Origin: Gracilaria domingensis
Taxonomy: Eukaryota; Rhodophyta; Florideophyceae; Gracilariales; Gracilariaceae
Assembly: GCA_022539475.1 (NCBI GenBank)
Contig: VCMS01000021.1
Span: 310,001-374,000 of the forward strand
Direction of reading: 5' to 3'
Length of the DNA: 64,000 bases
This document shows, one piece after another, positions 1 through 64,000 of this stretch (within the stretch, counting starts at the first letter, position 1; the number at the start of each line of letters is the position of its first letter). Made by a program: the position numbers and the translations under genes. Under the pieces are notes generated by a model. It was not told the origin of the DNA and did no database searches. It saw only the letters and a list, made by a program, of their open reading frames with translations.

Positions 1-40
1 TCTCATTTCTTCTGCGCCAGATTCACCTCTTTCTTCCGTA

Positions 41-250
41 ATGGATCCGAAGCAGATTATCGATGATCCCGTATGTCCCTCATGCGGCCTCACGGCTGCT
101 GATCAATGGAACGAGGGGTTTTGGGATGTACTACTCGTGCCGGCCGATGCAATTCAACGTCTCGTGAACAAGGATGAGCCCTGTGACCTGGTTAGCGTTC
201 GAGCCATGTTATTAGAGATCGTTCTTAATAAACGCCGTCAGAACCAGTAA
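41..250 (+). CDS. Small hypothetical protein, 69 aa
   Basis: A short open frame begins with ATG and ends with TAA. The only visible motif is a single CPSCG pair near residue 12, too little for a zinc-finger call. The sequence just before the ATG is pyrimidine-rich. An AATAAA polyadenylation-like hexamer overlaps the stop codon (249-254). It may be a genuine small gene or the last exon of a gene that begins outside the window. I do not recognise the family. Confidence 0.3.
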   Translation: MDPKQIIDDPVCPSCGLTAADQWNEGFWDVLLVPADAIQRLVNKDEPCDLVSVRAMLLEIVLNKRRQNQ

Positions 251-2540
251 TAAAGAGAAAGATTTTTCCCTTTGATCCTATCCCTGTCCTTCCTCACACA
301 CTCCCCCACCAAAATGACCTCCAGAATGTGCATACTAATAAATCAGTGCTTTGAGAAGCGAGCTTCTCAAAGAGGAACAACCGCAAAGCTCCTTAGACAA
401 CCCAGTTAGCGATTGAGTCAATTTTAAAATAAAAAACTTTGAGCTGGTTCTAACACTAAGGATTGCTGTATTTTATAAAAGTATTCTTTCAAATTCTGCT
501 GTTAAGGTTACCTCTTTCGAATGCTTCTGTAAAGTTCCTTTGCTTTTGCACATAAAATCGATACAAATTAGCATTGCTTTCGTAGCGAAAATTAAGATAT
601 GTGTCAAGCAGAAATTGAAACTTTTCGTAAATTTAGAAAAGTTTAGTGACAGACAAAGTACTAAAATTATGCTTTGGATAAGCACTGCCCAGAATTTGGT
701 GTTGTCCATGGATGTTTTGAGTAGACTCTTAGTAAGAAAGAGGAAAGCTTTTGTGCATATGTTACAGGCAAATCCCAATGCACTTCATACAAGGATTTTC
801 TTTTTGCTTAATTCTAATTTGTTGGATGTGTTGTGATCTATTGTTGGTTATCTCTCCAAAAAGTGACTTAAATGCGCCGTGTGACATGGCGCATATTTTT
901 AACAGTTTTTTGTGTAGTCTGCAACTGTTATTGAAAGAAGAGAAGACGTGCTATGTATAGAATGAGCAATTTGACAGTGTCCCAATTTGCAGACTATAGT
1001 TGCCAAAAATGGATGATAAGATGTTTTAAACCAACATTTTTTTCGAGACTAGCTCTAAATTAGATTAAGATTGCTTCAGTACCTAGAGAGAAGGAGCTCT
1101 GCTATCATGGTTCTTGGAGAGAATTATGTGTGCAACAATGTCATGCTGTACTGTAGTGTGCACATGGAATAGCACCTTGTGAATGGAAGAGGGGCTCTTC
1201 TATTTAGATAAGGGGCTATTCCAGAAAACTTGACAAGAATGCTGCTATTTGGCTCGAATGCGCAGGGTTCGGTGACATGAATTGTGTAGAACACATCTCA
1301 AAACCCATATGGTTTTATAACATGAAAAAGCGCCATAACGAAGAAGAGAGTAGCATCTTTTAACGTTCAAATGTTTAGGTGGTAGTCTCGAATATTTACA
1401 GAGTTCTTATAGTTCCAAAATAGACATTTTTGACATATTCCATATGTTTTTGACAAGCCGTAAAGGACGTGATGCTTGCCTTTCCTGCACAAACTCTAGA
1501 AACTGAAACTGTCTTGTGACCTATAATAGCTGTTATTTCGCCTCCTACACAAGACCACTGTAATGCCTGTGAAATCTGCCAAAAGGGAAATCGCATAATA
1601 AACATATTTCGTCAAGCATTTCTGACGAATGATGGTGCAGTATTTTGATAATTTTGACTTTACCCGTTGAAACGCTGACAGTGTACAGCCGCTTTATTTT
1701 GGGGCAAGTCTAGGAGATGCGGAAATTAGCGTCCAATCGTTTAAGTCAATCAAAACGGTTTACTACGAAACAGTGAAGTCTTCTATATCAATTTGGAAGT
1801 TTTGGAAAGCATTGTTTAAAAATTTCTTCTTTTTAGAATTTTTAGACTTTTTGAAGTTTTGATAAAAAATTACGAGTTTCAAATAGCTCCAAAATTTGTC
1901 TACAGACAACTGAATATTTTAGAAAGAGTGGCTTATCGGGGAGGCACTTCTAGGCTCTCCTTCCGATCTCCACCTGAGCGGAGAGAAAGAAACACCAAGC
2001 TCTGTCTCACAGCATAAATAAACTTAACGTAATCAAGTGGATGTAATTTACAAATAATAGTGTAACCATATTAAAACTGCTATACAAACACATGTAACAA
2101 CAAAAAACTCCATCAATTCATAATAACCGTAATTAGATATATCCTAAATTTAATAAACATTTTACATGGAATAATCCCCTTCTTTGTCCTAGACAAAATC
2201 CAAATAAAGGTTCACAACAATTACCATCCCTTTAAAATCCTTAATCGTCCTTCACTAACGTCATAGATGGGCTCCATCAATTAATGACTGATTCGACAAA
2301 CCATTAGTAAGAGGATGATTCTCGAAGAAACAAAGTTGATTGAGGAAGATAACTACATCAGAAAGCGGTTGGCCAATTGCACTTCTGATATTTGCATTAG
2401 AAATTGTATGCCGTTATTCCGCGACGTACGCAACCTCCGGAACAGACGCAGCTTGGCTGCTGTAGAGCAACGCATAATCGCGTGGCAATCGCGATAATGT
2501 AGCTCATATAGTCAGGGATGAATATAGGGGGGTCCACTCG
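251..2540. other. AT-rich intergenic stretch, no gene recognised
   Basis: Both strands are AT-rich with many stops. Only short frames without recognisable motifs occur, for example a 60-codon ATG frame at 2315-2497 (+). I see no RNA gene, no terminal repeats and no transposon domains. Confidence 0.5.
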
Positions 2541-3720
2541 CAATGTTGGAGTAAGACCCAATTTTAGAGGTTACTTTTGGATGGTATTCCCAAATTTTCA
2601 CCTGTAATCAGGGGCGCCATTGCTGCCTGCTACGGCTAGGTGAACGCATGTATGATACGACAGTGTGTGCATAATATAAGAGGATAGGTCGTGCACCTGA
2701 GGCGCCTGACACTGGGTTAGCCACGTGTACGGACCTTTGCGGGTGTGCATCACGTGTACATGGCTAGTTTAGACCTCCTTAGGTGAGCTCGACCTCGCCG
2801 TCGCGAGCACCTTTGAAGAGTCAACCCGAGCACTCCCAAAGTGAACTTTTTGTCGAATAGCGCTCTTTTGAGTGGACTCAGCACGAGTTAGGCTCTAGCG
2901 CCAACCGCCTACGTAGGTTACCACTCTCACGAGTATAAATGCGTCTGTTAACGGTGTTTGTACCCTCTCGATACCCCTCAGGAACATCTGTTGTTGATGT
3001 TAGCACTTGCGAGTCATACCGAGGGGTTCAGACTAGATTACGAATTGATCCGACTCTGTATAGAGTTCAGCCGTGGTTACGGAACCCCGTGCATCCCTGT
3101 TGGAGGATCTCGCCCCGCTCCGGGCATAGTGCTGAGGAGGCCCTACCCGTCGCGTCTGGGTGTTGGTTGTTGTTTTTGTGTGTTGCTGTCCCCCTCGAAA
3201 CTACACCTGTCATTGGTCGCGTACCATCCTTGCCGATACCACCCCATCTTCGGAGTTTCATATCGTTTTCCCACGACTGTGCCTGGCACCTCTGTAGGTA
3301 TAGCCAGTGCTAAACCCCTAATCCCCCTAAATCCCCTAATCCCCTAAAAAGTTACCTCGGCCTTAGAACCGAGTGACAGTGGTACAGAGGGCTCTGTCAC
3401 TGGTCTACCATCTCGCAAGAGAGCGGATCTTCCGACAGTCTGATGGGTTTTCACTCTTCCGAGTCTGCCCCACAGCTGCAAAATACGGAACAGAGTCTTG
3501 TCTTCGACTCGAATTGGGAACGTCTGCACTCGCGGCGGACGCGTCCTTTCGTCGTGGCTTTGCTATAACGGTGTTCTCGAGACACCTTCGAGACGTTCAC
3601 TCGTCTCGCTCCCACCCAAAATGTCTCAAGAAAAGGTATGGTTCTGTGATTGCGATAACATTAGTAGATTGTACAGATACACCGTATGTGGCTACACGGT
3701 TTGCCACTCTGTTGTCTAAC
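2541..3720. repeat. Possible old solo LTR or LTR-like remnant
   Basis: GC content rises sharply here compared with both flanks. The texture matches the LTRs further along the window: many short GC-rich inverted repeats, a TATAAA box near 2935 and a TG-type start (TGTTGGAGTAAG) at 2541. I could not find a matching CA end or a target-site duplication, so both limits are approximate. The frames of 120-130 codons here have no domain. Confidence 0.3.
3315..3348. repeat. Short CCCCTAAT-like tandem tract
   Basis: About four imperfect copies of CCCCTAAT/CCCCTAAAT follow each other. On the other strand they read as TTAGGGG-like units. The tract resembles a degenerate interstitial telomere-type repeat, but it is short and lies in the possible LTR remnant, so a chance microsatellite is equally possible. 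Confidence 0.5.
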
Positions 3721-4866
3721 GCGTTAAAAACTCTTGCGCACAAAAAAAGTATCATGATTTGAAAAAGAAAATTTCACAAGGGGAAAAGGTATTAGTACCA
3801 CAAAAGAGCTTAGCCTCCCTTGAGAGTGTGAAAATTAGGTGCTTCATTATAACATTGCGCAAAGCAAGAAAGAATGGTAATGTTTTGGTTAGAAAATCAG
3901 TAGATATGAAAGATTGCACACTTACAGAAGTATAATGAAAATATCCGCTGCTGCAAAACGACTGGTAGAACCTTATGCTGCAAACCTTTGGAAACTGAGA
4001 TGATGCGACGGTGACCGGCGGTTGTGCAGACGCGAACATGAACCAAAATCTTGAAGTACTGCTCAAGAGCAGTTAGATCGCTCCTTCTGAGTTGCCAGAA
4101 ATTTGAAGCAGAAGTGCGAACCATAAAGAAGCTACCAAGTTAGCCACAAAATGATTCGAATTTCAAACCCTCAGCCAGCGACAAGCCTGATTTGGAACGC
4201 ATATGCGTCTCGCTACCGTGCGCTCCAATAAATCATCATTTGCGATTGGTCCATTTTCTGCATGGACCCCCTGGATCCAGGGTTTTCTCTGTTTGCACAG
4301 TCAGCCGTCAACACTCGCACAGTCAGGCTACAAGTTCGATCGTTCTTACAACTTTCTAACGTGTCCGTGATTTCTACATTCAAAAATTCTGCAGCTTCAT
4401 TTTGCTCTTTGCATTGACTCAAACCTTTTTCCGCGCTCGGTTCCTTCCAACAAGTCTCTTGAGGCAGCCTCCATTGGCATCAATTGGCTTTTAATTCTCT
4501 TCAAAAGGCTCGCAATGCCAACGCAAATGCAGCTCAACTCCCTCTCCTTTGCCCGTCCCCTCCTCAGACCAGAACCAACTCTTTTCTATCCCGTATTTCC
4601 GCCATCGTAGCCGAACGCGGCAAAGATATTCCGCATAATTTGAACGAAGAAACGACGGTCCTGCTATCTTTTTTCAGGATCTCCCGTCTCCTAGTTCCCT
4701 TTAGCGGCACTTCGCGTGAGCGAAAGAGTCTTTGTTTTCTCCTAAAACTCTGATTCTACCCCGGTCAACTGTTTGCGTATCCACAAGTTACTTTCTCTAA
4801 GGTAAGCTCAGACTTCTCATCTACACCAACAAGCCGATGTCTAGAATGCATCCGGTGCTTTACATG
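3721..4866. other. Intergenic stretch, nothing recognised
   Basis: Only frames of about 70-105 codons are present and none shows a known motif. No repeats with matching ends were seen. Confidence 0.5.
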
Positions 4867-5991
4867 TCATTCCAACGCAAACGAATTCGTACAACTTATC
4901 GAAGTGAGCTTGATGAGTTGCGTAAACCCGACCCCGCTCAGCGACAATCGTATTTCACATATAAAGCCTTCAGAAACATCGCAAATGCCATGCAAAATCT
5001 CAATTGTTTCTATGATTGTTTTCGTCTCACCAGGTGTAACCGGAAACGGTAGATTTGGATCGAAGTTAGCTGCAACCTTGTCCTGACAACTAAAAATATC
5101 TGTACCGATTTCTTGCTTCAGACCGCCAGTGACGCTCACGACAACATAGACTGGCGATGCAAGATCGTCTACAGTGAAAATGGACCCTCTCGTCTGAGTT
5201 GTGAGTAAAGTTGTCTGACCGGTTCTCTCCGTCTTGGGCCTTCCACAACCAAGCATGGGGCCCTCTGCACTTTTTGCTGGTCCATCGAGTCCAGACCCGG
5301 GTTCATTTACGATACTCAGCGCTACAACTGAGATCGACCTGTTATTTGGATTCTCCACTACACTTTCTCTAGTTAGAATTTCGTCTTCTGAAGGGCATAA
5401 TGGTTCATATCCTGGGGTGTTTCCAACGTAAATGAGTACCTTTCGTGTATTCTCGCGCCATTGTATTGAGTTTTGTGTGGCAATTTGGTTCAAGGCAATT
5501 ACGTTCCCAGACAGGTTTAGGTTCTTTTCGTTCCTGACTTCAAGGAAATTTATTGCTTTTAGAATGCTCGCGATGTCCGATGTGACAGGCTGAACGCCTC
5601 GGAAAAAAGGTTCAGCATCCTTTGTGCCATAGAACCCGACTCCAAAGGAAACGTCTCCGGGCGAATTTCGCCTGGTAACTACGAACTCCCGGAACCTGGG
5701 TCTTACAGTATCAATCACATCACTAATTGAACCGGAAACTGCAGAAAGCAGAAAGAAGTCTTCTCTTGATGAACTAGACAATTCATCAATACTAACTGTA
5801 ATATTTGTACTAACTCGTCCTCCAACTCCGATCTCTGGTGGTATTTCAATAGGCGGTGAGAAAACAGTGCGGTCCTCCGACACCGACAAGTACCAAATGG
5901 GGTAGAAGACGGGCTTGGGGTGGTTTAAAGTGATGAAAATGGGGAAGCAGAAAAAGTTGGAGAGGCTGTACAACTCCCTCAGAATGGTCAC
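4867..5991 (-). CDS. von Willebrand A / integrin-beta-like domain protein, 5' end missing
   Basis: The 374-codon frame has the layout of a VWA/integrin beta I-like domain. A first hydrophobic strand (FFLLSAVSGSIS, residues 79-90) is followed by a helix, then SFGVGFYG (about 115-122), which matches the family's 'GFGSF' strand, and a later strand VLIYVGNTPG near residue 185. The residues where family members carry the metal-binding DxSxS (MIDAS) read SAVSGS, so classical cation-dependent adhesion is doubtful. The C-terminal part has several cysteines and looks like an extracellular beta domain. There is no ATG: the first frame codon is GTG and the frame stays open only to about 6043, where LTR-like DNA starts. 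The gene therefore lost its 5' part, or an upstream exon lies elsewhere. Extracellular placement is inferred from family knowledge. Confidence 0.55.
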   Translation of the reverse strand: MTILRELYSLSNFFCFPIFITLNHPKPVFYPIWYLSVSEDRTVFSPPIEIPPEIGVGGRVSTNITVSIDELSSSSREDFFLLSAVSGSISDVIDTVRPRFREFVVTRRNSPGDVSFGVGFYGTKDAEPFFRGVQPVTSDIASILKAINFLEVRNEKNLNLSGNVIALNQIATQNSIQWRENTRKVLIYVGNTPGYEPLCPSEDEILTRESVVENPNNRSISVVALSIVNEPGSGLDGPAKSAEGPMLGCGRPKTERTGQTTLLTTQTRGSIFTVDDLASPVYVVVSVTGGLKQEIGTDIFSCQDKVAANFDPNLPFPVTPGETKTIIETIEILHGICDVSEGFICEIRLSLSGVGFTQLIKLTSISCTNSFALE

Positions 5992-6042
5992 CGCGTACGA
6001 TACGGATTGGATGCATCCCTCGGGATCACTCAGGCAATACTA

Positions 6043-6526
6043 ACCATTGTGGCCTTGCCTTCGGGCTTATTTATTCCGTGTCTTCGGACTTCCTGTTTCT
6101 TTTCCTGTGCAGTTGTACGGCTTTCACCACAATTGGTAGCGTTTTTGTCTCTGTATAGAGTTGTGCCGCGTGGGCTTAATACACATCGTCATCTCTCGGC
6201 GCCAGGTCTGTTGCTGCTTGCCGCACGTCCCGCCGCGCGATTCCTCTCTTTCCCTCCTTTGTTTTCCCTTCTTTCTCCCCCTGTAGACTAGGGCTTACAC
6301 CGCTCTACGGTACCTTTCTCCTCAACCATTCCGTCATTTCTCGCCGGATTCCTGGATCAGGCCCGTTCACCCTTCAACCTCCGTAGGTATATCCCGTATC
6401 ACGGGCGGTCTTACACCCGCACTTTCCGTGTTCGGAGGGCTCACCACTGAGTTCACCTCGTCTAGAGGGCAAGGACTAGAACGCCTTGAGAAACGATCCC
6501 ATCGCTGGGGTTTTGCTCTACAAGCT
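6043..6526 (+). repeat. LTR fragment related to the gypsy-2 LTR
   Basis: The end reads GGTTTTGCTCTACA, close to the gypsy-2 LTR terminus GGTTTTGCACCACA. Internal blocks such as TTACACCCG, CGGAGGG and a TTATTTATTCCG-like T-rich block occur in the same order as in the second half of the gypsy-2 LTR (22740-23146). The first half of the LTR is not seen. The fragment touches the 5' end of the VWA gene, so its insertion is a likely cause of that gene's missing start. It looks old. Confidence 0.5.
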
Positions 6527-7187
6527 ACCGTATTATTTTTCTCTTTTTAGGCTTGTACTCTCGGGCATTTCTTGTGCTGCTCTCCTTAGGTTTGTCCGAA
6601 CCCGCGCCGTTCTGTTTGGTTACAAAACTGGCGTCCACACATGTGATTAAATTAGAAACGATTTCATGCGTAACCAAATGACATACCAGAACTTCTTATC
6701 TTGGATCTCTGCTCTCGTGCTCGCCGCGTTGCATCACGGAAATACCTCCAAGATTGTTTGTCTTGTCCATCCAGCTTTTCAGCCCTTTTGTTTGGTTATT
6801 GTCACGTTCACTAGTATGGGGAGCCTGAGCAAAAGGCTGGGCCAATGCCTGACTCCTTTATCCGGCGTCGAAGTTGAAGGAGAAGGCGGCTGCGCAGGAC
6901 ACAGCAACATAGCAGTCTGAACAGCGGTAAGACACGGACGACGGCATTTTCTACTCTTCGGGGCGTTGACCGCCCGAATTATGGGTATCATGTTGTTTTA
7001 GACGCGGCGTGGATTTCAAACGTGCTCGCCATTCGTTTCAGGCACAAGAAGCCTACTGTGAGGTAATAACATTACTTCGTACACTTCCTGTGAAGTTGTC
7101 TGATATAGAACGCCGTATACGCCGACGAAAACGTTTACCAACGTGTTCTGCATACCGTTAGGTGACTTTCCTGGCTGCTTACAAATA
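6527..7187. other. Intergenic stretch, nothing recognised
   Basis: There are only short frames without motifs. This DNA carries the left target copy (TTGTG) of the miniature LTR element that follows. Confidence 0.5.
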
Positions 7188-7192
7188 TTGTG

Positions 7193-7406
7193 TGTAACAC
7201 AATGAGGTAGGTTGAAGTCTGGCCTTCTCCGATGGAGGGGAAGGCCCGCTGACGCTCCTTTACTACAGATCTAGCAGTAGTCTAGATATGACTACGACTA
7301 TCCTAAAAGATGTATACTGTCTCGAACTGTCTCCTAACACGTCAGCTACAAGCCAAGCACGGTGGTCAGGCGTGACTTCGGCTTGTCGGCTGTCTTTTGT
7401 GTTACA
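7193..7406. repeat. Left LTR of the TRIM-like element
   Basis: This 214-bp repeat starts TGTAACACAATGAG and ends TTTTGTGTTACA. It shares the long core around GAACTGTCTCCTAACACG with the right copy. Confidence 0.75.
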
Positions 7407-8363
7407 CTCACCCCGGTTTTGAAGTTCAACGTCCTCGTTGAACAAAGTAAAGATTGGGTTGGACTTGGAAACCGGGTAAAGAGTTCTGGGCGCTGAAAGA
7501 CCAGTCCAGGAATTGATAGCGGGGCTTCCCTGGGTGGAGCGTAGCAAACGGGGTTCGAAATATATCAGGAAGAAGAACAGCGAGCGATTGACTTCTACGC
7601 TGCAGTAGACGGAGAACTTCAAAAATTCAGTTCGTGCATCCCATACTACACGAAAAACTAAAATGAATTATTGAAGAAGGGTGTATTTGTGTCAAGAGAG
7701 TAAATCATATTCTCAGATTTGGCTGCAGAATTTGACGAAAATTAGCAGAGACTCATGAAGAAAAGAAAACGAAGGGTGAGACTGGAAGGTAGTGACTGCT
7801 GCAGCCGCTCAGAATTCAGTGTCTGGGCGGCAGGGTGGAGGTCCCTTTGGCGGTGAAGAACGTGGAAGGAGCTGCTGAAATGCGGTGAACAGCAGCAGTG
7901 TACGAAGGGCAGATGTTGCGGTGAACCTGCAATGTTCATAGAAAGCGGCGTCGTGATCGCGATGGAAGAATAGCTGCTTCGCGCTGTGCATATGGGCGGA
8001 TGAAGCCCGAGAATATCCACTGGATGACGATGATGTGTGAAAAAAGCGGTGACAGTCGTTGGTGCAGTCATATAATATGTCGCATGACAGCATAAGACCT
8101 TATTCCGAGGTACACTGCGTTGTCGTGCTGCTGCTCCTTGCGGTGACGAATGGTATTGTCCAAAGTTCTCCAGGTTGCTGGATAGCAAATTCTGCCTTTC
8201 CGCGCATGAAAGACGGCGATGTCTTCAAAATTTTCGGCGACGATGGTGTGATGCGGCTTCAACAGAGTATAGAAAGATGAAAGTAGATGTAGTGAAGGGC
8301 TTTGTGCGGAGTGTCGGCGTTGAGGGATCCAAGCGGAGAGGATCGGAAGAAAATGCTCCGAAA

Positions 8364-8581
8364 TGTAACACAATGAGTTTGGATGAATTCTGGCCTTCTA
8401 CGATGGAGAGAAAGGCCGGCTGACGATTCTTTAATATGGATCGAGTAGTAGCCTAGGGATAACTATGATTATCCTCCAAAATGTATACTTTCTCGAACTG
8501 TCTCCTAACACGTCAGCTACAAGCCCAGCACGGTGATCAGGCGTGACTTCGGCCTGTATCTAGGCTGTATTTTGTGTTACA
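8364..8581. repeat. Right LTR of the TRIM-like element
   Basis: This 218-bp partner of the left LTR has the same terminal decamers. TTGTG follows immediately and completes the target duplication. Confidence 0.75.
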
Positions 8582-8586
8582 TTGTG

Positions 8587-9935
8587 GAGGTTGTTTGTCT
8601 TTTCTAGAATTTTAAATCCTGCATGAAAAGTTTCCGCGACTTGCACGTCGTTGCGTGCGTTCAATATAGCCAACCGCTTTTATTTGTGTTCTTTGGGCCG
8701 ACCGTGCGATGCAATACATCTAATGCTGTCGTCATAGTTAGTCTGATGTTTTTACAACGTCTGTAAAAGATCGCCTGCGTTTGCACGGTTTTTGAGACTC
8801 GAGACCTATACTAGTCTCGCTTGTTTTGTTAGCTGATGCTGGTGGAGATCTCGACGACTACGCGAACCATCTGCGTTCGTTACAATTTATCGAAGAACAA
8901 GAAGCAGTGGTATCTGCCCCGTTTTCTGTTGAATGATTCGTAATGGTGGTTCGCGGAACCTTTATCCCAAGGAGACTACATGCATCCTCGAATGAAGTCG
9001 CTTTGGACTCATTCGAGCGAGATCTGTGTTCATTTTGGCAGGAATCGCCACGCGTACGGAGCGTGGCTGCTGTCGTTGGTATGGCGGGAGATTTGCTGAG
9101 CTTCCGGAGGTGCGCAGGTGGGTGAAGACTCTACAATAAAAACGGTGCTGTCTGGCTCGTCCGAGGGACGGAAGGAGGCCGGACAGAGTGGCACCTACTT
9201 TTCTTCCCTGTTCTCCTTGCAAGCGCCGCATACGGACGACTGGCTCCATTGCGCACGCGAAATACACGTGCCTTCTATTGCCCTGTGTTTCACTAATACT
9301 ATTGTTAGTTTGGTACTGGTTTTCAGCAGGTTTTATAGTACACTACAAGGAGTATATCACAGCTTATGAAGTCTCCGTACTCTGAATAGAGAGGAGCTAT
9401 CTTCATCAACAAAACCTATCGACGCTACAGCAAATTGTCAATCTTGACTTCCATCAGCCAACCTCCATCGAGGCCGTACCCGATACGCAAGCAGCCTGGA
9501 AAGGCCGCCACTGCAACGTCTTTACAGCCATAGCAAAGTCCAATTCGGACCGGTCGCCGGCTGTGTGGGCAATCAACGGTGTGGTGTGAACATTGTAAAA
9601 CGACAGTTGGAATATGTGATAGAGGCGAGACATAATGGCAGTAGAAATGATGAAACATGAAGTGCTAGGATGATGTGTCCTCATGGACATATCTACCAGG
9701 AGGCAACTCGATCTTAATCTGTGCATTTGCGTTATTAGATAATTTATTTAGAAGAGTGATCCGCTGCATATGCGAACACGTAGGCTGAAGTATGCGAAAT
9801 ATTGTGACGGACAGTGCTGCACCTAGCTCTTCCTCCAAACCAGACGCGCGCCTACATAAGTAAAGAGAGAGGCTCTGACTACAAATCAATGGTAGTCAGC
9901 TCTCAACCCTGCTTCTACATGCCAGAATTTGTACT
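8587..9935. other. Intergenic DNA, probably ending in the copia 5' LTR
   Basis: No gene is recognised. The last few hundred bases before 9936 should hold the 5' LTR of the copia element, because its primer-binding site begins at 9936. A palindromic start such as TGTGTCCTCATGGACA near 9670 is a candidate LTR start. No second LTR survives here to confirm it. Confidence 0.4.
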
Positions 9936-9949
9936 GGTTATGGGCCCAG
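9936..9949 (+). other. Copia primer-binding site, initiator-tRNA half type
   Basis: GGTTATGGGCCCAG is the complement of the anticodon-arm region of initiator tRNA-Met (CTGGGCCCATAACC). Drosophila copia is primed from this internal site by a cleaved half tRNA instead of the usual 3' CCA end. The match and its position 113 bp before the gag ATG support the same priming here. Confidence 0.75.
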
Positions 9950-10061
9950 ACACCCAGCGCAAGTAAGTTCATCACTGTTTTGCACTGCGTTCTAACCGCG
10001 AAAGTCCTTTTGTTCCTTGTTTTGATTTGGATCTATTGTCGCTGCAGTTGTATACTGCATT

Positions 10062-12250
10062 ATGGATGACTCGCGAAAGATTACCAAGTTCTTTGGTCGC
10101 ACTGGCGAGGACTTTCTTCTCTGGTTAGCGCGAACTGAAGCTCTGTTGCACGCCGAAGGAGTATTGCGGTATGTCACGTTGGACGTTATTGAAGAGAATA
10201 AGGACTTGAGGGAGAAAGAGCGACTGGATGTTGCGAAGTGTCGTTCTTTGCTTATGCGTGCTCTTGGAGACAAGCCATTGCGATTATGTCTTGCTGATCA
10301 GCATAATCCTTTCCTCATGTGGAAGAAATTGAAGGATCGATATGCTGTCTCTAATGTAGTTTCACGAGCACAACTACAATCGAAACTGACGCGTATGAAA
10401 TATATCGGTCAAACAATGCAGGATTATGTCGATGCCTTCGAAGAAGTCTTTAATCGTTTGGCTGCAATGAGCACTGCCGTGGCTGAGGAGATGCAAGTTG
10501 CTATGTTTTTGGCGTCATTCGGGGACAAGAACTCATCAGTGTACGGCAGCACAGTTGCAGCCCTGCAAACGTTTGATACCAATGTGTCATGGGAAGTAGT
10601 CACTGCGCATTTGCTACAGGAATACGAAGAGCATCTTGGTGCTCGTATGGTCAATAACAGTACCAAAAGCGAGGGCACCGCCCTCCAGGCAAGTTCCGGA
10701 TCAAGAAATCGTGAACGGAAGGCCCACAGAGATTCTCGTACGTGCTACAACTGTCACAAGAAGGGGCACATCGCAAGGAGCTGTACGCAGAGAAACCTTC
10801 GTCACCAAGATTTGGTTCGTCCCGGTTTTCAGGGGACTAATACTGAGTCCGCTAGCAGAGCAACTTCGCCGAGAGCCACTGTGCGAAACGAGAAGTTGGT
10901 TCTAGATTCTGGTGCATCCCAACACATGGTCAGTGATGCCGCTGTTCTCAAAAATCTCCGCCGGATTAACGAGAAACGGGTTGCATTGGGAGATTCAACA
11001 ACTTTACTTGCGAATATGGAAGGCGACACTGTGCTGCGGACGAAAGTGAGAAGTGGATCGCACAATCAAGAGCATGATGTGTATCTACGTAGGGTTCTTT
11101 TGGTACCCGAGATTCAAGATGTTCTCATCTCTTGTTCGGCACTCTGCGATGACGGTATCAGACTCGACTTCGAGACTAATGACTGTACTGGAAGCAAGAA
11201 TGGCAATGTTCATCTTCGGGCTCAACGTGATGGTGGACTGTATGTTATCGATGGGTATTTGGCGCGCGATGACACCAGTCACAGAACTTTAATTGCGAGA
11301 TCTAAGATCACTTACCCTCTGTGGCACGCTAGACTTGGTCATGCCATCCAGTATAGTGTGCCAGACCTCTTGCGCTCCAACGCCGTACAGCCGCCAAGAA
11401 CCAATACTCTCACGAAGAAGGTGTGTGCTACTTGCGCGAGGGCCAAGCAGTCGCGCTGTAGACATCATCAGAATCCAGCTCGTGCTTCAAATGTTTGTAA
11501 AGTAATACACAGCGATGTTTGCGGGCCAATGTCTGTGCAGTCACTGGGTGGATCAAAGTTCTTCGTATCATTTAAGGACGACTACTCTGGATACGTTGTG
11601 ATCAAGCCCATCAAACGTAAGAGTGACGTTGCTACTGAGTTGAAGGCATTCGAAGCATGGGCAGAGCGTCGAAGTAACTGTAAAATCCAGCAGCTAAAGA
11701 GCGACCGCGGTGGAGAGTATGTAGCCTTGAATGGCTATCTGCGTGAGAAGGGAATAAATTGGAAACCATTTTCCTCGTACTCTCCTAACGAGAACGGTGT
11801 GGCTGAACGCACGAACCGGACAATTGTTGAGTGCGCTCGATCTTTGTTGTTGCACGCTGGACTTCCGAGGCAATTTTGGGCGGAAGCGGTGACCCACGCG
11901 GCTGACATTCGAAACCGTTTCTTCTGCCCCACGGTAGGTAAAGTGACTGGTTTCGAATTGTTCACCAAACGTAAGGACAGAATTGACCATCTTCGCGTCT
12001 TTGGAAGACATGCGTGGGTTCACATACCCAAACAGAATCGACAGAAGATTGATGCCAAGAGCAAGGAAGAGATTATTATCGGATGCTTCGATAATAGTCA
12101 ATACAAAGTCTGGCTGAAAGATTCAGAGACTGTTGTTGTAGCCCGTGACGTGGTAGTGGATGAGGAGTCCTTCCCGGAATTTGATTGGTTTGGTACTGGA
12201 ACAGTGGACGATTCTGGTTATGATTCAGCCACGAGAGAAGTGGAAATTGG
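10062..12250 (+). CDS. Copia gag, protease and integrase region
   Basis: From the ATG at 10062 come, in order: a UBN2/copia-type gag (about residues 1-200); a CX2CX4HX4C zinc knuckle (CYNCHKKGHIARSC, near residue 230); an aspartic protease core (LVLDSGASQHMV, near 280); the GAG-pre-integrase domain with LWHARLGHA and a CATC finger; and the integrase core with HSDVCGPM, KSDRGGEY and NGVAERTNR carrying the D, D and E. In family members these proteins form the particle, cleave the polyprotein and insert the cDNA. This part reads open for about 750 codons. Confidence 0.85.
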
Positions 12251-12404
12251 AAGTTTACAGGAAGAGTTTGAAGCAGAGACCACCGAGGATTCAGAAGTTA
12301 AAGATCTGACAGAAAGTGGACATTAGACTACTGAAGTAGATGAAGATGGAGTTGAATGGACTACGTACCATCCCACAGAACCCTCTACGTATGTAACGAC
12401 GGGG

Positions 12405-12695
12405 TGTAGTGGCTGTTACTCAGCCACTTGGTAGACACACTACGCAGATAGTCATTTAGGAGTTTAGATTGAGTACCACCCACGCACAGCGCGAGGCATG
12501 CATCACCCTCGTGCGTCCACGTCACTCAGAGACGCATCTCTGGGTGGCATTGTAGATTTGCGTGGAGCTCAAGCTGTGCTCGTTCTCGAGCTGCTGCGTA
12601 CTTAACGCCTCGCTGCAACGCCTCCCGAGTAAACCGGAGGCATCAAACTCCACACTCTTCACTCCACCATCTTGCGCTTACGACCGAAGCGAACA
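12405..12695 (+). repeat. Solo LTR nested in the copia element
   Basis: This 291-bp segment starts TGTAGTGGCTG and ends GAAGCGAACA. It is flanked on both sides by CGGGG (12400-12404 and 12696-12700), a 5-bp target duplication. It carries no internal coding region, so it is a solo LTR left by recombination between the two LTRs of a former element. It lies between the integrase and reverse transcriptase regions of the host element. Strand assignment is by TG...CA convention only. Confidence 0.8.
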
Positions 12696-12700
12696 CGGGG

Positions 12701-13539
12701 GAAGGCTACGCGGAGGAGCCTTCAGTCGTTAATGAAGTACAGGTGCAACACATTGCGAGATATCCTTCTCGTCAGCGAAAAGCACCAGAGCGTTTCGATC
12801 CAACGAGAGCCATGACTGCAGTATGTATTTCTCTACACACACCAGAGACTGTAAAAGAGGCCTTAAAAATGCCTGACGCTGATTGCTGGCGCTCTGCAAT
12901 CGATGATGAGCTTGCATCGCTACTAGCACATGCGACGTGGGAAACAGTTCGGCACACATCTGATATGAATCCAATTGGGTCGAGGATGGTCTTCTTTCGT
13001 AAGACAAATGCCGTATGAGACACAGTGCGGTATAAGACCGGACTAGTCGTTCGAGGATTCATGCAAAGGTTAGTAGAGAGAACGTACGCACCGGTTGTGG
13101 ACTTCAACACTGTGCGACTTGTGCTAGCGCTGGTAGTCCAGAGGGGATATAATATTCATCAAATGGATATTAAAACCGTCTTTCTGCATGGAAATATTGA
13201 TGAGACGATTCATGTTATGCCCCCTGCTGGATTGAAACTCTGTCAGCCGAATGAAATTCTCGAACTACGCAAGAGCCTCTATGGTTTGAAGCAAGCGCCT
13301 CGTCAATGGTATAGAAAATGGAGAGAGGTCATGGAAAGTTTAAACTTTCGCCCTTTGCTTTCAGATGAATGCTTATATGTGCGGAATGATGTGTGGCTGA
13401 TGATATAGGTGGATGAAATTATTATTATTTCACCCAATAGCAAGCATCTGAACATCGTGAAGTAGGAGATATCTGATCATCTAGACGCAAAGGACATGGG
13501 ACACCTCTCCAAATTTCTAGCAGTCACTTTTGCTAGTAC
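12701..13539 (+). pseudogene. Copia reverse transcriptase remnant
   Basis: Blocks of the copia-type reverse transcriptase (RVT_2 family) are readable: the entry block around DCWRSAIDDEL, the palm block MDIKTVFLHGNI and the LYGLKQAPRQWYRKW block. The region is degraded with several breaks and ends at the gypsy-1 LTR. Confidence 0.75.
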
Positions 13540-13662
13540 TGTGAAGATGCAGCGCAGAAGGGCGTGTGGAGAAGCATTGAAGAGGAGCGTCCGTTACGCA
13601 AAGAAAGCAGATTTTTACTAGAAGCAGCAGGAAGCCTTCAGTATCAAGCAATTAGGGCGGAC

Positions 13663-13911
13663 TCAACGCTGAATACGACGCACACCATTCAGGGTAATAC
13701 GAGTCAACGGCACGTCTCCAGTTCCTACGGATTCGGCGGCGCGAATTAGCTCCTGTAGCGCGGCGCGGATCCTGAAAACGGCGTCGCGGAAGCCAGCAAT
13801 ATAGCCCGTGCGGTAATCGTACGTGACGTTGAAGAGAATTTCGTGAATCTCGTCCACGATGAAGGCCTCCTCTGCCTCTACATCGAGGACTGAGCGGGTA
13901 CGGGGTGGCAT
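13663..13911 (-). CDS. Antisense small ORF inside the gypsy-1 LTR
   Basis: An 82-codon ATG frame runs against the element within U3. It has a protein-like central part with an acidic helix (VEAEEAFIVDEIHEI) and an alternation of hydrophobic and charged residues. No family is recognised. It could be a genuine antisense gene or chance. The copy in the 3' LTR is largely the same sequence. Confidence 0.3.
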   Translation of the reverse strand: MPPRTRSVLDVEAEEAFIVDEIHEILFNVTYDYRTGYIAGFRDAVFRIRAALQELIRAAESVGTGDVPLTRITLNGVRRIQR

Positions 13912-14579
13912 GGGAGGTGGCAGGATAAACGATAGGTGCAAGGGTGGCTGCAGCGACTCGGTGGGATGTCTGCAAGGTGACGAAGACAGTCGGATGGCGT
14001 GATGCAGGTATATGTGCAGCACCACTCAGCAGTTGACAGAGTGGTGGCCACGTGGCAATTTACTGGGTGCACCTGAGACATTAATCCACCAATGCATTGG
14101 GAAGGAACTGACAATTAATTAGGGAAATTGATTAATTTTCAACAAGAAATTGTTGGGAAGGAATTAATGTCTTGTTGACAAACCATTACGAACAAAACAG
14201 CTGAGGACATGCCGGTGACATGTCCCATGGAAAGGAATTATTACTTGTCAACAAGGAGATAACCTTACATGTCATCAATCAAATGGAAACGACTCATCGA
14301 TTCGGGCAAAACTAATGGAATTTCGGACAACTTTTCTGTGGAATGGAAGGCACACGCGACCTGACCTGTCTCAATGAGAAGCTGCTTCGCGTCTATAAAG
14401 AGACGGTCAAGAGACTCATTATGGCCAGGTGGTTATGACCGCATCGAAACAGCAGTTGTGGGAGGAACCAATCAAGAAACCCACACAAGACATAAATATA
14501 CAAGTAGTAACTAGTGAACCCTTAGATTAGAAATACGACTAGTATGCATTCTTTGAGATTATTCAATAGCTCATTTCTT

Positions 14580-14587
14580 TATATAAA
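14580..14587 (+). promoter_or_regulatory. TATA box of the gypsy-1 5' LTR
   Basis: TATATAAA lies about 500 bp before the gag ATG and about 150 bp before the inferred LTR end. This fits a U3/R boundary near 14610. Confidence 0.55.
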
Positions 14588-14744
14588 CCCCCCTCCGAAG
14601 AGCGATGGTCTCCAAAATCTGGAGGGGGCAGACCACCTTGACGACCTCACACACACTTCCTTTGGCAAACCCCCACCACCCTTCAGAGCAGTCTGCTCCC
14701 CCTTGCCATCAACCTTCCTACATTCAACCCAACAGTGAGCGGCT

Positions 14745-14760
14745 TGGTCTCCCGCTTCGC
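14745..14760 (+). other. Gypsy-1 primer-binding site
   Basis: TGGTCTCCCGCTTCGC begins with the TGG expected opposite a tRNA CCA end. It shares TGGTCTCCCG with the site next to the gypsy-3 LTR and nearly so with gypsy-2. The tRNA is not identified. Confidence 0.55.
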
Positions 14761-15075
14761 AACTCGTCTCTACGCGGCTAGTCGTGCTGCCCTGTCTTGG
14801 GCTCGCTTGCGCTTCTACGCCGTCGCTTGCAACTACCAGTACACAGTTCCGACGAACTTAGGTTGACGTTTGCGCACCCTTTGCGTTCTTTCGCTCCCCG
14901 CCCAGCTGTGGACTACTCTAGTTTGCTGTCACAGGGCTGCTGATCTTTGCTGCCTACCATACGCTAGCAACAACAGAACGCTACGTTGCCGTCAACAACA
15001 GCACGACGGCTGGTACCCCCTGCTGTTTCGTTTCTGCAGTTGGGTTGTCACCACCCGCGCCATTCGTCCACAAAA

Positions 15076-16330
15076 ATGGCGTCCACATGGTACCCCCAGC
15101 AGGGCCCAGTTCCGCGTGAACCAGTCATGTCTTTCAATGGGACTTCTATGGATGTCCGAAAGTTTCTCTTCTATTTCGAGAACGTGGCCACCGTTGGTAT
15201 GGATGATGGTGAGCGCGCAGTGAGGCTTCTTGGGTTTCTAGAAGGAGAGGCCTTTAACTTTTATTATGATACCTACGCTATGAACGGTTCGCTTACGAGT
15301 GAGGCCCGAGAATACGCTGGTGTGAAGCAGGCCCTCATTGAGCGCTTTGGGGCCACTGATGAGCCTGAAGAGCAAATTCGTTGCGCTGTCACTGCTCGTC
15401 TAGATTATGGGGATCTATTGGGGTCATTGAAGAAGATGGATGCTTATTATGAGTTAGCAGGCTTCAACGAGAAGGCGAAGTTTGGCCTTCTACGTAATGC
15501 CGCTATGGAGTATGCCGATCTAGCCCAATTTATCATCTTTCGCGGAGCGGACACTTACGACGCTCTCAAGGGCTTGGTGAGATCCTTTGTAGCAGGAAGG
15601 AAAGCGCTGGGCTCCTACGGCGCATTGAGCGCGCTTCCACCACCGAAGCAAATGTTACAGAGGACCTCGAAGACGAAAGCCGCACGCCCGAGTGCAGCGC
15701 CACTTGAAGACAAGGTTGAGCGACTGGCTGAGAAAATGGCGGAGCTTCACCTCCTCGTAAAGAAGACTCAAGCGGAAGGGCCTCGTCAAGAGAAGGAGCA
15801 GACTTGCTCCTACTGTCACCAGCCTGGTCACTTTGCAAACCGTTGCGAACTGAACCCGCATCGCAACACGCGCTGCGGTCGCTGCGGAAGGATCGGTCAC
15901 TCCGTGACGACTTGTTGGTCCAAGCCTAAGGCGGAACCAGGCTCTAACGTGTCCTTTGAAGGTGTCAAGTCCGAGTCGGGCGTGGAGAGGGCTTTAAAGG
16001 AAAAGAACGTGCGCATCAGATCTGAGGAAAATCCTGTGTCAGTGGTTATCAATGACTCTGACGATGATGATGTCGTGACTACGACGAAAAGAGACTCAGA
16101 CGGTAACCCTCTGCCAAAGCAGCCCCGCACCACTACCCTTCCAGGCATCTCACCTGTGATGTTTCCCCAAAGCCAGGATGCTGGAGCCGTGGCTAAGCCA
16201 CCGAGAGGAATCTCGAAGGCACCATCGAAAGCGCGGAAGACTTCAACTGGCAAGCCGAAGGCCAAGCCTAAGAAGATTAAGATCCAAGAGCATATCGCTA
16301 AGTACAACGTTTATGAAGAGCTTGCTAAAG
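15076..16330 (+). CDS. Gypsy-1 gag (capsid and nucleocapsid)
   Basis: The ATG at 15076 opens a gag-like helical domain (FNGTSMDVRKFLFYFENV to about residue 190). Two zinc knuckles of the CX2CX4HX4C type follow, CSYCHQPGHFANRC and CGRCGRIGHSVTTC (about 15807-15915), then a basic, lysine-rich tail. In the family this protein coats and packages the RNA. A fossil part of gypsy-1. Confidence 0.8.
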
Positions 16331-16469
16331 CCCCAACTGGGATTACGTTTGGTCAGTTAGCTTGAGGAGACGCTGACAACGCGAAGAAAGATCTTCGTCG
16401 GATTCTTTCCGGGAGCTTCAGTTGTAAGAAGGTAGCACTCGCTCAGGCTCCGGCGCTGCCTCCATCCCT

Positions 16470-18480
16470 AAAAGTGGTTAATGTGGCGGTATACGGGACT
16501 GTGTGCCAGGCGTTGCTGGATTCAGGCGCAATCCCCAATTTGATGTCGATCGCTTTTAGCCAAAGGTTGTCTCTTGAACTAAGGCCTTCAGGCCGGAGGA
16601 TCATTGTTGCTGACGGGACGAAATCCTTGGTCCGAGGGCGAGTACAAGATATACCAGTAGTATTCGGCTCTCTGCGAGCATCTTTGGACTTCTTAGTCGT
16701 GGAGAACCCCCCCTTTCACGTCATAATTGGGTGCTCTACGCTTGAATCTTTGCAAGCTTGTTTGGACCTTGGCACTCAGCAAGTCTCCATGCGGTTCGAT
16801 GGTGACAGCACCGTCTTGCCACTGGACTACCATCGGCCTGATGAAGACTTTGTTGAGGAAATGGTACATACGGACAGTGAGGACTTCACGTCGGCCCCCG
16901 ACTCGTTCTCCTCCGAAAGTGAGGATGATCAGGATGAAGCAGAACCTACTTTCTTCTTCCCGAAAGGCGAACCGGACACGTCGGCATATGCTCTGTCCGC
17001 CTTGCATTATGAGCAAGGATTGCCGAGCGGACGTCAGCCCTCAGTTGTCTCGCTCCATCGAAATTATGTGGAAGATTTTCAGGAGTTGAACGTCACCCAA
17101 GAAGAGGGGGAACCCGTGCTGCCTCAACCACAAGTATTGGATGAGGAGCGCGAAAGACTTGAAGCGGCAGACGAAAACGAAGACAGTTCGAGTAAGAATG
17201 ATGAAGAAGGTTCTCCTCCACCCGAGCAAGGTCTTGTCCTTCCGATAAGGAGCGATGTTGTCTTGTTAAGACCGGAAGATCCGGATGGTCAGCCGGACTA
17301 CCTCATCTTCCGAGTTTATCGTCGTTACCCTCAGCTGGCGCCTGGTGATCCTGTCCATCCTCACACATCTCAACTACCTTATGGGAACATGGGAGTACTG
17401 GAGGTGGATCCCCTCGCAGCACACGTAGTTCGATTCGAAGAGGGGTGGCCAATCCCAGACACGCAAAGTGAGCGAGACCCTCCCGACGCACCCCAAGGAG
17501 AGGAACGACAAGAAAATGTCACTTACGTGGGGCTCCAGGGGTCTGTTGACGACCGTCATCCGAATCCATCGTCTTTCCAAAGCTCGTCGACGGACACCAG
17601 CGTCCAGCAGCCTGATAAGAGCGAGAATGTTGAAGAAGTTGTACACCATGAAGATGAAGTCGAAGTAGATGAAGAAGAAGATTCAGATGAAGAAGTAGAT
17701 GATGAAGTGAATAATGAAGTAGGTGATGAAGTAGATCATGAAGAAGATCATGAAGAAATTGCAGAAGAGAAAGACTCCTCCCCCGAAGAGGTTGAGATCG
17801 CTGACACGCCTCTCTATCGGGACCCAGTCCTCACTATCCCCATCAAGGACGAAGTCAAGCTGTTACCACTTGAAGAAGGCGAGCTTGTTAGCGACTTTTT
17901 GGTCGTAAGGGTTGAAATACGGTACCCCGTTCCCGATCCTGCACATCCTCCGCACTTAGGGCAACACAACATGCCCTTTGGTCGTATGGGAAAGCTGGAG
18001 GAGGATGACGAGGGCCTTCTTGTAATCGCCTTCGAGGAAGAGCTTCCTCAAGAGGAATTTCAGACGCAAGCCATTGGCAGCTCGGGAAGCACCGGGTTGT
18101 GGCCAGGCCCCTCGCAACCACCTCTTAATGCTAGAGATCCCTCCAAAGCATCGAGCGATGAAGAGCAATCTAGCGAACAGCAGGGTCCACATGGGGTTGA
18201 CGATATTGAGAAAAGGGTTGAAGCAAACTGCCTTACCTCCCAGGTTGAGTTCTCATTACTGTATCCCATTGCTCGGGACGGAGATGGTAGGACCTTTGGC
18301 AGAAGAGACTATCATCCGGATGCGGATCAAAGGGCAATTATCCTTGAGAGAGTATCGCACTTACCTCTTGAGGCACAACAGAGGTTGCTAGCCACGTTGC
18401 TCGACCTGGATGTCGTAGCCTGGTCTTTGTATGATCTGCGCCCCTCCAATGTCCCCGTGATGCACGAGTTCTCACTCACT
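16470..18480 (+). CDS. Gypsy-1 protease plus long duplicated linker
   Basis: A retropepsin-type core (VCQALLDSGAIPNLMS, then FHVIIGCSTLE) occupies about 16480-16760. A long acidic linker of about 550 residues follows before reverse transcriptase. Inside the linker are two related modules of about 75 residues: one near 17231-17450 (LPIRSDVVLLRPEDPDG ... LPYGNMGVLEVD) and one near 17830-18040 (IPIKDEVKLLPLEEGE ... MPFGRMGKLEED). A GAAGTAGATGA-rich stretch (17640-17770) encodes Asp/Glu runs. Ordinary gypsy elements have no such insert. The module has no family name that I recognise. Confidence 0.7.
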
Positions 18481-18539
18481 GTCGATACACCCATATACTC
18501 TTGAGTAAGACGCCTGCCACCGAAGCATGATGAAGTGGT

Positions 18540-21000
18540 TAGGAAAGAGGTTGACAAGATGCTATCAGCAGGTATCATCAAGCCTTGTACATCCCCCTGG
18601 TCTTTTCCCGTTGTCATAGCTACTAAGAAGGACGGGAAGCCTAGGTTCTGCGTAGACTATAGGTCGTTGAACAGGGTCATGAAAGCTGATCGGTGGCCGT
18701 TGCCTCGCATGGAACAGATATTTGACGATATTCGGGGAGCCTCCTTCTTCACGACTCTTGACCTATTCTCAGGATATTGGCAGATCCGCATGTCACAGAA
18801 GTGCAAAGAGATGACCACTTTTGTCTGTAGGCAGGGCACGTACCAGTTTGAAGTCATGCCGTTTGGGCTCATGAACGCGCCATCCACGTTCCAACGTATG
18901 ATGGACTCGATCCTCAATCGCTGTGAGTTTGCTCGGGTCTATGTTGATGATGTGGTAATATTTTCCAAAAGCCTTGAGGAGCACCTCGAACATGTTGGAA
19001 CTGTGCTGAAAACTATCTCGTCGCATGGTCTAAAACTGAAGATTTCCAAGTGCAAGTTCGCTCAACCAAAGATCAAGCTGCTAGGGCATGTTGTGGAAGA
19101 GACTGGTGTGTCTGTGGATACAGGAAAGGTCGAGGCCATTCAAAATGCTCCAGTGCCGAGGACAGTTACCGAGCTAAGAAGCTTCCTGGGCCTTGCGGGC
19201 TACTACCGACGATTTATTACGCATTTTGCCGAGACCTCGTCGGTCCTGCATGCCTCCACCTCGGGTAAGGGAAGACTAGAGTTCACTGATGAAATGCTCA
19301 AGGCTTTCAATGAGTTGAAGCAGAAATTCACGACACCCCCCGTCTTGGCTTTTCCCGACTTTGACTCTCCATGTCGCGTTGAAACAGATGCTTCCTCAGT
19401 CGCACTGGGTGCCGTTCTGGCGCAAAAGAAGTCAGATGGGAACTTTCATCCGCTACAATACGCGAGCAGAACCATGACGGCAACAGAGAAAAGGTATTCA
19501 GTATGTGAACAAGGAGCCTTAGCTGTTGTCTTTGCGTTGAAGAAGTTCAGAATGTACCTACTTGGTTCTCAGCCCTTTCAGTTGGTCACGGACCACCAGG
19601 CTTTAAAATATGCGTTCACAAAGAAAGATATGCACGGTCGGCTGGCCAGATGGTTGGACTTCTTGGCTGAGTATGAGTTCGAAATCGTCTATCGTGCTGG
19701 CGACAAGAACCACGCAGCGGACTACCTTTCTCGCTTTGCCATGAACAAATATGAGAACTCAGCTGCCGTGGCCGCCCCAGTTACTGACGCGTTCAATGGC
19801 TTAGAGCCTTACTATGCCAACATCGCACGGCACTTGAACCACATGGCGATCGACGAAGAGGACCCCAAAATTAGGGCTGCAATCAAACGCAACGCGAAGA
19901 AGTTTACAGTCTGGGATAGAGGCCTTTATCGCAGAATGGGTGGTTGGCTAAGGCTCGTCCCCAATGTATCCGAAAGGATCCAAATCATTCGAACCTTCCA
20001 TGATGATGTGGGGCACTGGGACTTCAAGGCAACCATGAAACATCTCTCTACTAGATTTTAGTGGCCCACTATGCGCTTTGAAGTCTCGGAATATGTCAGG
20101 AGCTGTAACGGATGCCAATTCATGGGCGCCTTTCTAGCTTATCGCGCTGGTCAGCGGGCCTCACTTACAAATGTTTTCGACACATTTTCTATCGATTTCG
20201 CCGGACCGTTCCGCCCCACTCGCAATGGTAATCGGTTCCTTCTGATAGGAGTTGAGCATTTAACAGGATGGCCTGTCGCTCTAGCTACGAAGAACGCCAC
20301 AGCGGCTGAAGTCCTAAGATTTGTGAAGCAAGAGATTGTTGCCCCCTTCGGTTACCCACGTGTCATCATATCTGATAATGCAACATCTTTTCTAGCGGCT
20401 ACGGTGCAAGAATACATGTGGGAGCACGGTATCTCGCTCAAACCTGTTCTAGCGTACGCACCGATGTCAAATGGACGAGCAGAAAGGATGGTGGGAACCA
20501 TTAAGAGGTCACTAAGCAAGATCATTCATGAGAAAAGCGTTGGCTGGGATGAAGCATTGCCTGATGTTTTATTCGGGTACAGAACTCGTCAAATGACTGA
20601 GGGGTACTCCCCTTTTGAGCTGCTATACGGGGTCTACCCTCGCATGCACCATACCGATCCTCCTCCGTTCATAACTTCGGCCTCCCCGGCAAACAGAATT
20701 ACAGAACTTCAAGCAGCCGCAATCGGTAGGGCCACTCGCGTCGATAGGCAACCCGCGCGAAGGAACGAAGGACGCTATGGCCATAGGTTTGCAGTGGGAG
20801 ACCAGGTCCTAGTCATGCGAGCAGGAGCTATGAATCCCGGAATCAAGTGGCCGTCGTTTATCTCAAAGTTCTATGGCCCTTGTCATGTTATTCGTGCAAG
20901 TCACCCTCGGTACTACCTCATCTCTCCGCATCGCCGCATGTCCCGAAAAGGCATACACGCAAGGAGACTCAAACCCTATTACGAGCGACCAAGGACCTTG
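18540..21000 (+). CDS. Gypsy-1 reverse transcriptase, RNase H and integrase region
   Basis: Readable parts are the reverse transcriptase fingers and palm (RFCVDYRSLNRV, MPFGLMNAPSTFQR, YVDDVVIF), RNase H (ETDASSVALGAVL, CEQGALAVVFALKKF, VTDHQALKY), the integrase zinc finger (GHWDF ... CNGCQ), the catalytic core (SIDFAGPF, IISDNATSF, NGRAERMV) and a GPY/F-like end (KFYGPCHVI). No chromodomain is seen after it. The region has few breaks and is a fossil part of gypsy-1. Confidence 0.85.
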
Positions 21001-21558
21001 CGACAAGAAGTGAGTCATGCACTTGACATGGTTGCAATGCCAATTGTTGTCGACTACGAAGTTCGCAACCAAGAAGTAGATTATCTAACTCTGGAAGTCG
21101 GTGGTAGTACAGTAGAAGACTGGCTTGCGCCATTGGATTGTGAAGATTGGGAGAAGCACAGGGTTGTCTGGAACTGCTTCCCTCTCTGCCTTAGCGTACA
21201 CCACGTATATGGTCAGTACATCACAAGACGTTCTCATGAAATGCTGGGAAGGTTGGCACGAAGGCTACACCCACAAATGACGAGACTTGGCGCTGATAGA
21301 ACCATATTCCTTCTCTATCATTATGTGGTCGGAAAATATGGTCACCTCCCGCCAGCAGCAACACATGAAGAACAAGTGGTGGACTACATCCGACTTATCG
21401 GACAACGGAGGAGTTCATTGTGGACTTCAATCCAGACCCCGACTACCCAGAGCCTCCATATCCGTTCTTATACACCACTGAAGAAGTTTCGCGCAACGGA
21501 GCTTTGGGAACTACGATGTAAGATCTATTTACGGCCGCCCAGGCGAAGCGACCGCTTA

Positions 21559-21569
21559 GGTGGGGAGAG
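21559..21569 (+). other. Gypsy-1 polypurine tract
   Basis: GGTGGGGAGAG lies directly before the 3' LTR start. This is the usual place for the plus-strand primer. Confidence 0.65.
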
Positions 21570-22297
21570 TGTGAAGATGCAGCGCAGAAGGGCGTGTGGA
21601 GAAGCATTGAAGAGGAGCGTCCGTTACGCAAAGAAAGCAGATTTTTACTAGAAGCAGCAGGAAGCCCTCAGTATCAAGCAATTAGGGCGGACTCAACGCT
21701 GAATACGACGCACACCATTCAGGGTAATACGAGTCAACGGCACGTCTCCAGTTCCTACGGATTCGGCGGCGCGAATTAGCTCCTGTAGCGCGGCGCAGAT
21801 CCTGAAAACGGCGTCGCGGAAGCCAGCAATATAGCCTGTGCGGTAATCGTACGTGACGTTGAAGAGAATTTCGTGAATCTCGTCCACGATGGAGGCCTCC
21901 TCTGCCTCTACATCGAGGACTGAGCGGTACGGGGTGGCATGGGAGGTGGCAGGATAAACGATAGGTGCAAGGGTGGCTGCAGCGACTCGGTGGGATGTCT
22001 GCAAGGTGACGAAGACAGTCGGATGGCGTGATGCAGGTATATGTGCAGCACCACTCAGCAGTTGACAGAGTGGTGGCCACGTGGCAATTTACTGGGTGCA
22101 CCTGAGACATTAATCCACCAATGCATTGGGAAGGAACTGACAATTAATTAGGGAAATTGATTAATTTTCAACAAGAAATTGTTGGGAAGGAATTAATGTC
22201 TTGTTGACAAACCATTACGAACAAAACAGCTGAGGACATGCCGTGACATGTCCCATGGAAAGGAATTATTACTTGTCAACAAGGAGATAACCTTACA
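21570..22297 (+). repeat. Gypsy-1 3' LTR, interrupted by the next LTR
   Basis: It starts TGTGAAGATGCAGCGC and matches 13540-14269 at about 99%. It stops after CCTTACA(T), and the gypsy-2-type LTR begins at 22299, so only the first 60% of the LTR is present. Confidence 0.75.
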
Positions 22298-22298
22298 T

Positions 22299-23146
22299 TG
22301 TAGAGCAAAACGCCCTTTGTGGGATGCACCGAGGTGCTTTTCATAGTTTGTTGATCCGTTACCGGCTGCGACACCTCAGGTTATGAGAGGCTACTGGGGT
22401 AGTGCCCCTATTTTGGGTATGCCTAGGAAGGGTAGTATTTCTGCACACGTGTGCCAAGTTGGCCCGATCGCGCGGGCCCCGTGGCAAGCATGCCACGGGG
22501 GCACACCTGTAGTGTATTGGCCGGCAGCGCCGGATAGTTAGATATTTTAATTGATATTTTCAAGTGCCGTATATAAGTGGCGGCACTTGCCGCCACTGTA
22601 CGGGAAGTAAACCTCAACGAGGCCTTTGGCTCTGATCTTCTTGCCGCTTGCGCACGTCACCAGCCCCATCCTGGGAATACCGCCGCAATTCCGGGCTGAT
22701 CAACCAACCTCCGTCCCTGAGGAGTACTAATCCGTCGTCACGGCACTTTCTTATCTATTTTATTGTTGTCATTTCCGTCTTACGGCTTTCGCTACTCTGC
22801 CCTACATTGTAGGTTTGTTTATTTTGTCTCGGGAGTTTTCCCGCTTATCGCGAGTCAGTGCTCCGCAGTGCGGCTCGCTTGTTGATCTTTTGTCGTCCCA
22901 TACCGTTGGCTGGATACCCCCACTCGCTGTGGCTCGCCGGAACCATCCGGATACCTACGCGATTCTACCCCTTCTACCTCGACTGCACGCCCAGATCGGG
23001 GCCACCCGGATTTACACCCGGCTCGTGTTGGCCCTATCGGAGGGTTCTGCCGCTCGACTGCCCTTCACAGGGAGCAGGGCCTGAACACCTGAGGTGCTCG
23101 TCCGCGACGCGGCTTGTTGTTTTCCCGTCGAGGGTTTTGCACCACA
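22299..23146 (+). repeat. Gypsy-2 5' LTR
   Basis: This 848-bp TG...CA repeat is nearly identical to 33218 onward for about 750 bp, then clearly different in the last 110 bp. It contains a TATA box within overlapping inverted repeats and a perfect 10-bp-stem hairpin at 22477-22500. Confidence 0.8.
22561..22597 (+). promoter_or_regulatory. TATA box inside two competing hairpins
   Basis: TATATAAG (22570-22577) is flanked by CAAGTGCCG (22561-22569) and CGGCACTTG (22581-22589), a 9-bp inverted repeat with the TATA box in the loop. The right arm also belongs to a second 9-bp hairpin, AGTGGCGGC (22576-22584) with GCCGCCACT (22589-22597). The two pairings exclude each other. The same arrangement occurs in the 3' LTR at about 33482-33518. 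Confidence 0.7.
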
Positions 23147-23150
23147 AAAC

Positions 23151-23165
23151 TGTCTCCCGACTAGA
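23151..23165 (+). other. Gypsy-2 primer-binding site candidate
   Basis: TGTCTCCCGACTAGA lies four bases after the 5' LTR. It resembles the TGGTCTCCCGACTTAG of gypsy-3, so the same tRNA family probably primes both. Confidence 0.45.
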
Positions 23166-23279
23166 AATCGCTTAATTGGCCAACGTTCGTTGAGTTGTCG
23201 TTTGTTTGACCCCAGATAGCTGAATATCCTTCACGTTCTCTCTGTCCTTTCGGAATTGTTGGTTGCCCATTGCCGACTG

Positions 23280-23435
23280 NNNNNNNNNNNNNNNNNNNNN
23301 NNNNNNNNNNNNNNNNNNNNNNNNNNNNNNNNNNNNNNNNNNNNNNNNNNNNNNNNNNNNNNNNNNNNNNNNNNNNNNNNNNNNNNNNNNNNNNNNNNNN
23401 NNNNNNNNNNNNNNNNNNNNNNNNNNNNNNNNNNN
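23280..23435. other. Assembly gap (156 N)
   Basis: This is a run of undetermined bases just inside the 5' LTR of gypsy-2. Frames crossing it are meaningless. It is the most likely place for a scaffold join between two different copies of the element. Confidence 0.95.
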
Positions 23436-23879
23436 GGCCACCGTTCCGATAACGGGACCCACCACTCGTGGGCCAACTGAACCGCACCTTTGCGGCGATC
23501 CGCCGCAGCGGTTGACGTTATCGTCGTCGCGTGTTCGACGAGTATTACCCTCCGTGAATTAGAGCTCAGGTCGCATCCTGCAGAACTCCCAGATGGGCCT
23601 CATCCTGGATATTACAAAAACGCGCAACGGCTCGCGATGAGCCGGTGTCCGGGACGTTTCGAGCACGTCGCCGGTTTCGTCTGATGTCAACCAGAATGGA
23701 AACACCGACAGGTGTCCGCTGTGTCTGCACAAGCAGGCGCCGCACGCCTGACCGCCTGGCCTACCCGTACTGGAGCGCGAGCAAATCATCGATATCTGAT
23801 CTGTTCGCCGGAGCCCCAGTTTCCTGAGGTTCTCAAGCACTCGCCTGTTCCCGCACGTCCCGCAAAGGAAGAAGGTCAA

Positions 23880-25312
23880 GTTTGAGGCTCGACTCATCAT
23901 ACATGCACTACTCTCCTTCATTCTTCTCTGATGAGGAGGGCCCACAAACAGGGTCGTCTAAAACAGCACTCTTCGACAGCGCTGCAAGACGCTCTCGCCT
24001 ACGTGAATCCGTTCGCGGGCTACTAAGCCACTTTCTCGTGTTGCACGAGGCCGTACGAAAGACGAGACACCTCGAGGAAGGAGTTGAAGCCGACAAACTT
24101 CTACTGTACTCGGAACAGCTAATCATCTACCGATCATTTATCGCTTGATGACACGACTCTACATGAGGACCCCACGTTGACTGCAAAAATGCGAAATTAT
24201 CTCCGACAAATGGAGCTCACGCTAAAGCCCCACAAGTTCTCTGGGAAACCATTCTTGTCTTGGATTTTCTTAGCCCGCTGTAGCGAAGCCGATGATACCT
24301 TCGGCAATGATGTGAGCACAGCTACATTCGCGCTGCCGTACTTTTGACGGTGTAGCGAAGATCATCAATCGGCGTTCCGTGCGTCGATCCTCGCCCCCTC
24401 GAAGGGGAGTTACGGCTGTCCGCGAAGCGTTACAATATCCTCCGCCGTTCTACGCGACCAGGCAATGCCGCATACAGTGCATATACTCGCGCTCTGCCAG
24501 ACACGAAGCAGGAGCCAAGAGTCGGAACCGTCTACCTCGACCCCCTCTAGGCTTTCCACAGCATGTCCACGGCAACGTGTTCTCCGCAGCTGAGCGGTGT
24601 ACGATGTTTGTTGATGACTGGACCGATCAATTCGGACGTTGGTAGCCCATTATCGGGAGAACAAAACGCCGGATTACCTATCTGGAACTCGTTCAATTTG
24701 CCCAAGCGGAGGGAGATGCAGCTCGAGCACGCACTGGTATCAAGGCGCGCACGCGCCGACTCTTCATGTAGAAGGCCGAGACTCCTCACTGCCTCACTCG
24801 CGAGGTTCTGTTCAAGGGGGTTATGATAACCTACACCTGTTACAGGACGATGGTTCAATGCCGAGTTCGGAATTGCTGTCGACGACGGAGCAGTCTACAG
24901 TGGACGGAGACCCGCTCTGTACGCCGGACGTCAAGTCCCGGCATTGCCCGTGCCGCACTCTGGCGGATATCGAAGCCAACGCCCTGGATGGAGGGACCCG
25001 TATCCTCCTCGACAGGAGCGCCGGCCGCCCAACGCAGATCTTCTTCGTCACCTTATTTGCCATACCTGTTACAGACCAGGGCACATCGCCCCGAATTGCG
25101 TAATGCCCATACGGGATATGGCGAGGATAGTGCCTCAGTATGAGTCGTTGACGCCCGCCGAGCGGGAACGTGTTCCCGACAAATCGTACCTTCGTGCGAA
25201 GGCGGAGACTCAGCCTGGGAACCAGGAAACGGTGCCATCGAATGGTGGAACTGTAGCCGCCCCTGCGGAATCGCAACCTCCGCAGATTGGCGGCGACGCT
25301 CAGAAAAACTGA
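23880..25312 (+). pseudogene. Gypsy-2 gag region
   Basis: Helical, charged gag-like segments are spread over this region. A zinc knuckle of the CX2CX4HX4C type (CHTCYRPGHIAPNC) sits near 25057-25100. The same knuckle style is found in gypsy-3 (CHSCYRHGHIDSEC). The upstream capsid part appears to carry several breaks. Confidence 0.6.
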
Positions 25313-25427
25313 GCAAGGGAGCCTCCAGCAATAGAGAGGCGCCCCAGCGACGGGGTTTAGTGCGCCTGAGGCTGAGAAGCCTCGCTCCCCGGTCACAATC
25401 CTTTCGAGGAAACTGGCCACTACAGAC

Positions 25428-28400
25428 GTGGACTCTGAGCACCTTGGTGTCTTGCGTCGCCCGTGGATACGGTCTAAGAACAGCCGGTTCCCGGATAGAG
25501 TCCTGGTCATAGCGAAACGTAACTACAAAGTTTACGCCGACCTGGGTGTTTCCGACCAGTACATGGTTCGGCAGTTGTCCGTGCTCGATACAGGAGCTGG
25601 GCCAAATTTCTTGGTTGAATCGATGATTCCGCCGCACTTGCGGTCTCGCGTTCGTGCGGCGCCGCAGATTGACATAGCGGATGCGAACAATCGGCCACTT
25701 TCGACTGTGGGAGTAATAGACCTGCTCGTCAGGCTTGGCCGCTACGTGGCGAAGCTCGATTTCTTGGTTTGCAAGCAACTCGCTGCGCCAGTTATCCTCG
25801 GCTGCGACTTCTGTGACCGCTTCGTCGATGCAATTCGACCGCGGAAGCGAACCATCGAAATGGAAGATGGGACTACTGTACCGATCGTTCGGCGTCCCCT
25901 GCGCCGGGCTCTGAAGAAGCAAGTCCCTTTGCCTGCGGCACAGAAGCCTACAGCCGATGAACGGAAGTCTACAAAGCTCCGAGTAGCTCGGCCCATTTCC
26001 ATCCCGCCTGAATCACAGGTCTGGGTTACTGTGACCTCCCCACAATGTGGCTTACAAACGGTACAACCGTTGCCTGCGTTACAGGAGAAGCATCAGCTTG
26101 CCCTCGCTAATGGGATTGTTTTCGTCGAACCCGAGAAGCCTTTTCAGGTGCTGGTTGCGAACTTCAGCCGTTTTCCTCAACGGTTGGTTAGGAGCCAAGT
26201 TATTGGTTCGTTGCTTCCGCACCCTGCGGCTATAGTGCCTACTCAGGTTTCTATTGCCGAGGTTCTCGGAATCCTCGAAGCTGAGGAGGGGGAGGCGGAA
26301 CGGAACAATTCCGAACGGAACAATTCCGAAACGACTGGACCGAACAGTTCGTCGGAAGATGCTACGCCGACTTCGTCGGATGCGAATAACCGCAGCCTGT
26401 CGAAGGAAGCGTTGCCGACCTCGTCGGGCAGTAATGATACAGACCTGAGTGCTGCTGACACGAAGGATAAGGCAGTACAGGAACTGGAGTCTCTGGATCT
26501 TGAACATGTCCCAGAGACTCACCGCGATAAATTGCGGCACATGCTTGAGGAGTTCACGCCCATGTGGGATGGCACTCTGGGTAAGATTGATATTACCGAA
26601 CATCGGATTGATTTGCTACCGAATACTCGGCCCATTTCACAGCACCCTTACAGGGCAGGACCGACGGCTCGGCAGGAGGAGAAAGCTCAAGTTGAGAAGA
26701 TGCTCCGCGCTGGAGTTATCGAGCCGGCTCAGTCACCTTGGGCATCGCCGGTAGTGCTCGCGCCCAAAGCTGATGGGTCTTGGCGATTTTGCATCGATTA
26801 CCGCAAGCTAAACGCGGCTACGGTCAAGGATGTGTATCCTATCCCACGAATGGATGAATGCATCGATTCATTGGGCGACGCGAAAGTGTTCACAACCCTA
26901 GACGCGAATTGGGGCTATTGGCAAGTTCCCGTGAGGGCTGAGGATCGTGACAAGACAGCCTTCGTTTGTCATGAAGGATTGTACCGATTCAATCGGATGC
27001 CCTTTGGGTTAACGAACGCGCCAGCCACCTTTCAACGAGCTGTGGATATTTTGCTAGCCCGCTTTAAGTGGAAGACTTGCCTGGTATACCTGGATGACAT
27101 CATTGTCTACTCCAGCAACCTGGATGAGCACTTGACCCACGTACGGGATGTGATGCGAGTCCTACGTGATGCAGGCATTACGCTCAAGCTCAAGAAGTGT
27201 GAGTTCTTTACCGAAACCGTCAGGTATCTCGGCCATGTTATCCGTCCGGGACGGCTTTCGATTGACGAAGTACGCGTGAAATCCCTCAAAGAGGCTAAGC
27301 ATCCGAGGACGCAGACGGAACTCCGATCTTTTCTCGGCTTGTGCAATGTGTATCGCCGCTTCATTCCGAACCTCGCGGATATCGCTGCACCTCTGAACGA
27401 GCTTCTTCGCAAAGGACAGCCAGTCGATCTGGAAGAATTCGACGACCGCAAGGCCGCGGCTTTCTCGTCGCTCGTGGACGCGGTGACATCGCCACCTGTT
27501 TTATCCCTGCCTAGGGCTGGTTTGCCATATGCAGTAGATACGGATGCGAGCGACTACCAAGTCGGCTGTGCCCTATTCCAGACCACCAATGATGGCGAGC
27601 GATTGCCAATTGGGTATTGGTCAAGGAGCCTCAACGTTCACGAGAGGAATTACTCGGTATCCGAGAAGGAGTGCTTGGCGGTTGTCTGGGCGTTACAGAC
27701 ACTGCGGCCCTATCTTATGGGGACCCGCTTCATTGTTCATACCGATCATTCGGCATTACGCTGGCTACTCTCTATAGCAGAGCCATCTGGCCGCTTGATG
27801 CGGTGGAGACTTCGCTTGTCGGAATTCGACTTCGAAATCCGTTACAAGAAAGGACTCCTGAACACTCAGGCTGATGCACTGTCCCGCTTAGAAACAGCGG
27901 CTGAAGCTGCGCCAGTCGATGATCTGGAGATACCGTGCTTCCTCGTGGAAGACGGCTCGAGCGATGCCGATGAAGAATCGGAAGGATGGGACATCTACGA
28001 TGCTGTTTTAGCCGTGTCAGACACGCAACCCGAACCGGGCTCTTTCGTACCGATCAAGCCGGAGGAACTCATCCGGGAGCAGCACACCGACCGTTTTTGT
28101 ACGGAGATTCGTAGTCGTCTAAACGGTGGAGCACAGTTGCCTTTCGTCGAGAACGACCAAGGATTTCTAATCCGAACTGTCGGAAACAGGCCACAGATTG
28201 TGGTTCCGCACTCACTTCAGTCACGAGTACTGCATTTGTCGCACTATGCGAAGTTGTCAGCCCACCCTGGTGGCAGGAAGTTGTACTACACCTTACGGAA
28301 GGACTTTTACTGGCCAGCAATGGCTTTTGACGCGTATGCCAGTGTTCGTGGATGTTCTGACTGCGCGAAGAACCGCGTCAAGCTGCATAAGTATTCCAAG

Positions 28401-29792
28401 AAGTTGGCACTATTCCCTGCTAGGGCTCCACTGGAGTTTGTGGCGATCGATCTACTCGGCGAGTTTATTCGCACCCGCCGGGGAAACCGGTTTTTGCTTG
28501 TTATCACCGACCGCTTTTCTAAGCTGGTACGGACTGTGCCTTTAAAGAAGGTTACTGCTAGTGCGGTCGCCCAAGCTTTCGTTACTCACTGGGTCTTTGT
28601 CTACGGACCGCCGATTGACTTACTATCGGATAATGGACCGCAGTTCACGGCTAAGTTCTTTCAGGACGTATGCCGCATCTTGCGGATCCAAAACTGGTTT
28701 ACGACAACATATCATCCCCAGAGTAATGGGCAGGTTGAGCGTTTTAACCGCACGATGCTCAACGCATTGCGGACGTTTGTTGCCGAGCATCCGTCGGAAT
28801 GGGATCAGTACACCGATGCGGTGACTTATGCCTACAATACGCAGGTTCATCGCACGACTCGAATCTCGCCGTTCGAGCTGGTGCTATCACGCGTCCCACC
28901 TTCGGTGGCTATCGAGCCACAGCCAACTTTGGATAAGTTTCCGTCGCCCCGTCTACACAGGGACGCCTGGAAGGACTGGCTTAAGAACATTACCCCTACA
29001 GTTGGGCAGCATATCGCTAAGGCCCAGGCCGCATACAAGCGGAATTTCGATGCTAGAGTGCGTAAGAATGCCCCTCAGATCAGGGAAGGTAGCTTTGCCT
29101 TCGTACGGAAGGAGTACTACAACCCCGAAAAGGAGAAGCGCCACAAGCTTTCTCCTATCGCGGACGGCCCGTTCCGGGTTATTGCTGTCACCGACACAAC
29201 GGTTGTCCTTGATATCAAGGGAGAGCACGAGCGTTTGTCGCTAAATCGCATAACGCCTGCGCCAAAGCCTGTTTCGCAGGATTCGCTACCGTCATCGTCG
29301 GCCCCTACCGCACCCACTGTGGAAACAGCCGTCGAAACGGAAACAGGCGCCGCGGCGGGTACCCGCACTCAACCGTCTGTGTTGCCGCATCCGGATCGCG
29401 GACTTGCCCATTTGCCTGCTAAGCCGGAATCTGACCGGTCGGTCTCCAATGCCGCACATGTGCACACGCGGATAAGGGCCCCTATGGGGATACTCGCCGC
29501 CACCCCCGACACTCCCACTGAGGAGGGGGAGGAGGCAGGTCGTTCTTTTTCGTTGTCGCCGTCGTCGACGGAGTCGCCTTCGCAGGCCTCTGTATCGCAC
29601 GCAAGTCGTGATGAAGGCGCGTCAACGCGCGACACACAGCCGGAGAGCCGGAAAGAAGAGAACGACGCGCGGCTACCGCGGAAGCCTCAAGAAGAGGAAG
29701 ATCCCTCTCGCTCACCACCGCCGTCGCGAACGGAGTTACGTTTGCAGGCCCAAGAACGGGAACACAGTACCGATGTGGTACGTGATTTGTAG
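25428..29792 (+). CDS. Gypsy-2 pol: protease, RT, RNase H, integrase
   Basis: A frame of about 1,450 codons holds the full enzyme set. Protease: SVLDTGAGPNFLVES (about 25580-25630) and VILGCDFCD. Reverse transcriptase: RFCIDYRKLNAAT, MPFGLTNAPATFQR and YLDDIIVYS (about 26660-27260). RNase H: DTDASDYQVGCAL, SEKECLAVVWALQ and HTDHSALRWL (about 27530-27890). Integrase: zinc finger (HPGGRKLYY ... CSDCAKN), core residues in FVAIDLLGEF, LLSDNGPQF and NGQVERFNR, and a GPY/F module (PIADGPFRVI). After it the frame runs into a low-complexity tail rich in Ser, Pro, Glu and Arg. This part of the element looks whole. Confidence 0.9.
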   Translation: MDSEHLGVLRRPWIRSKNSRFPDRVLVIAKRNYKVYADLGVSDQYMVRQLSVLDTGAGPNFLVESMIPPHLRSRVRAAPQIDIADANNRPLSTVGVIDLLVRLGRYVAKLDFLVCKQLAAPVILGCDFCDRFVDAIRPRKRTIEMEDGTTVPIVRRPLRRALKKQVPLPAAQKPTADERKSTKLRVARPISIPPESQVWVTVTSPQCGLQTVQPLPALQEKHQLALANGIVFVEPEKPFQVLVANFSRFPQRLVRSQVIGSLLPHPAAIVPTQVSIAEVLGILEAEEGEAERNNSERNNSETTGPNSSSEDATPTSSDANNRSLSKEALPTSSGSNDTDLSAADTKDKAVQELESLDLEHVPETHRDKLRHMLEEFTPMWDGTLGKIDITEHRIDLLPNTRPISQHPYRAGPTARQEEKAQVEKMLRAGVIEPAQSPWASPVVLAPKADGSWRFCIDYRKLNAATVKDVYPIPRMDECIDSLGDAKVFTTLDANWGYWQVPVRAEDRDKTAFVCHEGLYRFNRMPFGLTNAPATFQRAVDILLARFKWKTCLVYLDDIIVYSSNLDEHLTHVRDVMRVLRDAGITLKLKKCEFFTETVRYLGHVIRPGRLSIDEVRVKSLKEAKHPRTQTELRSFLGLCNVYRRFIPNLADIAAPLNELLRKGQPVDLEEFDDRKAAAFSSLVDAVTSPPVLSLPRAGLPYAVDTDASDYQVGCALFQTTNDGERLPIGYWSRSLNVHERNYSVSEKECLAVVWALQTLRPYLMGTRFIVHTDHSALRWLLSIAEPSGRLMRWRLRLSEFDFEIRYKKGLLNTQADALSRLETAAEAAPVDDLEIPCFLVEDGSSDADEESEGWDIYDAVLAVSDTQPEPGSFVPIKPEELIREQHTDRFCTEIRSRLNGGAQLPFVENDQGFLIRTVGNRPQIVVPHSLQSRVLHLSHYAKLSAHPGGRKLYYTLRKDFYWPAMAFDAYASVRGCSDCAKNRVKLHKYSKKLALFPARAPLEFVAIDLLGEFIRTRRGNRFLLVITDRFSKLVRTVPLKKVTASAVAQAFVTHWVFVYGPPIDLLSDNGPQFTAKFFQDVCRILRIQNWFTTTYHPQSNGQVERFNRTMLNALRTFVAEHPSEWDQYTDAVTYAYNTQVHRTTRISPFELVLSRVPPSVAIEPQPTLDKFPSPRLHRDAWKDWLKNITPTVGQHIAKAQAAYKRNFDARVRKNAPQIREGSFAFVRKEYYNPEKEKRHKLSPIADGPFRVIAVTDTTVVLDIKGEHERLSLNRITPAPKPVSQDSLPSSSAPTAPTVETAVETETGAAAGTRTQPSVLPHPDRGLAHLPAKPESDRSVSNAAHVHTRIRAPMGILAATPDTPTEEGEEAGRSFSLSPSSTESPSQASVSHASRDEGASTRDTQPESRKEENDARLPRKPQEEEDPSRSPPPSRTELRLQAQEREHSTDVVRDL

Positions 29793-29799
29793 CCGGAAA

Positions 29800-31330
29800 G
29801 CCGGAGGGATCGCACAGTTTCGCGGAGGCCTTCTGAGAAGGACGCCACCTCGGTGACGATTGCAGCCGGAAGACCGGAAGAGAAGGACGCGCCGTTACCA
29901 CGGAAGGCTGAGGTGGAAGGCACCACTATGGTGAATCGCAAAGCCGGAAGTCCGGAGAAAGAAGAGTTAGTTCGAAAAAACCGTGCTGTTACGGCAGACC
30001 CGACTTCGGGAGATTTTGGTGCAGCACCGAGCGCCAAAGCCGTCAAAAATACGGAATCAACCACCAGTGTGGCGAACAGTCAAGCCACAGCAAGTGGGCA
30101 GCACTCAAGCACTGTCGACGCGTGCACGTCGCGCCAAGTGTCGAGCTCCGTGGGAGATCCGCCTCCAACCGAGGATTACAGTGCGCAAGCCGGGCACGCG
30201 CCAGCCACAGACCTGGCGCCGCCTAAAAACGGTCCAAAAAATTCCGAATTTGAATCGGCTCTTGACAGCCATGCAAAGGCGCAGGTGTCGCAAACCGCAG
30301 CGCGCGGCGAACCGCCGCCACGGCACGTGCCAGAACACCACTCGCTGGCTCACCGCTCTGCCGACCGTTCACCGTCGCAACGGGAGATTGTGCCGGAACG
30401 CCGGAAGCTCGCTATTCGAGAAGACCGAAGCACGGTCACAGCCCAGCAGCATGGGGAGAAGAACCACGAATCTGGAAGCATGATGGTCAGGAAAATACCA
30501 TGGTCACGAAGACCAAAGCCTGGCGTACAGGATGTACTGCCGTCAGGACGGAAGCCGATCACGAACGACGATGCCCACGACGGGAGAAGCGACGACTACG
30601 CCTCGAAATAGGATTCTTCAAGCAAGCCGCACACAGAGCGGAGTGTTCTCGATGAGGAATATGTCATTGACCGTCTGGTAAGTCACGGCTACGCCCCTGA
30701 CGGGGAACTACTGTATCGAGTCCGTTGGTACGGCTACGCCTCTTCAGAGGATACGCACGAGCCCATTGAGCACTTGCCTCGCTCGAAGGTCTTGCAGTAC
30801 CACCGTCGCACACGGACACCGATACCGGCTATGCTGGACAAGGCCCAAGGGGGTTGACCACCCACGTTCCTATTGAGCGCAGCCGTCTCGAACGGAATAT
30901 GCCGCCTCATGCGGACAGTATTGCATTACGCAAGAATATGCCGCGTCAAGCGGGTGCAACTAAGTTAACTGAGATCACTCAGCCGCCTCAGGCGGACCAG
31001 GCCGCTCTAAGGGGACAGCTTTTTGCTGAACAAACATGCCGCGAAATGCGGAAGCCACTTACAGTGGAGAAGAAGATAAAGAAGAAAGAAGCCTAAGAAG
31101 AAGGAGAAGAAGCCAGGACACTGGAAGGAAGACTAAGAAGTTTTATCGCTACAGCCGCTTGTGCGGAAAAGTTACCCCTCTCTTGTGGGCCATTCGCAAC
31201 AGCCTCAAACGAGGTATTGCCCACTGAGAAGGGGGAGAGCAAGACGAAGAGTTTGAGCCAAGCCAGCACGGCTGGAGAAGTTTACCTCTAACTATTGAGT
31301 CGCCCCTCATCATCGGGGTCTATTGCGGAC
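29800..31330 (+). repeat. Array of micro-hairpins in the gypsy-2 tail
   Basis: Short perfect inverted repeats follow each other at roughly 40-50 bp spacing. Examples are CCGC-CTCAT-GCGG (30902-30914), CCGC-GTCAA-GCGG (30941-30953), CCGCC-TCA-GGCGG (30983-30995), CCGC-GAAAT-GCGG (31039-31051), CCACT-TAC-AGTGG (31055-31067), CCGC-TTGT-GCGG (31155-31166), CCTC-AAAC-GAGG (31203-31214) and CCAGC-ACG-GCTGG (31263-31275). Stem sequences vary while pairing is kept. The function is unknown. Confidence 0.65.
30643..30810 (+). CDS. Chromodomain of gypsy-2
   Basis: The translation carries the chromodomain signature: an EYVIDRLVSHG strand, LYRVRWYGYASSEDTHEP (the typical 'YLVKWKGY...TWEP' block) and the C-terminal helix IEHLPRSKVLQYH. 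In chromoviruses this domain is the last part of integrase and binds modified histones. Here it lies downstream of a long low-complexity tail, about 850 bp after the main pol frame. Confidence 0.8.
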
Positions 31331-31364
31331 TACCGTAGCCCGTAGGGGATCGCGAGCCGGGGAA

Positions 31365-33164
31365 TTACGCGCCGGACGGCCCAGCACCTGGGGTGCCCCC
31401 ACTACCGGGAGCCCCGGAGAAGCGCTGTGCCGCTATTGCTTGCAACTCCGACTCGTCGGTCACCGTATCGGGAACGGCCACTCCCACGTCTCGAAGGAAG
31501 TCGCGAATGACCGCCGCTCGCGGAGTGAGAGAAGAACTGCCGCCCACGGCGGATGCTACATCCTGAGCCCACGGGCCGGTCGGAGCGGGAGCCCCTACAG
31601 CGGGTGGGTCAACGATCACGACTTCGTCGTCATCTCCCGTAGCGTCGGGCTCCGAGGCAACCCCCACTGGGTTCCCCTCATCCATGGGACTTCCTCCCTC
31701 TGCAGGGTCATCACCGTCATCGTCGACGTATACGAACCCACGCGGGTGCCCTTCCGGGATATATCGCTCCTCTCGGCGGCGACCAGCCGCCTCAGCGGGG
31801 CCAACTACCTCCCAAATCCACGGGTCAAAGTATACGAAGTCGCCGGCGTTGACGTTCCGTCCGGGAGAACGGTCCGACTGCCGACGGACTCCGTCGGAAA
31901 CCTGACTAGCAGGCACCTCATTCCAGTCAATCTGGTCAATGACGTCCACCAACGCGGTGGCTTCGCGCGCATTGCGGACCGAGCCGAGCACTTCGGAGAG
32001 ATCCAACGCTCGGATCGCTTGCCGGATGAGTTCCGGGATGAACCAAACTCGGTACGAATCATATGCCTCGATGAGGAGGAAAGCCGCAACGCGGACGGTC
32101 CATTCTGTTGCCAGGATGCTCCACAGGCCGCGAGGCGGATCGTTCATGAAGTACGAGCCTATGTAAGTTAGGCAGGGCGGTAGCTCTACGTGACACCCTC
32201 GTGGGACTTCGACCGCAGGCCAGAATGACGGCAGCGGCAGGTATCGCCCAGTATGGGAGTGACGCGCAATGCGTTCCACCTCCGTACACTGGTACGGCAC
32301 CAGTACCCCGAAGCGGGAACGCCATTTTCTCTCGAATCGGAGGCCTTCATGAAATTGAGACCGTCCAGGACGGCGAAGGAACCGGAACTCGGCGCGAAGG
32401 ATCGGCCGCGCCCACAGGATCAACTCCTGCTGCGGCTGAACGGTATCCGAATATCGGTCAATTTCGTCCAACGCGTTGGCTAGGTGGTCGCCGTAGCCGA
32501 CCTCGCCGAAAGTTCGGTAACGTGCCACATCGTACTGGTACTGTGCCGGCACCGGATGTTCGTTCGGAGCTCGGAAGTGTCGCGCGTACCCAATGCGGGC
32601 CATCTCATTGCGAGCGAATTGTCTCGTCTCGTTTCGACCTACAAACAGGCAGCTCGGTATAACCGCAACGCGGGCGATCCAGTCCCATGAACGGGTAACG
32701 TCAGTAGGAAGCCCACCAGGGAGTTGACCGTCGACAGCGTACGAGTCGACGAGCTCTGTATCCCGAACGGCTTCGGCGTCAAACCAGGGGGCCTGGGCAA
32801 AAAGGAAACTGTGCCGGTGCGGATCCCGGATGCGTAAGGCGCCTGCGGTAGGCCATCCACCCAGCGTAGCTGGCATCTCGGCGTTGAACCAATCCCACAC
32901 GGGCGCGGGACCAGCCTGAGCTGGAGCGTGATCTTGTCCGGAAGAACCCGGCTGGGAGGCAGCCACCGACTGCGGGAGAGGTACAGACCGGAACGGCGGG
33001 TTCGACACTTGCATGCGTGCCGTCGAGGACGGAGGGCCGTTCGGTGCGTTGGACATCGCGGAAGGGCTCGAGATGACGAGGTTCGCTACTGACACCGGAG
33101 GTGTTGGTGGCTCCGAACAGTTCTCGGCAGACCCGTCTTGGGAGACTTCCTTATATCCCTCCAT
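31365..33164 (-). CDS. Long antisense ORF of gypsy-2, 599 aa, unknown function
   Basis: An ATG frame of 599 codons runs opposite to pol, between the chromodomain and the 3' LTR. Composition is protein-like. A Ser/Pro/Gln-rich N-terminus (residues 1-90) precedes a globular middle (about 90-430) with many Trp, Tyr and Phe. That middle includes amphipathic stretches such as SILATEWTVRVAAFLLIEAY and RQAIRALDLSEVLGSV. The acidic, Gly/Ala/Pro-rich C-terminus includes DDDEVVIVD. I recognise no enzyme motif and no transmembrane or signal segment. Antisense ORFs between pol and the 3' LTR are known in some plant gypsy elements, usually of unknown function. No competing sense ORF of similar length is present. 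Confidence 0.55.
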   Translation of the reverse strand: MEGYKEVSQDGSAENCSEPPTPPVSVANLVISSPSAMSNAPNGPPSSTARMQVSNPPFRSVPLPQSVAASQPGSSGQDHAPAQAGPAPVWDWFNAEMPATLGGWPTAGALRIRDPHRHSFLFAQAPWFDAEAVRDTELVDSYAVDGQLPGGLPTDVTRSWDWIARVAVIPSCLFVGRNETRQFARNEMARIGYARHFRAPNEHPVPAQYQYDVARYRTFGEVGYGDHLANALDEIDRYSDTVQPQQELILWARPILRAEFRFLRRPGRSQFHEGLRFERKWRSRFGVLVPYQCTEVERIARHSHTGRYLPLPSFWPAVEVPRGCHVELPPCLTYIGSYFMNDPPRGLWSILATEWTVRVAAFLLIEAYDSYRVWFIPELIRQAIRALDLSEVLGSVRNAREATALVDVIDQIDWNEVPASQVSDGVRRQSDRSPGRNVNAGDFVYFDPWIWEVVGPAEAAGRRREERYIPEGHPRGFVYVDDDGDDPAEGGSPMDEGNPVGVASEPDATGDDDEVVIVDPPAVGAPAPTGPWAQDVASAVGGSSSLTPRAAVIRDFLRDVGVAVPDTVTDESELQAIAAQRFSGAPGSGGTPGAGPSGA

Positions 33165-33204
33165 CGCGAGGCGTATCGAGCCGACGGAGTCGGTGTCTCA
33201 GCCT

Positions 33205-33217
33205 GAGAAGGGGGAGA
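33205..33217 (+). other. Gypsy-2 polypurine tract
   Basis: GAGAAGGGGGAGA ends exactly at the 3' LTR start, the expected site of plus-strand priming. Confidence 0.75.
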
Positions 33218-34079
33218 TGTAGAGCAAAACGCCCTTTGTGGGGGTGCACCGAGGTGCTTTTCATAGTTTGTTGATCCGTTACCGGCTTCGACACCTCAGG
33301 TTATGAGAGGCTACTGGGGTAGTGCCCCTATTTTGGGGTATGCCTAGGAAGGGTAGTATTTCTGCACACGTGTGCCAAGTTGGCCCGATCGCGCGGGCCC
33401 CGTGGCAAGCATGCCACGGGGGCACACCTGTAGTGTATTGGCCGGCAGCGCCGGATAGTTAGATATTTTAATTGATATTTTCAAGTGCCGTATATAAGTG
33501 GCGGCACTTGCCGCCACTGTACGGGAAGTAAACCTCAACGAGGCCTTTGGCTCTGATCTTCTTGCCGCTTGCGCACGGTCACCAGCCCCATCCTGGGGAA
33601 TACCGCCGCAATTCCGGGCTGATCAACCAACCTCCGTCCCTGAGGAGTACTAATCCGTCGTCACGGCACTTTTCTTATCTATTTTATTGTTTTCATTTCC
33701 GTCTTACGGCTTTCGCTACTCTGCCCTACATTGTAGGTTTGTTTTATTTGTCTCGGGAGTTCTCCCGCTTATCGCGAGTCAGTGCTCCGCAGTGCGGCTC
33801 GTTTGTTGATCTTTTGTCGTCCCATACCGTTGGGCTGGATACCCCCACTCGCTGTGGCTCGCCGGAACCATTCGGATACCTACGCCGATTCCACCCCCCC
33901 CCTCTACCTCCGACTGCACGCCCAGATCGGGGTCACCCGGATTTACACCCGGCTCGTGTTGGCCCTATCGGAGGGTTCTGTCACTGCGCCTACCCCTGTA
34001 GGGAGCAGGGTTCGAACACCCCTGTCGGTGCTCTTCCGCGACGCGGCTGTCGTTTTCCCGTCACCGGTTTTGCACCACA
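33218..34079 (+). repeat. Gypsy-2 3' LTR
   Basis: This 862-bp repeat starts TGTAGAGCAAAAC and ends TTTTGCACCACA. The TATATAAG box is at about 33491. Its right edge cuts directly into a pogo-like transposase gene. Confidence 0.8.
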
Positions 34080-35036
34080 GCTGCGATGGGCGTCATAGAT
34101 AAGTAACAGCCTTTGATCATTCTCACGAAGTGCTTTCGTGTCATTCAGGAAGTGTTCCGCCCATCCAAAGAAGTTATTTGTGTCAACTGACGCGACTTCT
34201 TTGCGTGCTGTGACCACAGCGTTCTTCGGCAAGTATTCAGCTATGCACTCCGCGGATACTCTTTCGTCGTTTCCTCTGCTAACCCTTCTGGTCCTTAACC
34301 TTGTGCCCTGAAATACGAACATTGGGACACCAATTCGACCATCCGCAAACACTGTCCCCAACAACGTGATATGATTCACATTTCTAAAGTCGGCATTAGT
34401 TGAGAATGACTTATCCGTCTTGGGGTAATACCGTTTTGGGAGGTTTCCACTGGCCTTGTCTTTCGCCGGCGAGAACCCAGTTTCGTCGACATTGACGACA
34501 CATGAAGGCGGAATGTTGTGATGCTTGATAAGTTTCTTCAAAGAAAGCATGTGCTGCACTAGTACTTTCGCGTTTGTAGCCGCGAATCGTTTGGCATCTT
34601 GCCTTGAGGGCCTCTTCAGAATGATTTGCTGGGAATGGCGAGCTTCGAAGAGCTCACAAAATCGTCGCCCGGGCCTACCGTCTTTGAATCTGATCCTTTC
34701 GCGGCGGTAGGGCGGAAAAGTAGCTACGAGCATCTGGACGCAGTCTTGAAGATCGGAACGTGTGAGGGATCGTCCTCTTCTGCTATACTCTAACAGAAGT
34801 GCGACAATTCGATTTTCCTCTTCAGGAGTCAAGGACAGTCTTGAATTGGCGCGTATGGACTGCTCTTTGTTTGCTTTCTGATAATGATAATGAAGAGAAG
34901 AAGGAGCCAGGTGGACCTCTTCCGCTGCGGTTCGAAACGAATAACCACTGTCCACTAACTCTATTCCTTTCAGTATCATTCTGTGTATGCGTTTGTCCGA
35001 AGACCGAGTCCAGCAGTTGATAACAACGGGAGCCAT
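34080..35036 (-). pseudogene. Pogo/Tigger-type DNA transposase, 3' end cut off
   Basis: The ATG at 35036 opens a frame with the pogo layout: an N-terminal helix-turn-helix (about residues 15-55, SFRTAAEEVHLAPSSLHYH), a second CENP-B-like DNA-binding region (about 65-140) and a DDE_1 catalytic domain. The first aspartate is D184 in VVNVDETGFSP and the second is D315 in LLIYDAHRSC. The third acidic residue and everything after it are missing, because the gypsy-2 3' LTR begins right after residue 320. The frame has no other damage, so the insertion into it may be recent. The rest of the gene is not found on the other side of gypsy-2. Confidence 0.8.
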
Positions 35037-35592
35037 AATTTGCTGAACAAGGTTGAACCACTCTCAGAAGCGTAGTGGGTGCAATTGATACTAAACGCTG
35101 AGCATGGTGAGGGACGAAGCTTGTTTGGGTGTGTCATTTCTACTTTGTGCTGCCTTTTATGTCGAAAAAGACACCATAAGGACTGGAGATTTTGTTTCTG
35201 TTTTGGATAGTGTTTGAAGATGTCTTCTGGACTTATCTTTGTCTGAAGGAGATTGTGGATTGATTGGGAGATTGTCCAGAGAACGAATAGGACGCACTAC
35301 TGTTTCGGTCCTTTGTGACGTAGGGTATGGAAAGTGTAATTCTTACGTAATCTGGGCAAGTCCCAGGATAGCAAGAGCAAAAGTAGGGGAGTTTAGAATG
35401 TACTAGAGATGAATCGCAAACGACTTGGAATATATGTGTTCTTCTTGAAGAAGAATGATATCAAGAAAGTGTTGAGACTACAAACGAAAGACCCTCAAAA
35501 CCAGGAAAGTTCATATTTCTGCTTATTTTTTTGTGAAAACCGCACGGGTTTGGACGTGAGGTACCTGTCCAAGTTTGAGGGACACCCACAGT
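35037..35592. other. Flank of the pogo transposase gene
   Basis: This should hold the transposon's 5' untranslated part and one terminal inverted repeat, which I could not identify without its partner. A 61-codon plus-strand frame (35409-35594) has no motif. Confidence 0.4.
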
Positions 35593-35753
35593 AAAATATC
35601 TAACTATCCGGCGCTGCCGGCCAACATCCTACACGTGTGAAACCGTTACGGGCTTGCCACGGCGCACCCGGCATAGGGCCAACTCAGCACAGGTGTGCGA
35701 AAACACTACCCTTCCTAATCATAACCCAAAATGGAGCCATCACTACAGTAATT
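35593..35753 (-). repeat. Gypsy-2-type LTR, inner piece (minus strand)
   Basis: The reverse complement matches gypsy-2 LTR positions around 22395-22553 (TAACTATCCGGCGCTGCCGG and the ACACGTGT region). It continues at 43470 on the far side of gypsy-3. The LTR is incomplete at 35593. By eye it differs clearly from the gypsy-2 LTR, so it is an older copy. Confidence 0.7.
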
Positions 35754-36603
35754 GTGGTGCAAACCCCGAGAACGGGAGAAAGACACGAAAGGTGTTCGGA
35801 GCCTTCCCCTCAATAGGGTAGCAACAGCAATAGAGCCCCTCACGGGTAGGTGCACTAGCCGGGCGTAAACCGGGACCTACCGTCACGATGTACGGGTGAG
35901 GGTATGAGATGGCCGAGAAGTCGGATGGAGATACACGTGAGTGTGTGTAATCCTCAGATGAGGTCTAATAATCCACGGAAGTGGCGGAGACAACGACTAC
36001 GTGTCGGAGGTTCACAAACCACGAAAGGGTGGGCGACAAGCCCAAAAAGGGGAAACGGGAACCCAAGTGAATGGGGAAAACCAAAGAGGAAACCCGGCGA
36101 CGCGGCGAACGAGAGTAGGGCCACGAGAGACACGAGCGAACAAGACGAAGCCCTATACAGGGGTGAGTATCCACGACAGTGTGTAATAATGAACGGTAAA
36201 TAACAACGACGGTGTCGGCGATGCTCCTGGTGAACAGGGTGGTTAAACTAACCGTGCACGACGCGGCCAACCCTCGAAGAGGTGTGGGAACACGCGAAGG
36301 CGGTGCAGCTTAGAGCCAAGAACTAAGGTTCAACCCTGGTTGGGGAGCTTTACTTGGCGGCGAGGGCCGAAGGCCGAGCCACTATATAGTGTAGTAATCC
36401 CCCTAAAATATGTCCAAAACTATCAAAAGAAATATCTAAATTACCAGCAATGCTGTGCCACCCGTCCCTTGCAACCGTGCTACACGTGTCTGACAAGCCA
36501 GCAATGCTGTGCCAACCTCAGCACTGCCTTCTACCTTCCCTGCGCAGCAGGCCCAAGAGTTCCTCGCAAAGCGAGCATATACCGCAAAATGCGTTGCACT
36601 ACA
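35754..36603 (-). repeat. Gypsy-3 3' LTR (left side)
   Basis: On the plus strand it runs from TGTGGTGCAAAC to GTTGCACTACA. It is near-identical to the right copy and dense in micro-hairpins (for example CCTCAGATGAGG and GGCCGAAGGCC). A TATATAG-type box is read on the minus strand near 36385. Confidence 0.85.
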
Positions 36604-36616
36604 TATCCCCCTCCTT
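36604..36616 (-). other. Gypsy-3 polypurine tract
   Basis: The minus strand reads AAGGAGGGGGATA just before the 3' LTR start. This fixes the element's orientation. Confidence 0.65.
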
Positions 36617-38772
36617 AGGTGCGAACACCACGTCGCGATGACGGTTGAAGCACCGGACAAGCCAACAAAGTTGGGTAACATCACCGCAGGAGCGGTATAT
36701 GCGAGCCATCGCCAGTTTTCCAGGTTGCGCTCCGGTTCTCCGAGTCCTTCTTCCTGCTTCCAAGCCTCCTCCGGAGCTGCTATTGCCACCCGATGACGGG
36801 CTTCGAGCCTCCCGACATTGTGGCAGAATTGCTTACAGTACGCCCAGAATGGCGTTCTCCGCGTTTGAACGACGTTCTTGCGTTGAGCGGAACACCACGC
36901 GAACATGCGGCACGATATCCCCAATGGGTGCTCCAAACAACGTCAATGACGGATACTCCTTGTGCGACACGACCAACACAGCCCTAATACGATAGGTGCA
37001 ACAAGCCCTCCATGACCCGGAAACGGGGTTTTCACTTCCTCACCACGTCACTGACGGTTCAAGAAAACCACCCGCAAACATGCGGTCTGACCTCCCAAAC
37101 TGGGTCTCGTATCACGTCAATGACGGTACAGCACACGCGCGAAGCGGCTAGCAAACTCCCAGAACACTGGTGACGAAATGCCATAACCTTCCCGAAAACG
37201 GGGCTTTAAACTCCATACCACGTCGTTGACGGACACTTAAACAAGCATGCAGTACTGCGGTAGGCTCTTGGGCATCGACGCACGCGAAATCGCGGTTCCC
37301 TCTTACCCTTCCAGGGTCTTCCAACCGATAATATCGGGAGTTTGACAAAGTTCCAGAAATCTGGCTAAAAACTGACATGTACAAGCCCGTAAACGGGTCC
37401 GGAGTTCACAGCCCGTCAATGACGGAGTGCCATATCCACCCGCAAGACTGCGGCAGACTCAGTGAGTCAAATACGCACGCTTCGGCGGACTTCTTTCCCT
37501 TTCCAGGGCTTCATGAACCGAGATATCGGGGTTTCCGGTCAATCCCATATTGGGGCGTTTCAATCGTTGCCGCAACGCGGAAAGAAACCATCGGGAGATG
37601 TGATCGCTCTGCGCGCTGAAAGCGTGGAAGCCAACCTCAAGGAGGAAGTATCCCGTTGAAGAAACGGAGCTCATACCGTCGAGATACAGACGTGTTTTCA
37701 ATAAATATAATATTAACGTCAACAACCCAAATCTTCGGCTTCCTCAATCCGTCTTCGACGTGACCAGATCCCAACTGGGAGTGAACATACGCAACACAGC
37801 GCCGGCATGCCGTGCAACGAAACCCAGTGGTGGGAAAGAGACAGCGTCATAGACGAAACGAAAATCCGTCCTTCGGAATATATTAAACCGGTAGTCCGTG
37901 AACTTCTCCAACCCGAAAACGGTGAGTACAGCCTGAAGCAGTGTAGGATCCTTATTAAAGGCAAACAGCAGACGTTGTAGAAAGCCCGTGAAAACGGAGA
38001 TAACCAAACCAGCAAGGCTGAGAACAACAGTAACACCATGAAAATGGGTCATATAACAAATAGAAACTTTCGAACAAGAAGTGTATCCTCCGGTATCAGA
38101 CCGTGTAGAAACGCACGAAAGCCAGTCGGAAAGTGTTCCAAAGCCCGTGTAAACGGTGAAATGAATTACCAACCGCAGTGCGGGAAAGAATGAAGCTCCC
38201 GAGAAATCGGTCGACCAAAAATTATCCTCGACTACGAGAGTGACGAGCATTATGCAAGGCCGTGAAAACCGATGACAATCGTGGTTCTTACGCAATCTGC
38301 GTGACGTTCTAGAATATCCACGGCACAGAGTGGACAGCGAGTGCCGTAAAACGGAGAAAACCCGTTGTTGACGAGAACGAACCCTGGTAAACAGGAAGGG
38401 CAGAAACTCGAAACGGTATTAAACCCGGTAGATACACGTGATATACACGGAAACAGTACCTCCTTCTGAAAGGGAAAAACCATTCTTGTGATCCACAAAG
38501 ATGGAAGTGAACCAGCAAGCTGGATAAAAAACCTTTCAGGGTTATAACTTTGAAAATCGAACATGTGCGGCTCGACACGACACAAGTCGGACTTCAACCG
38601 CAAAATGCGAGTACAAAATTCTTCTCTTCACTTCTGAATATCCATTCCTCTTCTAGAGTCTCTGAATTCCTCTTCTGAGTGTCCATTCCTCTTCTGAGTG
38701 AACTTCTTCATCTTCTCCTCTTCCTGAGGGCAACGTGTCTTCTTTTAAATTTTCTCTACCCAGAGTGCACCT
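36617..38772. repeat. Gypsy-3 non-coding tail packed with micro-hairpins
   Basis: There is no long frame on either strand. Perfect inverted repeats of 4-5 bp stems with short, mostly A-rich loops occur every 15-50 bp. Examples are CGTC-AAT-GACG (36941), CCGCA-AACA-TGCGG (37072), CCCA-AAC-TGGG (37094), CCAG-AACA-CTGG (37159), CCCG-AAAA-CGGG (37191), CGCG-AAAT-CGCG (37283), CCGAT-AAT-ATCGG (37325), CCAG-AAAT-CTGG (37353), CCCGT-AA-ACGGG (37386) and CCGTC-AAT-GACGG (37413). The CGTC-NNN-GACG type recurs at 36941, 37046, 37115, 37221 and 37413. Confidence 0.75.
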
Positions 38773-41700
38773 TCACGACGTAAATGTCGGTACAGTACTC
38801 CACTGGAGGTCGTCGTACGTCCTCGAAGGAGGTTCCTTATGCGTACCCTCCGTCATGACGGGCTCACCAACGTCTCGAACTCGAGAAACTTTCAGTGTTG
38901 ACGGGAGTCCCAAGCAGGGAGGCGGATTGCCTACCACGGCGCGTGCCGATTCACGTGACTCCGGACGACGGTTCGTGGCTGCGGCACTGCCGGTCGACTG
39001 AACTGACGCACTGCGTGATGCAGGGCTCGTGTCACGAGATTCGTGGCGCGCACGGACTCCTGCAACGGCAGTGTGTGTTATCCCTAAATCAGGGTTGTAA
39101 TCCGTTTCTCGAAATAGTGGGGCACCGTCATGACTTGGTGAACCGTCGTGACGTGCGTACGACAACTTCCCCACGGACGGGCCTGGCTCTACTTCCTCCA
39201 AACCCGATCCGGGGTGCTTACTTCTATCTTCATCGAGAGTCTCTTCTTCCTGCTCTGCAGTGTGGTGGATACAGGCATCAGCGGCGACCTTCTTACTTTG
39301 CGCCTGCATACGCAGTGTTGGGCGGTCGTCAGCGACGATATGCAACTGCGTGGCGACCGGAATACTCCGTACAGCAGTATCCCGCGTAACCGTAGCCGTG
39401 CTCTGCCGAGAAATCGGGTGATCAACTTCAACTTCCGGCGTTGCCGAGGGAACATCTCGAACGAGAGTGTACTCCGCGTCCTGCGTCTGAGCGACGATAG
39501 GCGCGGGTTCGTGCGACGATTCCTCAAGCGGGTGAGCATTACCAGTATCCTGGGACATCTTCGAGTCCGTAGATTGCGTTACTTGTCCCTCTGAAGGGTT
39601 GCGATCCGTCTTAGAAGGTTGTGCGTCCTCCGCAGAGTCCTGCGCGTCAGCGGCCAACTTCGGCGCGTTCTTTCCGACTTCAGCACGCTGCAGCAAATGT
39701 TCCTGCCCACTGACAGTGGTGTACTTAGCAATCACGTCCTTGACGGTGTCTTGCGGCACTTCTGCCTCCACTTCTTCTCTCCGTAAATCACGGGATATCT
39801 GCGACGGTAGCAACACCGGTGATTCACTTTCCGCGACAATGCGTGCGTGTCCCTCCCCCTCCTTAGACGGAGCGTCATGGGTAGCTGTAGAAACACCCAA
39901 ATGACGGGGATAAACGCCGCACAGATGCGTGAGAGTAGAAAAGCCGTTCTGGCAAACATCCGAAAGCTTCGGGAGCATTGAGAAACCCAACGATTGGGAA
40001 CGCATACGCATACCCTGCTTTACAGGTTGAATGTCTACTCGTACAGGAACTGTAGTTTCCACCGTAAGAACGGGATCATCAACGACTTCATCGTTCTTAG
40101 AGCAAGCGTTCTCGTCACGAGCATGTGACGATGTCCGCTTGACAGCGTGTTGCTTCTCGTTGAGCCGTTCGCAAGCGCGATTCATAGCACGCTGTACAGC
40201 GGTGGGCATTCCTGTGAGCCATAACTTCCAACATCTTTCATAATCCGTAGAGTACGGTACACTATCCAGCATTGGTTGAGCATCATCTCTCTTTGAAGAG
40301 GACATTGTTTGAGTCTCTGTCGCGCCAGACCGACGGTAGTCGAGGCAAGCGAACCAAGATTCATTCGAAAGCTTGGCAAACACAACCATTGATATGGGCA
40401 AACACTCCGAATCGTTCGGTCTCCCTTTCGAACGTTTCGAAATATCTTCCACCTCCTTAGAGTGTAGTACACCGATCGCATCGGCAGCACATATCTCAGA
40501 AGAGGCAACTGCCATAGGATGAGGTAAAACAGATCCAATAACTTGGTTGTGAGCCAGATACTGGTGCTTACGTCCAAGATTGGAAACCAGCACCGTAAAC
40601 GGTTTGTCCGGTTCAACATGAACTAGAACATCCGCGAATGCGAGACCACGCCTGTTAGACAGTGACGGTACCTGCTGAACAAATCGAACTCCGTGATGAC
40701 GGGAACTGACTCGAACCCAAGCTTGGGATTGTGGCGCTATGCAAAGCGATCCGTGAACACGAAGCTTGTTAGATTCCCGGGAGGCCGGTAGATATTCCTG
40801 TGCCACAGGTAGAAGGACTTTCTTTTTCGACGCACGCTTCAGCGGACGACGCACGATTGGGACAGAAGAACCATCGGCCAAATCCACACGCTTCGACCGG
40901 GGTCGAATGGATTCGACAACTTCGTCGCAAAAGTTACAACCCAAAATGATGGGGGCCGGCAATGACCGACATACAATAAAGTCGAGCTTCAGCACGAACG
41001 GTCCTAAGCGAACGACCATGTCAACCTTACCAACTGTTGACAACAGGGTGTCACTCGCATCAGCGACTTCCGGAAGCACGCAATTGCGGATTCGATCACG
41101 CAATGACTGCGGTAAAAGAGATTCTACGACGAAGTTCGGACCAGCACCTGTATCCAAAACAGTGAGATAACGCACCATAAAATGGGTAGAGTGGCCAATG
41201 TCAGCGAACACTTTGAAGTGTCGCTTTGACATGACCATGACTCGATCCGGGAACCGGTTATGACGAACCCGTTGCCACGGTCGACGCAAAACACCAAAGT
41301 GTTCAGAGTCCACGTCTAAGACGGCCTCTTTCCTTGTGAGGATTTTGACCTGGGAGCGAGGCGAAGAAGCCTCGGGCGTCGGCAACCTCGATATAGAGGA
41401 CGCCTCTCCACATGTGGAGACTCCCTTTACCAGTTTTTCTGGGACTCAACCGCCACGGGCGGAGCCACAGAATCCTGAACCACTAGCAGTGAGGTGCTAG
41501 CAGCATAGTCTATACGCGAAGGATGCGGTTCGACAGCCTGCGGAGCAGTGTTTGACAACGCGAATTGCGGTTGAACAGCCGGAATGCTCCGTGAGAAATC
41601 TGCTATCGAGCGAAGATACGACGTCATCCGGAACGATTCAGCCTCCTCTGAGTGAGAGACTCATAATTATCAGCAACAGAGGACCATTCTCTCAAAGGGA

Positions 41701-42250
41701 GGTGGCATTCCGAGTCTATGTGACCGTGTCTGTAGCACGAATGGCAGATAGTGCCAGATCCTGAGCCATTAAAAGCCTGACGACCTTCACCAAAACTCAC
41801 CGCTTGGCGTGTATAGCTCCGTACAAGACCAACATGTTGGATAACTTCACTCCTATGAGGAGGTCGCAACCCGTGAGAACGGAAAGAATCTGCAGAATGC
41901 AGTCGATCTTCCACGTTGGTGGTGAATAAAGCATCTGTTTCAGACCAGAAATCTCCTGTTAAGGAACGAGCATAACTCCAAAAATCGGAGGAAGAATCTG
42001 AAGACCAACCAGACGAGCTTGAACCAGTTGAACTGTGAGAAGTTTGAGTTAAACCCGATGATTCGGATAGATTCGACTCGGAATCAGAACGACTCTCACA
42101 TACATCCTTCACAGAAGTCCGTCCCAACCTGCATTGCAGGGCTTCGACTTCCTCTGCGAGGGCATCCGACGGTTCACGTAGGACTGAGTTTTGCCTTCTG
42201 GCAGTTCGACCCATGTCGAAACGACTTCCACACGGAGCCAAGAACACCAG
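38773..42250 (-). CDS. Gypsy-3 gag-like and protease-containing coding region
   Basis: At the upstream (right) end lies a gag/nucleocapsid-like part with the zinc knuckle CHSCYRHGHIDSEC (about 41708-41749). Further on is a long frame whose first 300 residues parallel gypsy-2: DVDSEHFGVLRRPW, YLTVLDTGAGPNFVVES (retropepsin core), IILGCNFCDEVVESIRPR and VPIVRRPLKRASKKK. The remainder is a low-complexity acidic/Ser-rich chain. Polymerase and integrase parts are not recognisable. A fossil or non-autonomous coding region. Confidence 0.7.
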
Positions 42251-42595
42251 AAAACTGTAGATTGTGCCTCAAACGAGAGTGTAACACACAAAGGTGGGTA
42301 GAAACGACCGTATCGATGGGAACCACAAACTACGATAGTAGGCGATTCTACCAGAGTAGCTGGTACACAGTTCTAGAGTAGCAACACCGTACCGACGGGA
42401 ATCACACACGACGGAAATAGGGTAAGCAACCAGTTCAGAACTGAGCGAGACCAACAACCCAAACGGGGAAAGACGAAGCCAATCACGACAGTAGTCGGCC
42501 ACGACTTCCACGAGGAAAAGATCTGCGTTCTCCACGACGTCGAGCCGGCAAACCGGAATGTGCACAAAACCAGCTTGCTGGAATCAACACGACTT

Positions 42596-42611
42596 CTAAG
42601 TCGGGAGACCA
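42596..42611 (-). other. Gypsy-3 primer-binding site
   Basis: Two bases after the 5' LTR, the minus strand reads TGGTCTCCCGACTTAG, a TGG-type tRNA 3'-end complement. It is shared in its first ten bases with gypsy-1. Confidence 0.6.
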
Positions 42612-42613
42612 AA

Positions 42614-43464
42614 TGTGGTGCAAACCCCGAGAACGGGAGAAAGACACGAAAGGTGTTCGGAGCCTTCCCCTCAATAGGGTAGCAACAGCAATAGAGCCCC
42701 TCACGGGTAGGTGCACTAGCCGGGCGTAAACCGGGACCTACCGTCACGATGTACGGGTGAGGGTATGAGATGGCCGAGAAGTCGGATGGAGATACACGTG
42801 AGTGTGTGTAATCCTCAGATGAGGTCTAATAATCCACGGAAGTGGCGGAGACAACGACTACGTGTCGGAGGTTCACAAACCACGAAAGGGTGGGCGACAA
42901 GCCCAAAAAGGGGAAACGGGAACCCAAGTGAATGGGGAAAACCAAAGAGGAAACCCGGCGACGCGGCGAACGAGAGTAGGGCCACGAGAGACACGAGCGA
43001 ACAAGACGAAGCCCTATACAGGGGTGAGTATCCACGACAGTGTGTAATAATGAACGGTAAATAACAACGACGGTGTCGGCGATGCTCCTGGTGAACAGGG
43101 TGGTTAAACTAACCGTGCACGACGCGGCCAACCCTCGAAGAGGTGTGGGAACACGCGAAGGCGGTGCAGCTTAGAGCCAAGAACTAAGGTTCAACCCTGG
43201 TTGGGGAGCTTTACTTGGCGGCGAGGGCCGAAGGCCGAGCCACTATATAGTGTAGTAATCCCCCTAAAATATGTCCAAAACTATCAAAAGAAATATCTAA
43301 ATTACCAGCAATGCTGTGCCACCCGTCCCTTGCAACCGTGCTACACGTGTCTGACAAGCCAGCAATGCTGTGCCAACCTCAGCACTGCCTTCTACCTTCC
43401 CTGCGCAGCAGGCCCAAGAGTTCCTCGCAAAGCGAGCATATACCGCAAAATGCGTTGCACTACA
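42614..43464 (-). repeat. Gypsy-3 5' LTR (right side)
   Basis: This 851-bp copy matches 35754-36603 almost base for base, which indicates a recent insertion. Confidence 0.85.
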
Positions 43465-43562
43465 GTAATCTCTCATAGCCTGAGGTGGCGAAGCCGGTAA
43501 CGGATCAACAAACTATGAAAAACACCTCTGTGCATCACCACGATTTTGGCGTTTTGCTTTAC
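43465..43562 (-). repeat. Gypsy-2-type LTR, outer piece (minus strand)
   Basis: The minus strand starts GTAAAGCAAAACGCC and follows the gypsy-2 LTR start (TGTAGAGCAAAACGCC ... TTTTTCATAGTTTGTTGATC) up to the GTAAT target site of gypsy-3. Together with 35593-35753 it forms one LTR split by gypsy-3. Confidence 0.75.
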
Positions 43563-44101
43563 CTGCAGTTCTTCACGAATCGCTTGACGAATTTCATTAG
43601 TCATTCTTCCATCAAGAGCCTTCTTAACGCTTACAGCAACGGATACCATACTGGACGTCATCATTTTCATATTGCGAACAACATCGAATTGCAAACGGCG
43701 TTCAAGAGACAACTCCCGTGGAATTCTTCTCTTCTTTAGCGGCGGCTCATTATGTGATGGCGAACTCGCGCTAACTTCTTCTTCTTTGTCTTCATCCTCG
43801 TGCGCTGTTGGTGGAGTTTTTTGAACTCCAATAACCCGCTTCTGGCTCTTGACCTTGTTGTGGTCTTGTTCTGTAGAATTCATATTGTCGTCGGGCTGTT
43901 CTAACGCGTTTGCTAACGTTTTGGACTGAATTTCGCGATATATGACTTTTGCTCTACATACTCGTGGGTGAATTGTAGAGTCATCTGTCTTCTTGCGTAC
44001 GTACGCAAGCTTATTGAACTTGTCTTTCAAGCTGTCGTCGCTTCGAATAGATAGCTTGCCGCGCTCCGCCCAATTATTGAAATCAGGCTGAACTAACTTC
44101 T
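43563..44101 (-). pseudogene. Myb/SANT-like DNA-binding protein, truncated by an LTR
   Basis: The frame enters without an ATG right after a CAG (possible 3' splice site near 44087). It reads a SANT/trihelix-like helix set (FNNWAERGK, then LKDKFNKLAYVRKK), then a charged linker with a basic nuclear-signal-like PPLKKRRIPREL. A helical end (MVSVAVSVKKAL, NEIRQAIREEL) follows, after which the native C-terminus is replaced by LTR sequence at 43562. Such SANT-like proteins occur as transcription factors and as companions of Harbinger-type transposases, and I cannot tell which applies. A start codon and first exon are not visible. Confidence 0.5.
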
Positions 44102-44680
44102 AATCTTCAAGAGAGGTTGGCTGAATATGAGCCACAACGTCCAAAAGAAAATTTATGTCCTCCTGCCAGTAGTTTCGTGACCCTGCATATGAATGTGGAT
44201 GCAAACGTGAGGCAGTCTGAGGAAGTCTCATTTGCAGTGAGCGTAGGTGTTTTAAATCTCTTAGAAGGTACGCTAAAGTGTGGAATGTCGGTGGTGAGAC
44301 AAAGAACGTATGGCACTGGACGACACCTGCTGATACGTTTTTGTGATTTCAGGAAGGCTTATGAATCGCAAATACACAAACGCACACAATGCGATTTTGT
44401 GCGTTAGGTGTTTCAGGATGCTCCCAGTATCCTTATAATGCGCCTCTCATGAGGTAGAGTACAAAACTCTTTATTTGTGAGGAAGATCTGCTGTTGAGAG
44501 CTTTCAGACAGTCTCAGCAAGAGAGTTCGTAATCATTCGCTGTACCGGCTACTGGGTAATCTCTCCGGAGCCATATCATGATGCCCTGATCCGTTGAAGG
44601 TCCGCTGATGTGAAGTAATTGCAACACAGAAGGTCCTAAGTGTCGTTTGCTCTTTGAAGTCTCCAAAAGACATTGAACAC
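44102..44680. other. Intergenic region upstream of the HDHD5-like gene
   Basis: No gene is recognised. The last part should contain the promoter of the gene starting at 44681. No clear TATA box is seen. Confidence 0.45.
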
Positions 44681-45739
44681 ATGGTATTGTCCAGAACCCT
44701 ACTCCACGCTCGCGTTCTTTCCAGACGTTTTTCAACCAATCAACCATACAACGGCCCTGCTTTTGTTTTCGACATTGATGGTGTCCTCATTCGCGGTGGT
44801 TCGGTTCTTCCCGCCGCTCAACCGGCGCTTCAAAGTCTATACGACGAGTCACGAAGCCAATGGCGCACTCCGATAACTTTTCTAACAAATGGCGGCGGAA
44901 GTACTGAAGCTGCACGTGCTCAGAAACTCACCAACTTGTTGAACGTTCCAGTTCAAGAGCACCACATCGTTTTATCCCACTCCCCGCTCAAAAACTTAAT
45001 GCTCATGTATGCAAACAAAGCTGTGCTGACTGTTGGTAATCCTCACTGTGCTGAAATTGCCCGTTCTTATGGCTTCAAGCACGTCATTAGTACCGAAGCA
45101 CTGGCTCATGTTGATTCCCATTCTACACCATTTGCTCGTCTTGAGCACGTACAGCCTTCTGAAGAGGATTACCGTGTGTCTGAAATGCCCATAGGAGCCG
45201 TTTTTGTCATGACGGACTCTCGGGACTGGGGACGTGATATTCAACTTCTGATTGACATCTTGCGTTCCGATGGAGATCGCAGCCGAAAGCACTGCGATGA
45301 GCAGGTTGTCGATTTGTACTTTTGTAATCCTGATATTCTGTTCCCAACAGAGTACCACCTGCCCCGGTTGGCTGGAGGGTCATTCTGCGTAGCGCTACGA
45401 GCCGTTTATGCGCATGTAACCGGAAGAGAATTGCGTTTCGTTCAGTTTGGAAAACCTCATGCTCCGAATTATCAGTTGGCGGAAGGTCTTCTTCGCCAGC
45501 AGCTGGGTCACATGGGATATTGCACGCAGACTTTGCCGACTATTTATGCAATTGGAGATAACCCGCCCTCAGATGTTCGCGGTGCGAATGCCAGAGGGCA
45601 TCCATGGCGGTCAGTGTTAGTACGAACTGGTAATTTCAAGGGGGTCAATGATGAAGTCGACGCAGCTCATGTAGTTGTGGATGACGTGGAACATGCTGTA
45701 CGGCATGCACTAGACAAGCATGAACTGCAAACTGCATGA
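44681..45739 (+). CDS. HAD-superfamily phosphatase, HDHD5/CECR5-like, mitochondrial
   Basis: The 352-aa protein belongs to the HAD IIA group that includes human HDHD5 (CECR5) and yeast YKR070W, whose substrate is not settled. Motif I is DIDGVL (residues 31-36) with the nucleophile D31 and the acid/base D33. Motif II is FLTNGGGST. Motif IV is GDNPPSDVRGAN (from about residue 292), which binds magnesium. The start chosen is the ATG at 44681, because it gives a typical mitochondrial presequence (MVLSRTLLHARVLSRRFS: basic, no acids, RRFS cleavage-like end). An upstream in-frame TTG would spoil it. Length and motif order match the family. The gene is intronless and stands alone. Confidence 0.85.
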   Translation: MVLSRTLLHARVLSRRFSTNQPYNGPAFVFDIDGVLIRGGSVLPAAQPALQSLYDESRSQWRTPITFLTNGGGSTEAARAQKLTNLLNVPVQEHHIVLSHSPLKNLMLMYANKAVLTVGNPHCAEIARSYGFKHVISTEALAHVDSHSTPFARLEHVQPSEEDYRVSEMPIGAVFVMTDSRDWGRDIQLLIDILRSDGDRSRKHCDEQVVDLYFCNPDILFPTEYHLPRLAGGSFCVALRAVYAHVTGRELRFVQFGKPHAPNYQLAEGLLRQQLGHMGYCTQTLPTIYAIGDNPPSDVRGANARGHPWRSVLVRTGNFKGVNDEVDAAHVVVDDVEHAVRHALDKHELQTA

Positions 45740-46884
45740 AGATCTTCAGCGTATCAGTAGGTTCTAAAGAGCAACGAAACGCGGCTAACATTAGGCGAGT
45801 GAGATTGGTTCCTCTTGATGAGAATGAAGCTGAGTCTGCTTCTTTTCAATCGTATCACTCTCTGGTGTTTATTGATTAGCTTCTTTGTATACTGTCAACT
45901 TCTGTTTGAGTGCAAAGAGTTGCGCAAGGTTTCTCACGGTGTTTTCACACGTCCAGAAGTTACCCTCCCCTAGAAGTAGACGAAAGTACACTGGAATATC
46001 TTATGAACTTTCCCCGACCTGTTCAGGATTGGGCACCCACGCAGCGCTTTATATATTTGACTGCAGTAGTCTCCGGCCAATGAGTCCAACACAAATCTTG
46101 CTTACAAATTCCTGTTGCAAAGCTGGTACACCTACAGGTTTCAAGCATTATGCGCCCCTCACTGATGTAATCTTGGTGCAGAAGGTTGGAGTATGCTAGC
46201 CATCTAACCTCGGGGATTCGAGCACGTGCCAAATCTACTCCCAGTTGAGTCTTTTTTTAGGAGGAAAGGTTTATTCTGTATCACACGGCCTGCATTACAA
46301 GAATAATGTGGAGTTGCATGGCTGCATTGTCCATTGACAAAAGTTTCCCACTGAGATGAACTATCATCGCGAGGAGTACGATGAATCTATTCCTTTGATT
46401 CCCAAGGGTACGTGGTCAAAAATAAAGCGATAGCCGATAGCTCTCTGCTATTCTATTGAAAGAAAACTCTCGAGATGCTTTGCCTTCGTGCAGCCAATGG
46501 ATATTACCCCGCAACGTAAAGACTACGCAAGCGGAGTCGAGTTAAGAACTTCGGGTCCGTTCTACTAGGTAAGCAATCCTTCATTATCTGCTCATTGTAA
46601 GATGATATCAAAGGAGAGAACGAACGAACGAACGAATGGACTGTATCAGACAATGACAAATCGTATATCACGGAAATTCCACTAGCATCTCGCAATAGTC
46701 GAATTGCATTCTGCACATGAGCTGTACAATGTTTCTGTTGGTTTTCTTCTTGGAAGCTGAGGCAAACTTTCGAAAGAGGTGGTGAGATAATGCAAGAAAG
46801 CCACGCAGAGGTGGTATAGTTCTGTTCGCTTACGAGTTCTGTGCACGCCCACATTCCTTTTGTTTACCGTTTGGCGGATTTAAG
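45740..46884. other. Intergenic region, nothing firm
   Basis: This lies between two convergent genes. A 116-codon minus-strand frame (46504-46854) and a 69-codon one (46023-46232) have no motif and are not called. A short (AACG)n run lies near 46620. Confidence 0.45.
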
Positions 46885-47979
46885 CTACCCATAGCTACGT
46901 TTAACGCGTTCGTCACTATGAAGAGCTTCGAAAATATCGGTGATTTCTTTGGAGTTCTGAACAGTAACGCTGAACTCAATTCTCTCATGTTTTCCTTCTT
47001 TCTCCACTGAAAGCGAGAGTGACTCGACTTCTCTTCTCAAAGTGTCATCCACAATCTGTTGAATATGGTCCCGAAATTCTTCACCTATGGCTTCGATTTT
47101 AAACTTAAACGAGCTCGGAAACGTCATAGATCGATCCAAAGCCGCTCTATCACTTGCAACGTTTGTCTCTGCTGGCTTCGATCCAGCAGATGTCTTGAAT
47201 TTTGAGCCTTTGGCTGTATCGTCTTCTAATTGGCCTTCATCCCCTTCATTTCCATCCTCCTTCCCCTCAGTTGCTTGACTAGTTTGCTCATTTCCTTTCA
47301 ACGCAGACGAAGAGTCCGGTGTCGAAAGCTTCAGAATTTGTTTACCGAGAGGTCCCGGCTCTTGCTTCGATTTCGGGTACAGATCGGAAATTGCTCGTGG
47401 AGGAGATAAATGCCGCCTGGTCCACTGAAACATTTCCTTTGGTGTAGATTGAGCAAGCAATTCGTATGAGCGACGTGCAATTCACTCCTTTGATCCTTCA
47501 GGCAAGTCTGCAGAAGTGGGATACGACGCTAAACCTCCGCTCCATCCTCCCTGCTTTCCTCGTCTGACCGTTGACATTTCTTGATCTTCTTCGTCATCTT
47601 CATCTAATTCATATGCATAGGCCTGCCCTGGTTCCGTGATGGTAACATGTGTATCTTCATTGAGCTCCCACACCTTTCCAAAACTTGATTCAGATGTCAA
47701 CGCGAATTCTTGGTCTACTCTTTTTTGTTGTTCCTTCACTGCTTCAATTACTTCGATTTCACCATCACTGCTTTCCTCTTCTTCATCAACGTTTTCGTCT
47801 TCGGTGTCAAATAATCCTTCGAAATCAAAATCATCTTCGTCCTCCAAATCATCATCTGTAGGCGGCACACTCCGAGCAGCAGATGGCCCACCTTTCTTTC
47901 CCTTTCCCAAACCAAGACCAAGAATTCCGCTTTCGGATAAGATATTCGCAGCGTTTCTAATATCCTCGGGACCTGACAT
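46885..47979 (-). CDS. DUF493 (YbeD-like) domain protein with in-frame TGA or small intron
   Basis: From the ATG at 47979 the frame encodes a very acidic region (DDDLEDEDDFDFEGLF, then several Asp/Glu runs), followed by a basic patch, a linker and a C-terminal DUF493 ferredoxin-like domain (about 46885-47130: FPSSFKFKIEAIG ... YG end). The same frame is interrupted once by TGA at 47482-47484. No other stop occurs from 47979 to 46885. Either a short intron removes it (a possible donor GTATCC lies near 47523 and a possible acceptor TTTCAG near 47426, about 98 nt apart), or it is a nonsense change, or it is recoded. DUF493 proteins are small regulatory-type proteins found in bacteria and plastids, with unclear function. 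Confidence 0.6.
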
Positions 47980-48019
47980 TTCTTGTTGTCGCCCAGTGAG
48001 TGCGGCTACAAAATTGTAG

Positions 48020-48268
48020 TTAGTGGCTGCGATTTAGAAGTGTTATAGATGTTGGGGCCTTTAGCAAACTCCCGCGTACGAGTAACTGACGTGCGCGTTT
48101 CGTGTTAGAGGGCGAAAGAGACTGGCGCACATCACCGACAGCCTGATAGACTTTTAAGGTCTTGTTGTACAGTCCTTTAATTCCAGAAAGTGTACCATTA
48201 GCATACCAACCGACTTGACAACTTCCGTGGATGGTTTCTCGTTTTTCAGAAAAGAACTCCTTGAACAT
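48020..48268 (-). CDS. Small hypothetical ORF, 82 aa
   Basis: An ATG frame sits between the kinase-like gene and the DUF493 gene, on the same strand as both. The middle (HGSCQVGWYANGTLSGIKGLYNKTLKVYQAV) is protein-like but unrecognised. It could be an upstream exon of the DUF493 gene: a CAG acceptor-like site occurs just before 48025. It could also be chance. Confidence 0.25.
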   Translation of the reverse strand: MFKEFFSEKRETIHGSCQVGWYANGTLSGIKGLYNKTLKVYQAVGDVRQSLSPSNTKRARQLLVRGSLLKAPTSITLLNRSH

Positions 48269-48296
48269 CTACGACAAATCCATATCTCGTCGGCCA

Positions 48297-49736
48297 CTAA
48301 ACTTGCATGTTTTTCTCGTGCCTAGCCGTCAAACGGTTCCGCATTATTGCCCATGCAGTGTCAAAGAATATGTCTAAACTACCGTTTTCTTCCGGCGTTC
48401 GATGCTGCATTGCGAGCGTGATACCTCGAAGCTTGAGAAGCCACCCTAACGGGTAAGCAATATCGTAGGCTTCCCTAAGGCGGTCCATCGGCTCGTAGTC
48501 AATCCATATCTGCAAGTACTGGTCTCGCACTGCATCAGAGATGTCTTCATTGATCAGATAAAAGTCGAAGAAAGGATGCGATATCGAGGCAAAGTACCAA
48601 TCGAAACATATTGTTTGCTCTCCAGTCTCCGACTCTTTCTTCAATCCAGCATTGCTGATCGAGACGTCCCCATGTGTCAAAGTCAGAGGAATGTCGTATT
48701 CGTCCAAATCCCGTAATCTTGCTTCTACTAACGGGATAATTGATTCAAAGTCTGACATCAAAGCACACAAGTTGCCACGAGGGTCATCCCTCCATCTCCT
48801 AAGCTCAGTAAGAAGTGCCGATGAGTCAAGAACTACACATCCTTCTCGAACAAGTCTCTCTTTTTGTTCTAGCGAAGCTTTATGTAGTGATCCAAGACAG
48901 TTAATTAGTAGCTGAAGCGCTTGTTCCTCACTGCGGTTTTCCAAGGGGATAAATTCACGAGAAGCAAAGCTTGCCAGTTCATCTGACATGCCCACAACCG
49001 TCAAAGTCATTGATGGAAGTACCCTTGAAATAGCCTGTGTAATCTGGAGCTCATTCGTCCCGAAAACAGGGGACTTGAGAAAGTAGGCTCCCTTATCTGA
49101 GCTGACTCTGAGAATTGTGGACATGCAATTCATTCTGCATTGAACAACTGGACCGAAAACGTGTGCATTGTCGTCCTCAGCAACTCGTTGCAACCACTCA
49201 CAAGCCATTTTATGCCAGCCCAGTTGGTGTCGAGGCTGCCAAATGCTTCTGAGGACAAGAATTTCTTTCTCGAGAAACTCTACAACGCGAACAGTCACAC
49301 CAATTAAGCTGTCATTGTCTGATGTGTTTAGAGCTTGCACGAAGGAACAGTCCTGCCAGGCCATATCTTTCGTTAATCGAAGTTGCGAGTCTTCTTTATC
49401 TTCTAGCAACAACATCTTGGAAAATCCTGCTCGATTCGGTTCGCTGTAGTGCTTGGGATAGTTTGCAAAATGGTTTCCGAGTAGTTCAGCAGCAACAAAG
49501 AATCGTACAGCAGAGGCGTCGATGCTAACATCTTCTTGGAATCGCAGGACACTGGTCTCGATATTCTGCGCATCCATTCTAGCGAAGTAGTAGTGGGGAA
49601 TGTCCCAGCTACCATCGTCATATTTCATCATAAGCACTTTCCGCTCATCTGGAATGACAAGCACGAGCCTAATGAGCTCCGAAAAGAAATCCACGACGCG
49701 CTCCGGGTCGCTGCTCTTTGGCGACATACCACTCAT
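48297..49736 (-). CDS. Nudix-like / APH-type kinase fusion protein
   Basis: The 479-aa protein has two parts. The N-terminus (about residues 15-160) resembles a Nudix fold: a first strand LIRLVLVIPDERKVLMMKY, then GSWDIPHYYFARM, where the family has its 'W..PGG..' turn. A canonical Nudix box GX5EX7REUXEEXGU is not visible. The C-terminus (about 200-470) is an aminoglycoside-phosphotransferase/choline-kinase-like domain: an ATP-lysine candidate K221 in GAYFLKSP, the Brenner motif LTHGDVSISNAG (H355, D357, N362) and the metal-binding aspartate D379 in ICFDWYFASISHPFFDF. It probably phosphorylates a small molecule, but the substrate cannot be inferred. The ATG at 49736 is the first Met of the frame, and a second Met is at residue 4. 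Confidence 0.65.
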   Translation of the reverse strand: MSGMSPKSSDPERVVDFFSELIRLVLVIPDERKVLMMKYDDGSWDIPHYYFARMDAQNIETSVLRFQEDVSIDASAVRFFVAAELLGNHFANYPKHYSEPNRAGFSKMLLLEDKEDSQLRLTKDMAWQDCSFVQALNTSDNDSLIGVTVRVVEFLEKEILVLRSIWQPRHQLGWHKMACEWLQRVAEDDNAHVFGPVVQCRMNCMSTILRVSSDKGAYFLKSPVFGTNELQITQAISRVLPSMTLTVVGMSDELASFASREFIPLENRSEEQALQLLINCLGSLHKASLEQKERLVREGCVVLDSSALLTELRRWRDDPRGNLCALMSDFESIIPLVEARLRDLDEYDIPLTLTHGDVSISNAGLKKESETGEQTICFDWYFASISHPFFDFYLINEDISDAVRDQYLQIWIDYEPMDRLREAYDIAYPLGWLLKLRGITLAMQHRTPEENGSLDIFFDTAWAIMRNRLTARHEKNMQV

Positions 49737-50335
49737 TCCGTTTTACGAGCAGCAATAACGCTGGGTAGCCTCGTAGTTACTGGGAAAGAAAGAACCTCGA
49801 TCTATTCTTGTGGGAACGAAGACCGGCAGAGTCCTGCCAGTGATGACGAAAGATCCCAAGCGTACACGGTACCGACGATACCTGGACCAGGTGCACGAAT
49901 GCCAATGGCGTTTGGGATAAAATCCAGTTATTTGTAGCCTCTGTACTGCTCAACGGCGATCTTTATTGTGGGCGGCAAAGAGACGCATCAGCGATGCTGT
50001 CTCGTTCAGGAAGCAGGGCTTCCTGAACACACTGTAGAGACAGGAGTCCCGGGTGGGTGGAGGGTATCCAAAGCAGAGCCAGGCACGCAGAAGCAAGGAT
50101 TCTGGGGAGTGCGTCCTGCGGCTGCCGTGAGCAACCGAGTGCGCCCAGCCGCCGGCTCCGGGGGCGCAGCGGTTGCCGGCGTCGATGATGCGATCGACCT
50201 GCCGCAGCTCGGCCGACCCAAATAAATCTTCTTCTGCGTGCCTGGAAATTCCAAAGCTGCTCAAGCCCTGCCTGAGAGTCTTTGAGCCTGGTCTTGGATT
50301 CTCTAAGAGAGAATTGAGTTTATTTGAGATCGAGT
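49737..50335. other. Intergenic region between two minus-strand genes
   Basis: It contains a GC-rich stretch at about 50100-50210 and the promoter of the kinase-like gene. Short overlapping frames have no motif. Confidence 0.4.
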
Positions 50336-52255
50336 CTACCCCGTGCGCATCATTGCGGCGTCGCGCATCATCGTCGTCACAGCGACCACTCGCTCCGGGC
50401 TCGTGTGAATCGGCACAGCAAACCCGATCGATTTCCTTTCATCATCCGCCCCTGTGTCGCGAGACGTTCCGTCTTCGTCTTCGGCGCCCAAGTAGGAGAA
50501 CACCCCCCATCGGTCGCGGTAGTTTTGCATGGAGAAGTCGCACATGCTCTGCTGGTGACAACCTCTAGCCCCGCGTCGCACCTTCACGAGCACGGCATTG
50601 CCGCGCACTTTTGCCAAGTGCCCGACACTGAACACGGTCATCTGCAACGTAGGCAGCATCGCTCGTTCTGCAACCGCGCACGCCCGCGCATTCACCCGCC
50701 CGCTGCCTGAATGCAGCATGACAATCTTCCCATCCCTGTCCCCATCCCCTTCCGCGACGCCGAGCGCCGCCGCCGTGCGTTTCAACTCGCTTAATTCGCA
50801 CTTCAGTACACTGGTTGCGACATACCGTCGGTGGTCATCGTAAGTCCGTCCGCGGATCCATGTCGGATACGGTTTGACGGCGGGATCGCCGGGGAACACG
50901 ACGGCACGCACAGCCGACGGCTCTGGACGGACGTCTGGGTTTTTCCCACAGTCCCGTTTGTGTGCGCCCCAGTCGCCGCGCTGACATGAGCGGTCACAGT
51001 ACCGGGCCACCCTGCATCGGCCGCAGCGGAGCAACAAGCCAGGCTGTTGCTCGCGCTTACCGCAGTGGGAGCACAGCTGGCATTGGCCAACCAAACGCAT
51101 GTGGCCCTCCTCACGCGCCTCCGCCATGTCGTCGCCCAGCAGCTCTCCCAGCCTTTCTGAAAACATTGTCTCGGCGCGTCGGCGCGCGTCGACGTCGCCC
51201 CCTGCGTTGCGCATCATCTCACCGTTCTGCTGCGCCAGATAGACCACACGAGCGACGTTAGAGCTACGCATATTCTCGCTCATTTCCATTGTGATCCCGA
51301 CCCGTTCCCGTTCTATAGCCGACCCGGGCATCTTCTTCCCCATCTTCATCGCAATGTTCATTGCGGCGATGAAGCCGGTCTCTGCATGGTCCTGCCTATT
51401 GTCGATTGTGAGCATGTCCAGTAGCGTGCTGAACGCAGGGATCGCGCGCCCTTCGTGCATTATCCCATGCTCGTCGGCCTCACCCGTCCCCAGCCGGTTG
51501 GCCGCACGCGCCTCCACCATCAGCTCTTTCTTCCACGTCTGGTCGGACGACACGCGCGCGAGGCGCGGAAAGTACTTGCGATACCGCAACAACAACGCCC
51601 AGAAAGCGAGGGGGTCTTCTTCCACAAGCCGTTTTACAGTCAGGCGGTCAGCATGGCCTAATACCACTGCGCGCTCGATGTAACAGTCCAGCTCCTTCTC
51701 ACCCCAGTCCAGGAAGCGCTCGTACGAAAGACGGTCTGACCTTGGCGAGCCAAAACGAACTTCGAAGGCATCTTCCCCAGACTCTTCCGGGCATGGGTAC
51801 ATCACGAACGAGTGGTTGTACACTGCATCAAGGCGCTCACGTGCGCCCAACGCCCCTGGGTGAATGTTGAGCCTGCTGAACGGCTGCATCGGACGAATGA
51901 CAAAGTGGCGCTGCACAATGGGGTTCTCAAGCAGTCGAAAGAGCCTGCGAAGGTCATCATCATGCTCTGGGATTTCTACCTCACCCCGGCTGGTGTGCTT
52001 GAATGCATTTGCTACGTTGAGGTCCTGCGTCTCTACAATGATGTCTTGCGGCTGCTCTTGAATACGCTCCAGCAACTGCTCTAGAGCTAGTACGTTTCCA
52101 GTGAAGCGCGGAGTCGGCATTGGCGCGCCATCACGAACCATGAGGCGCATCATTTCGGGTTGTGGAACATTGTCAGGCACGGCGACATAGGTGTACTCAG
52201 TGGTGAAGAGGTCCTGGCGACCGACGGCAAGCTGGTAGCAAGGGACAGCGGCCAT
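50336..52255 (-). CDS. MYND zinc-finger protein, 639 aa
   Basis: The only recognised domain is a complete MYND finger at residues 395-436, with ligands C395/C398, C411/C414, C420/C424 and H432/C436 in the expected spacing. MYND fingers bind proline-rich peptides, often in chromatin or signalling complexes. The 390 residues before it are mostly helical and unrecognised. No SET domain is seen, so this is not a SMYD methyltransferase by visible motifs. The last 200 residues are mixed beta/alpha, with a repeated RRYVATSVLKCELSELK-like charged segment. The ATG at 52255 is the first in the frame. The gene is intronless and more GC-rich than its neighbours. Confidence 0.75.
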   Translation of the reverse strand: MAAVPCYQLAVGRQDLFTTEYTYVAVPDNVPQPEMMRLMVRDGAPMPTPRFTGNVLALEQLLERIQEQPQDIIVETQDLNVANAFKHTSRGEVEIPEHDDDLRRLFRLLENPIVQRHFVIRPMQPFSRLNIHPGALGARERLDAVYNHSFVMYPCPEESGEDAFEVRFGSPRSDRLSYERFLDWGEKELDCYIERAVVLGHADRLTVKRLVEEDPLAFWALLLRYRKYFPRLARVSSDQTWKKELMVEARAANRLGTGEADEHGIMHEGRAIPAFSTLLDMLTIDNRQDHAETGFIAAMNIAMKMGKKMPGSAIERERVGITMEMSENMRSSNVARVVYLAQQNGEMMRNAGGDVDARRRAETMFSERLGELLGDDMAEAREEGHMRLVGQCQLCSHCGKREQQPGLLLRCGRCRVARYCDRSCQRGDWGAHKRDCGKNPDVRPEPSAVRAVVFPGDPAVKPYPTWIRGRTYDDHRRYVATSVLKCELSELKRTAAALGVAEGDGDRDGKIVMLHSGSGRVNARACAVAERAMLPTLQMTVFSVGHLAKVRGNAVLVKVRRGARGCHQQSMCDFSMQNYRDRWGVFSYLGAEDEDGTSRDTGADDERKSIGFAVPIHTSPERVVAVTTMMRDAAMMRTG

Positions 52256-54254
52256 GTTGCGTTGAGAGGGTTGTTGGTGTGGGTGTTTCGGATGGAAAAG
52301 GGCGTGCTTCTGGATGCCGTCCAGAGGATAGGAAGGTGCGCGGTTGATCGGCGGCCGACCGCGCGCAATGTCGAGACGGTCGAGCCCTTTTCAGTGCGAA
52401 GGAGCGCGGCCCTATCTACAGGGTGGATTCTACACGTTCAGATCTATCTTCATGTACAACCAATCAGCGGGCTGGGCCCAAACATTCGCAACTGCTCCGC
52501 ACTGAGACAGTCGCAGTTTCAAAAACGATGCCATTAGCGCGGTTCTCTTTTTTGTATGTCCTCTAGCTAGATACTGCGGTGAACTGCATTGCAGCTTTTC
52601 GAACCCATCGCCGTCCTCGCTCCAACTCGGATGAACCAACGCTTTCGTGCTCGTTTTTCATTAATGCGCAAGGGTGATGACTGAAGCTTGGAAGCACTAA
52701 ACAGCTAATCTTTTTACATCCTTAGGCTATACCTTTGTTCACCGAACTACCCCTCTACAGGAGTATGTATGCACAGCAGTATATGCAGGCCCTGAGTACA
52801 TGGTTCCCACCTGGACGGCCCCTCCACTGCGACGCGGATTAGATATCACTCTAATGATCATCATGGCGATAACCATGTCCGCGGAAACCTTGCTGTGTTT
52901 GCAAAGCTGTTTACAGACTTTCGTCCTTGAGTTGAGAAGACTGCCGCTGGCGGCAAGCATCAACCCGTTTGGTCTAATCGCTCAGAGGTACCACCGGAAT
53001 AGGACCCATCCTAGCGTGTTTCACAGCGAGTTTTCGAGGTATTAGAGCCTCCAAATGATTCACCCAAGCATGTAGATCAATAAAATGAGCGATTCCATTC
53101 TCTATCGCCCCCAGACCTGGTTGCAGCCAATCAAGGGGCGTAATACTACTTCAACCTGCTTTCGTGGACAAGCTGTTTCTTTTCTTCAGAGTAAGGCATT
53201 CTATAGTATTATTCCGACCAGGTGTTGTATTATCCGGGGTCCAATGTCACGAGGTCTAATGGTCGGGATCAACCATCATTTCGCCTTTTAAGAGAGCCGA
53301 TTTTGGCACCATCCACACCGCAGGTCTAGCAAGCAGTTTATGGTTCCCCATATTAGGTTCGAAAACGTAACAACGTCTAGCACAATGATTGCCGCTGCCA
53401 GAAAGTTGAGAGCTTGGCCTAAGTTCACGTGTTTCCAATGCGATCTCAGCTGAGAACGATCGTAATCATGCCTACTGTTGAGATCTGAGTATTAGTTGGA
53501 TCAGAGAATTGGAAAGTACTTCGGTTCAAGAGCAAGAGCTGCAGGGCCTGCGAGAAAAGTGGTGAGGAACGGAAGCGACGGAAGAAGAAATCAAGTTGAG
53601 AAAATAATATGATGTATCTATGTGGAGCGATTCCTTTCTCGCCACATCTTACGCGGTTGGTCGCTACGAGCAAAACGTTTTGCACTACCCCTGGTACCGA
53701 CGGTACCGTCGGTACCCTTGGCAGCACTCTCTGATTGGTGAAGCCAACGTGAAACATGAAGTAAGTAAATTGCATAATGTAATGCATCCTAAAATTTTAT
53801 GACAGTACATGTACAAGCGATCTCACAGAATTGAGCGCATATGCAGCGGGAATGCTTCTCGCGAAGGTAGTAAAGGCACGTTATAGTAGAGCGGTTATAC
53901 TGCAGCAGTATGTGGGCAAGTCGCGTGTCATATCGACGGACTCGTTTCTGCCTGCCTCATGCGCTCTCTCCCCGTGTAGTTCTTGCCACCTTCGGCCCCC
54001 TCTTAACGTGTCTTGCGAAGGAAATCACTCAAATCATATCCTTGTCCTTCTCGCGTGACTCTCGAGTTAAGACTTGTGAGTGGTTCTCGATTCAGCACTT
54101 GCGACTAGCAATAGACTCAGCAATCAATATACTACAACTTCATGGGGCCGATGCGAAGACTATTTACTTCTCCGCGACAATCTGACAGACCGGGCGGCTC
54201 TTAATCCCCCCCGTTTACCCAGAACGCCAATGCGGGCGCTTTTTCACGATCATC
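52256..54254. other. Intergenic stretch, 2 kb, no gene recognised
   Basis: It starts with the promoter region of the MYND gene. Several frames of 60-125 codons exist on both strands without motifs. A small palindromic GGTACCGACGGTACC cluster lies near 53693-53716. Confidence 0.45.
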
Positions 54255-55258
54255 ATGGGTCTTACAATCACCACCATAGAGGTTTTCTTGCTGCAGCAAC
54301 TGCTGCTATTCTGCACCACGTTCTCACACGCTGGCAATGAAAAGGATTTTGAAATTCTCTCTACGTCAACGATCGTATCAAACATTACAGAGGAGCTTGA
54401 TACGCTCGCAGTGGATATAGTAAAAACAAGGTGGCCTTCTTTGACTTAGGCTCTGATGATGTAATTTTGGGAATGCATCCTTATGCAAGATCTACGAGGG
54501 CGCCTCGTCGAGCGATGAGAGAAGATAACGATTGGGTGTCGAGTTTCAGGGACGAGGGCGGAAAAATTGACGTCTGTGATGCAATCTACGCGACACCAGA
54601 TGGTATTTGGATGGAAAATAACTCCGAACTTAGCAGAGCACATGCTGTTAAGGTTGTCGCAGTTCTGAACAAGAATTTTTGCGAGAATGGAAGAAATGTG
54701 GGTTCCCGGCCCTACCGGAACATACAGCCGCCGGGTTGGACGACGGGAAATTGCGCACCTCGGAATGGCAGAACAAACTCCCGTGGACATATGCTTGCGA
54801 GAAGACTTGGCGGCTCTGGGAGAGATGTGCGGAATATCTTCATGTTCTGCCAAGACGCAAACGGCCTTGCTCACACTGTGTTTGAAGATGCTTTGGCCAG
54901 CTTGTAACAAGCAGACAGCACATACGGTCCTGCGCTTGATCCGGATTGTAAAGTGAAGGTGGAGGCGAGGCCAATATATAGTGCATTCCTTGAAAGAGAG
55001 GGCGCACCAATTGCGCTCAGGTACTCGGCAGAAATCCAAGACCGGGACGGCAATTTCAAAGCGCCATTCTTCGACGTAAGGATCGAGAACAGACAGTTGG
55101 ACAACTTCGAGTACACGGAGTACCGGAATGCTGCGGACAGAAAAGTCGTACTGAACTATCTTGTGAGGTGGTACAACGGACGCAACGAATTGGTACCAGC
55201 CAAGTTTGCCGTGGATAGACTGCCGAGTAGGGAAGGCTTTGACCATATCAAATGTTGA
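54255..55258 (+). pseudogene. Fossil of a secreted DNA/RNA non-specific endonuclease
   Basis: The 5' part has a classic secretion signal (MGLTITTIEVFLLQQLLLFC ... SHAG). The main part resembles the Endonuclea_NS_2-type nuclease domain found in bacterial polymorphic toxins: a RGHMLARRLGGSGRDVRNIFMF block (the 'GHL..RFGGS...NLVPM' motif with its catalytic His), then a VKVEARPIYS strand and a beta-rich end. It is not one open frame and appears broken once or twice. It may descend from a bacterial gene acquired by transfer, or from an old host nuclease. The family call rests on motif order only. Confidence 0.5.
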
Positions 55259-56657
55259 TGATAGTTTGCTATATAAAAACACAGTTACATGTTAGCTATC
55301 ACACGCTTGATAGCCAAAATAGACTCCAGAGCTGAATGGCGCAGATTCTCCGCCGTGGTAATTACATAACGTTTTTTTTAACATGTATGCTTTAATGCAT
55401 TGCCTTCGGCTGCATATGCGCCTCTGTGAGTAGGTGTAATGATTTGAAGAATCAAAACGTGTTGCCGGTACCGAAAAAATACGTCAATTTACTTGAGTCA
55501 AGAAGCTCGAGGATCACAGTCCATGCCAGTCAAGTCTCAACGGCGCCAGGATAATCACGATGGCAAGTATAGCCCGTAAGAAAGAAAAAGAAAAGAAAGT
55601 TATTTAAAAGCACCTGTTTGCTTGGGTTCTTGTATGTAAAAGCTACTGTTTCTCAACTTCTTCAGCTCAACATTCCACATAGAAATTCTTGCGAAAGCAT
55701 CCAGTTGAAAAATAACAAAAAATTCCAGCTGACGCAAAATAATTTGCATGAAGAACAGGAACGCAATTCGCGCCAAAAAGGATATGGGCCGCAATTTTTC
55801 TTAGCTCCCATTGTTCTTCAAATAGCAAAGAAAAAGAAAGATATCAACAGAACAAGAGAGAACAAGAGAGAACAATTTAACGTTTCTACACTGATTACTA
55901 AATAGCTATCAGCATAGTAAACTATCTGTTTCTAATTGCATATCCCGTGTTTTCTCTCTTTCCCAATCTACATAATTGTCAGTTTAAATATTTTCTAATG
56001 AGCAAACCGTCCTAGCAGGTCAGAGCTTTATCGATTCATAACTTCGAACTGGTACATTTTAAGTACCTAAATCTATGCTAGGAACCTATCATGCCACGAA
56101 TCGTTACGAATTGTCTAAAAGCTGCGCTTTCTTTTGTCTTAAACTGTTTTTCTTACTTTGAGGGGATTTTTCAAGAGTCAACATTTTTCCAAGACTGGCA
56201 GTCAACAGATTACAAATATTTAAAAGAAAAAGAACTATGGTATTATAAACATTGTTTATTAAACAAGATGGCGAGTGGATTCCGTTAATCCAAATGAGTT
56301 GTAAAATATATTTGCGAAATAGGAAAGTCTACAGTGTAAGCACAAAGAACAAAACAACTTGGCCCCCTACAATTGGGCGCCAAAATGGGATAGACAAGCC
56401 ACAGCTGCCCATTGGATTGCATCTCGCGCCCGTAGATTCAGGCTCATTCACCTTGAATATTGACAATGCTGCTGCCCTTCAACTGCATGCGCTGTGTGTA
56501 GGGCCACGCATTCATTAGGCTCTTGCATCATACCACAAGCACTGCTGCGTCCCCGATCCTTTCGAGCGCCCACCCCTCTCCACCTCTGCCCATGCATCCA
56601 AGCCACCATTCGCGCGGAGCATAGTCGCAGAAGTGTTTCCGCTTTTGATACATCATA
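55259..56657. other. AT-rich intergenic stretch upstream of SerB
   Basis: This is AT-rich with purine-rich runs (55580-55890) and no gene motifs. The last 150 bp before the ATG at 56658 should contain the SerB promoter. No TATA box is evident. Confidence 0.5.
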
Positions 56658-58046
56658 ATGACAGCGAAAGTCATCAACGGAAACTTGAGCCAGGGAGGCG
56701 CTGAGCTATCGCGGCTGACGGCTACTTTCACGGGAAAGGACGAGCCCAGGGCTGCAAGTGAGGTTATAGCCGCTGCCGCGCTGGCGGAAGCGAAAATTAT
56801 CGATCTTAAACAGACCGTCATACAAGACTATATCACTCTTGTCATCGAATTAGAAGTAGAATCTTGCACCGCCGCCGAAGCACACGTTTATAAGTCTCTG
56901 CTGGCCATCGCCCAAAATTTGTCGCTCACCGTCGATTTCGATGTTGCAGCCGAAGATATGCCCCTGCAACAGTTTCAAAAGCTTGAAATGATAGGTGCTG
57001 GTGCATTTGAAACTCCTCGAGAAGAACGCCGCCCCACGTGCATCACCAACGGTAAAATCATCCATAAGGCACCTCCAACACATTACGTTCTAACTCTGAT
57101 ATCCAGTGACTCTATATCACCCCTATTTCTGACCGATATTGATTCTTTGTTGGCAGATGGGGCGTTCACTATTGATAAGGTCACTCGCCTGAGCACGTCT
57201 GGGCTCCGTTGCTTGGAGATGACGGTTGTCAGCTATAAGGCATTGTCCCCTAACGACGTTAACCAGTTGAGAAAACAGTTATATGCGTTAGGAAAGACTG
57301 AAGGAATCGATGTGGCACTGCAAGCGGAGTCAGTGCTGAGAAGGTCGAAGAGACTTGTGGTATTCGATATGGACAGCACGCTAATCCAACAAGAGGTTAT
57401 CGACGAATTGGCTCGCTACGCAGGCGTGTATGAGAAGGTGAAGGAAATCACACATAGAGCCATGAGTGGCAAACTGGATTTTCGCGAAAGTCTTCGCGAG
57501 CGTGTGGCATTGTTGAAAGGAACGCATTCAAGCGTGTTCCAGAAGGTAATTGACAACTTGCAGTACACACCCGGCGTAAAGCTACTTTGCAAGACGCTCA
57601 AGAAACTAGGCTACCGACTGGCGGTGATTTCTGGCGGCTTCACGCGAATTACTTCTCATGTGCGCAACGAACTCGGGTTGGACTACGACTATGCCAACGT
57701 GCTGGAGGAGAAGGACGGGGTGTTCACGGGAAGGACGATTGGGCCTGTGGTGAATGCGCAAAGAAAGGCGGACCTGCTGATCACGATTGCGCAGCAGGAA
57801 CGAATCACTTTGGATCAGGTGATTGCAATCGGCGATGGGGCAAATGATTTACCCATGCTGGGCACAGCCGGCTTGGGAATCGCGTTTAACGCAAAGGCGG
57901 CAGTACAAGAGGCAGCGAGCTTTCGAATCAATCATCCGAGTTTAATGACGGTTTTGTATCTTTTGGGATTCAGCGAGCATGACCAGGCAGAGCTCCATGG
58001 AGAAGGCAGTAATCATTCGGGCTCCATAGGCGAGGCGGCGGCCTAG
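56658..58046 (+). CDS. serB: Phosphoserine phosphatase (SerB), double ACT-like N-terminus
   Basis: The 462-aa protein catalyses phosphoserine to serine, the last step of the phosphorylated serine pathway. HAD motif I is VVFDMDSTLI, with D237 as nucleophile and D239. Motif II is VISGG (S325). The motif III lysine is K370 region (QRKADLL), and motif IV is GDGANDLPM (392-400). Capping segment residues follow motif I (VIDELARYAG). Residues 1-110 and 135-220 look like two ACT-type regulatory domains (beta-alpha-beta with YVLTLISSDSISPLFL), as in the longer bacterial/actinobacterial SerB proteins. No convincing transit peptide is present, so the location is probably cytosolic. The gene is intronless and ends 84 bp before the convergent UMP1 gene. 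Confidence 0.9.
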   Translation: MTAKVINGNLSQGGAELSRLTATFTGKDEPRAASEVIAAAALAEAKIIDLKQTVIQDYITLVIELEVESCTAAEAHVYKSLLAIAQNLSLTVDFDVAAEDMPLQQFQKLEMIGAGAFETPREERRPTCITNGKIIHKAPPTHYVLTLISSDSISPLFLTDIDSLLADGAFTIDKVTRLSTSGLRCLEMTVVSYKALSPNDVNQLRKQLYALGKTEGIDVALQAESVLRRSKRLVVFDMDSTLIQQEVIDELARYAGVYEKVKEITHRAMSGKLDFRESLRERVALLKGTHSSVFQKVIDNLQYTPGVKLLCKTLKKLGYRLAVISGGFTRITSHVRNELGLDYDYANVLEEKDGVFTGRTIGPVVNAQRKADLLITIAQQERITLDQVIAIGDGANDLPMLGTAGLGIAFNAKAAVQEAASFRINHPSLMTVLYLLGFSEHDQAELHGEGSNHSGSIGEAAA

Positions 58047-58130
58047 ACATGTCGTTGGGTGCGCAGTAGCCAATGAGCAAAATACATGTAAGATAAAGGA
58101 GCAGAACGACGGCGGCCGGTGACACGGCAG

Positions 58131-58526
58131 TTAAAGCGGTGCCTGCGAGCGAGCCGTGACGCCAAGGATTTGCTCCAGCTGCTCTCTGGGCGGCTTCTCG
58201 GGCATGTACGGACATTCGTGCGGCAGGTTCATGAAGTCCTCAAAGTCGATCTTCTCGTCGCGCCCGGTGAAGGACTCGAGGCCGGCGTAGGAGGAGGGCA
58301 GCCCCGGCAGGCGCTGGCACTGCGAGAGCATGTGCTTCTGCATGGCCAGGCGCATGGGAAGCGCGGCGCCGTACGCGGCGGCCTGCAGCTTGCGGCGCGT
58401 GAGCTGCTCGGCGTCGGCCGACTTGGTCTGAATGGCGTGCACGGGGTGCGGCGCGGTGGCGGAGTACTTGAGCGTGGCGCCGGGCGCGGCGTCCGGCCTG
58501 AGCTGCGTGCGCGTGGGGCGATCCAT
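58131..58526 (-). CDS. UMP1: Proteasome maturation factor UMP1/POMP
   Basis: The 131-aa protein has the conserved UMP1 C-terminal half: LPMRLAMQKHMLSQCQRLPG, then SSYAGLESFTGRDEKIDFEDF and MNLPHECPYMPEKPP. UMP1 rides in half-proteasomes, helps assemble the 20S core and is degraded when the core matures. The start used is the ATG at 58526. An upstream in-frame extension to 58703 is a low-complexity Arg/Ala run in very GC-rich DNA and would exceed the family's usual length of about 140 residues. It is divergent from the BAR-like/SH3 gene and convergent with SerB. Confidence 0.85.
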   Translation of the reverse strand: MDRPTRTQLRPDAAPGATLKYSATAPHPVHAIQTKSADAEQLTRRKLQAAAYGAALPMRLAMQKHMLSQCQRLPGLPSSYAGLESFTGRDEKIDFEDFMNLPHECPYMPEKPPREQLEQILGVTARSQAPL

Positions 58527-59022
58527 GGCGCGGACAGCGGGCGGCGACCGGGCGCGATGCGGGCGGCGGGCGCGATGCGGGCGGCGGGCGCGACGCGGCG
58601 CGATGGCGCTTGACGCGCCGCGACGCATGTCGTCGAGCGGCGCGCGCTGGAAGCGAGCGCGCGCGCGCGGCCAATGGCGGCGCGCCACGCGGCGGCGCGG
58701 CACACGTGTGCGCGGCGCACACGCGCGGCGGGCGGGCGCCAGCAGCGCGGCGCGCGTCGCGCGTCAGCGCGCTGTAACCGCGCGCGCGCTTAAACGGCAC
58801 CGGCGCGTGGACGCGCCGCGCGCGCGCGGCCCCGCAGCCGCCAAGACCGCCCGCCCGCCGCCCGCTGCCCACGGGACGCGCCTTTCGCCTCCCCCCTGCC
58901 CCGTGTGCCCGCCGCGCGTTTGACCGCCGCGCGCGTCGTGCCGAGCGTTTCCGACGGCTGTGGCTGCCGCCCGAGCCGCGCGCCTTTCTTGTTGGTGCTC
59001 ACGTTGCGCCGTTCATGCGCGC
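58527..59022. promoter_or_regulatory. Very GC-rich shared promoter of UMP1 and the SH3 gene
   Basis: About 500 bp between two divergent start codons is extremely GC-rich, with dense CG dinucleotides and GCGCG runs (58560-58920). It resembles a CpG-island-like bidirectional promoter. No TATA box is visible. Long frames here (Arg/Ala/Pro only) are artefacts of composition. Confidence 0.6.
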
Positions 59023-60654
59023 ATGTGGGGCGAGTCGACGCTGCTTTCTGCCGTTAGCAAGGACTCTGTCGCCGCCGCTATGAACGTCGCCATGCCGCCC
59101 GAGCATGACGCCGTCGTCTTCAACGACAAGTCGCGCAAGTTTGACGAGGCCGATGCCGCCTTTCGCGCTTTGGTCGATGCGCTTGACGCCTACAAGACCG
59201 CCGTGCTGCACGCCGCCGAATGCGGCGTCGCCGTTGCCAGAGCCATGGACTCCTTCTTCACCCAGCCCGACCACAAGCAAAAGCAGCTCGTTGCAAAGTT
59301 TCTCGACTCGCAGCTCGCCATTCGCTCCAAGTGGGTGTCCGAGGCCGAGAAGACGTATGACGCCGAGGTCCTGGCGCCCATCAAGAGCAGGCTGGATGAG
59401 ATTCCAAAGGTGCGAAACACCATTCGCATGCGCGCCAGCTACAAGGCCGATATGGAGAAGCGCCAGAAAAAGCTGCAAACCGAGCGCAAGCGAGACACCT
59501 CTCGCCTCCGAGATAAGCAGCGCCGTCTCAAGGAAATCACCAACCAGTACACCATGTTCCACAACAGCGTCATTCAGAGCTTCAATTACATCGAACGAAA
59601 CATGGGCACGTTTGTTACCGGCCCGTTGCGCGCTCTCGTCTCCGTTATGGCTCAAGTGTCCAACTCCACCGTAGACTCCATGGAGGAGGTTGTAAAACTC
59701 GTCGCGGAGACACCGCCTCTCACGACCGACATGTCACCTGCTCCACCACTTTCCTCTCCCGCCGAGAATGTGGGCGGAATTATTGGCGATGAGGTCTGGG
59801 ATGAAGACTACGTTTTTGCTGATGATACAGAAGTTGAGCCAGAGGATGAGGAAGATAAGAACGAATCAGAGCACATTGAACCATCCCATGGCCTTGCTCG
59901 CGCAAGTTCTCATCTTCCGCCCCGTGGCAGGGTGCATAGCGCCGATGGCGTTTCAAAGAACTCTGCCGCTTTGGGTGGCGATCAGTTCGGTTTGGATTTT
60001 TCGGCTGTAACCAGTCCTCGGCGCGGGCACTCTACCTCTTCGGCGCCGGCGGAAATGTCGCGCGCGTTCTCTCCGGCGACCTCACTCCCAATATTCTCCT
60101 CGACTGCAAACGGTTCCCACAGGGACATTGGCGTGGGTCCAAGTTCTGTGTCTGGTCGTATCCTGCAAAACGGACAGGACACTTTTTTACCACCGTCTTC
60201 TGTTGCGAGCAGTACGTCCACTGAAAACGTGGCTCATGACGCTATGCGGCTCTCTCCACGAAGTGCTCCGTCGACTCGACGTCGAAGACAAAGAGAAGGC
60301 AAAGAAAGCGTTGATACCGTTGGCTCTTTGGAAGGAGGCACACGGACTGAAGTCATGGTGCGAGTCGTCGCCAAGTATGACTTTTCACCGCAGGAAACTA
60401 ACGAACTTGAATTGCGAACCGGGGATGTTGTAGAAGTAACTGGTATGACAGACGGAGGCTGGTGGATGGGGCAGATTGGGCGCTCATGTGGCTATTTTCC
60501 GAGAAACTACACAAGGGAGCTTACAGCTGAGGAAGAGCTTGCGTACATGAACGACAGGAGAAGGCGAACGCGACGGGGTCATCGAAGGCATGACTCCGGG
60601 GACTCTCGACGGTCAGGCCAGACCGCGTCGCAGACATCAGCCCATCTTCTCTGA
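59023..60654 (+). CDS. BAR-like coiled-coil protein with C-terminal SH3 domain
   Basis: The 543-aa protein starts at the ATG at 59023. An upstream GTG-led extension has no ATG. Residues about 20-215 form a long helical, BAR/IMD-like region with alternating charges (SRLDEIPKVRNTIRMRAS, EKRQKKLQTERKRDT, RDKQRRLKEITNQYT). BAR-type modules dimerise and bend membranes. A disordered acidic and Ser-rich middle follows. An SH3 domain ends the protein (about 445-500): KYDFSPQETNELELRTGDVVEV, GGWWMGQIG and GYFPRNY carry the ALYDY, WW and SNY-type ligand-binding residues. By analogy with BAR-SH3 proteins (amphiphysin, endophilin), a role in endocytosis or membrane traffic is likely. The tail is basic. 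Confidence 0.75.
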   Translation: MWGESTLLSAVSKDSVAAAMNVAMPPEHDAVVFNDKSRKFDEADAAFRALVDALDAYKTAVLHAAECGVAVARAMDSFFTQPDHKQKQLVAKFLDSQLAIRSKWVSEAEKTYDAEVLAPIKSRLDEIPKVRNTIRMRASYKADMEKRQKKLQTERKRDTSRLRDKQRRLKEITNQYTMFHNSVIQSFNYIERNMGTFVTGPLRALVSVMAQVSNSTVDSMEEVVKLVAETPPLTTDMSPAPPLSSPAENVGGIIGDEVWDEDYVFADDTEVEPEDEEDKNESEHIEPSHGLARASSHLPPRGRVHSADGVSKNSAALGGDQFGLDFSAVTSPRRGHSTSSAPAEMSRAFSPATSLPIFSSTANGSHRDIGVGPSSVSGRILQNGQDTFLPPSSVASSTSTENVAHDAMRLSPRSAPSTRRRRQREGKESVDTVGSLEGGTRTEVMVRVVAKYDFSPQETNELELRTGDVVEVTGMTDGGWWMGQIGRSCGYFPRNYTRELTAEEELAYMNDRRRRTRRGHRRHDSGDSRRSGQTASQTSAHLL

Positions 60655-61258
60655 CATTTGCCACTAACCTCGCCTGTTGTATGACGATGTTTTGCCACCC
60701 CGTACTAATCCCCACAAAACGATCTAACGAATTCACCACCTTGTCAACGCCGCACGTTGTTTTTTCGGATGTGTGGCTGTTTCTTATCATTGTCTACATG
60801 TAATGGAGCGGGGTTTTGCCAAGATATTTCGGGACGCTCGAGCACAACAACCTCGCCCTGCGTCTGACGGGTTGGTTTTTCCTTAAAACTCACAAAACGT
60901 ACCAAAGGTACACACAAACCGTTCTTGCGACGCTGAAGAGAAACGAGGACGTCTACGACCACGCAGGGGCACAGGATATCTTGTTCCGTACGTATTCGTG
61001 CTTTTCTATAGTGGGCGTAACTGTATTCAGTGCTAGACGTAACTTTGTTTATCGGCTCTGTTGAACGATGCCAGTTATGAGCTGGAGTAAGTTCATTTCA
61101 ACACTAACCGTGGTCTCCTACAAAGTGAGGAGCAGCTAAGACATACCTTCACACAGGTAAAGATGGCAAGGTCAGTTCCGCTCAATCTTGATTTTGACAA
61201 ACTCAGTAAACTATCCATCCCTCTGTCTTTTTTTTAAGAGAATGTTTTCGTTTCTTTA
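60655..61258. other. Intergenic region between convergent genes
   Basis: It holds the 3' untranslated regions of the SH3 gene and of cpn60. No gene motif is seen. An AT-rich poly-T run lies near 61230. Confidence 0.5.
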
Positions 61259-63082
<1,824 letters not shown>

Positions 63083-63609
63083 TCACGACACGAAGGCGAG
63101 CGACGTACTGCGAGGCTGCGGAAAGCGACGAGAGAGCTCAGCGCGGGCGCGATGCGGATCTGGATCGGTGGAATTGGCCCGCATTTGATCTCGCCGTCGG
63201 CACCGGCCCGGCTGGCGGGGCCACGGAACCAACCTGCAACCGCCACCTGATGATCTGTGGCATTCTCTGAACGGCGCTGTCCAGCAAGGCGCGTGCTGCG
63301 GGGAATTGGAGAATAAGAAAAAAAAAAAAACCAAAAACTCAGGTTGTTTCGCACGTGTTCGCGCTGTCCACTCGGCACACGCGACACGGCAGGATGCAAG
63401 CGTTCTGTAAACGCAGCGCTCGCAAACGCCACGCGGCTAGGCGCAACGCCTGAGAGAGCTGCGGCGGTGAGCAGCCGCGGCATGACGTCATATCTGAGCG
63501 GTGAGCATAACTGATATCCTGACACGCCGCGAGGGCACACCCCCCGCGGCCGTTGCGCGCGCAGGCGCAGCAAACGAGTCGTCGCGACCACGCGCGTCGC
63601 AGCGGCAGC

Positions 63610-63663
63610 GCCGCCAAAGAAGCCGCCAAAGAAGCCGCCAAAGAAGCCGCCAAAGAAGCCGCC
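63610..63663. repeat. 12-bp tandem repeat, about 4.5 copies
   Basis: The unit GCCGCCAAAGAA is repeated in tandem. In one frame it would encode Ala-Ala-Lys-Glu repeats. It is a minisatellite in the intergenic region. Confidence 0.8.
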
Positions 63664-63914
63664 GCGACGCGTGACTTGGCGGCGTGCGCCGGTGGGGGGT
63701 GGCAGCGCAGCAGCACTTGCTTCGATGCCGTTTGCGCACGGCGTCCGTCGATGCAACTTTTTGCATGGCGCCTGCGTTGAGGTGCTGCACCGGCACGTTT
63801 CAAGCGCGTCGTGCGAGTCGCGAGTGTTGTCGGCTAATCCGTGCAGTGCGCCCTGTGCCGTGTGTCGGTCCTCCGATGCAGTACGTACGACGGTACACAC
63901 CCCTCGTCGCCGCG

Positions 63915-63921
63915 CATAAAA
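63915..63921 (+). promoter_or_regulatory. TATA-like box pointing out of the window
   Basis: CATAAAA is followed by pyrimidine-rich sequence with no ATG before the window ends. It may be the promoter of a plus-strand gene to the right. Confidence 0.3.
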
Positions 63922-64000
63922 GCTCTGCGTTTCAAATATTCAAACGCTGTCCCTCTGCGCGCTTGCGTTTCGATCTGCTACTCTTCGTCGCCGGTTCGCA

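What the first reader, a model, noticed from the sequence alone, without database searches (positions are those of the whole stretch)
36604..38700. Dense micro-hairpin code in a retroelement tail
About 2 kb of non-coding gypsy-3 DNA is built of short perfect inverted repeats (4-5 bp GC-rich stems, mostly 3-5 nt A-rich loops), in places one every 15-40 bp. Stem sequences differ (CCGC/GCGG, CCAG/CTGG, CCGAT/ATCGG, CCCGT/ACGGG, CGTC/GACG) while complementarity is kept. Both LTRs and parts of the coding region show the same texture. This looks like selection on RNA or DNA structure, or a copying mechanism that writes palindromes. I know of no described system like it.
Basis: seen in the sequence. 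Interest (0 to 1): 0.78.

Follow-up and report, generated by a model that had tools for sequence, protein, structure and literature searches.

The report
Micro-hairpin array across two LTR retrotransposons
Two related jumping genes in this eukaryotic genome carry hundreds of tiny, exactly 4-base-pair hairpins along their whole length, genes included, several times more than chance and by rules that look like DNA folding rather than RNA folding, while neighbouring genes and other jumping genes have none; why is not yet known.

Summary
Short perfect inverted repeats run the full length of two related Ty3/gypsy elements: E2 (22299-34079, a chromovirus) and E3 (35753-43464, a young non-autonomous relative). 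The cited 36604-38700 is E3's 3' non-coding tail. Host genes, a copia ORF and gypsy element E1 are at chance. The unit is sharp: 4 Watson-Crick pairs, 3-5 nt loop, outermost pair 5'C-G3'. It occurs 171 times in E3 against 24 in dinucleotide shuffles (z 31), 51 against 5.5 in the tail, and 193 against 43 in E2. It survives synonymous-codon controls in pol. There is no G-U tolerance. In E3 a fifth pair is avoided, and a one-base bulge followed by another C-G often replaces it, equally in both orientations with complementary bulge bases. Predicted stability is better as DNA than as RNA. E3 stems are conserved relative to E2 and between internal repeats; loops are not. A few changes are compensated, but most hairpins turn over while density stays. 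Best reading: a lineage-specific, polarity-blind constraint on local folding of single-stranded DNA intermediates. Main rival: template switching that writes palindromes. Only these copies were available, so mechanism is inferred.

The parts
36604..38700 (-). E3 3' non-coding tail, the stretch of the finding: 51 C..G 4-bp micro-hairpins (about one per 41 nt)
   Evidence: 51 vs 5.5 expected, z 20.5; annotated listing
35753..43464 (-). E3: complete non-autonomous Ty3/gypsy-type LTR element, hairpin-dense throughout
   Evidence: LTR pair 99.88% identical, 5-bp target duplication GTAAT, TG..CA ends; 171 motifs vs 24
35753..36603 (-). E3 3' LTR
   Evidence: 25 hairpins vs 9 expected
42614..43464 (-). 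E3 5' LTR
35748..35752 (.). E3 target-site duplication GTAAT, left copy
43465..43469 (.). E3 target-site duplication GTAAT, right copy
36606..36617 (-). E3 polypurine tract (sense AAGGAGGGGGA)
   Evidence: read
42600..42611 (-). E3 probable primer-binding site TGGTCTCCCGAC, 2 nt after the 5' LTR
   Evidence: a tRNA match was not tested
38773..41385 (-). E3 ORF, 870 aa: protease region homologous to E2, RT/RNase H/integrase missing; 54 micro-hairpins
   Evidence: 52% identity over 303 aa to P0001; no Pfam match; 54 vs 11 under synonymous shuffle
41386..42610 (-). E3 leader and gag-like region, hairpin-dense
   Evidence: 34 hairpins vs 14.6 expected; a 33-aa stretch matches E2 gag region at 52%
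22299..34079 (+). E2: autonomous chromovirus-type gypsy element with the same texture
   Evidence: 193 motifs vs 43 expected; LTRs 22299-23146 and 33218-34079
25428..29792 (+). E2 pol ORF, 1454 aa (PR-RT-RH-IN), 74 micro-hairpins at all codon positions
   Evidence: Pfam RVT_1, RT_RNaseH, rve; 74 vs 19.8 under synonymous shuffle, z 12.8
30612..30857 (+). E2 chromodomain
   Evidence: PF00385, E 1.1e-8
35592..35747 (-). left part of an E2-like LTR fragment into which E3 inserted (right part 43470-43562)
   Evidence: 79-83% identity to the E2 LTR

Best explanation
E2 and E3 belong to a Ty3/gypsy (chromovirus-type) lineage whose whole sequence is constrained to fold into many very short, local hairpins. 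Each is 4 Watson-Crick pairs with a C-G pair at the base and a 3-5 nt loop; in E3 they are at least about 7 nt apart. I think the constraint acts on single-stranded DNA of both polarities, most plausibly the minus- and plus-strand cDNA made during reverse transcription in the particle. Dense, weak, local hairpins would keep that DNA compact, untangled and shielded while still easy for the reverse transcriptase to melt. Shown: the array, its rule, its restriction to these two elements within the window, Watson-Crick-only pairing, orientation symmetry of the bulges, stem conservation in E3. Inferred: that the molecule is cDNA, and that the benefit is orderly folding or protection.
For: Unit and enrichment. 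No wobble: G-U excess beyond A-C is -1.6+-1.9% of excess pairs, against +6.6+-3.8% in five RNA phages run the same way; published models find G-U maintained in RNA but G-T hardly at all in ssDNA viruses (PMC6993869). Orientation blindness: C-C-NNN..-G-[T19/A7]-G and its mirror C-[A19/T9]-C-NNN..-G-G occur 26 and 28 times in E3, with complementary bulge bases. Predicted formation of the micro-hairpins in E3 is 0.55-0.57 with DNA parameters on both strands vs 0.34-0.40 with RNA, and the order holds at 12 C. Selection rather than drift: fifth pair avoided in E3 (25 vs 46.5, none of 5000 shuffles as low); linkers under 7 nt 4 vs 28 expected; E3 stem columns 74% identical to E2 vs 58% elsewhere (p 4e-4), third codon positions 62% vs 38% (p 0.003); internal repeats differ at 0/32 stem, 6/14 loop and 15/106 other sites; 3 of 3 hairpins with one change in each arm are compensated (chance about 1/12 each); density stays 15-17/kb in conserved RT/RH/IN coding.
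Against: Only two families and very few copies are available. E2's own hairpins are not conserved in E3 (stem identity 0.60 vs 0.59). Over all pairs, both-side changes stay Watson-Crick in 9/25, about the 1/3 chance level. Five of 17 E3 hairpins have a one-sided change. The ssDNA phages phiX174 and M13 show no significant enrichment, so single-stranded DNA as such does not impose it. E2 and E3 differ in detail: E2 favours a fifth C-G pair and has no minimum linker. E3 loops are T-rich on the sense strand, a strand asymmetry that the model does not predict. Many hairpins are predicted to form only part of the time.
Confidence: 0.42

Rival explanations
1. A copying process writes the hairpins. 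During cDNA synthesis by this lineage's reverse transcriptase (or a DNA polymerase) the nascent strand briefly copies itself or the other strand and returns, leaving a short reverse-complement copy; hairpins are the footprints of this mutation bias.
For: Perfect pairing without wobble, no preference for G-C in the two inner pairs, and symmetry between strands are natural here. The texture is confined to one retroelement lineage in the window. Most hairpins turn over while density stays. The two E2 LTRs differ by multi-base clusters next to hairpins. Template switching is documented to create and mend hairpins (PMC8794818).
Against: It should give variable stem lengths, not an avoided fifth pair, and it does not explain the minimum linker in E3. 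Conserved RT/IN coding should resist such multi-base changes, yet carries nearly the same density. Stem conservation at third codon positions is not expected from a mutation bias alone.
Confidence: 0.27
2. The hairpins are selected in the sense RNA, as dispersed Gag or nucleocapsid binding sites for packaging, or as a generally ordered RNA genome.
For: The array spans the element and is densest in the non-autonomous E3, which must compete for foreign particles. Unpaired loops in E3 avoid G in the sense strand. RNA phages, which use dispersed packaging hairpins (PMC6281560, listed), also show hairpin excess, up to 2.7x.
Against: No G-U pairs, equal use of both bulge orientations with complementary bases, hardly lower RNA folding energy than shuffles, weaker predicted formation as RNA, no loop consensus.
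Confidence: 0.15
3. Sense and antisense RNA both matter: the element is transcribed from both strands, and folding on both resists duplex formation or small-RNA targeting.
For: Explains Watson-Crick-only pairing and orientation symmetry. E2 carries a 599-codon open frame on the antisense strand.
Against: Total predicted pairing is not raised over shuffles in RNA (401 vs 415 pairs/kb in E3 sense), so accessibility is little changed. Antisense transcription is not shown.
Confidence: 0.08
4. Chance, base composition or amplified simple words mimic hairpins.
For: Stems are rich in CC and GG words.
Against: Dinucleotide, synonymous-codon and distance controls all fail to reproduce it; stems are diverse and the effect ends at loops of about 8-10 nt.
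Confidence: 0.02

Closest known systems
Genome-scale ordered RNA structure in RNA viruses, with RNA phages (Fiersviridae) as the tested example
   Same: Excess of local hairpins across coding and non-coding sequence
   Different: RNA phages reach 1.3-2.3x for 4-bp hairpins and 1.3-2.7x for the C..G motif, against 4.4x (E2) and 7.1x (E3); their loop peak is broad, they tolerate G-U slightly, and base pairs are alike at all stem positions
Dispersed packaging signals (MS2, STNV, parechovirus; e.g. PMC6281560)
   Same: Many degenerate hairpins along a genome; MS2 coat hairpins also have a bulged A (own knowledge)
   Different: Those share loop or bulge sequence in one RNA polarity (own knowledge); here there is no loop consensus and bulges occur equally in both orientations
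Pervasive secondary structure in eukaryotic ssDNA viruses (Muhire et al. 2014, cited in PMC6993869)
   Same: Base pairing conserved at DNA level with G-T not maintained
   Different: Not, as far as I know, described as an array of uniform 4-bp units; phiX174 and M13 tested here show no significant excess
Template-switch mutations that create hairpins (PMC8794818)
   Same: Perfect reverse-complement arms, Watson-Crick only, in DNA
   Different: Described as individual events in RNA genes, not hundreds of uniform units in one element
Double-hairpin elements and repetitive hairpin-forming elements of mitochondrial genomes (e.g. PMC2800124, listed)
   Same: Many short hairpins scattered through one genome
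   Different: Those are copies of mobile sequence families; here the stems differ and only a few copies are related by descent

Membership tests
Ty3/gypsy LTR retrotransposon, chromovirus (E2) | LTRs with TG..CA ends | tested here: met
   LTRs 22299-23146 and 33218-34079, TGTAG..CACCACA
Ty3/gypsy LTR retrotransposon, chromovirus (E2) | PR-RT-RH-IN order in pol | tested here: met
   Pfam RVT_1, RT_RNaseH, Integrase_H2C2, rve in that order; protease DTGA motif read
Ty3/gypsy LTR retrotransposon, chromovirus (E2) | Chromodomain after integrase | tested here: met
   PF00385 at 30612-30857, separated from the pol ORF by stops
Ty3/gypsy LTR retrotransposon, chromovirus (E2) | target-site duplication at the ends of this copy | tested here: not met
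   no match between flanks of E2; an N gap at 23280-23434 and divergent LTR ends suggest a joined or recombinant copy. This is a property of the copy, not of the family, so E2 is filed on its genes and LTRs
Non-autonomous LTR retrotransposon (E3) | Complete LTR pair and target-site duplication | tested here: met
   99.88% identical LTRs, GTAAT duplication
Non-autonomous LTR retrotransposon (E3) | RT and integrase missing | tested here: met
   ORF matches only the protease region of E2 over 303 aa plus short traces; no Pfam hit
Ordered RNA genome structure (GORS) | RNA folding energy clearly below shuffled controls | tested here: not met
   mean z -0.4 per 120 nt vs -0.2 in host
Ordered RNA genome structure (GORS) | G-U pairs tolerated on one strand | tested here: not met
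   -1.6+-1.9% of excess pairs
Dispersed RNA packaging signals | Shared loop or bulge sequence in one polarity | tested here: not met
   no loop consensus, bulges in both orientations
Dispersed RNA packaging signals | Binding of the hairpins by Gag or capsid protein | not testable with these tools
   needs binding assays
Template-switch hairpins | Hairpins arise in one step as reverse-complement copies seen on a phylogeny | not testable with these tools
   no set of copies could be obtained
Template-switch hairpins | Perfect Watson-Crick arms without strand preference | tested here: met
Mobile hairpin elements (DHE/RHE type) | Hairpins are copies of one sequence family | tested here: not met
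   stems and loops diverse; few related pairs by descent

The most novel reading that the evidence does not exclude
A retrotransposon lineage carries a whole-genome 'micro-hairpin code': hundreds of uniform 4-bp, C-G-based, orientation-blind hairpins selected for how its single-stranded DNA intermediates fold, imposed on coding and non-coding sequence alike. This would be a layer of selection on cDNA structure not described, as far as I could find, for any retroelement.
Probability: 0.42. Interest if true: 0.88.

Novelty: categorically new. Interest (0 to 1): 0.8.

Why it matters
If selected, it shows that the structure of a retroelement's DNA intermediates can constrain every part of its genome, including the codons of reverse transcriptase, and it predicts a protein or step that reads hairpin shape. 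If written by template switching, it would be an extreme case of a polymerase shaping a genome's sequence texture. Either way the question becomes testable by aligning copies and probing cDNA. It also gives a simple sequence signature for finding such elements in other genomes.

Tried and rejected
Looked for other copies or relatives: no whole genome is held for the window; viral contigs with pol, with an RT alignment and with a protease alignment, genome contigs twice and plasmids gave nothing useful; phages gave one 34%-identical integrase-like stretch in an unannotated record, not followed. Helical or long-range phasing: nearest neighbours in E3 cluster at 20-22 nt, but longer-range periodicity is not significant once gaps are permuted, so I do not claim phasing. 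Cytosine protection in cDNA: loops of E3 are C-poor on the minus cDNA strand, but the other unpaired sequence is not, so the idea was dropped. Sequence-specific dimer sites in duplex DNA: rejected because inner pairs are free while complementarity is kept. Repeat-unit amplification as the cause: only seven related internal pairs were found in E3. Codon-phase explanation: stems use all codon positions about equally. Papers on red-algal or other retroelements with dense hairpins: none found in nine searches of the open library. Host identity is only guessed (intron-poor, LTR-rich, perhaps a red alga) and was not tested.

Full report
What is there. The window holds eukaryotic host genes (phosphoserine phosphatase, a HAD hydrolase of the CECR5 type, a cpn60 chaperonin, a MYND protein) separated by LTR elements: a copia ORF at 10062-12326, gypsy E1 at 13540-22225, gypsy E2 at 22299-34079 and E3 at 35753-43464. 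E2 reads on the + strand and encodes protease, RT, RNase H and integrase in one 1454-aa ORF, with a chromodomain further on. E3 reads on the - strand. Its LTRs differ at 1 of 854 aligned sites, it has TG..CA ends and a GTAAT target duplication, and its 870-aa ORF keeps only the protease part (52% identity to E2 over 303 aa). It sits inside an E2-like LTR fragment. The finding's 36604-38700 is the 3' non-coding tail of E3, next to its polypurine tract.

The observation. Against dinucleotide shuffles, short hairpins are enriched 2-3 fold in nearly every kilobase of E2 and E3 and not in E1, the copia element or host genes. Complementary 4-mers are in excess only at loops of about 3 to 8 nt and fall to background by about 9-10, so this is local pairing, not word usage. 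The best description of the unit is 5'-C N N N, 3-5 nt loop, N' N' N' G-3': 171 in E3 vs 24 expected, 51 vs 5.5 in the tail, 193 vs 43 in E2, 32 vs 25 in E1 and 40 vs 40 in 13.9 kb of host sequence. Shuffling synonymous codons while keeping protein and codon usage drops pol of E2 from 74 to 20 and the E3 ORF from 54 to 11. For scale, five RNA phages reach at most 2.7-fold for this motif; phiX174 and M13 show no significant excess.

Anatomy of the unit. The outermost pair is 5'C-G3' (E3 192 seen, 22 expected; the reverse G-C only 36 vs 23). The second pair is mostly C-G or G-C. The two inner pairs are any Watson-Crick pair in near-equal excess. Stems do not extend past 4 bp in E3: a fifth pair is seen 25 times where 46.5 are expected from the flanking bases. 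Instead, about a third of E3 hairpins have a one-base bulge and then another C-G pair, either CC-NNN..G[T/A]G or the exact mirror C[A/T]C-NNN..GG, 26 and 28 cases, with complementary bulge bases. E2 instead favours a fifth C-G pair (47 vs 20). In E3 adjacent hairpins are rarely closer than 7 nt (4 vs 28 expected); E2 shows no such rule.

Which molecule. Single-mismatch stems show no excess of G-U over A-C on the sense strand: -1.6+-1.9% of excess pairs, against +6.6+-3.8% in RNA phages with the same code. RNA folding energies are barely below shuffles on either strand. DNA parameters predict that the E3 micro-hairpins form more often (0.55-0.57) than RNA parameters do (0.34-0.40), on both strands, and the order holds at 12 C. 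Published work finds G-U maintained in RNA structures and G-T hardly at all in ssDNA viruses (PMC6993869). Together with the mirror-symmetric bulges this points to DNA, or to a process or selection that sees both strands. One fact sits badly with that: loops in E3, especially the tail, are T-rich in the sense strand beyond background.

Evolution. E2 and E3 coding sequences (58.5% identical over 957 nt) are both dense, but most hairpins lie at different places. E3 stem columns are nevertheless more conserved than the rest (74 vs 58%, p 4e-4; third codon positions 62 vs 38%, p 0.003), loops are not (52%), and the three hairpins with one change in each arm are all compensated; five have a one-sided change. 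E2's own hairpins show no such conservation in E3. Between diverged internal repeats of E3, stems have 0/32 differences, loops 6/14 and other sites 15/106 (stems vs the rest p 0.008). Density in conserved RT, RNase H and integrase coding (15-17/kb) is close to that in variable parts (20/kb). So density is held, and in E3 individual stems are partly conserved.

Mechanism. I weigh selection on local folding of single-stranded DNA intermediates at 0.42 and palindrome writing by template switching at 0.27; they could act together, with switching supplying hairpins and selection keeping the right ones. Selection on sense RNA alone gets 0.15. The decisive data, many aligned copies, could not be obtained: the genome is not held, and searches of viral contigs, prokaryotic genomes and plasmids found no relatives, while phages gave one weak integrase-like match.

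Novelty. Tests for membership in ordered RNA genomes, dispersed packaging signals and mobile hairpin families failed on defining features; template-switch origin could not be tested on a phylogeny. Nine literature searches of an open-access library found nothing comparable, which is not proof of absence. I therefore rate the feature as unlike known kinds, with mechanism open.

Noticed in passing
31365-33164 (-): E2 carries a 599-codon ATG-initiated open frame antisense to the element in its 3' region (P0003), with no Pfam or NCBIfam match; it may be a real antisense gene.
   Followed up: partly
23435-25000: The E2 gag region has low hairpin density (about 11 motifs in 1.5 kb, against about 8 per 500 bp elsewhere in E2) and stops in all frames, although pol is open; it follows an N gap at 23280-23434, so E2 may be a scaffold join or recombinant.
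   Followed up: partly
22959-23146 and 33890-34079: The two E2 LTRs are near-identical except for multi-base clustered differences in the last ~190 bp, next to hairpins whose stems are largely kept.
   Followed up: partly
33990-35036 (-): A hairpin-poor 348-codon ORF next to E2's 3' LTR, with no Pfam hit; by eye it may be a DDE-type transposase.
   Followed up: no
38631-38700: 19-bp tandem repeat, 3.5 copies, at the ORF end of the E3 tail.
   Followed up: no
35592-35752 and 43465-43562: E3 is inserted in a fragment of an E2-like LTR (79-83% identity), showing that the family has diverged copies nearby.
   Followed up: yes
7193-7386 and 8364-8557: Direct repeat of 194 nt at 86% identity, 1.2 kb apart, upstream of the copia ORF.
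   Followed up: no
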